Shown: positions 1 through 64,000 of the stretch, piece after piece | Position numbering within the stretch: position 1 is the first letter of the stretch | Layout of the letters: every line of letters starts with the position of its first letter | NCBI RefSeq assembly: GCF_000340215.1 | Contig: NW_006921537.1 | Coordinates: 4,396,104-4,460,103 of the forward strand | DNA length: 64,000 nucleotides | Origin: Pseudocercospora fijiensis CIRAD86 | Taxonomy: Eukaryota > Ascomycota > Dothideomycetes > Mycosphaerellales > Mycosphaerellaceae | Direction: 5' to 3' | Program-made: the position numbers and the translations under genes | Notes under the pieces: generated by a model | Database searches by the model: none | What the model saw: only the letters and a program-made list of their open reading frames with translations | What the model was told of the DNA's origin: nothing

Positions 1-447
1 TAAGGTAACCCTCGGCGTTAAAGCCCTAGCCTATAAGGAGGCCGCCGGCGGGTCCCTTACGGACGTTAACTTATAGCTACTTACTTAGTACCCTCGAGTA
101 TATCGGTACTAACTTAGCTAGGCTAGCCGAGATCGGTCGTTAGGTATGGTTTTTCCCCTAGCCTCGTTTTACTTATACTTCGTATACTAACTATATTAGA
201 ACCTTACCTAACGTATCGGTACTAAGGCCGTCGCTACTATCGACGCCGCTATAGGCGTCGAGGTAGAAGAGGAGGAGTCTAACGATAAGTAAAATAGGCA
301 GCCCGCCGTCGCCGCGCCTACATAGCGCCCCCTTTATATATACTAGGCTAATAGGCCCTTTTTAGTAGCGAAACGAGTACGTATCTACTATTTTCTCTTA
401 AGTCTTATTTTCTTTTGTTTTAATTACTACCTACGCCTACGCTTTAC
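1..447. other. sequence 3' of the chromovirus ORF, probably 3' UTR/LTR
   Basis: This lies just beyond the chromodomain stop of the minus-strand gypsy element and runs to the window edge. It is RIP-type sequence (TA-rich, CpA/TpG-poor). By position it should hold the 3' untranslated region and part of the 3' LTR. I cannot define LTR ends because the partner LTR is not in the window. Confidence 0.35.
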
Positions 448-3400
448 TTAAGCTTCGAACTCCTCTAGCGCTATAGAATCTTTAATATAAACAGCTAGTT
501 CCTAGGTATTATATTCTTTAGGCTAACCTCGATACTTAATAAGGTAGTACGCCTTTTGCTTCTTTATTTTCTTTACTACGATTTTTCCTACCTACTACTT
601 ATTATCCTTAGCGACGGGTATACTTATCTTATACTCCTCGCCGTCGCGCATATACTAAGGCTCGAGAAGGGAAATATAGAAAACATTACAGATCTTCGTA
701 CTTAATAGTAGCGCTAGGCGGTACGCCTACGCTCCGACTACGTCGATAATATAAAAAGGTCCTATATACTTCGGGCTAAGTTTCTTCTTTAGGATATCTA
801 AGCTAATATTCTTTGTCGATAGTAAGACTAGGTCGCCTATATTATATATCTTAGTAGTATAGTATATATTATATTACTAAGCCTAGTATTCTACTACTTT
901 CTACTAGCGTTATATAAGCGTTTTATATACTTTCTATAGTCGCTCCGTAGCGTCGATAGCTACTAGTACCCTTCCCTTAGTTAGCTCGTCTCGAGCTAGT
1001 AGCTTATTCGCTTTTAGTATTAAATTAGGGTTAAAGCTATAGAGCATTCTAAAGGGGCTTATACGTAACGTAGGATAAACGCTATTATAATAGGCAAACT
1101 CTACCTAGGGTAATAGTTTAGCCTAATTACCCTAGTTCTCGGAGTAATAGTATCGTAGGTATTACTCGAGGGTCTAATTCGCGCGTTCGGTTTACCTATC
1201 GGTCTAAGGATAGAAGGCTATACTAAGCCTACGCTTTATATACGCTTCGAAGTAGAAGTCGTTCTAAAACTAGCTAATAAATAGCGATCCGCGATCGCTA
1301 ATAATACTAGATAGTATCCTAAAACGTCTTATTACCTCCCTCTAAAGGATATCTACGAGTTCTACTACTATATACTTCTTCGTCGTTAGGATAAAAAGGC
1401 TTATCTTCGTATAGCGGTCGACTATTATAAGGATTGTAGTATAAACGTAGGTACCGAGCTTGCTCGGCGGGAGATCGGTAATAAGGTCTATTGTTAATCC
1501 TTACTAAGATCGGGTAGATATAGGTAGAGTAGCGGGCTCGCCGTATAGGCGATAGCGCTTCGCCTTCGACTATTAATAAATCCTATAAATGCGGATATAG
1601 GCTATAATATCCTCGGCTATCTTTAGCTAGAACTACTTTCGGAGTATTAGGTCTATAGTCTTAGCTATACTAAAGTGTCTAGCTAAGGGGTCGTCGTAAT
1701 ATATACGTATTAGTTATATACGTAAGGCGTAGTCCTTAGGTATATATAGCGTATCGCCGTAGTAGATAAGGTTACTACGACGAGAATAGCTAGCCGGGAG
1801 GTTAGAACTACTTAAAGAGCCTAAGCTACCCGACGGTAAGCTTATCTCGTCTAAGCCTCCTCCTTTCGCTTACTCTAACCGTTATAAGGTATAGACTAAA
1901 CTAAGGATTATATTAGGTATCGCGTAGTAGGGTCTATCGTTCCTAACGATAGTAGCCGCTACTCTTACGGGACTACTAATAAAACTCTTACGCTCCGCTA
2001 GCGCTAAACTAGCGCTACGTATTCCTATATATATAATAGAGATACGATTTACGATTAGCTTAATATTATCGGGTAGATTTAACTATAGAGCAAGCTTCGA
2101 TTATAATATAGGGAGAAGGTTACTCGCCGCCTACGACTCGCTCTTATAGTCGCTACGTCGCAAAGGTATATCGGCTAGATTTCGCTTACTAGCCCGATAT
2201 TTAATAGTAAAGTTAAAAGGTATAAGAAAGGTTGCCTATCTTACCTACCTTCCGATAAGCTACTTTACTTTTATAAAGCCCTTAAGATTAGCGTAGTCGA
2301 TAACTACGCGGATCGTATCCTAAGCGCTATCGAGGTATAGGCGCTAATACTTAAAGGACTCGATAACCGCTTAGAGCTCTTAGTTATAGGTCTTATAATT
2401 AATCCCTGCTAGGATTATATTCTATAACTAGAAGGCTAGGGGATACTAATTCTTATCTTTAGATTCTTTACTTTATTATAATATAATCCCCGCTAAGGCG
2501 AATATAGAGGCATTAGTCTCGATATATAGGGGCTTTATAGGATTATAGTATCGCAATATCGAAGCTAAGCGAAAGGCATCCTTTAGCTAGCAGAACGCTT
2601 ACTCCTCGCTTTCGCTCTACTAAACCTATCCTAGCTTTCGGCTATTTACGGTACCTTTCGATAGGGCAGTTAGCGGTATAACGATATAGGAGTAATTAGG
2701 GATAAACCTCCGGTAGATGTTATAGAATCTAAGGAAGGATTAAACCTCCTTTAGTATTAATAGGCGAGGCTATTCGTTAATAGCCTTTACCCTACGCTAA
2801 TCTATCGATACGCCTTTAGTACTAACGATAAATCCTAGGAATTCGACTTCTTTCTTCTAGAAGGAACATTTCTTTTAGTTTATATATAATATAAACTTTC
2901 GAAGCCGCGTAAGAATAGCGCGTACGTCTCGTATATAGTCCTCTCGCGTTTTGCTATAGATAAGAATATTATCTAGGTAGACGATATAGCAAATATTAAT
3001 AAGGCTAGCTAATACCCTATTAATATATCCTTAGAACGTAGTAGGAGTATTAGTAAGTCTAAAAGGCATTATCTTATACTCGAAGTGCCCGTACCGCGTA
3101 CGGAACGTAGTCTTCTACTCGTCGCTTCGCTTAATACGGATACGATAATATATATCGTAAAGGTCTAAGAACGTATACTACTCGGCGTCCTTAAGCCTAT
3201 TAAGCGTTTCGCTAATAAGAGGTAGGGAGTAACGATTTTTAATAGTAATCTCGTTTAGCTCCCTATAATCGACGTAGAGTCTTAGAATACTATACTTCTT
3301 TAGTATAAATAGAATCGGCGTACCTACCTCGCTTATACTAAGCTAGATCTTATTATTCTCTAAGGCTATATTTAGGTAATTACGAAGGTCGCCTAGCTCC

Positions 3401-4394
3401 CTTCCTAAAGAATAGTAGAGGGGTTTATATAGCGGCTTTATACTAGGAATTAGGTCGATCGTATACTCTACGTCTTTAGGGAGCTTACGTCGCGCTTTAG
3501 GCGTTATAGTAAAAACGTCCTCGAAGTCTTTAAATTCTTCTAGTACGGAGGAACCCTTAGCGACATCGCGGAGCTAGCGAACGCTAATCGTATATACGTA
3601 TAGGACGTTACGTATATCCTTCTAGAATTCCTATAGTTCCTATACGCATATCGTATACGCTACGGCTTCTATCCTATAGATCTAGGTATTTATCGAGCTA
3701 TCGACGACTACCTTTTAATCGCGCCTCTAAGGCCTACTAAGAATAACATTAGGGAGGGGCATCTCGATAGTATAGAACACTCCGGTAGTAGTACGTCCTT
3801 AGCCGGTAGAGTCGGCAATCCGTAGGCGTAGATAATACGCTCTATAGTAGTATCCTTAGTTACCTTAGAAACTATCGGTACTAGGTAGTATAGTATTAAT
3901 AATCCGCTAAGGCTAGTATCGTAGAACGAGATCTTACGATACTATATTAATATTAGCAGTATTATCTAATAAGAATTCGATAGTAACTTCCCCTTCTTAT
4001 ATAATAATTACTCCGCGTACGCGCCCTATAGCTACTACTACTACTAGGCTCCTCTATTAGGTTTTAGTACCTATCCCTAGCTCTTAGGAGGTACCTTATC
4101 TTTTCCCTTAGCCTTCGAGTCGTTCTTCTTTCTATTAGTATTAGCGGCCACCTTACGTACTACCGTAGGTTTATCGTCTTTCTAGAGATAGCCGTTCGGG
4201 TATATACTCTTATAATAGCCTTTCTAACGATAGCTATAATGTTCGACCTTATAAATATTATACCTGCCTTATAAGTTATCGCCCTTCGAATGTTTCCTAC
4301 CTACTCCGCGGTCGCGATTTAACTACGGCTTATAGGCGTAACTATTAGATCGACGCTTCTTACCTTTACTACCTCTAGTTTTATCGTAGTTACT
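448..4394 (-). pseudogene. RIP-mutated Ty3/gypsy chromovirus Gag-Pol (3' gag to chromodomain)
   Basis: Remnant of a chromodomain-bearing LTR retrotransposon. Reading the minus strand downwards: a Gag zinc knuckle near 4190-4240 in which the cysteines now read Tyr (Cys to Tyr by G-to-A); an aspartic protease near 3720-3980; reverse transcriptase with a YLDN catalytic box (from YLDD) at 2969-2980, followed by ILIYS; then RNase H. The integrase C-terminal half at about 1090-1230 is clear (FYP*TDR*TERAN*TLE, from the usual FHPQTDGQTERANQTLE). A chromodomain at about 450-610 ends at the TAA read at 448-450. Nearly every stop is CAG, CAA or TGG mutated at CpA/TpG. The 5' part of gag is missing because the reading runs into the inverted-repeat end of the next element at 4395. 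Family is secure; exact edges are not. Confidence 0.9.
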
Positions 4395-4413
4395 AGACCC
4401 CGTAGTAGTTCGG
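4395..4413 (+). repeat. left terminal inverted repeat of the hAT composite
   Basis: AGACCCCGTAGTAGTTCGG, exact reverse complement of 27480-27498. The flanking ACT at 4392-4394 is matched by ACT at 27499-27501. The next bases on each side (TTTGCGAACTAC here) are similar only after a gap. Confidence 0.8.
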
Positions 4414-4849
4414 TTTGCGAACTACTAAACGTATATAGTTTAGATTCTTAGCGGTAAACTAGGTCCCTAGTTCTAGTTTAGTTTTTTTAAACTATATAGA
4501 TTCCTAGTTTAAACTAGAGACTATATTAGTTTTACTATAAGGACACTCTTATTTAACTACCGGCTACGATTGCTAGCTATAATAGTAACTAGGTTACATT
4601 TACTACGCTCGTAATTGCCTTAATAATAGCTATTACCGGTACTAGGGCGTAGTTGCCGTTACTAGGGCGTAGCTACCGTAGTTGCGAAAGCTTACCTATA
4701 TAATATTACGTAAGCGGTAACAATTAGGGCTTCGCGATATTCTTATACCTTTTAACTTCTTCCTCTATACCTATACTTATAATAACTACTATACGCTACG
4801 CCCCCCCCCCCCCCCTTCCTTAAAATAGTAAGAGAGAAGCGCGCCGCGC
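4414..4849. other. subterminal region of the hAT composite
   Basis: Non-coding by eye. It holds short palindromic TAGTTTAAACTAG-like stretches near 4480-4520, a duplicated TACTAGGGCGTAG segment near 4640-4680, and a run of 15 C at 4801-4815. It may carry transposase binding sites, but nothing beyond the repeats is demonstrated. Confidence 0.4.
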
Positions 4850-6900
4850 GCTAAATAGAAGATAGAACTAAAAACCGCGAGTTTATTCTACCTAAGCATC
4901 TAAGAAAAAAGCGTAAGACTAAAGAGGAGTACTCTACGAAGAAGAATTCTATACGAGACCGTAAGAGAAAGGAGAAGATAGATAAGGATAAAAGATCGAA
5001 GGATTAAAGATCGAAGGATAAAAGAAGAAAGGCGCGGAATAAGGTTTTCTATCGATAGCTAGCGCCTATACAAAAAAGTAAAGGTTAGAATAAGAAGACA
5101 ACCTAAGAGAAGTCTAAGAGGAGGAAGGAATTACGTCTAGTTTTCGAGCGTAAGTTTCTAGTAGCGTAAGTTAATTAGCCGATAGCCGATAGCCGTAGCT
5201 AGTAGCTATAGCTAGTATCCTTTTCTTTAAGACGTTAACTAATAGTATTTAGACCTATAGCCGCTACCTCTATCGATACGATAGATATTAACGGAGATAT
5301 TCAGATAGCCGAGAATAACAATACTAGAGTTTAGGATACCGCGAAAGAGCTTAATACTACGAATAAAGGGACTAAAAAAGGCGAGGAGATACTATACGTC
5401 GATCTAGTAATAGGTATAGTCTTAGGGCCTAACGCTATAGATAATAAGCGCTAGGAGCAGATCGAGTATAGTTAAAGAGACGAGGTACTAATAAAGGGCT
5501 AAGGCATAAGTCCTATTAATCTAGAAAATTATAGTTAAAGCTACTACGAAAAGCTAGTAAGGATTAGAATCGAGACTAGTTGTCTTTATATCCTCGATAT
5601 AGAGTAGAAGTTTCTTTATTAGTATTAGAGCGAAGCCTTTACGTCTATAAAGGCAAAGTAGCTTGCGATTAGTACTATCGGGGCTAGGTATCTAGGGACG
5701 GTAGAAGAGTTACTAAAGGAGGAAGGGATATAGGTAATTATTCTATACTCGGTATATATAGCCGGCGTTCGTAGCCGGTAGATACTAATAGTTAAATAGA
5801 AAGCGTTTCTTAAGGGTAGAGTGCTACTACTATATAAAATCTTTACTAAGGCAGAGAGGGCTTATATCCGGAATCTAAGCTACTAGTAGGATAGGTTAGC
5901 GGTAGAATTCTCTAAATCTCTATATAAGCCTCCGAAGGATTACCTATTTTAGCGATACGGCTTTATCTCGACTACTCCGTAGGTACCCGACGAAGCTCGA
6001 GCGCTCTTTAAGGTCTTTACTAAGAAGTAGAAGGAGTTCGAGGATTAGGATTAGTTAATAGAGCTATTAGTTAGTCTTAGGTTTCGTAGTTAGACTCGGC
6101 CTAAGCATTTACTTATCGAGTATCTTATACCGAAAGAGGATAAATTAAGACTAAGAACGAGCTTAGATTCGTTAGATATAGTAGCTCGGTTCCGTTAGTA
6201 GGAGAGAGCCGCCGTATAGAAGGCAAAATTTAGGTAGTTAGGATAGCTAGAATAGCTAGAAAAAAGATTCTAGTAGTTAGTATTATAGTAGCTACCTAGA
6301 AAATACCGACAAGTCCTATAGGGTGGCCGCTATACTATAAAGTAATATCGGATTTAAGTTGCCTTAGTAGTAGGGGCCCCTAGCGAAGCAGGTCGCCTAG
6401 TTAGCCGCCTACTTAGCTATATAACGTAATATCTTAGGGACTCCCGCGGAGGCCGTATATAGTAGAATAACACGTTATATATTAATATACGAACGACGGG
6501 ACTATACTGAACTACGCGTACGCGTATACGGACGATAGTAAGCGAGATATATAGAGTCGTAGGATAGATCCGAGTAGTAGGAAGGAACTAGAAGATAGGG
6601 AAGAGCTAGGAGAAACATATTTGCTTAATAGCGGTTAAACGAGTTCGTATAAGCGCGCTGTATAAGTTAGCTAGGAAATAAAAGGCCTATAAGATAGCGG
6701 ACAAGCGGGATACGCGCGCGCGCGCTTAGCGCGTAGGGAAGGACCTAAAAGCAGAGGTTTGCTAAGAAGTTAGCAAGTAGGATATATATATACTTACGCT
6801 TACGCGTCGGAGGTACTAGACGCCCGTAGGGTAGGATACTAAGGAAGGGGCTCTCCCTCTAAGGCACCCTTCTTCCTTTCTTCGTAGTTCGTCTTATATA
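4850..6900 (+). pseudogene. unknown accessory gene of the hAT composite, Lys/Arg-rich N-terminus
   Basis: I do not recognise the family. Once CAG/CAA-derived stops are ignored, one plus-strand frame stays open over most of the interval. It begins with a strongly basic stretch (KDKRSKD, RSKDKRRKARNK near 4980-5040), passes through an acidic/polar region, and shows a well-conserved-looking part after an intron (LYKIFTKAERAYIRNLS near 5830-5880, then KPPKDYLF). The 48-nt intron at 5752-5799 restores a continuous frame and holds the element's shared hairpin. Basic N-terminus plus position just inside the left end suggests a DNA- or chromatin-binding accessory protein, which is inference only. The part after about 6450 is harder to follow. 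Confidence 0.45.
5752..5799 (+). other. spliceosomal intron with GCCGGY hairpin
   Basis: GTATAT donor, TACTAAT branch-like sequence, AAATAG acceptor, 48 nt, both edges on codon boundaries. It contains AGCCGGC-GTTCGT-AGCCGGT, able to form a 6-bp GCCGGY stem with a 7-nt loop between donor and branch point. Confidence 0.7.
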
Positions 6901-6959
6901 GATAGTAGCTATATTAATTTAGTGCCTACTTTAGTTTAGTTCAAAGTTTAGTATATATT

Positions 6960-9500
6960 CTTACTACTTAGCCTCTAAACCTTATAGTTAGACTAGCTAG
7001 GGTAGCTAGGAAACAAAAACAAAGATAGCTAGCTAGTTACTACCTAGCTATTCTTAACGATACGATACTATAAAAGAAAGGGTATTTGCCTATAGCTACT
7101 AGTATATATCTACTACTCCTTACCTTACCGTATAAAACTTTAAAACATACCGACCGATATTATATATATACTAGGCGCTATACTAGGAAAGGTAATAACG
7201 AGACAATAGTCGAAATAGTCTAGTATATAAACGAGATTGCGATAACGTCGAGAGGAGGTTTTATACTCGCCTTCGAGCCTATAGAGTACTAGACGACGAT
7301 TAGGGCTAGATTTATCCTCTCCGAATCCTAGTAGTAGGAATTTATTATAGGGTACTACTACCTAGTCCTTACCTTTATAGAGTCTAAGTAGGAGGTTATT
7401 CGGAGATATAAGAATATCGAGTATTAACCTAGATATCTTCGAAAAGGCTAGCTAGGCGTATCTTTAGAAACCCGAGTATACCGAGCAGTTTAATTAATAG
7501 GTCTATAAGATATAGTTCCCTTTATACTTACGTTCGAAGGAGTATAAACTACGGAAGTACTCGATACGATAGGATAGTAAGGAGCGAACAGATATATTCT
7601 AGAAGTTCTTTATAGAGGGGGCATTATACCGTTATACGACTTCTCGACTTAAAGTTTAACTAGTTATTATCTATAACTTCTACGGTTTGATTTAAAAATA
7701 CCCGAAACTAGGGGATAGGAGTTTATCGCCTACTAACTATCTCTATTCTAAACAGTATCGGGAATCTTAAAGAGAGATAAGAGTTAATATAGATATAGCG
7801 TTCTAGAAAGAGGTACGTCTTCTAAAATACTAGCTATAGCTGCTAGCTAAAGCTACCGGCTACTTTAATTAACCGTATAGATCTAGCTAATTATTATAGG
7901 CTATAGTAAAGGAAGCTTAAGGATTAAAGGCTACCGATTTCTCCCCCGAAGACTTTAAGTAACTAGTAAACGAAATGCTAGCTATAAACGGTCTTCCGGA
8001 AGACTTCTACGAAAGGGAGTCTATATAGAAGATATACCTATATTTTATAAACTATCCTCCCTATTTCTCGGCGCGACAACCTAGCGTACTATATTCGAAA
8101 AGAACAAAAAGGCTATATTAGACGATATTCGGGAGATCCTCCGTAATACGCGCCGAGTAGCTATTGCTATCGATAGCTTATTAAGCCGGACTATAAGAGC
8201 CTCCTTCCTCTCGATTATACTATACTTTACTAATTCGGATTAGAAACTCTCGGAACTTATAATCGGATTCCCTAAAATTCTAGGTTCCTATACTAGTAAG
8301 GATATAGCGAAGCTTGTCTATACGGTAATAGATAGGGTTAGTATAATAACGAAACTAATCTCGATTACTAGGGATAACGCTAGTAATAATCGAACATTAT
8401 ATAAGGCGTTATATATACAATTCACTTATATATATCTCTAAAATTACTAATTATATCGATAGGGTCGAGTACGTAGAGGAGATTATAAGGTCTATAATCT
8501 AGCTTAATCTTCTAAATGTTAAGCTCGCTACGATTCCGGATACGTACGATAATAAAGATAAAGAGGAGCCTAGTAATAGCCCTAGCCCTATTAAGTCGGA
8601 GCCGACGTCGTTACTAGTTATATCCTTATAGAAGTTTCCCTACTTCGCTTATATAGTATAAATTGCAATCCGAGCCCTTTTTAAGACGCTTAAAATTGTA
8701 CTATCGAACAACGACTAATAGAAGATCCTAGATAAGAATAAAGCAAAGTCTAAAGTCGAGAAATTCGTTATAGTAATAAGACGGGATAAGGTAGAGAGCC
8801 TCGCCCTCGTTTTATATAAGATATAACTTTTGTCCGTAGCCGGTATCTATAGCCGGCAACCTAGTATAGTTCTAACTCTTTTCCTCTAGCTTTGTTGTCT
8901 AGTACTATATACGAACTCGAGCTTATAGAGATATAACCAATTCGAGGCTATTTAAAAGAACCTAATCGAGCGCCCTAAAACCGATATCTAGAATATTATA
9001 TAGAATAAGCGATAGCAAAAGCGGCCTCCTTAGCGCCTACTCCGTTTTACCTAAGACGTAAAGACCCGGTTCGATTCGACTTTATATATAGTTACGAGGG
9101 GATATACTTTACGTACTGCTTTCGAGATCTATTAGAATTCCGAGGGTATTAAGTAGCTCGGGCTTACCGCCGCCGAATAGCGCTAAGTAGAGTATCTCGT
9201 AGATATTAGTAAGTATTACGCGAAGGTTACTACTACGATTAGAAGAATCTAAGGACCGACGATCTATCTTGTCTTTACGTACTATAACTAGCTCTTTAAC
9301 GAGCTCGACGAAACCGTAGCTAAGCTAGCTAAGAAGAGCGTTCTCTAGAAAGTAGCTATAACGAAAGCTATAGATACCTCCTATACTAAATTATATAAAT
9401 ATTATAGTACTACCTTTTAGTCGTTAGGGGGTATATATAGCGTTACGTACTTACTTAACCCGGTAGAAAAGGATATATACTAATAGAACCTAGAATAGAA
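6960..9500 (+). pseudogene. hAT transposase, 5' portion (interrupted by LTR element)
   Basis: The recognisable core lies after the intron at 8836-8889: DVKTRFDSTLYIVTRGYTLR near 9055-9115, then an AFEIYQNSEGIKQLGLT-like stretch, EYLVDISKYYAKVT, GPTIYLVFTYYNQLFNELDE and YLLNPVEKDIY near 9440-9480. This is the central block of hAT-superfamily (RNase H-fold DDE) transposases. Upstream, 6960-8820 stays readable in plus-strand frames and is probably the N-terminal part, but I cannot assign a BED finger. The reading is cut at 9500 by the LTR retrotransposon and resumes in frame at 22682. Stops are nearly all CAG/CAA/TGG-derived, so the gene was functional before RIP. It would have excised and integrated the surrounding element. 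Confidence 0.8.
8836..8889 (+). other. spliceosomal intron with GCCGGY hairpin in the hAT transposase
   Basis: GTAGCC donor, TTCTAAC branch-like sequence and CTCTAG acceptor; 54 nt with both edges on codon boundaries of the transposase reading. The hairpin motif starts at the donor itself: AGCCGGT-ATCTAT-AGCCGGC. Confidence 0.7.
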
Positions 9501-9688
9501 TGTTACGATATAACACTATTGTATGTACGATAGCAGGCAGCGGTTACCATCGACCGCTGCGGTCGCTATTGCTACTAATAGTAGGACTATTATATAGATA
9601 GCTTGCCTCGCGGCACCTTAGAGAATACATTAACTTTTGTACCGTACAACCGTTACGATACCTTCGTACTGTAACCGTGTGCCTAGCA
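9501..9688 (+). repeat. 5' LTR
   Basis: 188 bp, TG...CA termini. Against the 3' LTR it differs at 7 positions, all C/T or G/A transitions at CpA or TpG, with no transversions or indels. The LTR is unusually short for so large an element. A primer-binding site should start at 9689, but I could not match it to a tRNA. Confidence 0.95.
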
Positions 9689-9711
9689 ACTTAGTAGCTT
9701 CGCTTAACACT

Positions 9712-12700
9712 TAGTTGGCTTCTATACCAACTACTAGTCCTCTACCTAAATCGACCCCGGTCGTTACAGCTACGACGAGAATCGACGCGATTAGCTACGG
9801 GTCCTACCGATCTTCCGCCGATTACTACGATTCAACTCCTACCCGTTACGACGGTACCTATTCGATTTACTACCCTTCCGTACTATACCCTACCGACGCG
9901 CGAGCGCCTTATCGGCGATCCTATTAGTACCCCGAGGAGACAGTAGTAGTAGTTTCTACCTTTAGTAGCAATTACCTACTATACCTAGGTCTAGGGGCAG
10001 CCGCTTTCCCTAGGAGGACCTACCCGATAAGCTACGCTCCTCTACCTTTAGTCGGTTCTCCGTTATTGTCCTCCGTTTAGAGACTATCTCGCCTCTACCC
10101 TCTTACTAATAGTTTACCCGCTTACCGTAGCTCCTTCGGACTCGCTTCTAACTCCGGTAGAAGCCTCGAAATCAGCTAAGCTAGCGGTTTAACCGCTGCC
10201 CTAGTACTGCAATCTCGGATTGCCGGATATAGAGCCCTATATCCTACGTATCTGTTCCTACATTTAGAACTACGTCGATTATAGCGAGAACTTCGCGACC
10301 TAACTTAGGGCAAAGTACGGCCGAATCGACTTGCTTGCCTTATACGTTCTGTATTATTACCCGCTCGTAGGAAATCCGCCGCCTCTATAGGCTAAAATCG
10401 AGGAGCTCTACCTAGACGCCCTTAACGGTTACAACTTCCTAGGATAGTAGGTAGTAGATAAAGGAATCCTAACCAAATCGGTTAAAGAGCTTAAAGCCGC
10501 GCTCCTAACGGTACGCGATTTACGCTATTACCGTTAATTCTACCCGGAGATCTATCTACTACCTATAGTAGAGTAGCGCCTACTAGCCCGACCGCCTTAA
10601 GTCCTACCGCGGCCTACGGTTTCGCCTATTACTACGGTAGAAACAACCGTGCCGCCGGAATAGCGTCCTAGTTCGCCTAACAGCTCGCTTAAATCGGTTT
10701 TCTTACAGAGGCTACTTAAGCTACGGTACCCGGCGGACGAGAATCCTTAGAAGCTAGGGGGGCCTCTACCTAAGACTTCCCCTAAGGAACCGTTAACTAG
10801 GCCTTCCGATCTGTCGACGTCGCCGTTCCGGGACATCGGTCGCGGCTAATTGCCTCTAATAAACGACGGCCTCGCCGACCCGTAGGCTAACGAGCCGCGT
10901 AGTCGTTTCTAATATTGTACCCCGGTAGACGCCTCGTAGACAACCGAGGAGATCGATAGGGCGAATATCGCTATATAGTAAAACCGTTAGCATCGTAATT
11001 ATCTTCGCGAATTAGCTAGACGGAGAGGAGTCTATCTTAACGAAGTCGTATTAGACTTTCTAATAGAACAGGCGATTTTACCGCTATCGGCTACGCGTAA
11101 GCCAAGTCCGCCCTAGCCGAACCCGGGTTAATACGATTACTAGTAGAGGGCAGACGTATATATAAATGCCCGTAGGTATAGCCGCTTGCGTCGGGGCGGG
11201 TTTGCGCTAGGCGATCCGCCTAGTAATCCGCCTAGTAATCCTCCTAGCAATCTACTCGGAAATCCTCCCGACGATCCTCTACTACCGCTACCTAGTAACT
11301 TCGATCCGGGTAATTCCTCTCGTAAGCCGACGTAGGGTTAGCCTTTGCCCTTTCCGCTATTAGACTTGCAGGGTCTGCTATAGGAAGGCAAGAAGCAACG
11401 CCGGAAACACCGTTAGTATAGGGATAATCCGAGTAAGGATAGATCTTTATCTAATAGTAAGGATTCGGACGACTCCGATTAATCCTCGTCGGATAACGAC
11501 AGCTCCTTAGATAGTAGTTATTATAGACACGCCCGCTGTCGTAGATACCGTTAGTATTATCGGGACTACGTCGCGGAAGCGCTAGTTTCTAAAGCGAGTT
11601 ATATCTAGGGGCACTACGCCCGCCCCTAGCGGCTACAGTTCGATCTAGCGTATCTTAGGTTCTTCGATCCTCTGCTTAGCGTTACGGATTACGGCGAGGG
11701 AGACTACGCCTTAGTCGGGAACAAGATAATATACCGTTCGGTATATGCTTTTATCGAAGCGGCTAAGGATTATACTTATATCGTAGGGCGAGAGACAGTT
11801 CGTCTTAACCTCTCCCTTTGCTTTCGAGGGGTAGCGCTTAGTTAGTATTATAGTTACCTTTCTAGCCGCAACCGAGCAAAGCTCTGCGGCGGATACGGTC
11901 TAAAGCGCTAGGAACGTTGTCTTAGCAAGAAATAGAAGGTCCCTCCGATAAAGGCGATAAATCTCCTCGATAAGTAACGCTACGACCGGTAGGATATCGC
12001 TTTAGGGCGTTTAGTAACGGACTTTATTATTAAGACGGTACGACTCGCTAAGGATACCGGCGTACGGAAATCGAACCGGCTCTTAGAAGCTTACCGTCGA
12101 ATAGACCCGCGCCTCTAATTAAATATAGACGAGCTAAATCGTCGTATAAAGGTCGATAAGTAGGTTACGTACTACGAGAAGTAGGCATTAATCTAGGAGC
12201 ATATACTTTCGTCCTCGTCTAATCGTCGCTAAGACGCTACGACTAGGAACAATAGCCGCGCTAGTAAGGCTGCCTAGTAGAACCGATACGAAGGGAACGC
12301 CTCTTATACTTTAGCGAGCTTCGCTCTAGTAAGAGCATCCCCTAACTACCGGAACCGCGATACCGACCGACCGAACCTACTACGCCTTACTAACACCTAT
12401 TAGCAGAATCGCCTACCTAACGCCCCTTAGCAGAATCGCCTGCCGCCGGCGGGAAATAGTAAAGGACCGTCGAAGGGTAGTAGCCCTACCTTCCTCCCGA
12501 GAGACCTAAAGCGAGTCGATTCGCGCCTATTTAATCGATAGAATAGAAAGCGCAACAATCGAGCTCGTAAGCAGGCTAACTTTGCCGATAATAGTAAGAA
12601 AGCAGGCGATACCGTAAATAATGCTAACTAAGCCGACGACGTCTATCGGGAGGATAGTTAGGAGGATAATAGGAGAACCGACGCAGATAATTATAGCTAT

Positions 12701-12950
12701 TTTAGTAACGCCGGAGAAGACGCCGACTACTTTACCGACCTATACGACTCCGATCCGGGCTTAGAAGCTTACTTTGTAGGCGTAGGCGATCGCTCGCTAT
12801 TAGCGTTAAACTCGGTACTATAGGCTAAAGCGTCCCTACTAGCGGCGATCTAACTATTTGCCTCTACGAAGCACGCTTACAAGGTCTATAGGCGGCGATT
12901 TAAGTTAGGCAACCTTCTATACTAGCATGTTCGTAAGGAGTATATAGGGG
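9712..12950 (+). pseudogene. gag region of the nested LTR retrotransposon
   Basis: Open after treating CAG/TGG-derived TAG as sense. It starts near 9715 with a Ser/Thr/Tyr/Pro-rich N-terminus (reads ASIPTTSPLPKSTPVV). Later parts are Pro-rich and strongly basic. Near 11370-11610 the reading contains an Asp/Ser-rich stretch followed by many Arg, and around 12240-12440 an Asn/Arg/Gln-rich segment typical of nucleocapsid-like regions, without an obvious intact zinc knuckle. It ends just before the protease. The role is that of the particle-forming polyprotein, inferred from position. At about 1050 codons it is long for a gypsy gag. Confidence 0.6.
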
Positions 12951-15900
12951 CGACGACGCCTTCTACTATTATCGAACGCGTATCGGTAAACCCGGAAGTA
13001 ATTTAGTCGAAGGCGCCTCCGTTAGCTTAGTAAGGTTACGCATTCCGGAATTGGCAATATATAACTTTCCCTTTTCGGTTATTACTATCTAGTGCGTCTA
13101 TATAGGTCTGCCTAGATACCGGCTATACGCTTACTATTACGGAAAAAGACTTCGTTTTAAGCTATTACCCGAACGTAGAGGTACGTAAGCTACGCGAACC
13201 GATCGAAATCGGCGGCATTGCCGGCGCGTATCGCTCTAGGGAATACGTCGTATTAGATATGTTTGTCTTAGTAGCGAAGACGGACGGTATAGTCTCCCTA
13301 GTGCGAATAACTCGCGAGGTTTACCTAGTTCCTAAACTAAAGGCAAAAATCCTAGTCGGTATAGATACGATTGCCCTAGAGGGAATAAAGATCGATATTC
13401 CCGTACGGACGGTTACCGTAGCTAGTTAGGACAACGCCCGCTTTAAAGTAGCCGTTAAGCGTAAGAAAGGGAAGTCGGTCTAGCGCCCTGTAAGGCTAGC
13501 GGAGGACGTAACATTAGCGCCGCGTACGGTCGCCCTCGCTCTAGTTAAGTACGGCGGCGACCTCCCTAAGGGCCGGGATTTTATTCTTAACGCCGGTTTC
13601 TTAGTCTAGCTAACTAGCAATGTATAGGGATTGTCGTTACAAGCTCCGCCGTTAGTAACGGCGTATAATTAGGTCGTAGACGCTAATTTTTCTTATATAT
13701 ACATTCGTAACGATACGACGACTCTAGTAACGATTCGAGCCGGACAGCTGCTCGGTTTATTAAGTAATAGGACTATTACTAGGGCCTACTATATCGACGT
13801 AGCCGACTACGGACTAGCGGGATTGAGTCCTAGCGCTTTTACGGCTACGCGGGATATGCTAAATGCATAGCGGGAATACCGGTACGCGTTAGGCGTAACG
13901 ATCTACGGTAACGATAACTAGGTAGACTAAATCGCTATAGCGGTCGAGCGGTACCCGGAGCTTTTTACGGATCGCTAAACGGTAGTCGATATTCCCGAGC
14001 ACGATTACATACCTATCCTAACCGTGCTAAATTACCTAGATCTGTTGCCGCCCCCCCGTATAATTAACCTAGGTAAGAGGGATCGTAAAGTAGTAGATAA
14101 GATATATAACGACCTATACCGCTAGGGGAAGATATAGTATACAACCGAGCCTACGCCCTTCGGCTTTCTAGTATTTGTCGTATAGAAGCGCGTTACTAAT
14201 AGTAAAGGTAGCATAATTAATAAGCCGCGGGCGGTAGTCGATATACGCGCCTTAAATAAGGTAACGATCCCCGATAGCTATTAGATACCGCTCTAGGCGG
14301 ATCTCTTTGTATAGTTAGTAGGGTACTAGTATATTAGCACTATAGACTGTCTAACCTTCTTCTACTAATAGGGCGTAAAGCCGGAGGATCGTTACAAATT
14401 AACGATTAATACTTATCGTAGCTAGGAATAGTACAAGGTCGCTATTATAGGATATTCGAACAGTGTCTAATTCGTATAGCGGAAGCTAGATTAGATCCTT
14501 CGCGACTATCGTAGCTTTGCGCGAGCTTATATCGACGATATCGTAGTGTTTTCGAAGACGTTGCCTAAGCATCTCGATTATCTAGAAGCGGTCTTCTAGA
14601 GGTTAGACGCCGTAAGGATTAGCATTAGTCCGAAGAAGACTTTCTTAGGCTTCCCCTCTGCGACCCTTTTAGGTTAGTACGTTAGCGGCCTCGGTCTAGC
14701 TACGAGTAAAGAGAAAATCGCAGCGATTACCTTACTTTAGTTCCTAGAGAACGTATAGAAGCTAGAGTATTATCTCGGTCTAACTAATTAGTTGCGGCAA
14801 CATATCCTATACTACGTATAGATAGCGGCGCCTCTATAGGCGGAGAAGATACGCTTATTAAAAGGGGCGCTAGTTACCGGCAATAGTCGTCGCCGGCACG
14901 TCGCCGTTACGACGTTAGGTAAGAACGATTAGTACCGCGACGAGCTAGTAAAAGCGTTCCGCTTATTGCAATCGATGTTCTACGAGCCCTCCTTCCTATA
15001 CTATTTCGACCCTAATCGTCGCTTATACGCTAATATAGATTCCTTTAAAGAGTTTAGCTATAGCGCGGTGCTCTACTATATCGATAGGGACCTAGACCCT
15101 ATTCTATCTAAGGGAAAGGCGCAGTTGTTTCTTTATTACAAGGTTTAGCCTATTTTGTTCTTAAGCCGAGGCCTAACTTAGGTAGAGATACGATATTAGC
15201 CGATAGAGCTCGAATACTCGGGAATCGTATAGATAGTAAAAAAGGTAGGCTATTTAATACATGCTTTATCGAGGCCGACGACTATCTTTATAGACTACTA
15301 TACCGCGGTCGGTCTTACTAACTCGGTATCGATAACTACGACTACCGATATAGGCAAGTAGAACCTAAAATTAGTAAGGGCATCGATATTCCTTTCCTAA
15401 TATCGAGTCGATATAGTTTACCGTCTAGGGCGGATACACCTAGTTCTAGACGCCCTTAGTCGACTTCTAGGGGATACGGAGTCGCCTAAGCTAACGCCGG
15501 ACGAGGAGAACTTAGACCCGCTCTCTTACTATACCGACGCTACGCCCTCTTCGGCCGATCTAGAGGAAGTAGCCTACTTCTATACGATATTAGTAGAGCT
15601 AGATCCGGATTTCCGACGTCGGTTAAACCGAGCGTACGATAATAACGAACATTAGTCTAGGGTTTTGCGACTAGTTCGATAAGCGTAGGCGCGGAATACT
15701 TTAGAGCGTCTCTATTCGGAGAGAGCTAATATGCCTTTGGTAACGAAAACGCTAGTTCGGTATAAGGGTAGCAAAAATCCGGACCTATTCGTAGGTAATA
15801 AGTTTAATAGTCCGCTAGGTATTCGATTCTTCGAGAGGGACGGCCTCTTATATTTCTATAACTAATCTTTAGGGTATAAGCGACTCTATATCCCTCGAGC

Positions 15901-17230
15901 CTTAATAGGCGAGATCTTCGAGTAGGCTTACGATAACCGTTGCTACTAAGGCTTTTAGCGCGTCTTCGACTGCATTTAAGCTTCCTTCTTTATATATCGA
16001 CTCGCTCGCTACCTTCGCCTCTATTTAGATTATTGTTACTAGTGTCTCCTTTTGCGCACCCCTCGATACGCTCCTTACGGCGAACTTTACCCGATCTAGA
16101 ATACGGAGGGCCTGTACTATACTATAACGATAGATCTCGTAACCGCCTTGCCGGTTACGACCGATAGATTTAATACACTATATACGATTACTTATAAGAC
16201 GTCTAAGCGGGTAGTAGTCGTCCTAGGCAAAGAGGACTAGAAGGCCTACGACTAGGGCATCGCTCTAATCGATAGGCTTTGCTTAATAGATATAAGTATG
16301 CCGGCAGTGCTTATCGCTAATCGTAATCCTCGCTAGCTAAGCGACTTCTTTAAGGGCGTTTTCTCGCGCCTACGTACGAAGCTAGCTACGTCTACGGCCT
16401 ACTACCCTTAAACCGATAGTTAATCCGAGCGAACTAACTAAACGGTCGAGACGGCGATTCGTTACTAGTTAGCGGATTATCCTAGCGAGGATTAGACGAC
16501 GTTTATCCTATAGCTATAGGTTACGCTTAACAACTCCTATAATGCGACTACCGGTTAGTCGCCGAACGAGGTTGCTACGGGCGTAAGGACGAATCTCGAC
16601 TCGCTCGATGCACTATACGACTATCCGTATAATAGGGCGGTAGCGCGTAGCCGTATCTAGAAGGAAGTCTAGAATGCGATTGCTTAGGCGAACGTAAAAA
16701 TAAAAGAACGGTATAATAGCAAGTATAAGCCCCTATTCCTTAAGCTAGGTAACCGTATTATACTTCGCCTACACCGTAGTTACGAAGTACTAGGTTAGTC
16801 GTATAAGTTTAGCTACTGTTTTAAAGGGCCTTTTACGGTTCTCGAGAAGGTCGGACGACTAGCCTACCGTCTCGAGTTGCCGCTATTAATACGTATCTAT
16901 CCGGTAATATCGGTTTCGCAGTTAGAAAAAGCTCCTAAAGATCTAGATCCTTTTAAGAGAACTGTTAATTACGAGCCCCCGCCCGTCGTAGCTAAGGATA
17001 GTCTAGGTTCTAGCGACGAGAGCGACTCTTACGAAATCGAGCGCTTTCTCGGGCGACGGACCGTCGTCCGAAGAGGCTAGCCTATTCTCTAATACCTAGT
17101 AAAGTAGAAAGGGTATAGGAGCGCCTATAATATATAGTATAATATCGACGACTTAATAGGCGCGGACGATCTTCGTAAAATCTACGATAACGTATACCCT
17201 CTAGAGGAGGTACCGCTATCCCGTACCCTC
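12951..17230 (+). pseudogene. pol: protease, RT, RNase H, integrase, chromodomain
   Basis: Domains in order. Aspartic protease CLDTGYTLTITEKDF near 13107-13160. RT with intact AYIDDIVVFSKTLPKHLDYL at about 14525-14585. RT-connection/RNase H start near 14966-15148 (reads FDPNRRLYANIDSFKEF, close to the family's YxNIDASKEFG). Integrase zinc-binding segment near 15900-16080. Integrase core near 16200-16640 with NRNPR*LSDFFKG (usual DRDPRF, Asp to Asn by RIP) and AYYP*TDS*SERTN*T. Chromodomain near 17030-17210 (ERFLGRRTVVRRGQPILQYL, then YNIQYNIDDL). Most lesions are TAG from CAG/TGG or Asp-to-Asn, so only point mutations separate this from a functional pol. The chromodomain would direct integration to heterochromatin, in keeping with where it sits. 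Confidence 0.92.
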
Positions 17231-20200
17231 CGTAGGGTAGTAAAGCGGACGAGAGCTCGCTAGCCTTTTTTAGAGGTTGCTAGCTCCGCCGACAAAGGCG
17301 AGGCCGGACAATCCCTCGCAGTTCGTCGCAAATCGATACGACTCCGCGGCGCGACTCCTCCTTCGGAGTCGTAATCCGCCTAGGCGTACCCTTATATCGT
17401 TATCGTAACTACGTTACTTAGGCAACCGTTATACGTAGACGCAGGCTATCCCTTATTTAGTATCGATCTTTCCGGACGATAAGAGAGCTTTCTATTAATT
17501 ACCGACGACGAATAGGAACGGCCCTCGAGCGCGATAACCGCGTCCGTCGCGGGGAACGTAAAGTAGTAGCTTTTTAGCAAAAATTTCTATAGCACCGATC
17601 GCGATATAAGCGCCTAAACGTTACATTATTCGAGGCGGAGTTATAGCGCGCGTCTCGCCTATACCGTAAGGCCGATACGCTCGACCTCCTCTAAGGAGCG
17701 ATAGCTAAGGAATATCGTAGAAGCGAGGATTAAGACCCTTAGGATACCGCGATAGGGAATAGTAAGATTAACGCTCCTCGTAGGGAACCGCTACTATTAG
17801 ACGGTCTAGGATCGGCCGGACAGTCCTTATTTGTTACCGGCTCGACGCCTACGCCTAAGCTAGAGAGTAAGGCAAGCAATAAGGATATAGTATTAAATAC
17901 TACGGTTAAGAATTACACGGCCGCGCCTAAGCTAGAGGACCTAACGGACGAGGCGAATACAGTATTAGATACTACGGTCGAGAGTCGTACGGCCGCGCCG
18001 GAGCTAGAGAATATAACGGACAAGGAGGATACGGTATTAGATAAAACGGTCGAGAATCGTATAGCCGCGCCGGAGCCTAGGGCCGTAACGAGCAGAGAGG
18101 ATACAGCCTTAGATATCCCGATCGAGATTCTTACGCTCGCGGCTAAGCTTAAGAATATAACGAACGGAAAGGATATAGCGCCTAGCGCTACGGTCGAGAT
18201 ACGTACGGCTACGCCTAAGCTAGAGGATATAGAGAACTCGATAAAGGATTCGGTAGGTAGAGAAGATATAATAGCGGATTGGATCGGCAAGTATCGTAGA
18301 GAGATAGATAACGCTACGCTTAACCCGTAATAAACGCAACTAGAGGAATACGGTATTAACCTAGCGTAGACGTTAGAGGGCTTTGCGATCCTCGCTACGG
18401 TAGAAGGCAATCTTCGATAGACCTTTTATAAGGCGCTGTTGCTTATTTCTACTAACGGCAGTTTAAGCACCGGCGAGGTTTAGGCGGTATTAAGCTACGC
18501 TACTAAGAATAGATATATACGGCCTTTTCTAATGTTTACCGAGGACGGATTAGATATAGAATTGCACTACGTATTAACGGACTCCGGCCGATAACTGTTG
18601 CAGCGATACGTACCGTTATTCTTAGGCCGTAGTCGCATTAACGATATGCTAATAGCGAGCTTAGCACCGTTACCCCCGGCTAATAATATAGACGGATCCG
18701 ATTTCGACTTACTCGAGGTAATAGCTCGCCCGCAATCGTAAGAGACGCCGGGTAGCGAGTTTAGTACTATATAGCGTTAGACTATTACTAGCCTATCGAT
18801 AGTGCTTCCGAATCTAGACTGTCCGCTCTCTAATATTAGACGATTTTCCTTTCTAAAATATTACGCACTAGCGGTTATCGTAGCAGTTAATCTAGATTAC
18901 GTTTTCGATAGGAAGTCGTTTATATAGGCGGTTACGGCGCTTACTACGAAGAAGAAATAGTTAGCGGAGCTAGCGAAGGCGTTGCTAGGCGAGGGCCGAT
19001 AGACGGGCCGAGCGCTCTATAAGGCTATAGCCGACTACTTTATCGATAACGACGACCCTCCGCCGTACTATTTAGGTAAATAGGAGTTTGTTTAGAAGGG
19101 TAAAGCGTTATAGGTCGAGATCCTAGAGGCCGAGAAGCTGTAGGACATCGTACCGGGCTTCTTTGCCCTTTACCGAGACGCCGCTACCTACGCGTCTAGT
19201 AGCCCGGCTAACGGTACGGAAAGCGGCCCGATTAATCCCGTTAGCGCGTAGCCTCTTAATACGCCTTCGGCTTCAGAATCGGCACTACTATTAATAATAC
19301 CCGCAAATCGACCGGCTTTACTAGAATTACTATCTCCGCTAGCGCGTACACTTCCTAATTTACCGCTACTATAGGTAACCGCCTCCCTAACGCAGGCGCC
19401 GAGTAACGGCTCGCTATAAGCGCCCGTACTAGCTCCTCCTAAGCTCCTAGCTACTCCGATCGAGTCGGTTTTTAAGGAACCTCCGGTCCTATCCCCTAAA
19501 GAACTTAAGTTCGAGTAGCAGCGGCTTCGAGGCTAGCGCGCGCGCTAGACTTTAATTAATAAGCGTCTCCTTCGCGCTAACGAGACGCCCGAACAAGCTA
19601 CAATCCGGTAGTGCGTAGAGTACGAGGACTATAATAAGAAAGTCGATGCGCTAATCGCCGCCAATCCTATAAAGTATAATAAGAATAGAGACGCACGCTT
19701 TGTCTAGGCCGCGAAGCTCGTACGCAACGCTTACGCTAAGGACGCTAACGGTTAGCTGCCTAATCTTTTTCGCCTACGTCCGCGTAAGCGAATAGTCGAA
19801 CACTATTTAGTAAGGCTTTAGTATTACCTATATTATCTGCACCTTATAGCTAGCGATCGGCGCTTCTAGATTCTACGCGAATTGCATTAGTATATAGGCA
19901 AGCTAGTTACCGATTTTGAAAACCTACTCTTTACGTAACCGTACTCCTTCCGAATCGTAAACAACGATCTCGCCCGTAAATACTCTATCTTTAGGACCGA
20001 CCTCTACTCGGACGGTTACGATACGTAGTAGGAGATTTACGCGATTCGCTTTAGCGAGTACGTAGCGCTTATAACGGCGGGCGAATTAAAGGAGCTTCCT
20101 AACCTAGCTAACCTCGATACGAATTTTCTGCTAACTATTACTTTCTACTACGCGAAGTTGTAGCACCGACTCCTAGCAAACATTACCCGCTTACGCGAGA

Positions 20201-22470
20201 ACTTCCTTAGCTTAAGCACCTATACCGGCGACCTACGATTCTAGCTAGTACCGTCTCTAATCCGCAATAGAGCCGTCGGTCTTATAGTACGCGCTATCTT
20301 ATACTTCCTATAGACGGTCGACCTCGTATAAGAGTAGTTCTACCGCTTCGTCCTAAAAGAACATCGCGATAGCATTATAGCAGGCGGTTACCCGGTCCTA
20401 TATAAGCGTAGCGAGAACGGTAAGGACGTATCCTACCGTAACTACGGTAAGGAATACCTAAAGACGGGCAAGCGACCTATTAGCGAATACGTCGGAGCGA
20501 CGAAGCATTATAAGATCGACCTAACTATCTGCGGCGAAGTCTAATTCTTATAGATAGTAGCTACCGGACGACTCTCGATAGTACGCCTGCCTCTACTAGA
20601 CTCCTAGCTTAAGGACTATACAGTTTAGCTACTGCTAATCGGCATAGAACTTAGTACCTAGTCGGCTATATAGCTCTATAAGTAGTACGAGTCGTCCCTT
20701 AATTCTAGTAGTCTACCCTACCTACACCGTCGCAACCTAGGTCGCCTAGCTATTACCTAGGACGTCGTCGCTTACACCTAGCGGTATATTACGGTCCGCA
20801 ACGTATATACGCTTCGCGGCGAGGGCTATACATCCGCCCTCTGTACTAATAAGGCGCTTGCGGACACTAAGGCTACTAATGCGTTGCGTACGGAATAGTA
20901 CGCTTAGCTTACTAGTAGCGGTCGCTACTAGAACGGTACCTATACCGCTAATAAGGGCAAAGGCATGCCTCTACTACTCCTTAACCGTTAATACCTAGTA
21001 GACTTTAGCCTAGTTTGCTAGCTAACTTAGATCGATCCGGTATACGCCTTATCTACCTTTATCGCCTATATCTAGACGCTTAAGGACGGCGCCATCCCTA
21101 ATAGATTAGAGCCCGCGCTAACGCTATAGTTCTACAATTTGCCGAAGACGGCCTCTACCGATCTAGTCTTCGATCCTTTAGGCGTCTAGGAGCGTATTAT
21201 ATAGGGCAATACTATTTTCAAGTACGATAAGATAGTAACGAATAAGAATTACTAGTAGTATAACATCGACTATACTTAGGATCCTATAGGTGCATTCCTA
21301 GTACCGTTACCCGACTACTCGCTAGACGAGGCCGACCTTACTAACGCGCACCTTTTCGGCAAAATCATCCCTCTAGAGCTCGCGACTCGGGCTAAGCCGG
21401 TTGCCCCGCTAACTAAGGCGATCTAGCTAAATTCCTCGCGCGCGTTACTATCGACTAAGTTAAACACTCGCTAGAAGCTAACCGCTAGCCTGTTCTTAGC
21501 GCCTCGCCTACCGTCGAAGATGCCGCTACTGTCTAACCTATTCTCTACGCCTACGAAGGCTCTAGTTGCGGCTTAGCTACTACCGCCTAATAACACGGTT
21601 ACGCAGCTGTAGCATAAGCTCCTATCGCTTCCGATATGCTTACTACCTTTGCCCGCCCTATAGGAAAACACTATAGGCGCCTACGGACAATACTAATATA
21701 ATGCGACGGTAATTGGTATACGTACGCTCAATTTACAAGCTCTCTACTATATGCGCTAGTCCGAGTTAGTAGCAATCGAGGTGTACTAGCTATAATAGAT
21801 GCTAGCTAAGGCGCAGATCCGCGAAGCAACTAAGCGCTAGATAGCTTAGTAGTATCGTCTTTCCGCTACGGTCTTAAAGGAGTCGCTTACGCTATCGCTA
21901 ACCTATCTTTACTACGATTTCTTACGCGTCGCGCCGCAATAGGCAATCCCTATACTATACCTAATTAACGAGGACGCTTTTAAGCTACTCGGCGGCGTAT
22001 AAGGCAATGCTACTAAGAATAAGATCGCAAAGCTTAACATATAGATAACCGACTACTTTAAGCTATACGGTGCTATACGCGACGCCGACACGCTACTATT
22101 GCTAGGTGCCGACTTCCCTAACATCCCTATCGATTAGTTAGACCGCGCTACTACTATAGCGGACGCAGTTAATACCTCGCTATCCGATAATAAGACTATA
22201 AAGACCGTCGCGCCTTAGCCGCAGCTAAAGGCGGTTTAGACTATACCGACTAGCTTACGCGACGCTCTTCGTAACCGTCGCAATAAGCAAGTATAAGACC
22301 GACGCAGTTATTACTAGAGAGACACGATTCTGCACCTAGCATTACCGTTCTAGTATACTGTTTGGGCTTAGCCTTTGTACGACGCTATTACGCTCTTTTG
22401 CCTTAAACCTTCCTACGGTGCGGCCTACTAAGGACCTTTGTTTTAGGACACTATAGACAGTGCCGACCTT
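17231..22470 (+). pseudogene. extra coding region downstream of integrase, unknown function
   Basis: Between the chromodomain and the 3' LTR the plus strand continues to read as protein with only RIP-type stops for about 5 kb. Part 1 (17.2-18.3 kb) is Ser/Arg-rich and ends in degenerate 25-residue repeats. Part 2 (18.3-19.9 kb) includes Pro-rich linkers and a helical stretch (EYEDYNKKVDALIAANP near 19620; RKRIVEHYLVRLQYYLYYL near 19790). Part 3 (19.95-22.47 kb) reads NNDLARKYSIFRTDLYSDGY, later KGKGMPLLLLNR, and ends near CLKPSYGAAY. I recognise none of it: no obvious envelope features, no second RT, no tyrosine recombinase motif. It is in sense orientation and evolved as protein to judge by the frame. 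It may be a third ORF or a captured host gene. Confidence 0.6.
17880..18240 (+). repeat. degenerate 75-bp (25-residue) coding tandem repeats
   Basis: About four to five units of the form DTVLDTTVESRTAAPELEN with an Asp/Glu/Lys connector (ITDKE...). The unit recurs as GATACRGTATTAGATAC...GCCGCGCCGGAGCTAGAG. Divergence between units is mostly not RIP-type, so the repeat predates the mutation. The antisense frame over this stretch happens to stay open but is a shadow. Confidence 0.7.
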
Positions 22471-22488
22471 TTTTGTAGAGGGGGAGGC

Positions 22489-22676
22489 TGTTACGATATA
22501 ACACTATTGCATATACGATAGCAGGCAGCGGTCACTATCGACCGCTACGGTCGCTATTGCTACTAATAGTAGGACTATTATATAGATAGCTTGCCTCGCG
22601 GCACCTTAGAGAATACATCAACTTTTGCACCGTACAACCGTTACGATACCTTCGTACTGTAACCGTGTGCCTAGCA
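22489..22676 (+). repeat. 3' LTR
   Basis: 188 bp, partner of 9501-9688. It is preceded by the polypurine tract GTAGAGGGGGAGGC and followed by target duplication TAGAA at 22677-22681. Confidence 0.95.
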
Positions 22677-22681
22677 TAGAA

Positions 22682-23520
22682 GGGGGATAAGGAATAGCCT
22701 AAGTATTACTAGACTATTCTAGAAAAGATATTCTATAAGCGTCGGAAAGAAATAGTCTAAATATAGCTCTTATAAAGAAAAAGAAGGCTAAGAAGACTCC
22801 GATATTATACCTATTTAATAGGTAGGAAGTAGAGGCAGAAGAGGAAGTAACTACTAAAGTAAAAAAAGAAGAGTTCGATCTCTATCGGCGCGCGGATACG
22901 TACTAAACCTATAGGCTCGGAAAGAGGGCTAATAATCTCTAGATCTTACCGGTCTTCTAGACGAGTTTAGAGACGATATTCTCGCTATATAGTAGCGGTT
23001 AGAGCCTAAGTTTCTAACGATAGCGTCGGTCGCTCGGGACGTCCTTACTATACTAAGCGTAGGTATAGGCTATAAGAGGTCTTTTAGTATCGATCGTTAC
23101 TAAAGCCGCTTAAATCGAATATACTCGCCTACTATCTTCGAATCTATTATAGTATTCTAATACTATCTCCTCTACTAGAGTCGCTAAGGTAGAATACTAA
23201 AGATTATACTATAGGACTTAATCGAGGAATTAGAAAACCTTAAGATCGAAGCAACCTAGTAGCGCGAAGAGAATACGAAATTTAGTCTAAGCAAAACCCT
23301 TATTAGCGATAACGAAGAGAAGGAGGGCGGAGGTAGAAGGCGATACTAGGTCGAGAAGCGGAGGCGTATATAGGCTTAGAGTAGCTTTAAAGAGACGAAG
23401 CGTTTACGTAGAAGGTAATATAGCCGGTATAGATAGCTAGTATAGATAGCCGGCGTATATCCCTAATGTATTTCGAATTCCTAAATAGACTTGTTGCTAT
23501 AGTAACCTACCCCGCTTACC
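22682..23520 (+). pseudogene. hAT transposase, 3' portion with C-terminal dimerisation domain
   Basis: Continues the transposase reading exactly after the TAGAA duplication (KGDKE, PKYYQTILEKIFYKRRKE). The C-terminal block at about 23015-23165 reads ASVARDVLTILSVGIGYKRS, then FSIDRY and SRLNRIYSPTIFESIIVFQY. It corresponds to the hAT dimerisation domain (usual A..ARDxLxxPxSxxxxERxFSxA...R..L.....). A Glu/Arg-rich tail follows (EEKEGGGRRRYQVEKRRR). A likely last intron with the shared hairpin lies at 23415-23488. Damage is RIP-type only. Together with 6960-9500 this makes one full-length hAT transposase gene split by the LTR element. Confidence 0.85.
23415..23488 (+). other. probable intron with GCCGGY hairpin motif
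   Basis: GTAATA donor, CCTAATG branch-like sequence, AAATAG acceptor, 74 nt. It contains AGCCGGT and AGCCGGC separated by 19 nt rather than 6, with a duplicated TATAGATAG between them. Confidence 0.5.
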
Positions 23521-23601
23521 TACTAACTATTTCTAATTCTCTATTCGCTCTTCCTCTCCTTCTTCCCTTTCCCTATATTCTTAAAGATAAATATACCTTA
23601 A

Positions 23602-24385
23602 ATGTTCGGCTCTTTACGCTATACTAAGTCGGCCGCCTCCCCTTCCTTTAGCGACTATCCTAAGTACGTATTTAACGAGGACCTACTAAGACGGTTTAAT
23701 AGAAGACTATTTAATCTAGAAGGCAAGAAGTATAAATATCTCTTTACGATTATAGGCTTATTAATTTTCTAGGTCCTAGCGATATACCCTCGTCGCCCGA
23801 ACGTATATAAAGATACCTTTAGAGCTTAAAGGGCAAAGGTAAAGTAAGCTAAGTATAGGAAGACCGTAGCGAGAACGGGATATTAGAAGAGTAAGACTAT
23901 CTATAGTATATATAAAGGAAGGGGGTTCCTCGGAAAATAGTACCGAAAAATAAGAAGGCTTTAGATAGATAGAAGAAGGCTAAAGCGGCTAAAAAGAGTA
24001 GATAGACAAAGACTATTATAAAGAAAAGTTATTCTTCTATTAAGAAAAAGGTAAAAGCTAGGTCTCGACGATAAAGAAGCGGCGCTTTAAACTAGGTACT
24101 ATTACCCTTCGCTAGATCCGGCTATTCTAAGATAAAAGAGGGATCGAGCTTTTAACCCCTAAGACTCTCTTCTAGCGACTCGTCCGAGAAATTATATTCG
24201 ATTTTTAGTTTAGTATACGATTTACGGCTTAGGCGATTAGTACTCTTTAGAAAGCTATAGAGGCATTTCTCGTAACTAAGTTTAAGCTTTTAAACCTCCT
24301 TACTATCTATACGAAGCGGGTTACTCTTTAATATAAAGATATATAGCTTCTAGCTAAAATTCGGCGTCGGTTTATAGCTAATTAA
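23602..24385 (+). pseudogene. histone H3-like protein 1 (divergent, long Lys-rich N-terminus)
   Basis: The core at about 24070-24385 lines up with histone H3 end to end: KKRRFKLGTITLR*IRLF*D (H3: RYKPGTVALREIRRYQK), TLF*RLVREIIFDF (PFQRLVREIAQDF), A*AISTL*KAIEAFLVTKF (SSAVMALQEASEAYLVGLF), YTKRVTL*YKDI*LLAKIRR ([20 protein letters not shown]), ending at TAA 24383-24385. There is a two-residue insertion in the alpha-N region. Loop 1 has canonical length, so it is not CENP-A-like in that respect. The tail before it is Lys-rich (KKAKAAKKSR, IKKSYSSIKKK) but in a neighbouring frame, so an indel or unseen splice lies near 24060. An ATG at 23602 opens a reading (FGSLRYTKSAASPSFS) that may be its N-terminus or a separate short gene. 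All core stops are CAG/CAA-derived. Confidence 0.75.
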
Positions 24386-25450
24386 TTAGAATTTGTATTT
24401 AGTCGTTAGATTAACCTAGGAGGAGGCCTCCTTTCGTATCCTTCTACTAGCTATAGGTGCCGGCTATATTTCTAATTTTATCTCTACGCTATACCTAAAT
24501 CTAAGGTACGAAGTAGGAACCTAGCGCCCTATATTTACTTAGCTATTATAGAGACGAGCTATATTTAGACTAGTTTCTTTATATATCGCGACCTAGCGGG
24601 TAGTAAGCGAAAGGGCGATAGAACGTCTATAATACGTATCTTTTTAGACCTAAGATATAAAGGTTCTAAGCAGCCCTAGCATCCTAACTATAAGAAGATT
24701 CTTTAGTATTAGTACTTTAATCCTCTATACTACAAAGTAGATAGTAAGTATACGAGAGAGAGACTTTAACGAGGAATTCTTTATAATACGTAGCGCTATT
24801 ATATAGCTATAGATACGTACTAAGTCCGGCAACTCGAAGACGAATTAAGATAGTAACCGAGGAGGAGATCGATAGTATATTAGTAGAGTCGAGGTCTTAT
24901 AAGCGAAGCACGAGATAATATAGACTCTTAGTCGTTTAGAATAACGTACTATATAAATAACTAAGCGTACTACTCTTATTTACTTACGACCTATATCCTA
25001 GGATACTCTTCTCGTACTTTTTATATACTTTTCTAATACCTTACCTAGAAGCGCTCCGCGATAACCGAGTAAATACAAGCTATAGGATTTCCGCTCGGTA
25101 CCTTAGCCTCCGAGATAGGGCAGAGTTAAATTTAGAGCGATAGCCGGCACTCGTAGCCGGTATATAGAGACGGTAGTAGGCCTCTTCTTACTAAATAGCT
25201 AGCTTGTTTAGTATAGCCTACCGTAGTATAGTCTATATAGATATTTCTTATATTTCCTAGTAATAGGCCTAGGTTACCTATAATATTACTATAACTAGTA
25301 AGGGAATTACTAAAGAATATCTCTACTATAGTAGGATACTATTATTACTCCGACTATTTATTAAAAGGAGGCTTTCGCCTATTACTATACCGGCTATAGG
25401 TACCGGCTATATTTTAAAGTTAGCTATACTTGCCTTTTTTAGCCGTACCT
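24386..25450 (+). pseudogene. unknown plus-strand gene between the two H3-like genes
   Basis: I do not recognise it. One plus-strand frame is sense-like at about 24540-25000: FFIYRDLAGSKRKGDRTSII, RIFLDLRYKGSKQ, YYKVDSKYTRERLQRGILQY, RRRIKIVTEEEIDSILVESR, with stops only of CAG/CAA type. A half copy of the intron motif (GTGCCGGCTATATTTCTAAT) at about 24460 suggests an intron near its start. A paired motif at 25145-25164 (plus orientation) and another at 25389-25408 (minus orientation) lie after it without clean splice sites that I can define. A separate small gene may be hidden at 25170-25450. Confidence 0.4.
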
Positions 25451-25931
25451 ATCCTTTTTAGCTATACTAACCTTCTTTCCTTACTCTAAGGTTACTATAA
25501 TATAGGCTTGCGCGACGCTTACTCTATTGCCTAGCGATACCGCGATACTACCTCTTTCGCTATATATAACCTTCGTATCGATACCTATACCTCTACGCTC
25601 TATATCTACTACCTCTATAATACCCTCGCTCCGCGCGCGCCTTCGTATACTTTCGTAACGTACTTTTCTATTAATTCGACGACTTTTATAATACCGAGTC
25701 TACTTAACTAAGTTACGACGCCTTGTAAGAAGGGACCTAGTGCTTCTACGGGTCGTAATAAGACCGGAATTGCTAGAACGAGTATAGTATATCTACGTAA
25801 GAAGGCTACTACTACTACCGCTAGCTCTCGTACTAGAAAGAGCGTCGCGGGTAAGGCTCCGCGTAAGACGACGACTAGCGCTTCTACTACTAGTAGCAAT
25901 AATCGTACGAAGCGTCGATAGCGCCTAGGAA

Positions 25932-25997
25932 GTAAGTCCTATCTATAGCCGGTAGCGTAGCCGGTATTCTTACTTTTTTTTACTAATCCTTCTTTAG
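25932..25997 (+). other. spliceosomal intron with GCCGGY hairpin in H3-like gene 2
   Basis: GTAAGT donor, TACTAAT branch, TCTTTAG acceptor, 66 nt. It contains AGCCGGT-AGCGT-AGCCGGT. Its removal makes the GTVALR junction of histone H3 (A|CC gives Thr), which independently confirms both edges. Confidence 0.85.
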
Positions 25998-26180
25998 CCG
26001 TAGCCCTTCGTAAGATTCGGATATATTAGAAGTATAGTAAACTCCTATTCCGTAAAACTCCTTTCTAATAACTTATTCGCGAAATCGCCTAGTATATTAT
26101 ACTAGACTATTGCTCCTAAGCCTCCGTAATAGAAGCCCTCTAAGAGGCTTTAGAAGCCTACCTAGTTCGTATCTTCGAAT

Positions 26181-26228
26181 ATATGTTTCTCTTCTACCTC
26201 TTTTCGAACTATACTAATACTATTTTAG
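26181..26228 (+). other. second intron of H3-like gene 2, donor apparently destroyed by RIP
   Basis: 48 nt with TACTAATAC branch and TTTTAG acceptor. The expected donor reads ATATGT; a TpG-to-TpA change would convert GTATGT to this. Joining restores the exact H3 length between FE and NL. No hairpin motif is present. Confidence 0.55.
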
Positions 26229-26569
26229 CGGTTAACCTTATAGCTATCTACGCGAAGCGTATTACGATTATAGATAAGAATTTTAAAGCCCTCGATTAGA
26301 TTCTTAAAGGCTAAAATGTCTATATTTAAGATAGTAGTAGGTAGGATAGATATTCTAGTAGGAAGGATATTCTTAGTATTATCTATAAGCGTTTCTATAT
26401 GCGAAATAAGCCGCTATTATATAGCGCTATATATCGCGCTCTAAATACTCTCTAAGTATATATATATAGTATAGTATGCTTTATTAGCCGTACGGAATAG
26501 AAGTCTTCGAAAATCCTATTAGTACTAAGGAGTAAAAATGTCGGCTACGCTACCGGCTATACTACCGGG

Positions 26570-27330
26570 TCTTACGAAGAACTAAAAGAAGATAGACATT
26601 CTAGTTAATTTATATTAGTTTAGATTTTTACTAAAAGAAAATAGGGACAAAGGAGGAAGGTTAAAGAACCTAATACTAATATTTATAGGAATTACCCCTA
26701 GTTTCTAGACTATATTATATATCTGCCTTCGTAACTCTACCTAATACTCCCTCTAAATATCCTTATACTCTACGTACTAGAAATTCAACTAGGTACCTAG
26801 ACCTATAGTAGCCTCTATATCTTTTACTATCTTCTATAAGTTAAAGGACTCTCCGATAGTAGCCTCTACCTCCTTATATAATACGAAGTTACTTCCTACC
26901 TTACTCTTTATATCTACTAAATAACTAAGAGTTCTAAGGAACCAACTAGCACTCGGCCTTAGTATAGCGAGTAACGAGTAGAACGTAGTATAGAGCTGCT
27001 TTATAGCTCTTTTATATAATATACCGATACCGAGGGAGGAGCTATCCTAGTACTTAATATTAGAGAATAATTTAGTAGGAAAGTATTAGAACTTCTTAAG
27101 GAGGGCTTCGAGTAAAATCGATAAGTTCTACCTAGATCTAGATAAGGATATTCTATTAAGCAGTTAGGGAAATAAATAGGGAGCGAAAGGATAAAATTTA
27201 TACCTAGTAAGTATAGTTTCTAAACTGTACTATAATAGCTTGTATATATATATACTTTTAATTAGTTAGTACTATTAGCTAATTGTCTATAGATTTAGGG
27301 TTATATAAGTACCTTCCTATAACTGAAAAA
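26570..27330 (-). pseudogene. unknown minus-strand gene at the right end of the hAT composite
   Basis: The minus strand at about 26700-27010 reads as a fluent helical protein with only CAG-type stops: LVDIKSKVGSNFVLYKEVEA, TIGESFNL, KIVKDIEATIGLGT, YVEYKDI, REY, VELRR. I do not recognise it. Intron motifs at 26546-26565 and 27331-27351 are in the reverse orientation (AGCCGGTAGCGTAGCCGRC on the minus strand), each preceded by GTAT- or GTAG-type donors on that strand, consistent with introns of a minus-strand gene flanking this exon. It converges on the plus-strand H3-like gene 2. The 26315-26570 gap holds nothing I can read. Confidence 0.45.
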
Positions 27331-27479
27331 TGCCGGCTACGCTACCGGCTATACTCTCGTATCTTATAAAGGGCTTGCTTCGAGTTACGTCTACATTCTT
27401 ACACTTCTTAGAAACCGATAAATTCTATAGTTCGAACTAGCTACTCCTATAGTTGCGTAGCAAACTAACCCAAACCAAC

Positions 27480-27498
27480 CCGAACTACTACGGGGTCT
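27480..27498 (-). repeat. right terminal inverted repeat of the hAT composite
   Basis: CCGAACTACTACGGGGTCT, exact reverse complement of 4395-4413. The next base triplet ACT repeats the left flank. Confidence 0.8.
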
Positions 27499-28060
27499 AC
27501 TTATAATACGCGGCAACTTAGTATAAACTATAATAATATCTTTAAGGAAATTGCAGATATATCTACGGTATTAATACTACTATCTACGAACGTAGAACAC
27601 TAATATCTATCTATAGACACGAGTAATAAGGAGTTCCTTAGCAGTTAAGAGACTAGATAGCTCTTCTAGTATAGGGTCCGGATCTATATTATTGCCTTTA
27701 GTATATATAAAGGGATTACCTAGCTCTATCTTACTCTAAGTATCTCGGTTAATATAACAACTATAGATGCCCTTATTCTTCTTAATATTTATACTAAACT
27801 ATATCTTATAACAACGACTATATATTTCTAGAGTATTATTATCTAGAGATATATAGAAGTCGTATAGGAGGTCCTAGTCCGCTACGTCTAACGCTAGTAT
27901 ATAGGACTACTAGTCGATAGGGACTAATAGAGGATCTTAGTAATTTTTAAAGCGATTAAGTCTGTCCTATTATATCCGAACGTTAGCTCTAATAGTACGT
28001 CGAGGAGGCAGTAATAACGATTAAGAGCCTTAGAGTTATAAAGAGGCTATAGGCTAACTT
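27499..28060 (-). pseudogene. Helitron RepHel, N-terminal fragment (truncated)
   Basis: The minus-strand reading matches the segment of fungal Helitron proteins preceding the Rep domain: EIYSRCYKIQFSINIKKNKG (Cys-rich 'CxRCxxxWFDM' region), YINRDT*SK, NPFIYTKGNNIDPDPILEEL (family: PFLFSAENNMDPGPVPEEL), AKELLITRVYR*ILVFYVRR (family: EEMLIARSHVQMMVYRYRG), then YICNFLKDIIIVYTKLPRII (family: GHVxxFxQxxxxVxxxLPxLPSE). The reading stops at the right inverted repeat of the hAT composite. No Rep tyrosines or helicase domain are in the window, because the next sequence on the far side of the composite is gypsy gag. A Helitron would replicate by rolling circle; this is a dead fragment. Confidence 0.7.
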
Positions 28061-29950
28061 AATAGCTATACTTACGAACTAGGCAAAACAAGTTCGTCGC
28101 TAAGCTAGCTTAGAGTTAGAGTATATCTACTACTACGTCTAGAAGTAGTTAGTGTTCCTCCTATAGTAGAACTTTACTACTATTTCGGAAAGTGCTAAAT
28201 ATAAGTACCGCGGAGTTTAGGCAAAGATAGGCGCTAGAAACTAAACCGGTTACTATTATACGTACTATAGATATACTAATTGTTCTTAGAGACCGGATCC
28301 TCGCTAATACGACCTTCCTCGTAATACTAGTAGTAATTATTCTCGGCGCTGCTCTAATCTTCTTAAGAGCGAGGCTTGCTATAGTCGATATATATAAAGA
28401 AAGGTTAAGTTTCCTATAGAATCGATTAGAATTATATAGAAGGTATAGGCGTAGTTAATTACGAACCTCGAGGCGTTTCTAGATAGGTAGTCTATATATC
28501 GGCTTACTAAGCGCCTAAAGGGGTCTATTATAGTATAGACGGCGAGTAATCTTAGATATAGCCTTTATATCGTAACTAATATACCTAATATCGCGCTTTA
28601 CTAGTAGCTCTCCTATACTCTTATTACTAAGCCTAAGTTTCTAGACTAGGCTAGCTTAATAGATAAAAGAGGTAGAGGCATACTACGAGTAGCGTTAGAC
28701 GCTAATAGAAGAGTATAGTAGCGCGGAGCTAATAGTACTAGACTAGACGGTAGCGGCGCTAGTACGGAGCGCTTACTAGTTTTACGATTCTTCTAGTTAC
28801 TAGACGCGCTCTATAAAACAATTATTCCTCGATAGGAAGTATGTTATTTAACGGGTAGACCGCCTTTCTTCTTTTAGTTTAGAAATTAATAGACGTCCTT
28901 AACCTTGCTATAATTATCGCACTTCTATATAGGCGGCTACTTGTAACTAGTAGGAAAGGGCGGTTAAGTAGGAGTAAGAGGCTACTATACTAGAGTCCGA
29001 GAGACTAGTCTAGTAGTCGTAGATTAAGTATAGCTAGGAGATGCGGCAATGCTCGTAGTAGGGATAGGCTAAGGCTAGTAGGATATATATATATCGTTAT
29101 CTCTTACTAGCGGCATAGCCTAGAGCCTACTACTGCCTATAAACCGTAGTAGATCTACGAGAGTAAAACGAGCGATAAGTACGCTATAAGGGTTATACTA
29201 GTACTCTTAGAAGATACTATAGTATACGTAGTTATTCCTATTACCGCCTATTTAGTAATTAGGCTAGGCTAGGACTCGAAAATATATTCTCTTTACTAGC
29301 GACTATCTAGTATTTAATACTATCTAAAAGCATATTCTAGCGGCGATACTAGTCGGTAATAAATAGTCGGCTAAGGTATAGATAGCCTAGGCGTCGACTA
29401 TACTATTATAGAATCGCTTAGATAGACTAGTAGCAATATAGGCGTAGCTTACGGATAATATTAATTTCCGATTTCGCCTTAGCCTACTTCTCGCTCTAAT
29501 GCGTAAAGCGACGGATACTCTATTTAATATAGCTATCGTAGTCTTAGATACGCTTAATATCTACGAAGTAGTACTCCGACAATATACGCGGCTTTAAGTA
29601 TATCTTATTATCTTATACAGCGAGTCGACTCTATATAGTAGTCTAGGTTCGGCTATCCTTAAACTAGGATATAGTATATAGGAAGAGTAAAGGGACTATT
29701 TAGCGTATATATAGAAAGGGGGGATATATAGATAGAGAAAGACGACTATTAGTATAAGGAAGGAGATAGTTATAGATAGAAAGCGCGAGGTAATACGACG
29801 GCTACCTTAGGTACTAGTAAATATAGACTACTCTATTTACTTATATACGATGCCGCTCGGCAACTTATATATACGTGTAGATAACTTATATCTCCTACCT
29901 TATAATATAGCAAATTCTAATATAACGCCTAGCAATAAAGCTAACTTTCT
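28061..29950. other. RIPped sequence, no gene assigned
   Basis: Both strands give partly sense-like readings but I recognise no family. The plus strand at about 28900-29300 reads a Gln/Glu-rich helical stretch (KQEQEATILESERLVQQ when CAG is restored) after a possible Cys cluster (PCYNYRTS); at about 29700-29900 it reads RRLP, VLVNIDYSIYLYTMPLGNLY. It may be the 5' part of the Helitron plus another element. Confidence 0.4.
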
Positions 29951-29960
29951 TTCCTACCTC

Positions 29961-30196
29961 TATCTACTTACTTACGTTATTACTTAGGGTAGGGGGCATT
30001 ATCTACCCCTTTAGTATCTATATTACTTTACTTACGTTATCGCTTAGGGCAGGGGGGAATCGTTATCGTAAGCTCCTCCTAAACCCCCTAGTATCTACCG
30101 CTTTAGTATCTATATCGCTTTACTAACGTTACCGCTTAGGGTAGGGGGGAATAGTCGTCGTAAGCTCCTTCTAAGTCCCCTAGTACCTACCGCCCT
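29961..30196. repeat. irregular tandem repeat, about 60-95 bp unit, three copies
   Basis: The segment ACTTACGTTATYGCTTAGGG followed by a G-rich AGGGGGG run recurs at about 29970, 30030 and 30122. The last two copies also share GTAAGCTCCTYCTAARYCCC and CTAGTAYCTACCG. Copies differ by transitions and by a deletion in copy 1. Confidence 0.7.
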
Positions 30197-31360
30197 AATC
30201 CTACTATCTACTAGAAGCTATAATACTATTCTTCTACTAATAGGCGTATCCGGTCTTCTAGCTTAGTTAAAGGCATATAGGGGTAGCCTAAGGCCTCTAT
30301 CGTTATCGTATTAATTACTTTTACTAGACTACTATTGCTAGAAGTACGTTTAATTAACTTAACTAGGATAGATAGCTTTAGAAGGTCTAGGATAGAAAGG
30401 CAGCGGTTACTAGGTATACTACTAGATATGCTTTCGATGCTAACTAAACTTTAATATTATAGCTACTAGTCCGGGAAAATAAATGCTTAATTAGTATCTA
30501 AACCTTACCTACCTACCTTTTACGCTTTCCTTCTAACTAAGCTATTACTATAGGTAGTAGTAATAAAGCTATAAAATAGTACTATAAATTATACCTTCGA
30601 CTAATAACGACGCGCGTACCTAGCTATAACTAGGTATTGGAATTATAGTAATCCTTTACGCTTAGTTATAGTCTCTCGAGGTCTTATCCTATTTACTTAG
30701 TAATAAGAACTACTCCTACTACGTACGGTCTACTCGGACTTCCCTTAATTAGCTTAGGGCGTAGTCGTAGCCGTAGGTTACCGGGCTAGTTTATTAGCTC
30801 TTTCTAAGATTGCTAGGCCTAACAATCTAGTAGAAGCGAACGCTAATAGTCTAGGTTAGGCAGCCGTTAATTGTTTCTAAAATTAGTCCGGCTAATTTTC
30901 AATAGCGGCACTTTACTTAGTAAAGTATATAAGGTCGAAGTCTAGTAGTTAAATTTACTTAGTCGATTTGTAACGTATCTTTAAGAGTTAGTAAGCTCGA
31001 GGGCTATATCGTATCTATAAGATTAACTTCGGGTACTACCTATTTATAGTTTTGCTTTACTTCCTATCTTTTTTTTAGTCTTAGCTTAGTAACGTAGACT
31101 GCCTTTTTACTAGTATAACGCTAGTCTTAGATACTAGTAGAGTAGACTAGTTTTCTAATAGTATATATAATAATAGCCTTTTGCTTCTTATATTATTCTT
31201 TATATTAGATTGTCTATTTATCTCTATATATTATAGTATCTATAGCTCTTTCTATTTATAACTATACTATACTTTTGCTATCGAAGGTCGCTATAAGAGG
31301 GTATACGGAATAGGGTCTTTAGTAGTAGTTAATTGCTATAGCGGGAATTACGGGTACGGC
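30197..31360. other. RIPped sequence, nothing assigned
   Basis: TA-rich, no readable protein family, no tandem structure. It separates the 60-95 bp repeat from the 16-bp satellite. Confidence 0.4.
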
Positions 31361-31612
31361 TATTAGCGTAGTATACTATTAGTATAGTATACTATTAGTA
31401 TAGTATACTATTAGTATAGTATACTATTAGTATAGTATACTATTAGTATAGTATACTATTAGTATACTATACTATTAGCGTAGTATACTACTAGGGGATT
31501 ATACTATTAGTATAGTATACTATTAGCGTAGTATACTATTAGCGTAGTATACTACTAGCGGATTATACTGTTAGCGTATTGTGCTATTAGCGTATTATAC
31601 TACTAGCGTACT
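31361..31612. repeat. 16-bp satellite TATTAGYRTAGTATAC, about 15 copies
   Basis: Units of TATTAGTATAGTATAC or TATTAGCGTAGTATAC run head to tail, with a few truncated units (CTACTAGGGGATTATAC, CTACTAGCGGATTATAC) towards the right. GTATAC and TAGTATACTA are palindromic, so single strands can fold on themselves. The TATAGTA and TAGCGTA versions differ by a CG/TA dinucleotide, not by a single CpA-context change. Confidence 0.9.
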
Positions 31613-31669
31613 TAGTTAAGCTATAGTACTAGCGTAGTATATTATTACTTTTAATATTATTATATTAAA

Positions 31670-31971
31670 GCACGTAATATCTTCGGAAGCCGACATCTTC
31701 CGTCCTACTAACTCGTACAGAATATAGCTAATTAGAGCTTTAGCCTTTCAAAATCCGGGGAGTTGCGTAGTAGCAACTTAGTATATTTAGCTGCTATAGT
31801 ACCTTTATTGCGAGCGAAGCTCGCCTTACAATAACAAGGGTACTACAGTAGCCGAATCCCCTAAGAAATCACTACGTAACTCCCCGGATTTCAGAAGCTG
31901 AAGCTCTAATTAGCTGTATTCTATACGAACTAGTAGGACGGAGGAACCTAGCTTCCGGGCATATTACGTGC
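31670..31971. mobile_element. foldback/MITE-like element with about 100-bp inverted repeats
   Basis: The left arm begins GCACGTAATAT and runs through CTTCCGTCCTACTA, AGCTAATTAGAGCTT, to ATCCGGGGAGTTGCGTAGT (to about 31775). The right arm (from about 31870 to 31971) is its reverse complement with about 85% identity. The central 90 bp contains its own short inverted repeat (GCGAGCGAAGCTCGC) and a CCTTTATTGC/ACAAGGGTAC region. No clear target duplication and no ORF. It keeps some CpA/TpG, so it is less RIPped than its surroundings. Confidence 0.8.
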
Positions 31972-32064
31972 CTTCCTTTTACGTTACTTCCTTTAAAGCG
32001 CGACAATAACAATGCGCTAACACTACCGTTAACACGCACCTAAGGCTAGTACTACGCTACTAGC

Positions 32065-32487
32065 TAGCGACCTGTAACGACTACGACTAGCGACCTGCAA
32101 CGACTAGCGACCTATAACGACTAGCGACCTGCAACGACTAGCGACCTACAACGACTAGCGACCTGTAACGACTAGCGACTAGCGACTTGCAACACGACTA
32201 GCGACCTGCAACGACTACGACTAGCGACCTACAACGACTAGCGACCTATAAGGGTATGTAAGGCGGAAGCTTCGCTCGCACTTTGTAGGCACGCGGAGCC
32301 GCCTATAAGCACGACTAGCGACCTGCAACGACTAGCGACCTGCGACCTGCAGCGACTACGACTAGCGACCTGCAACGACTAGCGACCTACAACGACTAGC
32401 GACCTGCAACGACTAGCGACCTGTAAGGGTATATAAGGCGGAAGCTTCGCTCGCACTTTATAGGCACGCGGAGCCGCCTACAAGCAC
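32065..32487. repeat. 17-bp satellite (ACGACTAGCGACCTGCA) with interspersed 63-bp module
   Basis: About 17 head-to-tail copies of a 17-bp unit (ACGACTAGCGACCTRYA) in two blocks (32065-32249, 32313-32424), each followed by a nearly identical 63-bp module (32250-32312 and 32425-32487). The module reads AAGGGTATRTAAGGCGGAAG... and contains the inverted pair GGCGG/CCGCC, so it can fold. Block plus module is a higher-order repeat. Units retain CpA/TpG at variable positions. Confidence 0.9.
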
Positions 32488-32590
32488 ATATTTAGTATAA
32501 GGCGAGCTTCGCTCGTAGTTATCTAGGTATAGAAGCGTACAGACAGTCGCTCTAGCGACTACAGTCTAGTTAAGTACACCTATAGCAACG

Positions 32591-32806
32591 ATAGTCTATA
32601 TAACAGTCTGTATAGTAGTCTGTGTAATAGTCTGTATAATAGTCTATATAATAGTCTGTATAATCGTCTGTGTAGTAGTCTATATAGTAGTCTGTGTAAT
32701 AGTCTGTATAATAGTCTGTATAATGGTCTGTATAATAGTCTGTATAATAGTCTATATAATGGTCTATATAATAGTCTATATAATAGTCTATATAATAGTC
32801 TGTATT
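32591..32806. repeat. 12-bp satellite ATAGTCTGTATA, 18 copies
   Basis: Exactly 216 bp in 12-bp steps: RTAGTCTRTRTA, with some units AACAGTCTGTAT- or GGTCT-type. Variation is almost entirely G/A at the TpG sites, i.e. RIP-type. It begins after ATAGCAACG and ends at TCTGTATTCTATAG. Confidence 0.9.
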
Positions 32807-33379
32807 CTATAGTAATAATAGTCTCTTCTGCAGTTAGATAGACCGAACTTTCCTTCTTAGGTTAGCGGTCTTTAGCCCTATTATTACTAATAGCTACGTC
32901 TTATTATCTGTAGTTACTAATAGTATTGCTAGCGTTACTAACAATAGGTGTTACTAATACAATAATATAGTAACCTAAGAGGCAATAGATCTGCGTAAGC
33001 TGTCCTAACTGCTATTTTTCGGTCGGTATACCGCGACCTAGACGAGCGAGGGCACTCTTCCGGTAGGTATTTAAAGTCCCGTAAGAGCGTCCGAGCGCCT
33101 AACCTACTAGGAATAGGCTCTATAGACCTTAGCGAGCGGCGGTCGGTATAGATTATATACGCTTCCGCTCTAGCGCGTCGACGCGCTATACTTTATTTAG
33201 GTTCTTATTTTCTATACTCCTATTATTCTTACTAACCTCGCTATTGCTCCGCTCCGCCCTCTATAATAAGTAGATTCTATCTCTTCCGATCGCGCTTTAT
33301 TAATTAAATTATACCTTTAACCTCTTCTAATACTATATTAATTAGTAACCTTATTAGAGATAGTAGAAGTAGTAGCACA
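32807..33379. other. 5' flank of the MULE, nothing assigned
   Basis: Non-coding by eye. It may contain the left terminal inverted repeat of the MULE at 33.4-36.6 kb, but I could not match it to a right copy near 36.6-36.9 kb. Confidence 0.35.
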
Positions 33380-36300
33380 CTTACCTTAGAGGCTTAGGGC
33401 GACTTCGCGTTAGAATATAACGGTATAGAGGCAAATTGCGCCTAGTAGTAGCTTACAATTACTAACTTCTCGATAGAACGACTAGTAGAGGACGAATTAG
33501 TTTGTTCTAGTAACGATAACGCGTTAGACGCGTCCGAGTCCTCCGATTATCGTCGCTCTCGAAAGTCTCGAGTTCTCGTCGAGCTAAGCGATAAATACGC
33601 GTAGTTACTATACGTCGATAACCTCCGCGAGTAGCGAGAACGACTAATCCTTCTAGGCTTCGATAACTATATTAAAGTATTAGCAAAGTAGTACTATACG
33701 CTTTAGCTATATATTAACAATATATAGGTAAAGGGCTATAACTATATCGAAAAGAGCGGCCTAGAAACGACGCGTTATATATACTGCTTTCGCAAATAAC
33801 TATACTAGAAGAGTAATAGAACGAAGGGCCGCGGCGTAAAGAGGGATTATAAGAAGATAGAGCGCGCTTAGTATTATACTATAACGATAAAGGTTATCGC
33901 TATTTATAGTCCGAGTAACGTTATACTAGACGAGGATAGTAATAAGGAAGGCAAAGGACCTAGCAGTAGCGGCGGTTAGGAGATTATTATATATCGGATA
34001 TAGTATATAAATCGCGACAACTATAGCGATTACTACTAACTAGATAACTTCGACGTATTCCGTTAATATAGCGCTCTCTTAACTGCCGCCGGTCGGTAGG
34101 TATATTAAGGCTATATACTAAGTACTATATAGAAGGCGCTAAAGGCAGAGTACGACCTAGTCGCGTATAAGCTGTTTAACACCGCTAGGGGTCGATAGAT
34201 ATAGAAATACGATATCTATAACTTAGGTCGCGCCTTCCGGAAGGTATATAGGAATAGCAAACTTAGCGGCGCGTCGCTAGTATAGCAATAGCAGAAGGAA
34301 GACTTATTTAAGTAGTATCGAGAAGGTAAGTATATTATTTCTTATTACTATCTAAAGTTAAAGAAAGCGTAGTAGGCCGACGCTTCCCGCCGATCCGGAC
34401 TCCGATTAACTAATTAATCAATATAGAGCTCGTCTAACTTAGCTTCTATACCGAGGAAAATATCAGACTCGATTGCCTACAGATAAAAGCCCGAAAAGCT
34501 AGAAGTTTAAAGAATCTCGAAATTTTAAAGTTCTTCGCTTAGAGCGGAAGGGCCGTAGAGCCTTAGCTTTAAGCTAATTAAGAATTTTAGAAGCTACGGC
34601 AATACCTCGGTCCGGCCTTTTAGCGTATCTTAGTAGGCCGAACTCTATACTACAGATCTAATGCGCTTCCTTCATTTTAATTTTTAGTTTTCTATTATAA
34701 CAATTACTAATATACTAGTATAGAAGGGCTCTTTTGCGACAATATATTAGTAATACGCGAGACTAACGGTAAAACTATCTATAGTATTATTTAGGCGACC
34801 TAAACCGGTATAGAACTACTAAATTCCTATACTACGATCGTATTTATAAACGCGACGTATAAGACTAATTATCTTAGTTAGTACCTTTATACTATTATAG
34901 TAAAGGACAAATACGGTATTTCGCGTACTATTACGTATATACTTACTCCTACTAATAATAGCGATATTATATCGACCTTCTTATATAAGATAAGCGCGTA
35001 GATAGATAGAATTTAGGTACCTAAATTTATATTAATAGACGACTTAGCGGCGGAGCGACGCGTAGTCTATATAGTATTTCGAAACCGTATAATATACCTT
35101 TTTTGCTATATTTACGTTTAACGTACGGTCGCTCGTCGTTTTAGCGGTAAGACTTATAGCGAGACGCGGCCGATACCTTCGAGCTACTATTGTTTATCGC
35201 TACTCTCTCGAAGGCGCGAAATAGTCCCTCTCTACCGCTATCGATAGTTTACCTATAAACGTAGATTACGCGTTAAATAAGAACTATCTTAAGTAAGAGA
35301 TAGGTAAGGATATCCGCTTTTAGGCCTTCTACTTTCGCTATAGCGGCGTACTTATAATCGTATAATAAAACATAACTATAAATATAAATAAGAGCTTCTA
35401 TACGTACCTTAAAATAGATAGTAATAAGGCGCCGATAGTAGCGGACTTTATACTTAAAGGCGTAGCGATTTAGGTTCTTTACGAGATAACGATTACGGAT
35501 ATCCGATCGGACGTTACTACGTACCGCTAGGGCGCGAATATATATCCTCTTACCTATAGCGACGACGACGAGCTTCGAATATATCTTCTACGCCTTCCGT
35601 AGCCTATTTAGCGTAAGGTTAGCGCCGAAATTAGTCGAGCGCTAGACAAGGAGGCATTCTAAGACCTAAAGCCGCTAAGTAAGTACCGCGCCTTCCTTAC
35701 CTACGACTATAAATTCTTTCGCTACTATTATATACTATACGCTTACCTCTAGTACTATTATATTACTCTTCTTTATACTATTATTAAAGATACGTACTAG
35801 TAGTACTAGATTAGTATATTTAAGGGCTACGCGCTCGAGGTCTACGAGCTAGAAGATACGCCTTACTAATAAGGCGTAGATACGACTAGCGCGGTACCTT
35901 ACGCGCCTACCTATTAACTTAATATACGCGAGACGCTTATAGAAGCGTACGAGCTAATCTATAAGTTAGAGTATATATATATATATATAACAAAGAAGGC
36001 CTCGAAGAAGATAACGAGAAGCGTACGTAGATAATCTCGAAGATACTATTAGTCTTCTACGAGTCTAGTAACGATATTAGGCGCGAGTTTATATAGTTAG
36101 TACTAACGTACTTTAAGAATAGCAACCCTTCTACTAATATAACGCTATTATAGCCGCTAAAGCTATTATAAATACTACTTCTAGGTAACGTACTATCGCG
36201 TTATTATAATATCTCGAAGGCGCTACCGATAGACGTAATAGCGACTAAGAAGCGGAAGGGTAAGAATAAGGGTTAGAGCGTAGAAATAGCGAAGCTAAAG

Positions 36301-36640
36301 AGGTTAAAGAAATAAATAGAGTAATAATAGATACTCGTACGAATATTAGCGGCGCTAGTTTAACTAAGTATTAGTAAAGAAGCGCTATAGGCAGTTCTAG
36401 GCGGTACTAACGCGTTCTCTACGTATTATCCTTCTTATCCTAGCGCGTAGTTAGCGGTAGTAACTAATAGCTATTATATACCTCTACCGATACTACTAGC
36501 GCTAAATAGATAGTAATACCTACCTCTAAGCGCGATATAGGTCTATAATAGTATACTTTATATACTGCTACCCTTAAATATATATTACCGTTATTAAAGT
36601 AGCTATAATCGCTACTAATAATACCTCGCTTTTTGCTATA
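33380..36640 (+). pseudogene. Mutator-like (Hop-type MULE) transposase
   Basis: The N-terminal half (33.6-34.0 kb) reads a basic DNA-binding-like segment (YINNI*VKGYNYIEKSGLET, RTKGRGVKRDYKKIERA). The catalytic domain at about 34835-35140 reads VFINATYKTNYLS*YLYTII, VKDKYGISRTITYIL, FLYKISA*IDRI*VPKFILI, DDLAAERRVVYIVF and FCYIYV*RTVARRF. These correspond to MULE motifs (DxTYKTN..., xTDxxxAxxxAixxxFP, H(L)LCxxHxxRx). The first catalytic Asp is now Asn (codon at 34849-34851), a G-to-A change, and His reads Tyr (IYV from IHV). The stretch 34.43-34.68 kb fits the reading poorly and may be an intron or insertion. The C-terminal part to 36.6 kb is Tyr/Lys-rich and unassigned. Element ends and 9-bp duplication not found. 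Confidence 0.75.
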
Positions 36641-37149
36641 CTACTATTTTACTAATAAACTTTAGCTTTATTTTAGTAATATAATTAGTATCTATTAGTA
36701 GAGATTATAGAGTCGTTAAAATAGTGCAAACCTTACTAAATTCGCTATTAAATGCTCTACTTTACCTTCTTACTATCGATACTTAGTATATAAGTAGAAA
36801 TCGTACTACTACTACTACCCTTTTACCGTCGACCTAGTAATAGCGACGCGCGCCGACGACGAGATTACGTTTTCTATAGTTACGTATACTACGGAGCGGA
36901 CTTCTATATCTCACCGAGTCCGGTGCCGTAGCCCGAGCCTATTCTTGCTAGAAACTATATACGGACCTATCTCGAGACTAGACGAGAATGTTAGCGATTC
37001 CTACCTTTATATTCTTACCTGCGTTTTATTATTAGACAATTTGCCTTTGCGGAATATAGCGGTCCGCGTCCCGTATATAGACTACTCCGCAGCGGGCTTA
37101 GATAAAAACTATGCGGAGCTAAGCAAATTTTTCTACTAATTAGGGCAGG
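36641..37149. other. junction between MULE and DUF6589-like element
   Basis: It contains a plus-strand frame open from 36945 to 37139 (LETIYGPISRLDENVSDSYL), with codon-like texture. This could be the 3' end of a small gene or the upstream exon of the next protein. No inverted repeats were identified. Confidence 0.3.
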
Positions 37150-40100
37150 GAATGTAGGAATCGCTATTCTCGTCTAGGCCGTTTCTATCGGGATTTCGAC
37201 TTCCTATATTAAACATTTATATAGGAGAATCGCAAAACCCTAGTTTTAATACTAGAACGACTATTTCCTATAGTAAAAATTTCTCTCCGCGGCGGGAATA
37301 CCTCTCTCCGTATTACTATCTTTTTCCCGAAGTTTCCTAGGTACGAAATCGGGTATAAACATATCGTCGTCGTCGTAGCGCCTACGTCGCGATATACGCT
37401 AGGTAGATGCGACTATATTGTCGCGCATTTCTATTGCGACTATACCCTCCGCGGCTTTCTAGCCTACTTCCGTAGGACTATCTCTATCCTCCGCTACGGA
37501 TAGATATATATCTAGTCGCTTTCCTTCTAGTCTATCTACCTCCTCCGATCTTTCTAGTATTCTATCTTATAAGTATCCGGGTAACGGGTCTACCGAAGAG
37601 GAGGACCTAGCGGATCGCCTATAACTAGAAGTAGATAGCATTATAGACGGTAGCAGCGTTAGTAGCAGCGATAACGAGTCGACCCGCTACGTAACTCGCT
37701 AGCCCCGCGCTCGTCGCGATAAAAGACAGCGCTACAAAGAAGTAATACGTAAGATACGGGAAAACAACCTTACTATAGGGAAGGTCGTACGGTACTAGGC
37801 TAGTAAACTACGGAGTAAGTCCTATATATATCGCGTCGGCTAGCTCTCTATTATATTAAATGCGGAGCTACGTAAATCGAAGCAGGTTAAGTTATCTAGT
37901 AGTAAGAATAGTAATATTATTCGTAAACTCGATTACCTAATTAGAAAGAGCTTATATAGGAAATAGCGGAGGACTCTTCGATCCGCTACGGAGGTATCCG
38001 AGGCTATAGTAGGCGACTAGGCCGCTACGCTACTCGAACCTATTAATAGATTCGATAATCAATTCTCCGTCTAGTAGTTTAAGGATGCATATAAGGTTAT
38101 CCGAGATATTGCTCTAGCGTAGCATTAATTTGCCCGTAGCGTATTAGTTAGGTAGCGCAATAAAGAGCCGGATAATCTCGATATACGAATATTTACCCTT
38201 ACTACCTTTATCCTCTATACTCGCTCTCGGAACAAATCTAATTGGTTTGCAAAGGCATTCGGTCGGTACCTCCTATTAAATAGCGTAAAGCGGAGGGCAT
38301 TAGATATCCTATCGGGGATTAGTTTAATCGCTGCGTATATAGCACTATACCGTAAGGAGAAGCTTTCTAGGAGCGAGCAGAAGGTAGTTATTTAATCGTA
38401 TTATAGTTAACTCGTGCTTATTCTATATAGGAAAGACTCGTCCGGTTAGCGTATAATATTATATAGTACGTAGTCTACGACAATATTAATTTCTAGGATA
38501 CGGTTCGGGATTAGACTGTATCTAATTAGTCGGTTATGCGCAATCTTACTACGGCGCTACTAGTGCGCTTTACTCCGTATATTCGCTATCCCGATACTAG
38601 CCTACGTATTAACGATTTCAAGGCGGATACGCGACTAGACGCTGCGGATATCTGCAATGCCCCTACGCTTAGAGAAGATAAATAGTCTCGGAAATTGTCG
38701 ATGTATTATATATACACAGCGATTATAAGTATCTTCGAAAATAAGCTCGCAACCGTAGTCGAGGACCCTCGGGTTAAGTCGATTGCGTAGTAGCTAGGAC
38801 TGTATCCGCTACGGGCCTCTAAAACCGAATTCTACCCGCTTAGTGCGATTTACTATAGCGAGAGTACTATCGATAGGAACGCCGCGGTATAAGAGGACAT
38901 TATACTATATAAGCTGCGCCTTAACCTAGTCGTAGACTTCCTTATACGGTTATGGCTTTTCTGCGGAGATTAATAGTCGGTATAGCGTATACGGAGCAAC
39001 AAAGGTAAAAATGCTAAAAGTGTAAGGCTATTCGAGCAGCGGGATTAGATAATGCCCGTTGCGGGACTCTTCTATACCGCTATAAACCTCTATTATATAC
39101 TAGTTCGCCTTTTCTAGAGTGTTAGTTAGGATGCTAGGTCGGAATATAGCCTTTTCTAGGACAAGTAGGCATTTAGTATAAAAGGATTAACCGAGAAAAA
39201 ACCAAAATACTAGATACTACGTCCCGTTGCGCTTTATAGGTACTCCGCAAGGATTATCGCCTTATTCGTTAAGCAGCTATACTATAGCGAATATTTCCCT
39301 ACGGATTTACCTCCTAATTTTAGTAAGCTAAGGGCGGTTGTGCCTACTATAGCAGGTCTTACTACGGATAAATATCTTTAGTTCTTAGCAGCTATATATA
39401 ATAGCTACTTGCGGCCTTTAGCATAGCTAGAAAGAGAATAGGAACGGGTATATAGTATACCTAGGACAAAGCTACTCTTACCGTAGCAGATGCGCCGGAC
39501 TCTGCTACGGTTAGGGCCTATCCCGTAGGCATAGCCTAGAATCCGCGATCCTGCCTAGACTATACTTTATCGGCGACTCTATATAACCGAGCTCTAGTTA
39601 ACTCTCCGATATGCGACTCGGAATATAGATATTAGTTATATTAAACGTCTCTTACCGTAGCTCGCAGTAGTATTTTTCGGAGCTAGATAATATAACTACG
39701 GGCGCGAGATACTGTATCTAATTTAGCTACTTAAGGGCGTATCTCTACATCTCCGTAGCGCGATTCTAGCCGGCGGCGTCGTAAATATAATAGGCAGGCC
39801 CGGGAAAGGGATCGCGGTAGACGAATTGCTCGAACTAATTAATTTGCGGTATAAAAATAATATACGAAATTTCAAGAATTCGACGTATAATATAGTAGAA
39901 ACATTTGATCGTGTTTTATACACTACTTTCGCTATAATGCAAGTAAATAATGCTTTCGAGGACGAATTCGGGATCCGGAATACTACTAATTATTCCTATA
40001 AGGATACAACTTACGAAATTTAGGGGCTCTCCGCTCGACTCTTTACTATATACCGTAGCGTAGGCGATCGGTGCTATAGCGCAGATAATCCTCCTATTAT

Positions 40101-40310
40101 ACCTAACCCGTACTAAGCTAGTATTAATAAAATCTATAAGGAAGTGCAGGATTTCAATACAAAATATCTACGCAAAGGCGTATCTATAGCCGTAGCACCC
40201 GATACAGATTTAGATACTTACGATGCGGGACTAGATACGGATTAAAATACAATATTTGAAAATGTCGAAGATGTAATACTAGATATATTAGACCTACTAA
40301 CAGTTTAATT
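37150..40310 (+). pseudogene. DUF6589-like fungal protein, probably element-encoded
   Basis: The plus strand reads continuously with RIP-type stops. The core at about 38469-38560 reads VVYDNINF*DTVRD*TVSN*, then RNLTTALLVRFTPYIRYPDT. Downstream: GLFYTAINLYYILVRLF*SV near 39065-39120, F*DK*AFSIKGLTEKKPKY* near 39155-39210, and RPGKGIAVDELLELINLRYK near 39800-39855, ending about 40023. From memory this order (VxYDN...GV..Q...N.S..R..TT..., then GLFH..MN) fits fungal DUF6589 proteins, which are repetitive and probably transposon-derived with no proven activity. It faces the minus-strand Gly/Arg-repeat gene and RecQ helicase tail to tail. The 39723-39923 opposite-strand frame is a shadow. Confidence 0.55.
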
Positions 40311-40639
40311 ATATAACGTCTATTTTAGGAAGTTTTACGCGAAGTTCTAATGTTTACTTCGACTTTAGCGGTTGTTTTTTTTACTATACTACTATTATAC
40401 TCCCGAATCCGTACTCTATATCCGAAAACTCGAACGAACTAGAAGGACGGATATTCGAATAAGAGCTGCGGAAGTACTTTAGGCCGCCGCGGATAAGAGA
40501 GTAGTAGCAGAATACCTTCTGTAATTGGATTTATAGTATCTAATAGCTCTACTCGGCTCTCGTATCGCATTATATAACAAGAACAATACTAATACTATTC
40601 GAGAAATACTATCTATTCTATCGTACCGATACTAAAAGA
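40311..40639. other. intergenic between convergent genes
   Basis: Short RIPped stretch between the DUF6589-like reading and the minus-strand gene. Parts read as a continuation of the plus-strand protein (YYTPESVLYIRKLERTR), so the 3' end of that gene may extend into it. Confidence 0.3.
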
Positions 40640-43060
40640 ACTAGAGCCGGTAAAATATTAGAGAAGAAGCAACCTATAGAAGTAAAGAAAGTCCGTAGCG
40701 GGCTAGCCCTCGCCCGTATCTACTCTATATTCTTGCTATAATACTACTCGCGAGCTACCTTAGGACTAATAGTACGCAAGTAACGGCGCACTTCTGCCTT
40801 AACCTCTTCGTCGATAACAATATTAGCTAGTAGGAGCGATAGGTAGAGAGTACGGCTCTTAGATAGGCCGTTATAACTAGCGTAGTAGACCGAGCGGCCG
40901 TTAGTATATATCGTGCCCTATGCCTACCCGCTATTCGTATCGCGCTCCTTATTTAGGCCCTTAAGGAGCTCCTTAAGGACGTCGCCGGATCCGAGGCGGA
41001 ACTTCTCGATAATACTACGGAGTTTGTATACGTACTCGCGCTACTTCTTTTCCTATACCTTCGGGTCCTTCTCGGCCAATCTACGTAGCGTTTCTAAGAT
41101 ATTAAAGGCACGATTAAAGATAACTTTATTAAATTAGAAGCTCCTACCTATTCGCTCCTAGATAGCCTGTCTAGTCGACTACTATAGTAGCTAGTCGCAG
41201 GTCCGCTTCGCTTGCCCGCTATAGCACCGATTATATATCTACTATCGCGCACCTATACCGTCCTTGCTATATATAGTCTTAGCTTGTCTCGGTTGTATAG
41301 CGCCGTCGTAGATCTCCTTTAAGCAGCGACTATAGTTATATAGACCTATAAGTAGTAGGCGGCCTTCGAATCGAGAGGGTATCGATAGCGTACGTTAGGA
41401 GAGTGCTATATTCGATATCGGTAGCGATATAATAGACGTATTAGACCTACCGGAGAACGGTATAGATTGCTACGGAGTCCTAGTCTAATCCTACGGAGTT
41501 CGTATACTACCGCTACTACCGCCGTACTACTCGCTACTACTACCGCTACTACCTAGTAGTACGATCCGATTCTTTTCCTTCTATATACGCGCCCTAGCTA
41601 GGGCAGTATTTGCCCTATCCTTAGATGCGGCCTTTTCTATAGCTTCTTATCGGAAGATATTATCTTATAGCTACCGCGTAGGGTCTCGACTGCGATACGC
41701 TATATCGCGTAGGTTTTGCGCCTGCTACTCTAATAGAATCCGCTTACGAGGATCGGCGCCTAGAAAGACTAGCCGCTACGGAGTGCTACCTGCCCGCTAC
41801 GGAGTATTGTTAGACATACTCGTATTCCCGCCTAGAGTAGTAGCATTACTAGGAGTAGTAGACCGGTCCGGTATAGTACCGCCTATAATAATACTACTAC
41901 TAGGGCTTATTTGCTAGATAGTCGTACTATTGTCCGAAGGCGAGATCGAGGCGCTTCTTATTACTTACGTTATAGATTCTTATATATTATCGAAGACATT
42001 AGCGCTAGAACTAGATTCGCTAGAAACATAGCGCGCCCCTCTTATAACAGCCTCGTAGCAGAGTTAATAGGTTCCGCCGCGGGTTAGACCTACGCCGAAT
42101 CGAGGCAGCAGTACCGGGCCTAATATTAGTACTAAGCCTAGTATTAGTGCTAGGCCTAAGTATAGGCTAAAGATTAGTATTCGATCGCGCGTAGCATAAT
42201 CGACGAGGCGGCCTCTATTATACTAGTTATTCTACGTTTCGAAAGGGACGCGCCGGTTATCTTCTTCGTATATAGCGCCGCGGAGATCGATATAGCCTGC
42301 CTCGAAATTCTCGTTTATACGCGCGCGTAGGTCCTAGTCCGTCTCGTCTAGCTAGCGTATACTTGCCTCTATATCGTTAATCTTATACTATAGTAGAAAG
42401 ATCTAACTCGGCTCTAGTAGAGTAGATAACGCCGTAAGGCGACGCGTATACTCCGCGTAGCCTCCTAGATTCGAGAACTTAGATAAGGTATCGCTACTAG
42501 GAGTAGGTCCTCGAAATTAAAGACGGCGACTACTACCGCGGCTATAAGTTAGGAGATAGGGAGTATTGCCGCCGCGGCTTAGAGTACTACCGCCGCGAGG
42601 AGTACTACCGCCGTAGGGAGCACTACCGCTACGAGGAGTACCGCCGCCGCGAGGAGTACCGCCGCCGCGAGAAGTACCGCCGCCGCGAGGAGCACCGCCG
42701 CCGCTATTACTGCCTAATATATCGTACGACTTAGAGGTCTTAAATGTAATTAGAGATTCGTTAATAGGAAGCTTAGAGGTCTTGTTTAGAGGTAGTAGAG
42801 GGAGGCGGATCTATCGACGCGGACAAAGAGGGCACCGCTACGGGCAAGACTTAATAGTCTTATTTAGAAAGTCTTAATTAGAAGTAGTCGAAAGTAGTAG
42901 AAGGTAGTAATCGCTATATATATATAGAAGAAGGAGAAGGAGAAGAAGTCGAAGAAGCGTCCTTTTAAATATAGCTACTATGCGTACGGATAGCGTATAA
43001 AGTAAAGTTCGGAATAAACGCGTTATATACGTTATACGTATAATAGTAGAACAAGGCATA
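40640..43060 (-). pseudogene. unknown protein with Gly-Thr-Pro-Arg repeats
   Basis: The minus-strand reading is sense-like over about 2 kb. From the top: a hydrophilic N-terminus, the GGGTPR repeats (42561-42715), then FSNLGGYAEYTRRLTALSTL near 42470, LL*YKINDIEASIR*LDET* near 42380, DLRARINENFEAGYIDLRGA near 42310, a Ser-rich linker, LLE**A*NLRDIAYRSRDPT near 41700, and a helical C-terminus (YKLRSIIEKFRLGSGDVLKE, LLANIVIDEEVKAEVRRYLR) ending near 40700. No family recognised; one part (residues after the repeats) looks coiled-coil. It lies directly downstream of the RecQ gene on the same strand, so the two may belong to one element. All stops are CAG/CAA type. Confidence 0.45.
42561..42715 (-). 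repeat. 18-bp coding repeat (GGGTPR), about 8 copies
   Basis: On the plus strand the unit is GGAGTACCGCCGCCGCGA; on the coding strand it gives Gly-Gly-Gly-Thr-Pro-Arg. The right-hand units (42640-42715) are nearly identical, the left ones more diverged, partly by RIP (ACTACCGCC from ACCACCGCC). Confidence 0.8.
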
Positions 43061-43249
43061 TACGGCGGAGGTTAGGCTATACGTAGCGGAAATAAAGCTA
43101 TATATAACTAGAAATAAGACGACTAAAGAAGGCGCGATCTAAGTCTTCTATACCGGAGTAAATAAAGTTCTACTCTAAAACTAGAGCTAGAGCTAGATCT
43201 AATACCTTAAAATACTATCTTACCCGTTACGGGACATTCGTATTCCGTA

Positions 43250-46100
43250 GCGGGCGACTAGACAGCGACGTAGTATATTAGTATACCCTACTAAAATAGG
43301 ACTATTTATAGATTAGTATCTTTAGCTCGGGAGGCTCCTTACGACGACGTTTTTTCGATAGTGTTCCTATATCGGAAGTAGATTTAGGTATATTAGGTCG
43401 CCTACGCTTCGATCTAGCGGCCCTCGTAGGTAATAGCTCTTCCGTAGCGGAGAGGGCTAGGTCCGTATCTAGTAGGAACTCTAATACGTACCTAGAGTCG
43501 AAGCTCGCTACTTCTAGTTACTACTGCCCCGTTAGGCCCGACACTAGATATATAGTAGCATCCTATATACTCGAAGGACTCCCTTACAAAGATCGATACC
43601 TATTAATTACTATAGATCTAGTAGGTACGCTACTATCTCCGCCGTAGGATTAATTAGAGCCGCTACTAGCCTATTCTCTAACCTCGAGTACACTCTTTAT
43701 TAGCGCTATTTTCCGCAAATTAGTTATACTACCGGTTTCCGGTGCTCTCCTCTACTAAATTCGGCGTCCTTAACTAGCGACAGCTAACGCCGCTATATTT
43801 ATATTATTCTCCTACGTAGACTATAGATACGCTCGGCGCTAGTCGTCTAGTATCTCTATAAGTAACGTATCTTCGGCTTCCTTCGCGGCGCTCGCTACCT
43901 TAGCCGTAGCGGCCTTCGCTACCTACGCCGCCTTATACTCTGTCTATTTTAAGACTATATCTTCTTTAATATACCGTATAAACTAGACGAGGAGATCGAG
44001 AAGAGTAACGGTTTCGACACCGCTAGATTCGTTACTATCTCCGCCGCTAGAATCGGCTACTCCGCTACTCCCGAAAGTAATCGTCTTATCGCGGTACTCC
44101 TATACGTCGAGTATATGCCTAATCCGATGTTTTGTCCTTCTCCTAACTACTAGCTAATCTAACTTACTTCTAAGTATATCGCTATCGAAGGTATCCTAGT
44201 CTATACTCGAATAATCCTAGTAGATCCGACAAAGGCTATATGTAAGCTGCTTATCTGTTAGTGCATTCTGTAGCATTCCAAATCCACGTTCCCCCGCTAC
44301 GCGATCCTCGAGAACTGTAATATACTACTCCGTTAACCGCGCAAATGCGAAACTAGGCCTCGAATTAGGTACTAGTCGGGGAAGGCTATTCTACCTATCC
44401 GGCGGTATAGGCAGTTTACTCCGTACATTATAGTTATACCGATTGTAGTAGACTTCACTTAATACGGATACCTTCGGGTCTAAGTACTTATCCTCGCTAA
44501 GCTTATCGTCCTATACTTTGCAAATATACGGCGTATTCTATATATTAAGCAGATCCCCCGGGACTACTACGCGGCGGCTCGCTTTAGCATTTAACTAATA
44601 GGCACCGCGTATGCGAGGCGCGCGTAAAGCTATAGGCGTAGCGGAATTGCCGTCCTTAGTATCGGTATTCTTATCTTCTCGATTACTATTAAGCGAGACA
44701 TCGACGTTAAGTATTAAGTATAATCCTTCCCGCTACGTCTAGAACTTGCTCTTACGGGCGACGCGAGGTCCGCTACGGACCTTGCTACCCTCTACCGGCT
44801 AATCCCTAAGCCTGTTTTTTGTGTTCCTTATCTACGCTAGCTAGAATATAAATACCTCGCTACGAAGATTACTCGGAACTATATTCCGACCGGTACGCCC
44901 GAGACGCTAGCGAAGATTTAGGTAGTTATACTCTAATATAAGACCCTACTAGATAACGATTTGTACTATACGGATGTTAATACCTACGCTAAGGGCGGTA
45001 GTAGCAATTATAATGCGGATAGTGCTATCCGCTACGCTAAACTTACGAAACCGTAGGTCCTAATCGTATATAGGCATAGCGGATGTATAGAATTAGACAA
45101 TTCTAAGAACGTTTAGTATAGGATTAGACCTATTTCCCTAATAATACTAGTTTTCTCGATATAGGTCCTTAGTCCGAAGTACTAGCTAGGCTCGAACGCG
45201 ATTTATAAGCGCGATTACGTCCGGGCGACTATCGATAAAGATAATAGTCTTTAGTATCTCCGCTAGCGTAGCCCGTTGCTCCGCTACGGACTAGGCTTCG
45301 CCCGTATTAGCTAGCGTAGCAGTAGACAAATTCGAGCCTATAGCGGGTAGAGGCGAGCCCGCGGGGCTTACGGCCTTTTCGATTACAAAATATAACTAGC
45401 TATAGACCGACTTCGTATTTTTATCTAACTCTTTAAAGATATACGTATAGTTAACGCGATCGATACTAGTCCGTAGTACTATAGAATAATATAGCTCGTA
45501 CCCGACCGGTCTAAACCCGCTATAATTCAATATATAGGCTTAGGTTATAGCATCTAGGGTTCTAGTATAGCTAAACTATATATAGTCCTAGCGGAGAAGC
45601 TACCTAAGCTGCGCGACTATAAGGAATTCCTCGCGGAAGCTAGCCTATTTCGAGAGAAGATAAATTTCATCGAATACGACTAGCCCGATACGTAAGGAAA
45701 GATTCGGATCCTTTAGGGTATCCTTAAAGTCGTCGGATACGGCCTGCTCCGGGCCTAGAATAATATAATCGTACTAGCCCGCCCTGATTTTAGTAAACAA
45801 ATCTAGATCCCGCCGCTTAGCCTTACTCGTAACTAGTACGGGATTGACGTATTCCCCTACGATCTTCTTTAAGTCCGCTTCTTGCTCCGCCCCGAGCCGA
45901 GTAAGAGGTACTAACTAAATAGCAGTCTATCTAGTAAGTATAGTAAAAGCCTAGAAGATTAGGCTCTTACCTAAACTAGTCTTTGCGACAAATAGGACAT
46001 CCTATCGCTAGTAAATTAAGGCCCGTAGTATAGTAACCTAGATCCGATACGGCTTTTTCTTAGGCCGCTATTTAGATAGTTTATATAATCGATTTAATAT
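43250..46100 (-). pseudogene. RecQ-family DNA helicase, element- or subtelomere-type
   Basis: Minus-strand domains in order. Walker A AKTSLGKSLIF at 45957-45986 (family KTGxGKS, Gly to Ser by RIP). LVPLTRLGAEQEADLKKIVG near 45880 (motif Ia region). YDYIILGPEQAVSDDFKD near 45745. Walker B FDEIYLLS at about 45650-45675 (family DEAH/DEIH, His to Tyr). FRKFSVADSTIRIIIATTAL near 45020, then SVGINIRIVQIVI. Motif VI RQRLGRTGR at 44886-44912. A long C-terminal extension continues to about 43700 or lower (KTITFGSSGVADSSGGDSNE; Ala/Lys-rich VAKAATAKVASAAKEAEDTL). RecQ enzymes unwind DNA 3' to 5'. Fungal telomere-linked helicases and some element-borne helicases have this layout. Only RIP-type lesions are visible. 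The N-terminus above 46100 is unclear. Confidence 0.8.
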
Positions 46101-46894
46101 CTACCTTATTCTAGCTTCGATAATATCGAATTAGAGGTCGACTAAATCGGTATAGTCGACGGTATAAACTATCGCGCGAATAGATTTAAGAGTATAGTTA
46201 TAGATTCGATTAACTATAAATCGAATAATCTCCCGTAGATCGGTATATACGACCCTCGTAGAAAGCTCTACGGGAATACTCTATAGCGTAGCGGACTTCT
46301 AAAGCTTGCCTAGCTAGAAACTATTCTAGATTCTCCGAGCTAATTTTCCCGATTTAGCTCTTATAAATTGCCCTCTAGTCGCGGCCCTTCTCTAACCCGT
46401 AACGCGTAGAGCCTACCCTACTCGCGGCGTTAAAACCGGCTCGAGCATTACGGTATTCTAAACGCATTTCTTACTAACTTAGAGCTACGATACCTAGCCG
46501 ATAATATTAGGCGGGAGGACTACGAGCGCTAGACGGGATAGTATCGGGGGTAGATAAGAGTTACGGGAGCTTCTTCGTAGTATTATATTTATCTGCCGCG
46601 GATATTATTTCGATCGTTATAGAGTTAGTTTATCGATCTACGGTCGTAGTAGGGTAGACGCGTCTAGCTTTAATATAGTAAGCGATATTCGATTTTCGCG
46701 TATATATAGATTTTCCCCGGCGAGTAGTAGATCTAAGTTCTCTAGATTTTCGGGGCAGACAGTTTTCGTAACTACGTAGGGCTTTACTATAGCGGATTTT
46801 GCGATTTCCGATATATAATAGCACTATAGCTAATAGTATCTACCTACTACTACGATTACCTACACACGCGTACTAAAACCCGATAGAAACGGAT
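46101..46894. other. region upstream of the RecQ reading
   Basis: It probably includes the N-terminal part of the helicase on the minus strand (46.1-46.5 kb is Arg/Leu-rich in that frame). A short minus-strand frame (46630-46824) has many Arg/Tyr and no recognised motif. No inverted repeats matching a left end near 37 kb were seen. Confidence 0.35.
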
Positions 46895-47044
46895 TAGACT
46901 AGCAACAAAGGGTGTTATATAGTCTATATAGGAGGTTATCTAACTAGTATAGGGGTTAGAAAGTTCACTTGCGGGTTTAGAAAAGTCTGCTACGGAACAC
47001 GTAATTCTATGTCACATGCACGAACACCCTTTGTTACTGGTCTA
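46895..47044. mobile_element. TA-flanked MITE (Tc1/mariner-type ends), 146 bp
   Basis: 20-bp inverted ends: left GACTAGCAACAAAGGGTGTT at 46897-46916; the right end, read on the other strand, GACCAGTAACAAAGGGTGTT at 47023-47042. They match at 18 of 20, both mismatches being C/T at CpA. TA dinucleotides flank both (46895-46896, 47043-47044). No coding capacity. The left part is RIP-like while the last 50 bp keep CpA/TpG, so the RIP border runs through the element. GACTAGCAACAAA also occurs after a TA at 56201. Confidence 0.75.
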
Positions 47045-47841
47045 AGTGGAGATAGTGCACGGACGCTCTTACGGGACTTTAGATGGACTCCTCTCAAGAA
47101 CAAGAACGAACGGAACTTTGAAACATCGGAATGCAGGTCTACCGCTCGGCTCCGGGAGAGAGTCAGGCCACCACCGACGACAGCGAATTCCAACCTCCTG
47201 TTGCCGTTTCGAAACCGTCCGGCGGGCTTTGGTTCTAACGTCAATGACGAGGCTCAGATCACTGTCTCCGTCTCCGTTCATGTGCTGCTGTAGCATCAAG
47301 ACTGCCCGCCCACCCGGAGATGTCCCGCGCCTAATAAAGCAATATAGTCGGTCGCTATTCCACAAGATGAAGAAGTGCTGTAGCTGCTCAACGAAGTACC
47401 GGCAGCCTGACTGCCGACTGCCACGTCCTGAAACTGGGAATTATACTTGCACGCATACAAGGTTTATCCCATTGCAAGACGTTGGCCTCGCCGAACGTGA
47501 AGCCGTGGGGTCTGTCGCAGACGCATTGCTGCTGCAACGTGGAACAATCGATCGCCATGTTGGACTCCCATCGCTGGCAGTGCTGGTCGCTGTGCTCCTG
47601 GTCCTCCCGGCTTACGCATTCATGCTTGCTCAACGATAAATGCCTCCTGGTCAGACAGAGTCTCTTGAGGATCCTCGCACCAACTGCTCGGCGCTGCCAG
47701 TAGTGTCACCTCGCATGCCGTTGCTTATCAACTGATTGTTTCTCCTCTTTATGCTCGAATGGGAAGGGTCTCTCGCGAGCACGCCGCGCATCAGGTCCCT
47801 ACTGACTGCTTGTGAAGGCTGACGGCATTCCGAAGCCCAAC
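47045..47841 (+). promoter_or_regulatory. RIP-free upstream region of the single-copy gene
   Basis: Normal base composition with CpA/TpG present. Several frames on both strands are open for 60-190 codons, but the longest lack an ATG start, overlap each other and show no recognisable motif, so I annotate no gene here. By position it holds the promoter and 5' UTR of the gene at 47842. I see no confident TATA box or operator. Confidence 0.45.
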
Positions 47842-50071
47842 ATGAATTACTCTAACATGATAGAGGAAAAAGCGCTCAAAGTACGCATGGATGCCTAGAG
47901 GTGAAGCGGAGATCTGCATGCTGACGACTGCTAGAAAACATTCATAATTGCGACACTGGTTTCAACGATCGTTGGCACTTTCACGGCATCAATTGCATTG
48001 CACGACAAGATCAAGGAAAAGCAGGAGAAGGCTGCGAATGCGAAGAAGCAGCAACAGGGTGTAGATGACAAGCAGGATAAGGGCCTCGAGGAGCTAAAAG
48101 AGCGATTGGGAGAGCTCGAGAATAAGGCCGATAAAGGGAAGGAAGTATCAGTCAAGGACAAAAAGGCTATGTGGTCAACGTCGAGCTCACGATCAAGCTC
48201 GAGAAGCAGGTCGAGGGCAAGCAGCCGGCGCAGCAGGGCTCGCAGTCGAGGTCCTCGACAGGACAATCCAATGGAGGACGACGATTTTGCGCAAGCCACT
48301 GGAAGATCTAAAGCCATGTTGGAGGAGACATACGAGCAGAATGTTGGCCAACTCGGGCAAAACTTTGCGCAAGGCGATTGTAGGTTTCCTGCACGGTATC
48401 AAAGCAATGCGCACGCACACTGACATGTCCGTAGTGGTCACCGAGAATGCACTGCAGAAGCAAGTCATTGATCTGCAGCAGGTCGTGATCAGTGTATTGC
48501 AAGGCGCAGTCTCCGATAGTCGCGCACTGACCGAAGACGACATGCGACAGATTATCATGGCGCAAGATAAAGCTCGCGACGGATCAATTTCAGCCTTGAA
48601 TGCACAGCGAGACCGTCTCCTCGCCGAACAGCAGCGGAAAGAGCAAGGCGACAAAACGTGGGATTCGCTGGCGCCGGCAACACTTCCTACTGCGTCTGAA
48701 CGGCATGAGGCCATGCGAGCGCTGCCAGCTGTAGAAGCTGCACCACCCAAACCATGGGAACGACAGTCTGCCGACCGCAGGAACGTGCGTGCCCGCGAGC
48801 CTGTCCCTGCAAAATTTGCAAGAAGAGATCCATATCGGTCCGCACCAGGCAATGCCAGAGAAGTGTTCCAGGATCCCTTTGCTCCAAAGCCGCCACGAAA
48901 GGCCCCGAAAAATCAATATGGAGATCCCTTGGCGGCGACGGACAAGAGCAGAGAGAAGTATTCTGATCCGCTCGCGACGCCGCCCGAAAGCAAACGGAAG
49001 GGCTCGTGTCCGGACCCATTTGCCCCGCCTCCTGACAAGAAGAAAGGCGACAAGCATGCGGACCCATCTACTGCCGCCGCTACCGTGGCAGGCGTGGCAA
49101 CTGCTGCTGCTACAGTAACGGCAACGAACAAGACGATCGGCCGCAGGGACGAGCCTCGCAAAAGTCAATCGGTGCGTGGCGCACCACATGAGCTTCCTGG
49201 CCGAGCAGCATTGCATACAGGCACTCCATCTCGCATTCTGCCTGACGAACCCGAATGGAGGCCTCCACCGTCTCCGATGGGGAGGGGTGCTCCAGATGAC
49301 GCCAGAAGCCGCGCACCTTCTCGTGCGCAGTCCGTCCGAGCGGCACCACCAGCATTGAGCAAGTGGACGCCTCCACCGAAGTCTCGCAGAAATTCTCTCG
49401 CCCCGGCCGACAAGCTGCCAGCCAAGGCAGGATGGGAGCACGATGGCCCGCACAAAGCCAACTCTGATCCGGTCAAATCAGTCCGCCCTACGTCTGTCGC
49501 ACTTCCCGGGCCGCCGGCGTCGCCGACCAGACCAACCGCTGTCCAGTCGCCCCCTCTCTCGCAGCGTTCCGCGCGTGGTTCGCCTCCACCAGGCCCTGAA
49601 ACCATCAAATCCTTACCTGCACCGCCACCAGCACTCTTTTGCCGCTATGCGAAAGACCTTCAGAAAAACCCGTGGCGGCCTCTTGGCAAAGCATTCTCGC
49701 GCAGTGGGACTCACTCTTGTCCTGATTGCCACATTCCAATCCCGGTCGATACACGCGATGTGTGGGTACTGTCGACGCACTTTCCCAACTCTAGTAGCAA
49801 CAGTTTGGAGAAGATCAAGAATCGCGATTATCGTATGGATGCGCGATTCGTCGTCAAGTGTCATACAGCAGATGGAAGAGGATATTTTGCGTGCGTGCTT
49901 TGCGACAAGTGGAGGGATATCGACTGTATTTGTCGTGACGTCGATGCGCTAGTCAAGCATCTTGGTACAGCACACACGCCAGACGAGTTTGAAAAAGACA
50001 GTGATTTAGTACGAATGAAGGATGGGAGTATAGTGAAGAGTAGCACGGGAAGGGAAATGGCCCTAGCTTAA
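47842..50071 (+). CDS. membrane-anchored, Ser/Arg- and Pro-rich protein with C-terminal zinc-finger-like domain (three exons)
   Basis: Exons 47842-47880, 47935-48379 and 48435-50071 give 706 residues in one frame. The model rests on an ATG at 47842, the two introns listed separately and frame consistency. Domains: MNYSNMIEEKALK, then one hydrophobic helix, residues about 14-35 (KTFIIATLVSTIVGTF); a Lys/Glu coiled coil about 36-90; an Arg/Ser stretch about 95-123 (SSSRSSSRSRSRASSRRSR); a helical block about 135-225 (LVTENALQKQVIDLQQVVIS); a long Pro-rich disordered part with DPFAP/DPLA repeats about 300-370; and a C-terminal domain about 565-690 with CPDC, CVLC and HLGTAH, suggesting zinc binding. 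From memory it resembles an uncharacterised fungal family with the same N-terminal and LVTENxLQ blocks; function unknown. It is the only gene in the window without RIP damage and so probably single-copy and active. Confidence 0.8.
47881..47934 (+). other. intron 1 of the single-copy gene
   Basis: GTACGC donor, GCTGAC branch-like sequence, CTGCTAG acceptor, 54 nt, both edges on codon boundaries. The upstream in-frame TAG at 47932-47934 is its acceptor, which is why the frame cannot simply be read through. Confidence 0.7.
48380..48434 (+). other. intron 2 of the single-copy gene
   Basis: GTAGGT donor, CACTGAC branch, CCGTAG acceptor, 55 nt (1 mod 3), which moves the reading from the N-terminal frame to the long C-terminal frame and joins QNFAQGD to LVTENALQKQ. 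The alternative, a one-base frameshift, is less likely because the splice signals are good. Confidence 0.75.
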
Positions 50072-51399
50072 TTTTAGACATAAGTTCAGGCATTAGTCGA
50101 AGGTAGTATTATAATGTCCTAACCCTAAGCGTAATAATCCCTAAAAGAAATTCGATATACTTTCTAGGCTAGACGTGTTAGACGTTCCATTTATATATAA
50201 AAACTATAATATAAACAAAAAAAGAGATATCTCTAGCCTAGCTACTAAGCTAGCTAGGTATAAAGTGCTAGATATTAAATAACTATCCTTAGATTACTAG
50301 GCGGCGCTACGTCCTAGCAACTAATCTAAAAATAGCGAGTTATCGATATTCTATAATTTAATATCTATTTGATTTATATAATACTAATAATATTAGACTT
50401 AGTAAATCCTATAATTCTTACTCGTTAAATAATTAAGAACAATAGACCGCTTAGTATAGTATACTATGATTTTATAGCGCTTTTATATAAGATATAGTAT
50501 AGATAAGTATATTAGTAATTACTAGATAGGGAGAGATTAATGTCCTATAGTCTATAGTATTATTTAAGTATTTTAGCTGTATTACTATATAGTCCTTTCT
50601 TTTGCTAATAGAAATATCTAGGTATATTGTATTTTTTATTAACGAAAATCCTTTCCTTATACTTCTTATTACTATATATAATCTCGCTAAGTTAAAGAAA
50701 GGTTACGGTTACTAGTAATATAGTAATAGTAAGGTTTGGACTATTATAAAAGTATAGTATTATAATAATAAATTCTAATAAATTCTAGAGTTATAAATAA
50801 CTATATTATCTTAGACTATATATAAATTATCTTATTAAAATAGATCTAGCCTTTAATATAGTCCCTATTACCCTCTACTATATTAAATATACTATTAGGA
50901 CTTATAGTATCGATACAAATCGATATACTCCTTTAAGTCCTTAGAAGCTATATATCTAATTACGCTTTTATAAAGCTATATATCTAGATCTTGTCTTTTC
51001 TTAGCGTCCTAGTATATAATATTATATATACTAGTATTATTAGGATTTTCTTTACTCCCTTTACTAGATATTTAGATTTATTTATCGGTATCTTTTTAAT
51101 AAAAAGGACCTCTAATAAAGATAGAGACCTCCCTACTACCCCTAGATATCTTTCTACTACTATACTTAATTATCTAATAGATATCTAGATTTAAATAGTA
51201 CTTCTAAATAATCTTTACAATTATCGCTTTTAGTATATCTATATATATACGTTACTTACTAAACGATAGCACTATAGTAAGAAGGCCTCTAGGCATCTTA
51301 GTATACTAGAGTCTATCTAGACAAACTCGCGAAGATCTAGGATACTACTTAGAGGTATAAAGGAGGTAGACGTCCCTAGCTTCTATTAACTAGCTCCTC
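50072..51399. other. AT-rich RIPped intergenic region
   Basis: Begins within about 15-40 bp of the stop codon of the single-copy gene; CpA/TpG drop abruptly. No gene recognised; the short open frame near 50991-51188 is Phe/Ile/Tyr-rich noise of AT-rich DNA. It probably contains decayed element ends and the 5' UTR of the LINE that follows. Confidence 0.5.
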
Positions 51400-54300
51400 T
51401 AGCCTAAGAAAGCCCTAACCTACCCTAAGAGAGAGCTAGGCTAGGGTCGGCATTTAATTAGAAAAAGAGAACTACTAGATATAAGAGAATATAAACTCTT
51501 TAATCTAAGAAATAAAGGCCGCTACCTCTTACCCTAAGGGCCTAGCTAATAAATAGGTAGCCCCTCTCTCCTCCCTTCTCTAGAGATATATAACTACGAT
51601 CCTCTACTACTAATAGAACGCGATAGTAGTATAGTTAATAAAAGACCTTAGCGACTACCTACGAGAACAGAAACCTTTCTATAGGGGCTAGTAGCTAGTA
51701 TCTTAGGTATAGGTTACCTTTTAGGCTAGCTACCGCCCCTCCCCTAGCCTATATCCCTTCTATAGGAGGTATACGTAGTATACGTAAAAGTAGGGGATAC
51801 CTTAAATAGAGAAAAGACCCTTAATAAGAGCAATATAGAACTCTTAAAGGAGATAGTAGACCCTAGAGTAATTAGGGTTAGGAAACAAGCTAGCGGAGAT
51901 ATTACTATATTTAGAATATTCTAAATAGTAAAAGCCTAGCTCTAGAGGAGTAGGGAATAGATATAAGAGATATCCCTAAGATAACAGATCTTATAGGCAG
52001 CCTACTAGATACTAGTTTATAGGTTATATATAAGAGACTATAGCCCTAAAAGGGAGGAGACTATAGAAAGATTCTAGGAAGATAATACTAGATAGTACCC
52101 TAACCTTAAAGTAGGAAGAGCCTTCTAGCTAAAGAGCCCTAAGGCTAGGGAAGGACAAATATACTCCTTAATAGTACTCTATATATAGAGAGCTAGCTAG
52201 GTAGAAGATATTATAAGGAAGGGACTACTAGTCTAAGGAACTATCCTCCTAGTAGAACCCTTTACCTAGTAATAAAGGATAGTATAGTACCTAAAATACT
52301 AGAGGTTTATATATATAGCTAAATAATATTAATAGGGGTTAGGTATACGGAAAATACGTAGAGGACTGTAGAATAGACAGATACCCTAGTAGTAGGCATA
52401 TATATAGCAACTATAAAGACAGCTACCTTACCTAGTCTAGGGTATATAGCGTAAAGCTAGGTATATAAGTAAAGGCAAGAGGATTTAGAAACGTAATACT
52501 AGAGAAGTTTAGAGGGATATAGAGGAGCTAAGAAGACTAGATACTAATATAAAGTTAGAAGAGGCGAGCCGAATCCCTAGGAAAGTAGAGGAGAGAGACC
52601 TGTTAGGATACCTAAGAGAGAAGATCATAAAGAGACTAATAGGCACTATAAGTATAAAGAAGTAAGGAGATACCTAGACTAATAAACTTAGCTTCTATTA
52701 TACTAACAGAGGATAGTAGAGAGGGAAGATAAACAAATAGTAGACCCTCTACTATCCTCTAATATTAACTATCCTCTATATTATAATATATTATCTAGTA
52801 TAATATAAACTATAGCGTAAACAAGGTATAGAGAGCCTTCCTCTAATAAATAGACCCGAAGGAGGATAATATTCTAGCAATATAGGAGTCCTAGATTAAT
52901 ATAGCTATCGGAAATTTCAAATAGAGCTAAACACCTAGGCTTCTATATTATCGTCCTATACGGCCTAGACCCTAGAGTAGCACTCTATATCTCTATAGAA
53001 ATATAGGAGGCATTATAGGAGCTAAGCTCTTAGTATAAAAACCTACTATTAGTCGGTATAGGGATAGAAAACAATAGAGATACTATCTATTACTACTACT
53101 TATAGTATAGGCTATCTAGAAGCACTAAAGTAATAGCTAAGTCCTAGTAGGTAGCTTTAACCTTTACTATATAATATAGGGAGGCTACCTAGACTAGAGC
53201 TAGCACTACTACGTAGACAACCTTATTAGAATTGTAAAGGAGAATAGTATACTTCTTACTATATAGTAGAGGGGATAGTAATATAGGAGAACTAGAGGAG
53301 CGTAGGGACCCTTAACCGTGTATTCATTACCTAGTAGGGACTTAGCTAATACTAGGTTAATAAATATAGAGAGATAGGATTATACTATAAGCTAATCTCT
53401 ATAAGGATATAGAAGCTAGAGAAGGAACAGAGAGACTAAATACCGAGACCCTAGTAGAAAAAAGCCGACTAGAAGGCAGTTAGAGAAGACCTCTAGTAGA
53501 AGCTCCCTTCCCTACCCTAAGGACTATTTAATACAATAGAGTAGGTTAAGAAGGCTATAGTAGGAATATAGTTAGCAATATTAAAGTGCATTAGTAACAC
53601 TATCCTACTAGTAAGGCTATCTAGCTTTATAAAGATATCCTAGACAAAAGAGTATAGTAGAATAGTTAGCTATATACGCTATCTTAGGAGAGAGCAGATA
53701 AAGTATAGGATAGAAGAGAACCGTAGGGCGTACCTAGTAGCTATATATACTACGGGCAAACAGATTTAGAAAGACACTAACCTAGTATAGAGAAGAGCTA
53801 TAGAGCAGTACCCTAATATATAGAAGTTAGCTCGCTAGGTAAGGGAGAAGAAGGGAGAAAAAATAGGCCCTCCCTAATTCCTATTACTCTAGTCGATAGA
53901 AGAAGGGTATATATATACTAACGAAGGCAAAGCAGATATACTAGCTAAGCACTTCTTTTTTAGGCTAAGGGAGGCTAAGCTGTTAGATATCGTAGAGGAA
54001 CTACTACCCTAAGAGAGGATCTAAATAGATATATTAGTCTCCCTAGAAAAGATTACCTAAGTCCTTAAGAAAATAGTACCTAACTTAGCCCGAGGACTAG
54101 AGTAGATTACTAATAGGGTTAATAAGGAATATAGGCAGATCTTAGCCCTATACCTAGCACTACTATTTATAGTATATATCTAACTTAGCTACTACCTAAA
54201 GGTATTTAAGAAGTTAATTATAGTAGTTCTTAAGAAACTATAGAAACTAGACTACTTAAAGCCTAGTATATATAGGCTAATTGCCCTACTAAATACCCTA

Positions 54301-56200
54301 CCTAAAACCCCTAAGGCAATAGTAGTAGAAACAATCTTAAAGTAGGTTAAGGAGAAGGGGCTACTACCTAAATTACAAATAGGAGCTAGGCTAGAAAGGT
54401 CTATAATCTTAGCCTTAGATCTAGCTATATAAATAATAAAAACAGCCTAGGAGATAGAGAAGTTATATATAGTCTTAATACTCTAGCTAGATATCTTAGG
54501 AGCCTTTAATAATATATTATTATACGAGAGACTCCTCTATAATATTAAATAAAAGGGATTCCTAGAAGAAATCTGCCTCTTTATATAGTCCTTCCTCTAC
54601 GATAGGAGGATAAAGCTTAAAATAGGACAATTTATAGATAGAGAAAGACTATAAGAGATAGGTATCCCCTAGGGCTCTACCCTCTTACCTATACTATTCC
54701 TCCTATTTACCTCTATACTCCTCCCTAAACTAGAGGGCCCTTAGAAAATAGTTATAGGATTTGTTAATAATACTAATATTATTATATATAGAAAGTCTAT
54801 AGAGTAAAACTGTTAGAGGCTTAAGGAGGCCTAGAAAGAGTATATAGAGTAGGTAAGGAGGGATAGAGTAGCATTCGCCTCCTAGAAGTACTAACTTATC
54901 TACTTTATAAGGAATAGGAGGAAATATAACCTATAGGCTACTATCTAGATCCTAGGATACTAAGTATAACTAGAACTTAATATTAGACTCCTAGGTGTCT
55001 AGCTAGATAGTAAGCTTAAATAGGGGCTATATATTAGAGAGGCCTAGAAGAGGGGCCTTACTAATATATAGTCCCTCTAGGGACTATATAAGTTAATATA
55101 GGGTACTAGCTTTTAGAGAGCAAAGTGCCTATATAGTACAATAGTTAGACTAGCACTAATATATAGTTACTAAATCTAGGTAGTACTAGAAGGGATCTAG
55201 GAATACTAGAAGTACCTCTAGAAGCCCCTTAAGAAAGTATAAAACACTAGGCTAATATATATCCTAGGAGCTTATAAGAGTATACCTAAAGCGGTCCTCT
55301 AGAAGGAAGCTAATACCCCCCTATTACTCTCTATACCTAGGATATAGTAAGGCTCTTAGTAGTAAAGAGAGATACTCTCTCTATATAATAGTATAAAAGG
55401 AAAAAGTATAGAGAAATAGAGGATAGAATTAAGGGCCCTAGGAGACAAAACCTAAAAAGAAGAGCTACTACCTAAGAATAGGTTACTAAGCTAGTTAGCT
55501 AAGAGGTTAGGGTATAGGGAAGAGTAGCCTTACTCTAGATAGGACGGATATAGTAGAGTAGGAAGGCTTAGGTAGAAAGATAGGAGAAGGAGAGGGTAAG
55601 AAAAGAGGCCCTATAATAGGGTTAGAGTAGACTAATAGCTAGTAGATAGGACACTATGAGACAGTAATCTATCTCTACTTAGAATAGTTAAGACTAGTTA
55701 CCTTAATAGTTATATAAATTAGAATAAAATATACTAGCCTAAGATAATACCTTATAAAGAGGAGAGTCCTAGGGATTACCCTAGAATACTAGTACGGCTA
55801 GAGAACCTAGTTACTAAAATATATTACTATCTTCTACCCCTTAAGAAGGGATAGGTAGGAGATATATAGAAAGATAGGGATAAGTAACTAGAATACTCTT
55901 ACTACCATAAATAAAGGACTCTTAGTAATAGTAAGGTAGCTAATATAGGAAGGGGTACTCTACTAGTTCCTATTAGTAAAGGAGGAGATACTAATATAGT
56001 ATTAGGATAAGGAGAGGGGAGCAGAGGAGGAGGCCGAGGAGAGAGAAGGCTAAAGACTACCTAATAAGAGGAGCAAGTTAGGGTAACTAATATTATATAA
56101 AGTAATGTAGGTAGGAACTAGTACCTACGGAGGATAGTTATTTTACTACTAGCTTTTCTCCTTAGGTATATAGAGTAAGGCTGCTTATCCTAGTTAAGAG
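51400..56200 (+). pseudogene. Tad1-like LINE, copy 1 (heavily RIPped)
   Basis: ORF1 region about 51.4-52.7 kb (Glu/Arg-rich, zinc knuckles no longer recognisable). ORF2 begins near 52.8 kb with an AP-endonuclease-like start (NILAI*ES*INIAI at about 52869, family DILAIQEPW). RT follows: ILQLDILGAFNNILLYERLL near 54480-54535; GIP*GSTLLPILFLLFTSIL at 54660-54718 (family GIPQGSPLSPILF); catalytic GFVNNTNIII at 54757-54786, where the family has FVDD (both Asp to Asn by RIP); FAS*KY*LIYFIR near 54880 (family FAPxKYELIHFxR). The 3' end lies just before the TA-flanked motif at 56201. Non-LTR retrotransposons of this type copy themselves by target-primed reverse transcription; this one is inactivated at both catalytic Asp. 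Confidence 0.88.
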
Positions 56201-59200
56201 TAGACTAGCAACAAAAGACTTTAATATATATACTATAGTTTTAGTCTTAGCTTAGCTTATAGAAACTAGAGACTATAAGACGTAATTAATTAAGCATTAC
56301 TATTTTTACCTTATATTAGGGCTTCTTAAGTCGTAGTAATCGACTCTACTACTTAAATATCTAGAGATATAACGCAAGGTTCTTTTCTAATTAGCTAGTT
56401 TTAAGACTAAAGGTATATAAGCGCTAGAGGAGAAAAATATAGCGTAGTTATTCTATTAACGAAAGTAAAAGAAGGAATTAAACGAAAAAGATAAGGCCTT
56501 CTTAAAAGATACTACTATACTTATATTGTCCCTATTATTCATTTCCCGACGAATATTTTCTATCTATAGTAGTATTAAGATCGGCCCCTCTGTTACTACT
56601 CCTAATATCTCTATAATATCGAAAGATAACGAATAGCTGCTACTACTAGTTTTAAAGACTTTCCTATAGCCCTAAGCGATACTACAGCTATCCTATAGAT
56701 AATTACTATAGTTTTCGCTTAGTAATCCCTTCTATTAGACCTATATATTATCGATTTCGAAGCCGACTATTAGAAAGAATATCGGGTTCGCGGAGTAGTA
56801 AAACAGGAGCTTTAGTAGTCTAGAACTAAGTCGAAAACTACCTTCTAAGGGAGATACTCATAGAGTTAGGATTAAAGACATTAAAGATAAAGAAAATAGA
56901 AAGAATAATTCGGATCTCTAAATTACCTTATATTAAGAATAATTATATATACGGCAATAGTACGAGAAGGCGTGTTTATTAAAAGATATAGTAACGCGAG
57001 TTATATACTAAGTAGATATATCTTATTCGCATATTTAGAAAACTCGACAACGACGAGATTTGAATATAAAGACGCCCTTAACAGCTACGAGGTTTGCTTT
57101 TTTAAGAAGTGTATCTAGGGAAAATTACGACTATCTCTTTACTATAAATACCTTGTAAACGCTAGATACCTTTCTAGACGATAGGTCTAAAGCTAGTTAG
57201 TCCTATACTTTAGGACGAGTAGCCTTAGATAACGATAGTAGTAACGTCTCGAATAGTACTACTTTTATTAACTAAATCGAGACTATCGATACTACTCTAT
57301 TAAAAAAGGGTCGTATCTGCTTTTATAGTATTCTAATAGACTGCTCAAATCCTATAATAGATCTAAACTAGTAGTCTAACAAAGAAGATAAAGGCGATCT
57401 AGATCTAAGCGATAGATAACGACCTAATCTAAACGACTTCTTTTACAATTCTTCTTATTTCGATTTAATTTACTACAATATAACGAGCTTTCTACCTAAG
57501 TACTATACAATAGAGGATACTATAGAATTCCCTACTAAAATAGCTCTAAGATCTCGAATATAGTTCTATACTACTAGATGTCTTTGCAAATGTTCTAAGT
57601 AGCCTAAGTAGTTATAATTAGCTAAAGAGATTAAGAGAGGAAATAGATAAGTAAAGCTATATCGTATAGAGAAGCAAAGAGTGCTCTTCTATATACGACT
57701 AGCTGCGATATAGTAGCCTAATAGGAAAGATATATTTAATATTTAGATTGTTAAATACTATATAATACTATCGTAATCTCGAAAGCTACGTAAATACTAT
57801 AAGCTATAAAATAAACTTAATAGTTTCTATAAGTATAAGCTAGAGAATAAGTAGCGTCTATCTATTAATAAGCTCTATCAGGAAGATATAGCGTTATAAG
57901 AATCTTAGCGTATAACTACAGACTAAGCTAAATCTTATAACGAGTAGAAGGGCGTTAGAGGAGTACTAAGAGGTTGAAAAGTAGAAGCTAGTTTTGGCGC
58001 CGCTACTAACTTTAGTAATTATAAAGTAGTATAAGTAATCTCTAAAGTAGCTAGTAGGGTACTAGAAAAAATAATTCGAGCGTAAGACTAAATAATTTCG
58101 CTATTAAGAAATTAGGTATTAACTAAGCAATACTATATATATTATATAATATGCTTTAGTTAAGGTACCTTAATATTATAATATGTTAATAAAGATAGTC
58201 CTATATCTGTGTATAATTCTAACGTATAACTAGCTATAATAGGCAATGAATCCGAATTAGACTACTAGCTTTATAAAAAACTAGATACTAATCCTAAACA
58301 CGATAGGAGTTCTTTAAAAAACAACGCATTCTAAGATTAAGCCCTAAATCTAGAATCCTTAAAGAGCGTAACTATAAGGAGAAGTTATATTTGCTAGCTA
58401 ATAATAATAAGGCCCTCGCTAGTACCCTAGCCTAATCCGCTATAATGTTTAAAAATAGACCTATACTAATAGAAATATATAACAAATATTCTATAGTCTG
58501 CTCTACTAGTATAGCTTGCCCTCGTCCCTAGGGGCGACAGCGCTATAGCCCTCGTAAAATATCTACTAAACCGTTATCTAATTAAACACTGTCTCTACCT
58601 AACTATAGCGTAAAAGCTTGATTTGTATATCTAAACTTTGTTTATTAATACTATATGAAATCACCCCCTTTTACTTTACTAAAATAGCTACGTCCTACTA
58701 GTAGGAGACGTTCTTAATTAACCTAAGTAGTAATTAGTTACTATTGCTATTAGAAAATACTATATTACTAATATTTGTTTATAAAATTTCATTCTAGATA
58801 TGTTCTAGTTAAAGGAATATAATCTCTAGATCTTAGACTTTACTATATAACGACATTCTCTCTAGTAAAAATATTGCCCTACCTAATCGCCTTTAATCGA
58901 AAGATAGAAATAAAGCATTAAAAATCTACTAAGTACCTAGGATATCTATATAGTAAGCGCTAAAGAGTTCGTATAACTAGCTAGAAAGACAGCAATTAGG
59001 CTATAACTTTACAGCCTAAAAAGTTTAATCTTTTTAAAAAATATATATCTAGCTTAGAAGTTATATAGGCTCTAAGCGATTTCTCAAAGCTTATTTACTA
59101 TCGCTACTATATCTCCTAAAGACTATAAGATATTTTTAAACCCTCCCGTATAACTAATCCTTACAAGGAATTTATATCTCGTTACTACTATTTAGCTTAG

Positions 59201-61030
59201 GTATTTAGATATAAAGACGAGACTACGTTACCTAGCTACTGTCTACTATACGACTACGTATTTGCTAGTCGACTTAAAGTAGGGATCCCTATCTCTCTAA
59301 TAGAAAGGATGTCCTATAACTTTCTATAGCGCTTAAATATAGCGACTAGGCCCTCGTAAAAAGCTTTTAATTCTATACGTAGGTAGCCTAGAAGCCCGTT
59401 ATCTACTTACTCTCCTTTGTATACGTATACGGACTAGATAGAACGAGTATTTTAGTAACTAGAAGATCTATTCTAATATCTTAATAGTTACTAACTACCT
59501 AACGAAGTAAGTATAACTACTCTCTATAAGTCGCCTAGATATACAAATAGCCGTCTAGTAGTCCTTTCGCTTAACACTTCTAATATATAGAATAGCTAAT
59601 AATTTCTTTTTTAGCGATTGTAGTACGTAACTCCTTATTCTATTTCTTTAACAACTATATACTAATATTACTATTAGTTAAGACTTTTCTTTACTTTCTA
59701 TCTAGAGACAGACAGATAATCTAAGCGTACTAAGTAAATCCTTAGGTAGTATCTACGAGTTTTCTACTACTAATAATAAGATAACTAGACTATTTAGTTA
59801 CGACTAGCTAAGCTGGCGCTTAATAACTAAGTCGCTATACGACTAGTATAACGCTTTTCTCTACTAATATAGAGCGGTACCCTTAAATAGAATTCTAGGA
59901 CATTCTTAAATTATATATTACTAAATTAGAGCTTCTTAATATTAAAGCTATAGACGACTTTACTAAGCGTATATATAAGGTCCTTAAAGAATGTAGGGCC
60001 TTCTATATACTAATATAGGTAGAAAGTACTAGAAAAGCAAATGCTTACTTAGTCGTCTCTACTAACTACTAACATAGCGCCCTAGTATAGTAAAATTTAT
60101 AGAGTTTATATACTAACTGCCTAAATAAGGAGCTAAATAAGAAGTAGCTTAGATTAGTTACTATTAATAAAGCTATAGGTTGCTAATAGGATATGCTTAA
60201 TCTTTTAGACCCTATATAGTCTATCTATTCTATCTTCTAGATCTCTATACTACGAGCTACTACTAACGACCCGCAACCTAGATAGAAATCAGTTAGCGCT
60301 CCGCTACTAGTATTTATTACAAGAGATAGTAAAAAGACTTAAGAGGGATAGAAAGCTAGGAAGATCTATAGTTTATAGAAATGCCTAGACGATAGAGAGA
60401 TCTAGTATAGCGCGCGCTAAAAAAACAGTTTAGAGACTAAATAACGATAGGTCGACTTCTTATCTTAGAATAGAAAAAGCAGCAGTAAAATACTATTTAT
60501 AATACCTATATAGACTAAAGCCTAGTATAGATAAGGACTTACTACTAGTAAAGTAGTATAGATTGTTAGTAATACAAAAGGGCTATACTTCTCTATACTA
60601 AATTACTATTATACTAAGACTAGCCTTAGATCCTAGTAATACTTACTGCTAGGTAAATAAAATAAAGATCTAGCCGTTCCTAACTATAAGCGTCTTCTTA
60701 TAGGACCTAACAATACTAATTAGTAAGTTACTTTATAAATACAAGATAATAGGCGCTTATACCGTCTGCTAGGATACAATGAAAAAGGAAATTCATAAAC
60801 GGCAACTTATTAGCATAAATACGGTTAAGTATCTATTATATATTATTAAGGTATCGAAGAAGGTTCTTATTAAAAGAAGGGGAGTACTACGATAAAGTAA
60901 AGGTATACTAGCTATTAAGGCCTTAGACATAAAAGGCCTAGTAAAGATACCTCTATATACGCTTCCTGCTGTCTTTTAAGTAGAACTATATAATAACTCG
61001 ATACCTATATTAGGTCTAAATCAGCGGGTG
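56201..61030. other. RIPped sequence between the two LINEs, unassigned
   Basis: Starts with TA followed by GACTAGCAACAAAAG, matching the MITE end at 46895, so a Tc1/mariner-type element may begin here; no right end found. The plus strand at about 59930-60560 is sense-like (IKAIDDFTKRIYKVLKECRA, LY, NCLN, ELN, then a Lys/Ser/Gln-rich tail), but no transposase motif is recognised. 56.4-59.9 kb is unreadable on both strands. Some short CpA-containing stretches near 58.6 kb and 60.7-61.0 kb are less damaged. Confidence 0.4.
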
Positions 61031-61036
61031 AGGGAA

Positions 61037-62320
61037 ATGGCAGCGAACAATTAGAGACGAAGGGAAGACAGTTAAGAAGGAAGGGAGGACGAATAGAAAG
61101 CACTATATACTAGGGCAGAGGAGGTACTAAAGGCGGAAGATGGAAGAACCCCTAAGAGGGCATATAGGATAATAATCTTAGAACTCCTTAGAGGACTAAA
61201 AGCAATCTATAACTAGGCAAGCTACGTAATTACAAAGGTAGCTAATACAGTCGTAGTAAAGATTACGAAGAAACAATAGGAGATAAGCCTAAACTACCGC
61301 ACCTAGGCAGTAGTAGCTAGTTAGGAGGCGCTAAAACCCCCGAGGACAGTAGTTAGAGTCTATATTACGGACCTATAGGAGCAAAAGGAAATCTAAGGAC
61401 TTATAGGGAAAGAGATTATAGAAAGAATTGCAATTAAAGAGGTAATTAGGGCTAGGAACGAAGGTAAAGGGGTAATTAAGCTATTTATAGTATAAGAGCA
61501 GGACAAAAAGAAGCTAGAAACACAAAAAGAATAGACAACTAAGATAGGGAAAACAGTAAAGGTCTCCTAATAGCAATTTATAATTATAGCCTATAGTATA
61601 ACAAGAAGCTTTAAGGAAGAATAGGATATTAAGAGCCTATAGAGACAAAACTAAGCTATATACCTAGGCCTAAAGATTACAAAAGTAGTATAGATTAAAA
61701 GGAAAATCGAAGAGACTAAGAAGCAGTCTTCCCTAATTATCTAGGTAGGGAGTGTAGAGTAAGCTAATATAGTGCTAGACTAGGGGTTGTTCTAGGACTT
61801 TAAAAGATTAGAAACAGAGATATATAGAAGCAACTATAGGATAATGTAGTACTTCAAATATCAATACTATAGACACTTAGCAGCTAAGTATATAAAGATA
61901 ACTAATACCTACTCCTATTATATAGGGGATCACTAGGTTAAAGAATACAAAGCATACAAGGGAGAAGCAAGATATATATACTATACCAAAAGATACCCCT
62001 CTTAGGCGAAGGAATACCTAGTAAGAATATAGGCAGCTAGGAAGGCAAAGGAAGCTAGAATCAATACACTAAAAAGATATATAACAAGCTAGGGCAGCTA
62101 GGTATAGAAGCAACCTAGCTAAGTACTATAAAAGAGGTCTAGACAAGATAATAGGTTTACATTTAGGGCCTTACTAGTATAAGAGAGTTACTAGCAACTA
62201 GGGAGACTAAGATACCTTAATATTACAGGAAAGGAAGTAGGGCAGACAAAGTTTAGTCAAATATTAGTCTAAAGTAAGGGAAGACTAAAGGGAAGCTTAT
62301 AGGGAAATAATATAGATAAA
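61037..62320 (+). pseudogene. Tad1-like LINE copy 2, ORF1 (Gag-like, CCHC knuckles)
   Basis: ATG at 61037 (MAANN) opens a frame with moderate RIP damage. A helical middle (KRAYRIIILELLRGLKAIYN near 61160-61220) is followed by three CCHC-type knuckles at about 61850-62030, reading YFKYQYYRHLAAKYIK (from CFKCQxYGHLAAKC), then YSYYIGDH*VKEY (from CxYCxGDHxxKEC) and YYTKRYPS*AKEY (from CxxCxxxHPSWxxxC): most Cys read Tyr and Gly reads Arg. This is the nucleic-acid-binding protein of Tad1-clade LINEs. It retains many CpA, so it was hit by RIP less than copy 1. Confidence 0.8.
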
Positions 62321-62329
62321 ACCTAATAA

Positions 62330-64000
62330 ACATTGCAACATTACTAAACATTATATAGTATAATGTTAATAAGAGTAAAGACAAGGTACAGAGGAGCTTC
62401 CTTTAAGCACTAAACCTAAAAGAATATTATATTATTGCAATCTAAGAGCCCTAGCTTAACCTATATATAAAGAGACTAGCAACAGTTAAAGACCTAAGAT
62501 ACTACCTAATTATCTACAACTAGGGAGCCCTAAGGATATATATCTATATTAGTAAAGAGATAGATATAGAAACCTAGTAGGCTATACTATAGGAGGATAG
62601 GGACCTAATATTAGTTCAAGTAGAGACATCCTAAGGTATACTCTAAGTCTACTATATATATAACCCACTACTAGACTTAAGAAGCAGTACCTAACTAAAA
62701 ACCCTAGAAAGACTACCTAGAGTTATCTAGGGGAATACCTACTAAATCCCACTTAGGGATTTCAACCTCTACTACCCCCTCTAGGGCTTAGACTTTACCC
62801 TAGCTTACTACTTCCTAGCAGGAAGACTAATTAATATATTAGAGAGGGAAGGAATAGAAATTGTTACCCTAAAGGGACTAATTACTTAGAAGGCATGAGG
62901 AAGCAGTAGCACACTAGACCTATACTTTATATTATATTAGATCAGGAATAGGATTATAAGATATAGGATTAACTAGGAACTAGAAGAATTATTAGACTAC
63001 TTCCCGGTATAGATTAAGCTAAATGTGTAAGCTAACTAGGAAAGGGAACTAGAGGAGAAGCTCAACTAGAAAGGTACCTAATAGGATAGGATTAGGGAGG
63101 AACTAGAAAGGGACCTAAAACTAGAGGAACTCTTAATAAAGTACCTACTAAGGCTAGAGGATATTAATAAAGCAGTAGAAGAACTAATAGGAATCCTAAA
63201 ATAGGTAGCTAGAAAGTATACCCTAGCAAAGAAACATTCACTATACTAGCAACTATACTAGACTAGTAAGTGTATAAGGAAGGTTAAAGTAGTAAGGAAG
63301 GCTAGGAGGTAGTAGATACAAACCTATACCTAGGAAGTATAGGATAACTATAACAAAGCCTACTAGGAAAAGAAGATCTAGATTAAGAAAGATAAGATAC
63401 AAGAATAGAGATCTATAATAGGAATAATTACAAAGAAACTAGAGGAGATATAGAGGATAGCTAAATAGGTAAGGAGACCTAAATAGGATAAGGATATACT
63501 ACTACAATTCCCGGATATTATAGACTAATAAGGATAAATACAGACTACAATAGAAGGGAAAGCAAGAGCCCTAGGCTAACACTTCTTCTATAGAAAAGTA
63601 TAAGCAGACCTATTAGATATAAAGGAGAAAGAATAAGAGACTCTACTACTAGGTATACTAAGAGACACCTAGGTCAAACCTAAAACTATTAAAAGAATCC
63701 TAAACAAAATTCTAGGCAATAAGGCACTAGGAGAAGACAAGATCTATAACAAACTTCTAAAAGTATATAGGAAGGGGCTAACCCTAGCACTAGCTAATAT
63801 CTTTTTATAAAGCCTAGCACTAGGATACTACCTAAGACTATTTAGGAAGTCCCTAATAGTAGTGCTAAGGAAGCCCTAGAAGAAAGACTATATATAGCTT
63901 AAGGCCTATAGACTAATAGCCCTACTTAATACAATAGGTAAGGTACTAGAAAAAATCGTCGCTAAAAGGCTAACAACCTTTCCGAGGAAAGGAATATCCT
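62330..64000 (+). pseudogene. Tad1-like LINE copy 2, ORF2 (endonuclease and RT start), cut by window end
   Basis: Reads YNVNKSKDKVQRSFL near 62358, then YYIIAI*EP at 62426-62452 (AP endonuclease, family DIIAIQEPW), LRDFNLYYPL*G near 62752-62790 (family GDFNxHHPxWG, Gly-Asp changed), and STLDLYF near 62910. RT N-terminal motifs follow: NKALGEDKIYNKLLK near 63718-63762 (family KAPGPDGIPNxxL), SLIVVLRKP near 63850 and *LKAYRLIALLNTIGKVLEK near 63895-63955 (family KAYRPIALLNTLGKVLE). The window ends before the catalytic FxDD. Stops are CAG/TGG-derived but sparser than in copy 1. Confidence 0.88.

Follow-up and report, generated by a model that had tools for sequence, protein, structure and literature searches.

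Two histone H3-like genes, one apparently once spliced, in a RIP-inactivated hAT transposon of Pseudocercospora fijiensis

Few eukaryotic proteins are as conserved as histone H3, which makes an H3 gene carried by a transposon striking; such a case is already in print. Dhillon et al. (2019; PMC6710886) described in Pseudocercospora fijiensis a hAT element of about 9.5 kb with 20-bp terminal inverted repeats (TIRs), 8-bp target site duplications (TSDs) and one or two H3-like sequences, and they counted 784 H3-like copies in 471 elements, all inactivated by RIP. In that account, the second H3-like sequence has a 16-amino-acid insertion that is called a mutation, the exon junctions are without introns and the source is given as a processed transcript. 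An intact H3 gene was placed on scaffold 6, and similar elements were reported in five related species. Manning et al. (2013; PMC3538342) described an H3-like gene, represented by expressed sequence tags (ESTs), within a hAT of 5.6 kb from Pyrenophora tritici-repentis and asked whether the gene has an effect on chromatin; the published comparison of this hAT with those of P. fijiensis found no similarity (PMC6710886). Santana et al. (2012; PMC3562529) recorded for P. fijiensis an LTR-Copia element with a match to histone H3 next to it, in a passage that names no link between hAT and H3. Beyond Dhillon et al. and Manning et al., the literature and terms searched yielded no other account of a transposon with an H3 gene. 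The first-pass annotation of the locus described here had suggested an undescribed system, a suggestion that these two reports of H3-carrying hATs overturn.

The window, by which we mean the whole 64,000-nucleotide stretch analysed (G000:C6:4396104-4460103), comes from a P. fijiensis genome of 73.9 Mb in 30 contigs. A hAT element with two H3-like genes occupies positions 4394-27499 on the plus strand, delimited by its TIRs and by whole or partial homology to 20 fetched copies. Homology to the 15 sister copies displayed starts abruptly at the left TIR (20 bp, 4394-4413, plus strand), and the same 20-mer returns inverted at the right TIR (20 bp, 27480-27499, minus strand), which is its exact reverse complement. 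A nested LTR retrotransposon at 9501-22676 (strand unassigned) is foreign to the hAT: self-comparison revealed two LTRs of 188 bp each (9501-9688 and 22489-22676, 96.3% identity), its ends are TG..CA, it is flanked by the 5-bp TSD TAGAA, and the sister copy L011 is continuous without it. Once this insertion is subtracted, the element measures 9930 bp in the window, and its sisters L011, L017 and L020 measure 9531, 9517 and 9529 bp. Identical 8-mers flank these three, out of four sister copies with both ends fetched; flank comparison found no 8-bp duplication at L024 or at the window copy. The family thus combines, as a hAT should, short TIRs (20 bp) with 8-bp TSDs, the latter seen in sister copies.

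Transposase homology in the window was revealed by queries drawn from the same genome, namely hAT open reading frames at loci from the Pfam listings of DUF659 (21 matches) and Dimer_Tnp_hAT (47 matches). With one of them, the hAT open reading frame L043, tblastn detected a RIP-broken stretch at 8127-8384 on the plus strand (E 5e-8, 34% over 88 amino acids), a DUF659-type region in the naming of PMC6710886. The Pfam search of the L011 read-through gave no transposase domain at E<=1, and the hAT dimerisation domain was not found, in agreement with the published account of the family (PMC6710886). Rfam gave no match within 22677-27499. Both H3-like genes are on the plus strand, 3' of the transposase homology and inside the TIRs. 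The TIRs, the transposase homology and the 8-bp duplications of the sister copies bear out the link to a hAT that had been proposed at first pass. The genes do lie inside the right inverted repeat, as was then stated; the repeat itself lies about 1.2 kb past 26314, where that annotation ended.

That the two genes belong to the H3 family could be confirmed in several ways, including the profile search that the first-pass annotation had recommended. In one plus-strand read-through frame of positions 19001-28996, PF00125 matched two stretches at E 6.5e-20, and the same reading of the better-preserved copy L011 also gave two stretches, at E 2.5e-39; none of the five remaining frames of this region, two plus and three minus, had a Pfam family at E<=0.01. 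Against solved structures (PDB), the L011 versions of H3-A and of H3-B, the latter with its exons joined, matched histone H3 at 6e-26 and 4e-38, respectively. PF00125 scored above its curated cut-off and the best match was to H3, as expected of a core histone H3. A structure predicted for the H3-A core of the window, with stops read as Gln, was too weak for use (mean pLDDT 59, pTM 0.41). Genome-wide, 772 first-look PF00125 candidates were found and 150 of them scored; all except two of these contain stops (148/150), the stop-free pair being L001, which is the host H3, and L035, a CenH3-like gene. The intact host H3 lies on contig 6. UnRIPped relatives, for which the first pass had recommended tblastn, were looked for by protein search: H3-A had no match at 1e-10 among 9 candidates, and for H3-B, with X at its stops, 37 of 44 candidate proteins scored at E<=1e-3. 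With stops read as Gln, H3-B retrieved 1013 proteins at E<=1e-25, the nearest 120 listed being H3s of 55-66% identity, and no close relative stands out among these 120, the sequences of which were inspected in part.

RIP produces transitions only, and transversions were therefore used for the tests of selection described below. Among four copies of the element, 133 of 146 C/T polymorphisms have A as the next base 3', and 128 of 152 G/A polymorphisms have T immediately 5'. In-frame stops fall opposite Gln codons of the host H3 in 106 of 130 cases across 26 H3-A cores (10.3 expected) and in 60 of 93 cases across 13 H3-B cores (7.4 expected). This survey took in 27 sequences, that is, 26 loci and the window; most of the B cores left out lie past the fetched ends, and L033 was missed by the pattern. 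We attribute the position of the stops to CpA->TpA RIP acting on real H3 reading frames, and it adds to the profile and PDB matches in support of two real plus-strand H3-like genes. Stops are present in every core surveyed (26/26 for H3-A and 13/13 for H3-B), and no intact or live copy was seen among the element copies examined. Taken together, the mutation pattern shows the element to have been destroyed by CpA->TpA RIP in every copy examined. The strong divergence of the two genes from each other and from H3, remarked on at first pass, is genuine, with part of the apparent difference being RIP itself. Two residue patterns common to A and B, "KLG/RLG" and "AIY", were considered as shared derived states and dropped, since RIP can create both (CCA->CTA and CAC->TAC) and the H3-A of L026 and L029 reads PGT. 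Position 113 reads Tyr in the listed cores, and a CA->TA change would turn His into Tyr.

The remains of H3-A occupy 23960-24370 on the plus strand and are made up of a Lys/Arg-rich tail (23960-24091) and a histone core of 93 codons without an intron (24092-24370). In the window copy, tail and core are in different frames through a 1-nt deletion, which is absent from L011, L017, L019, L022 and L034. The tail retains RTKxxAKKS (cf. ARTKQTARKS), and the alpha-N region has a 2-amino-acid insert within the H3 core. In L011, the gene is continuous across both intron sites of the host H3.

H3-B, also on the plus strand, is organised differently. Its first exon (25700-25931, start approximate), delimited by reading and by the alignment of 15 displayed sequences, encodes a tail that retains RKxxxxKAPRK and in which a GKAPRK stretch is repeated in frame in many sister copies, in variable number. 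The first intron (25932-25997) has the form GTAAGT...TACTAAT...TTTAG and contains a 12-bp minisatellite. Exon 2 (25998-26180) covers alpha-N, alpha-1 and most of alpha-2, and a second intron of 48 nt (26181-26228) separates it from exon 3 (26229-26314, end approximate), which encodes the end of alpha-2 and alpha-3 and from there on differs from H3, with an altered alpha-3 end and C-terminus. Among the sequences matched by the exon-2 pattern, the intron 1 donor is GTAAGT in 26/26 and the acceptor TTTAG in 25/26, and displayed copies have TACTAAT or a near-match upstream of the acceptor. The length of intron 1 ranges from 66 to 116, leaving a remainder modulo 3 of 1 in 20 copies, of 0 in four (among them L015, which is without the usual acceptor) and of 2 in two. 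Since its length varies modulo 3 while both flanks hold the H3 frame, a combination that only splicing permits, intron 1 would have been spliced; joining its two sides restores the H3 phrase (P/L)GTVALR.

The second intron is 48 nt long and ends in TTTTAG in 13/13 matched sequences, and its removal gives a gapless alignment to H3. It starts with GTATGT in L017 and L020, with ATATGT in six sequences, including the window copy, and with ATATAT in five; a 14th sequence, L033, which the pattern had missed, reads ATATAT in the alignment. The ATATGT and ATATAT starts are as TpG->TpA mutation of a GTATGT donor would produce. The host H3 has an intron site 3 nt before H3-B intron 1 and none at H3-B intron 2. 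From this pattern of splice sites and lengths, H3-B is shown to have once been spliced, with two GT-AG introns of its own, and the 16-amino-acid insertion of the published second H3-like sequence (PMC6710886) reads as the 48-nt intron 2. The first-pass reading of H3-B as an H3 stands, but because of the two introns the gene does not appear as a single gene-like frame when read straight through. A separate observation concerns divergence between subfamilies, where 1 of 126 sites in the H3-B introns differs by a transversion and 30 of 262 do in the exons; this odd result is the opposite of what a neutral intron would give.

In a tree whose rows were made by script and from which P0036 was left out, A and B lie together on one side of a branch with support 94/88, with 21 other H3s, including the host H3 and CenH3, on the other. 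Measured against the host gene, A and B have both changed at eight codons by one and the same class of transversion, where independent change would give 3.6 (p=0.007), and four of these codons encode the same residue in both. We read these data as pointing to one divergent H3 ancestor for A and B. Two separate captures also fit, in that the distance between A and B (52 transversions in 88 codons) about equals their distances from the host H3 (53 and 45). Codons changed alike in A and B may be tolerant sites. Ala at position 95 occurs in 106 of 159 proteins, including those of fission yeast (P0069) and Papiliotrema (P0050), and the Dothideomycete protein P0144 has Ser, the host state; Ala95 may thus be an old state and not a shared invention, or a sign of a foreign donor. 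Other residues of the core are widely retained (H3 numbering). R116 and T118 are present in 26/26 H3-A and 13/13 H3-B cores, and N108, D123, R83, R72 and K115 are present in 26/26 H3-A cores and in 9/13, 11/13, 11/13, 12/13 and 12/13 H3-B cores, respectively. Both proteins are predicted to be competent, in principle, for pairing with H4 and with each other.

Our main test of selection set transversions at replacement sites against those at four-fold sites, using the 88-codon core of L011. In all three comparisons, the replacement sites had changed less often: 33/215 against 20/49 four-fold sites between host and A (p=2e-4), 27/215 against 18/49 between host and B (p=2e-4), and 31/212 against 14/36 between A and B (p=0.0016). 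In the two main copies tested, the deep ratios lie between 0.34 and 0.43, the A-B comparison included. The host comparisons contain the host branch, which is itself constrained. In other subfamilies, the ratio was 0.54-0.62 for host-B (p 0.029-0.11) and 0.49-0.53 for A-B (p 0.019-0.068). A cruder test, in which codon positions 1+2 were set against position 3, gave p=0.33 for host-A, 0.055 for host-B and 0.033 for A-B in the L011 core, and p=0.22, 0.09 and 0.0015, respectively, with the tails included. These are signs of deep purifying selection on both A and B.

Comparisons between subfamilies address the latest interval. For the main subfamily, 19 copies had been fetched, of which 4 or 5 entered the purine/pyrimidine consensus; the second subfamily had 5 copies (L026 alone for H3-A and four for H3-B). 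Over the two cores, third codon positions account for 21 of 40 transversions (p=0.0096), an excess found mainly in H3-B exon 3 (10/14 there vs 6/16 in exon 2). With single copies and the stricter replacement/four-fold comparison, the pair L011-L026 gave 26/434 against 7/77, a pooled ratio of 0.66, and five other pairs gave pooled ratios of 0.75 to 1.39; none of the six is significant. As a control, a stretch 3' of the transposase homology (L011 5191-5790), chosen after looking, had 14 of 19 changes in one phase, and the bin with most of the transposase homology had no periodicity (5, 6, 2). Constraint on the H3 genes in the latest interval is thus uncertain.

We consider the window to contain one copy of the published P. 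fijiensis family of H3-carrying hATs, whose H3 genes had once been spliced and selected and were later killed by RIP, and we give this reading a probability of about three in four. Before RIP, A and B were probably real genes of the element, with B spliced, a view that rests on the introns of B, on the deep purifying selection seen in transversions, and on the retained H3 core residues and tail motifs. We infer that an ancestral hAT would have acquired one H3 gene and that this copy would then have doubled to give A and B. Both would have been made as proteins and held for a time by moderate purifying selection, while the hAT transposase spread them, until RIP ended the spread. What the element may have gained is a guess that we make with low confidence: altered H3 tails or surfaces in the nucleosomes around new copies might have made these less readily silenced.

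A further step, taken in part by the first-pass annotation, would be that the hAT actually used its H3 variants to alter nucleosomes, evade silencing or favour transposition, which is possible and which we hold as a tentative, rather unlikely reading. The gene structure of H3-B, the deep constraint, the tail motifs preserved in A and B, and the ESTs of the H3-like gene in the Pyrenophora hAT (PMC3538342) are in its favour. However, the constraint in the latest interval is not significant by the stricter test, and the Pyrenophora element has no similarity to the P. fijiensis elements in the published comparison (PMC6710886). In its widest form, which we regard as doubtful, a long-lived hAT lineage would have had its own spliced and selected H3 pair as working parts that remodelled the nucleosomes of the host or of its own copies, with the RIP graveyards of the Mycosphaerellaceae and the live H3L of Pyrenophora as its remnants.

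The explanation favoured in the published account is that of a passive passenger: a processed transcript of the host H3 was taken up by a hAT and multiplied, and its copies, at no time functional for the element, were eroded by RIP (PMC6710886). The intron-free exon junctions reported there agree with the continuity of H3-A across both host intron sites, and the intact H3 of the host, set beside element copies none of which is intact among those examined, is also as expected, as is the non-significant outcome of the four-fold comparison between subfamilies. However, an intronless retrocopy suits A, whose core is without an intron, and not B, which has two: the first lies 3 nt from host intron 2, and at the site of the second the host has no intron. 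The deep ratios and the separation of A and B from the host H3 in the tree also argue against a mere passenger, and we find this explanation unlikely on balance. Finally, the genes are not host H3 genes or part of another element merely beside the hAT, an idea now refuted and of negligible probability: both lie within TIRs at unrelated sites with perfect target duplications (L011, L017 and L020), a check anticipated at first pass, and of the 150 PF00125 loci scored, none but the host H3 and the CenH3-like gene is free of stops.

If B was spliced and both genes were selected, as our preferred reading has it, the history of this family changes from a captured transcript that decayed to element genes that were later killed. 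Compared with known H3 proteins, A and B share the core helices and tail motifs of canonical fungal H3 and differ by a large replacement divergence, by the alpha-N insert of A, and by the extended, repeated tail and the altered alpha-3 end and C-terminus of B. They belong to the same H3 family as CenH3, but a CenH3 identity was rejected on the canonical length of their loop 1 and on the tree, the host CenH3-like L035 having a longer loop 1 and grouping elsewhere.

Among transposons, the Pyrenophora H3L hAT likewise has a transposase and a divergent H3-like gene between its TIRs, and it is set apart by its published description as a 5.6-kb element with a central open reading frame, one H3L and near-identical transcribed copies (PMC3538342). 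If B was spliced and both genes were selected, this transcribed relative makes it testable whether transposons can profit from nucleosome parts of their own. The family of Dhillon et al. agrees with ours in its genome of about 74 Mb, the host H3 on contig or scaffold 6, RIP, elements of the size found here (9517-9531 bp) with 20-bp TIRs, 8-bp TSDs and two H3-like genes, and the 16-amino-acid insert in the second (PMC6710886). Their 784 copies compare with our 772 first-look candidates, 150 of them scored, and their 56 scaffolds with our 30 contigs. The difference is in the interpretation of the insert, a mutation in a sequence from a processed transcript in that report and here a 48-nt intron in a gene with a second intron; the intronless state described there holds for the H3-A core and fails for H3-B. 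The H3-carrying hAT family is therefore already known, and what looks new is the introns of H3-B and the signs of past working genes; the intron correction and the transcribed Pyrenophora relative are what remains of interest.

The tail of H3-B, the second of the two plus-strand histone H3-like genes carried by the hAT element, is a histone tail of variable length, in which a 27-bp unit coding for GKAPRKTTA is repeated in frame and differs in copy number among sister loci L009-L034. Between subfamilies of hAT copies, transversion differences affect 1 of 126 sites in the H3-B introns and 30 of 262 in its exons; the introns (9430-9508 and 9692-9739 in L011, a better preserved copy) are thus better conserved between subfamilies than the exons.

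A 12-bp minisatellite, with a unit like GTAGCCGGCAGC, lies within H3-B intron 1 (25932-25997), and inverted copies are located 3′ of the gene (26541-26557) and at 27333-27349, roughly 130 bp away from the right TIR. Scanning the window for GCCGGTAGCGTAGCCGG, a pattern drawn from the window sequence itself, with up to three mismatches returned 5 matches against 0.33 expected. These copies are possibly subterminal repeats, putatively bound by the transposase. Tandem repeats also occur inside a 195-aa open frame of the nested retrotransposon (17882-18165; 72-bp units, 3-4 copies) and in a cluster at 31360-32805 with units of 12, 16, 17/34, and 175 bp.

The window copy of the hAT element may have arisen by recombination between two elements, because its ends (4394 and 27499) carry TIRs but no target-site duplication (GTAGTTAC versus CTTATAAT), and because it has about 680 additional bases near 6280-7001 compared with L011. 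Elsewhere in the window, a GC-rich island at 47000-50100, where GC is 0.54-0.57 and two open frames (162 and 657 aa) overlap, is probably an intact host gene within RIP-degraded DNA.

P0036, a protein from a Peltula sp. lichen metagenome, is a divergent H3 with an unusual C-terminus and an insert of about 18 aa at the site of H3-B intron 2. This insert is perhaps an unspliced intron at a site common to both genes.
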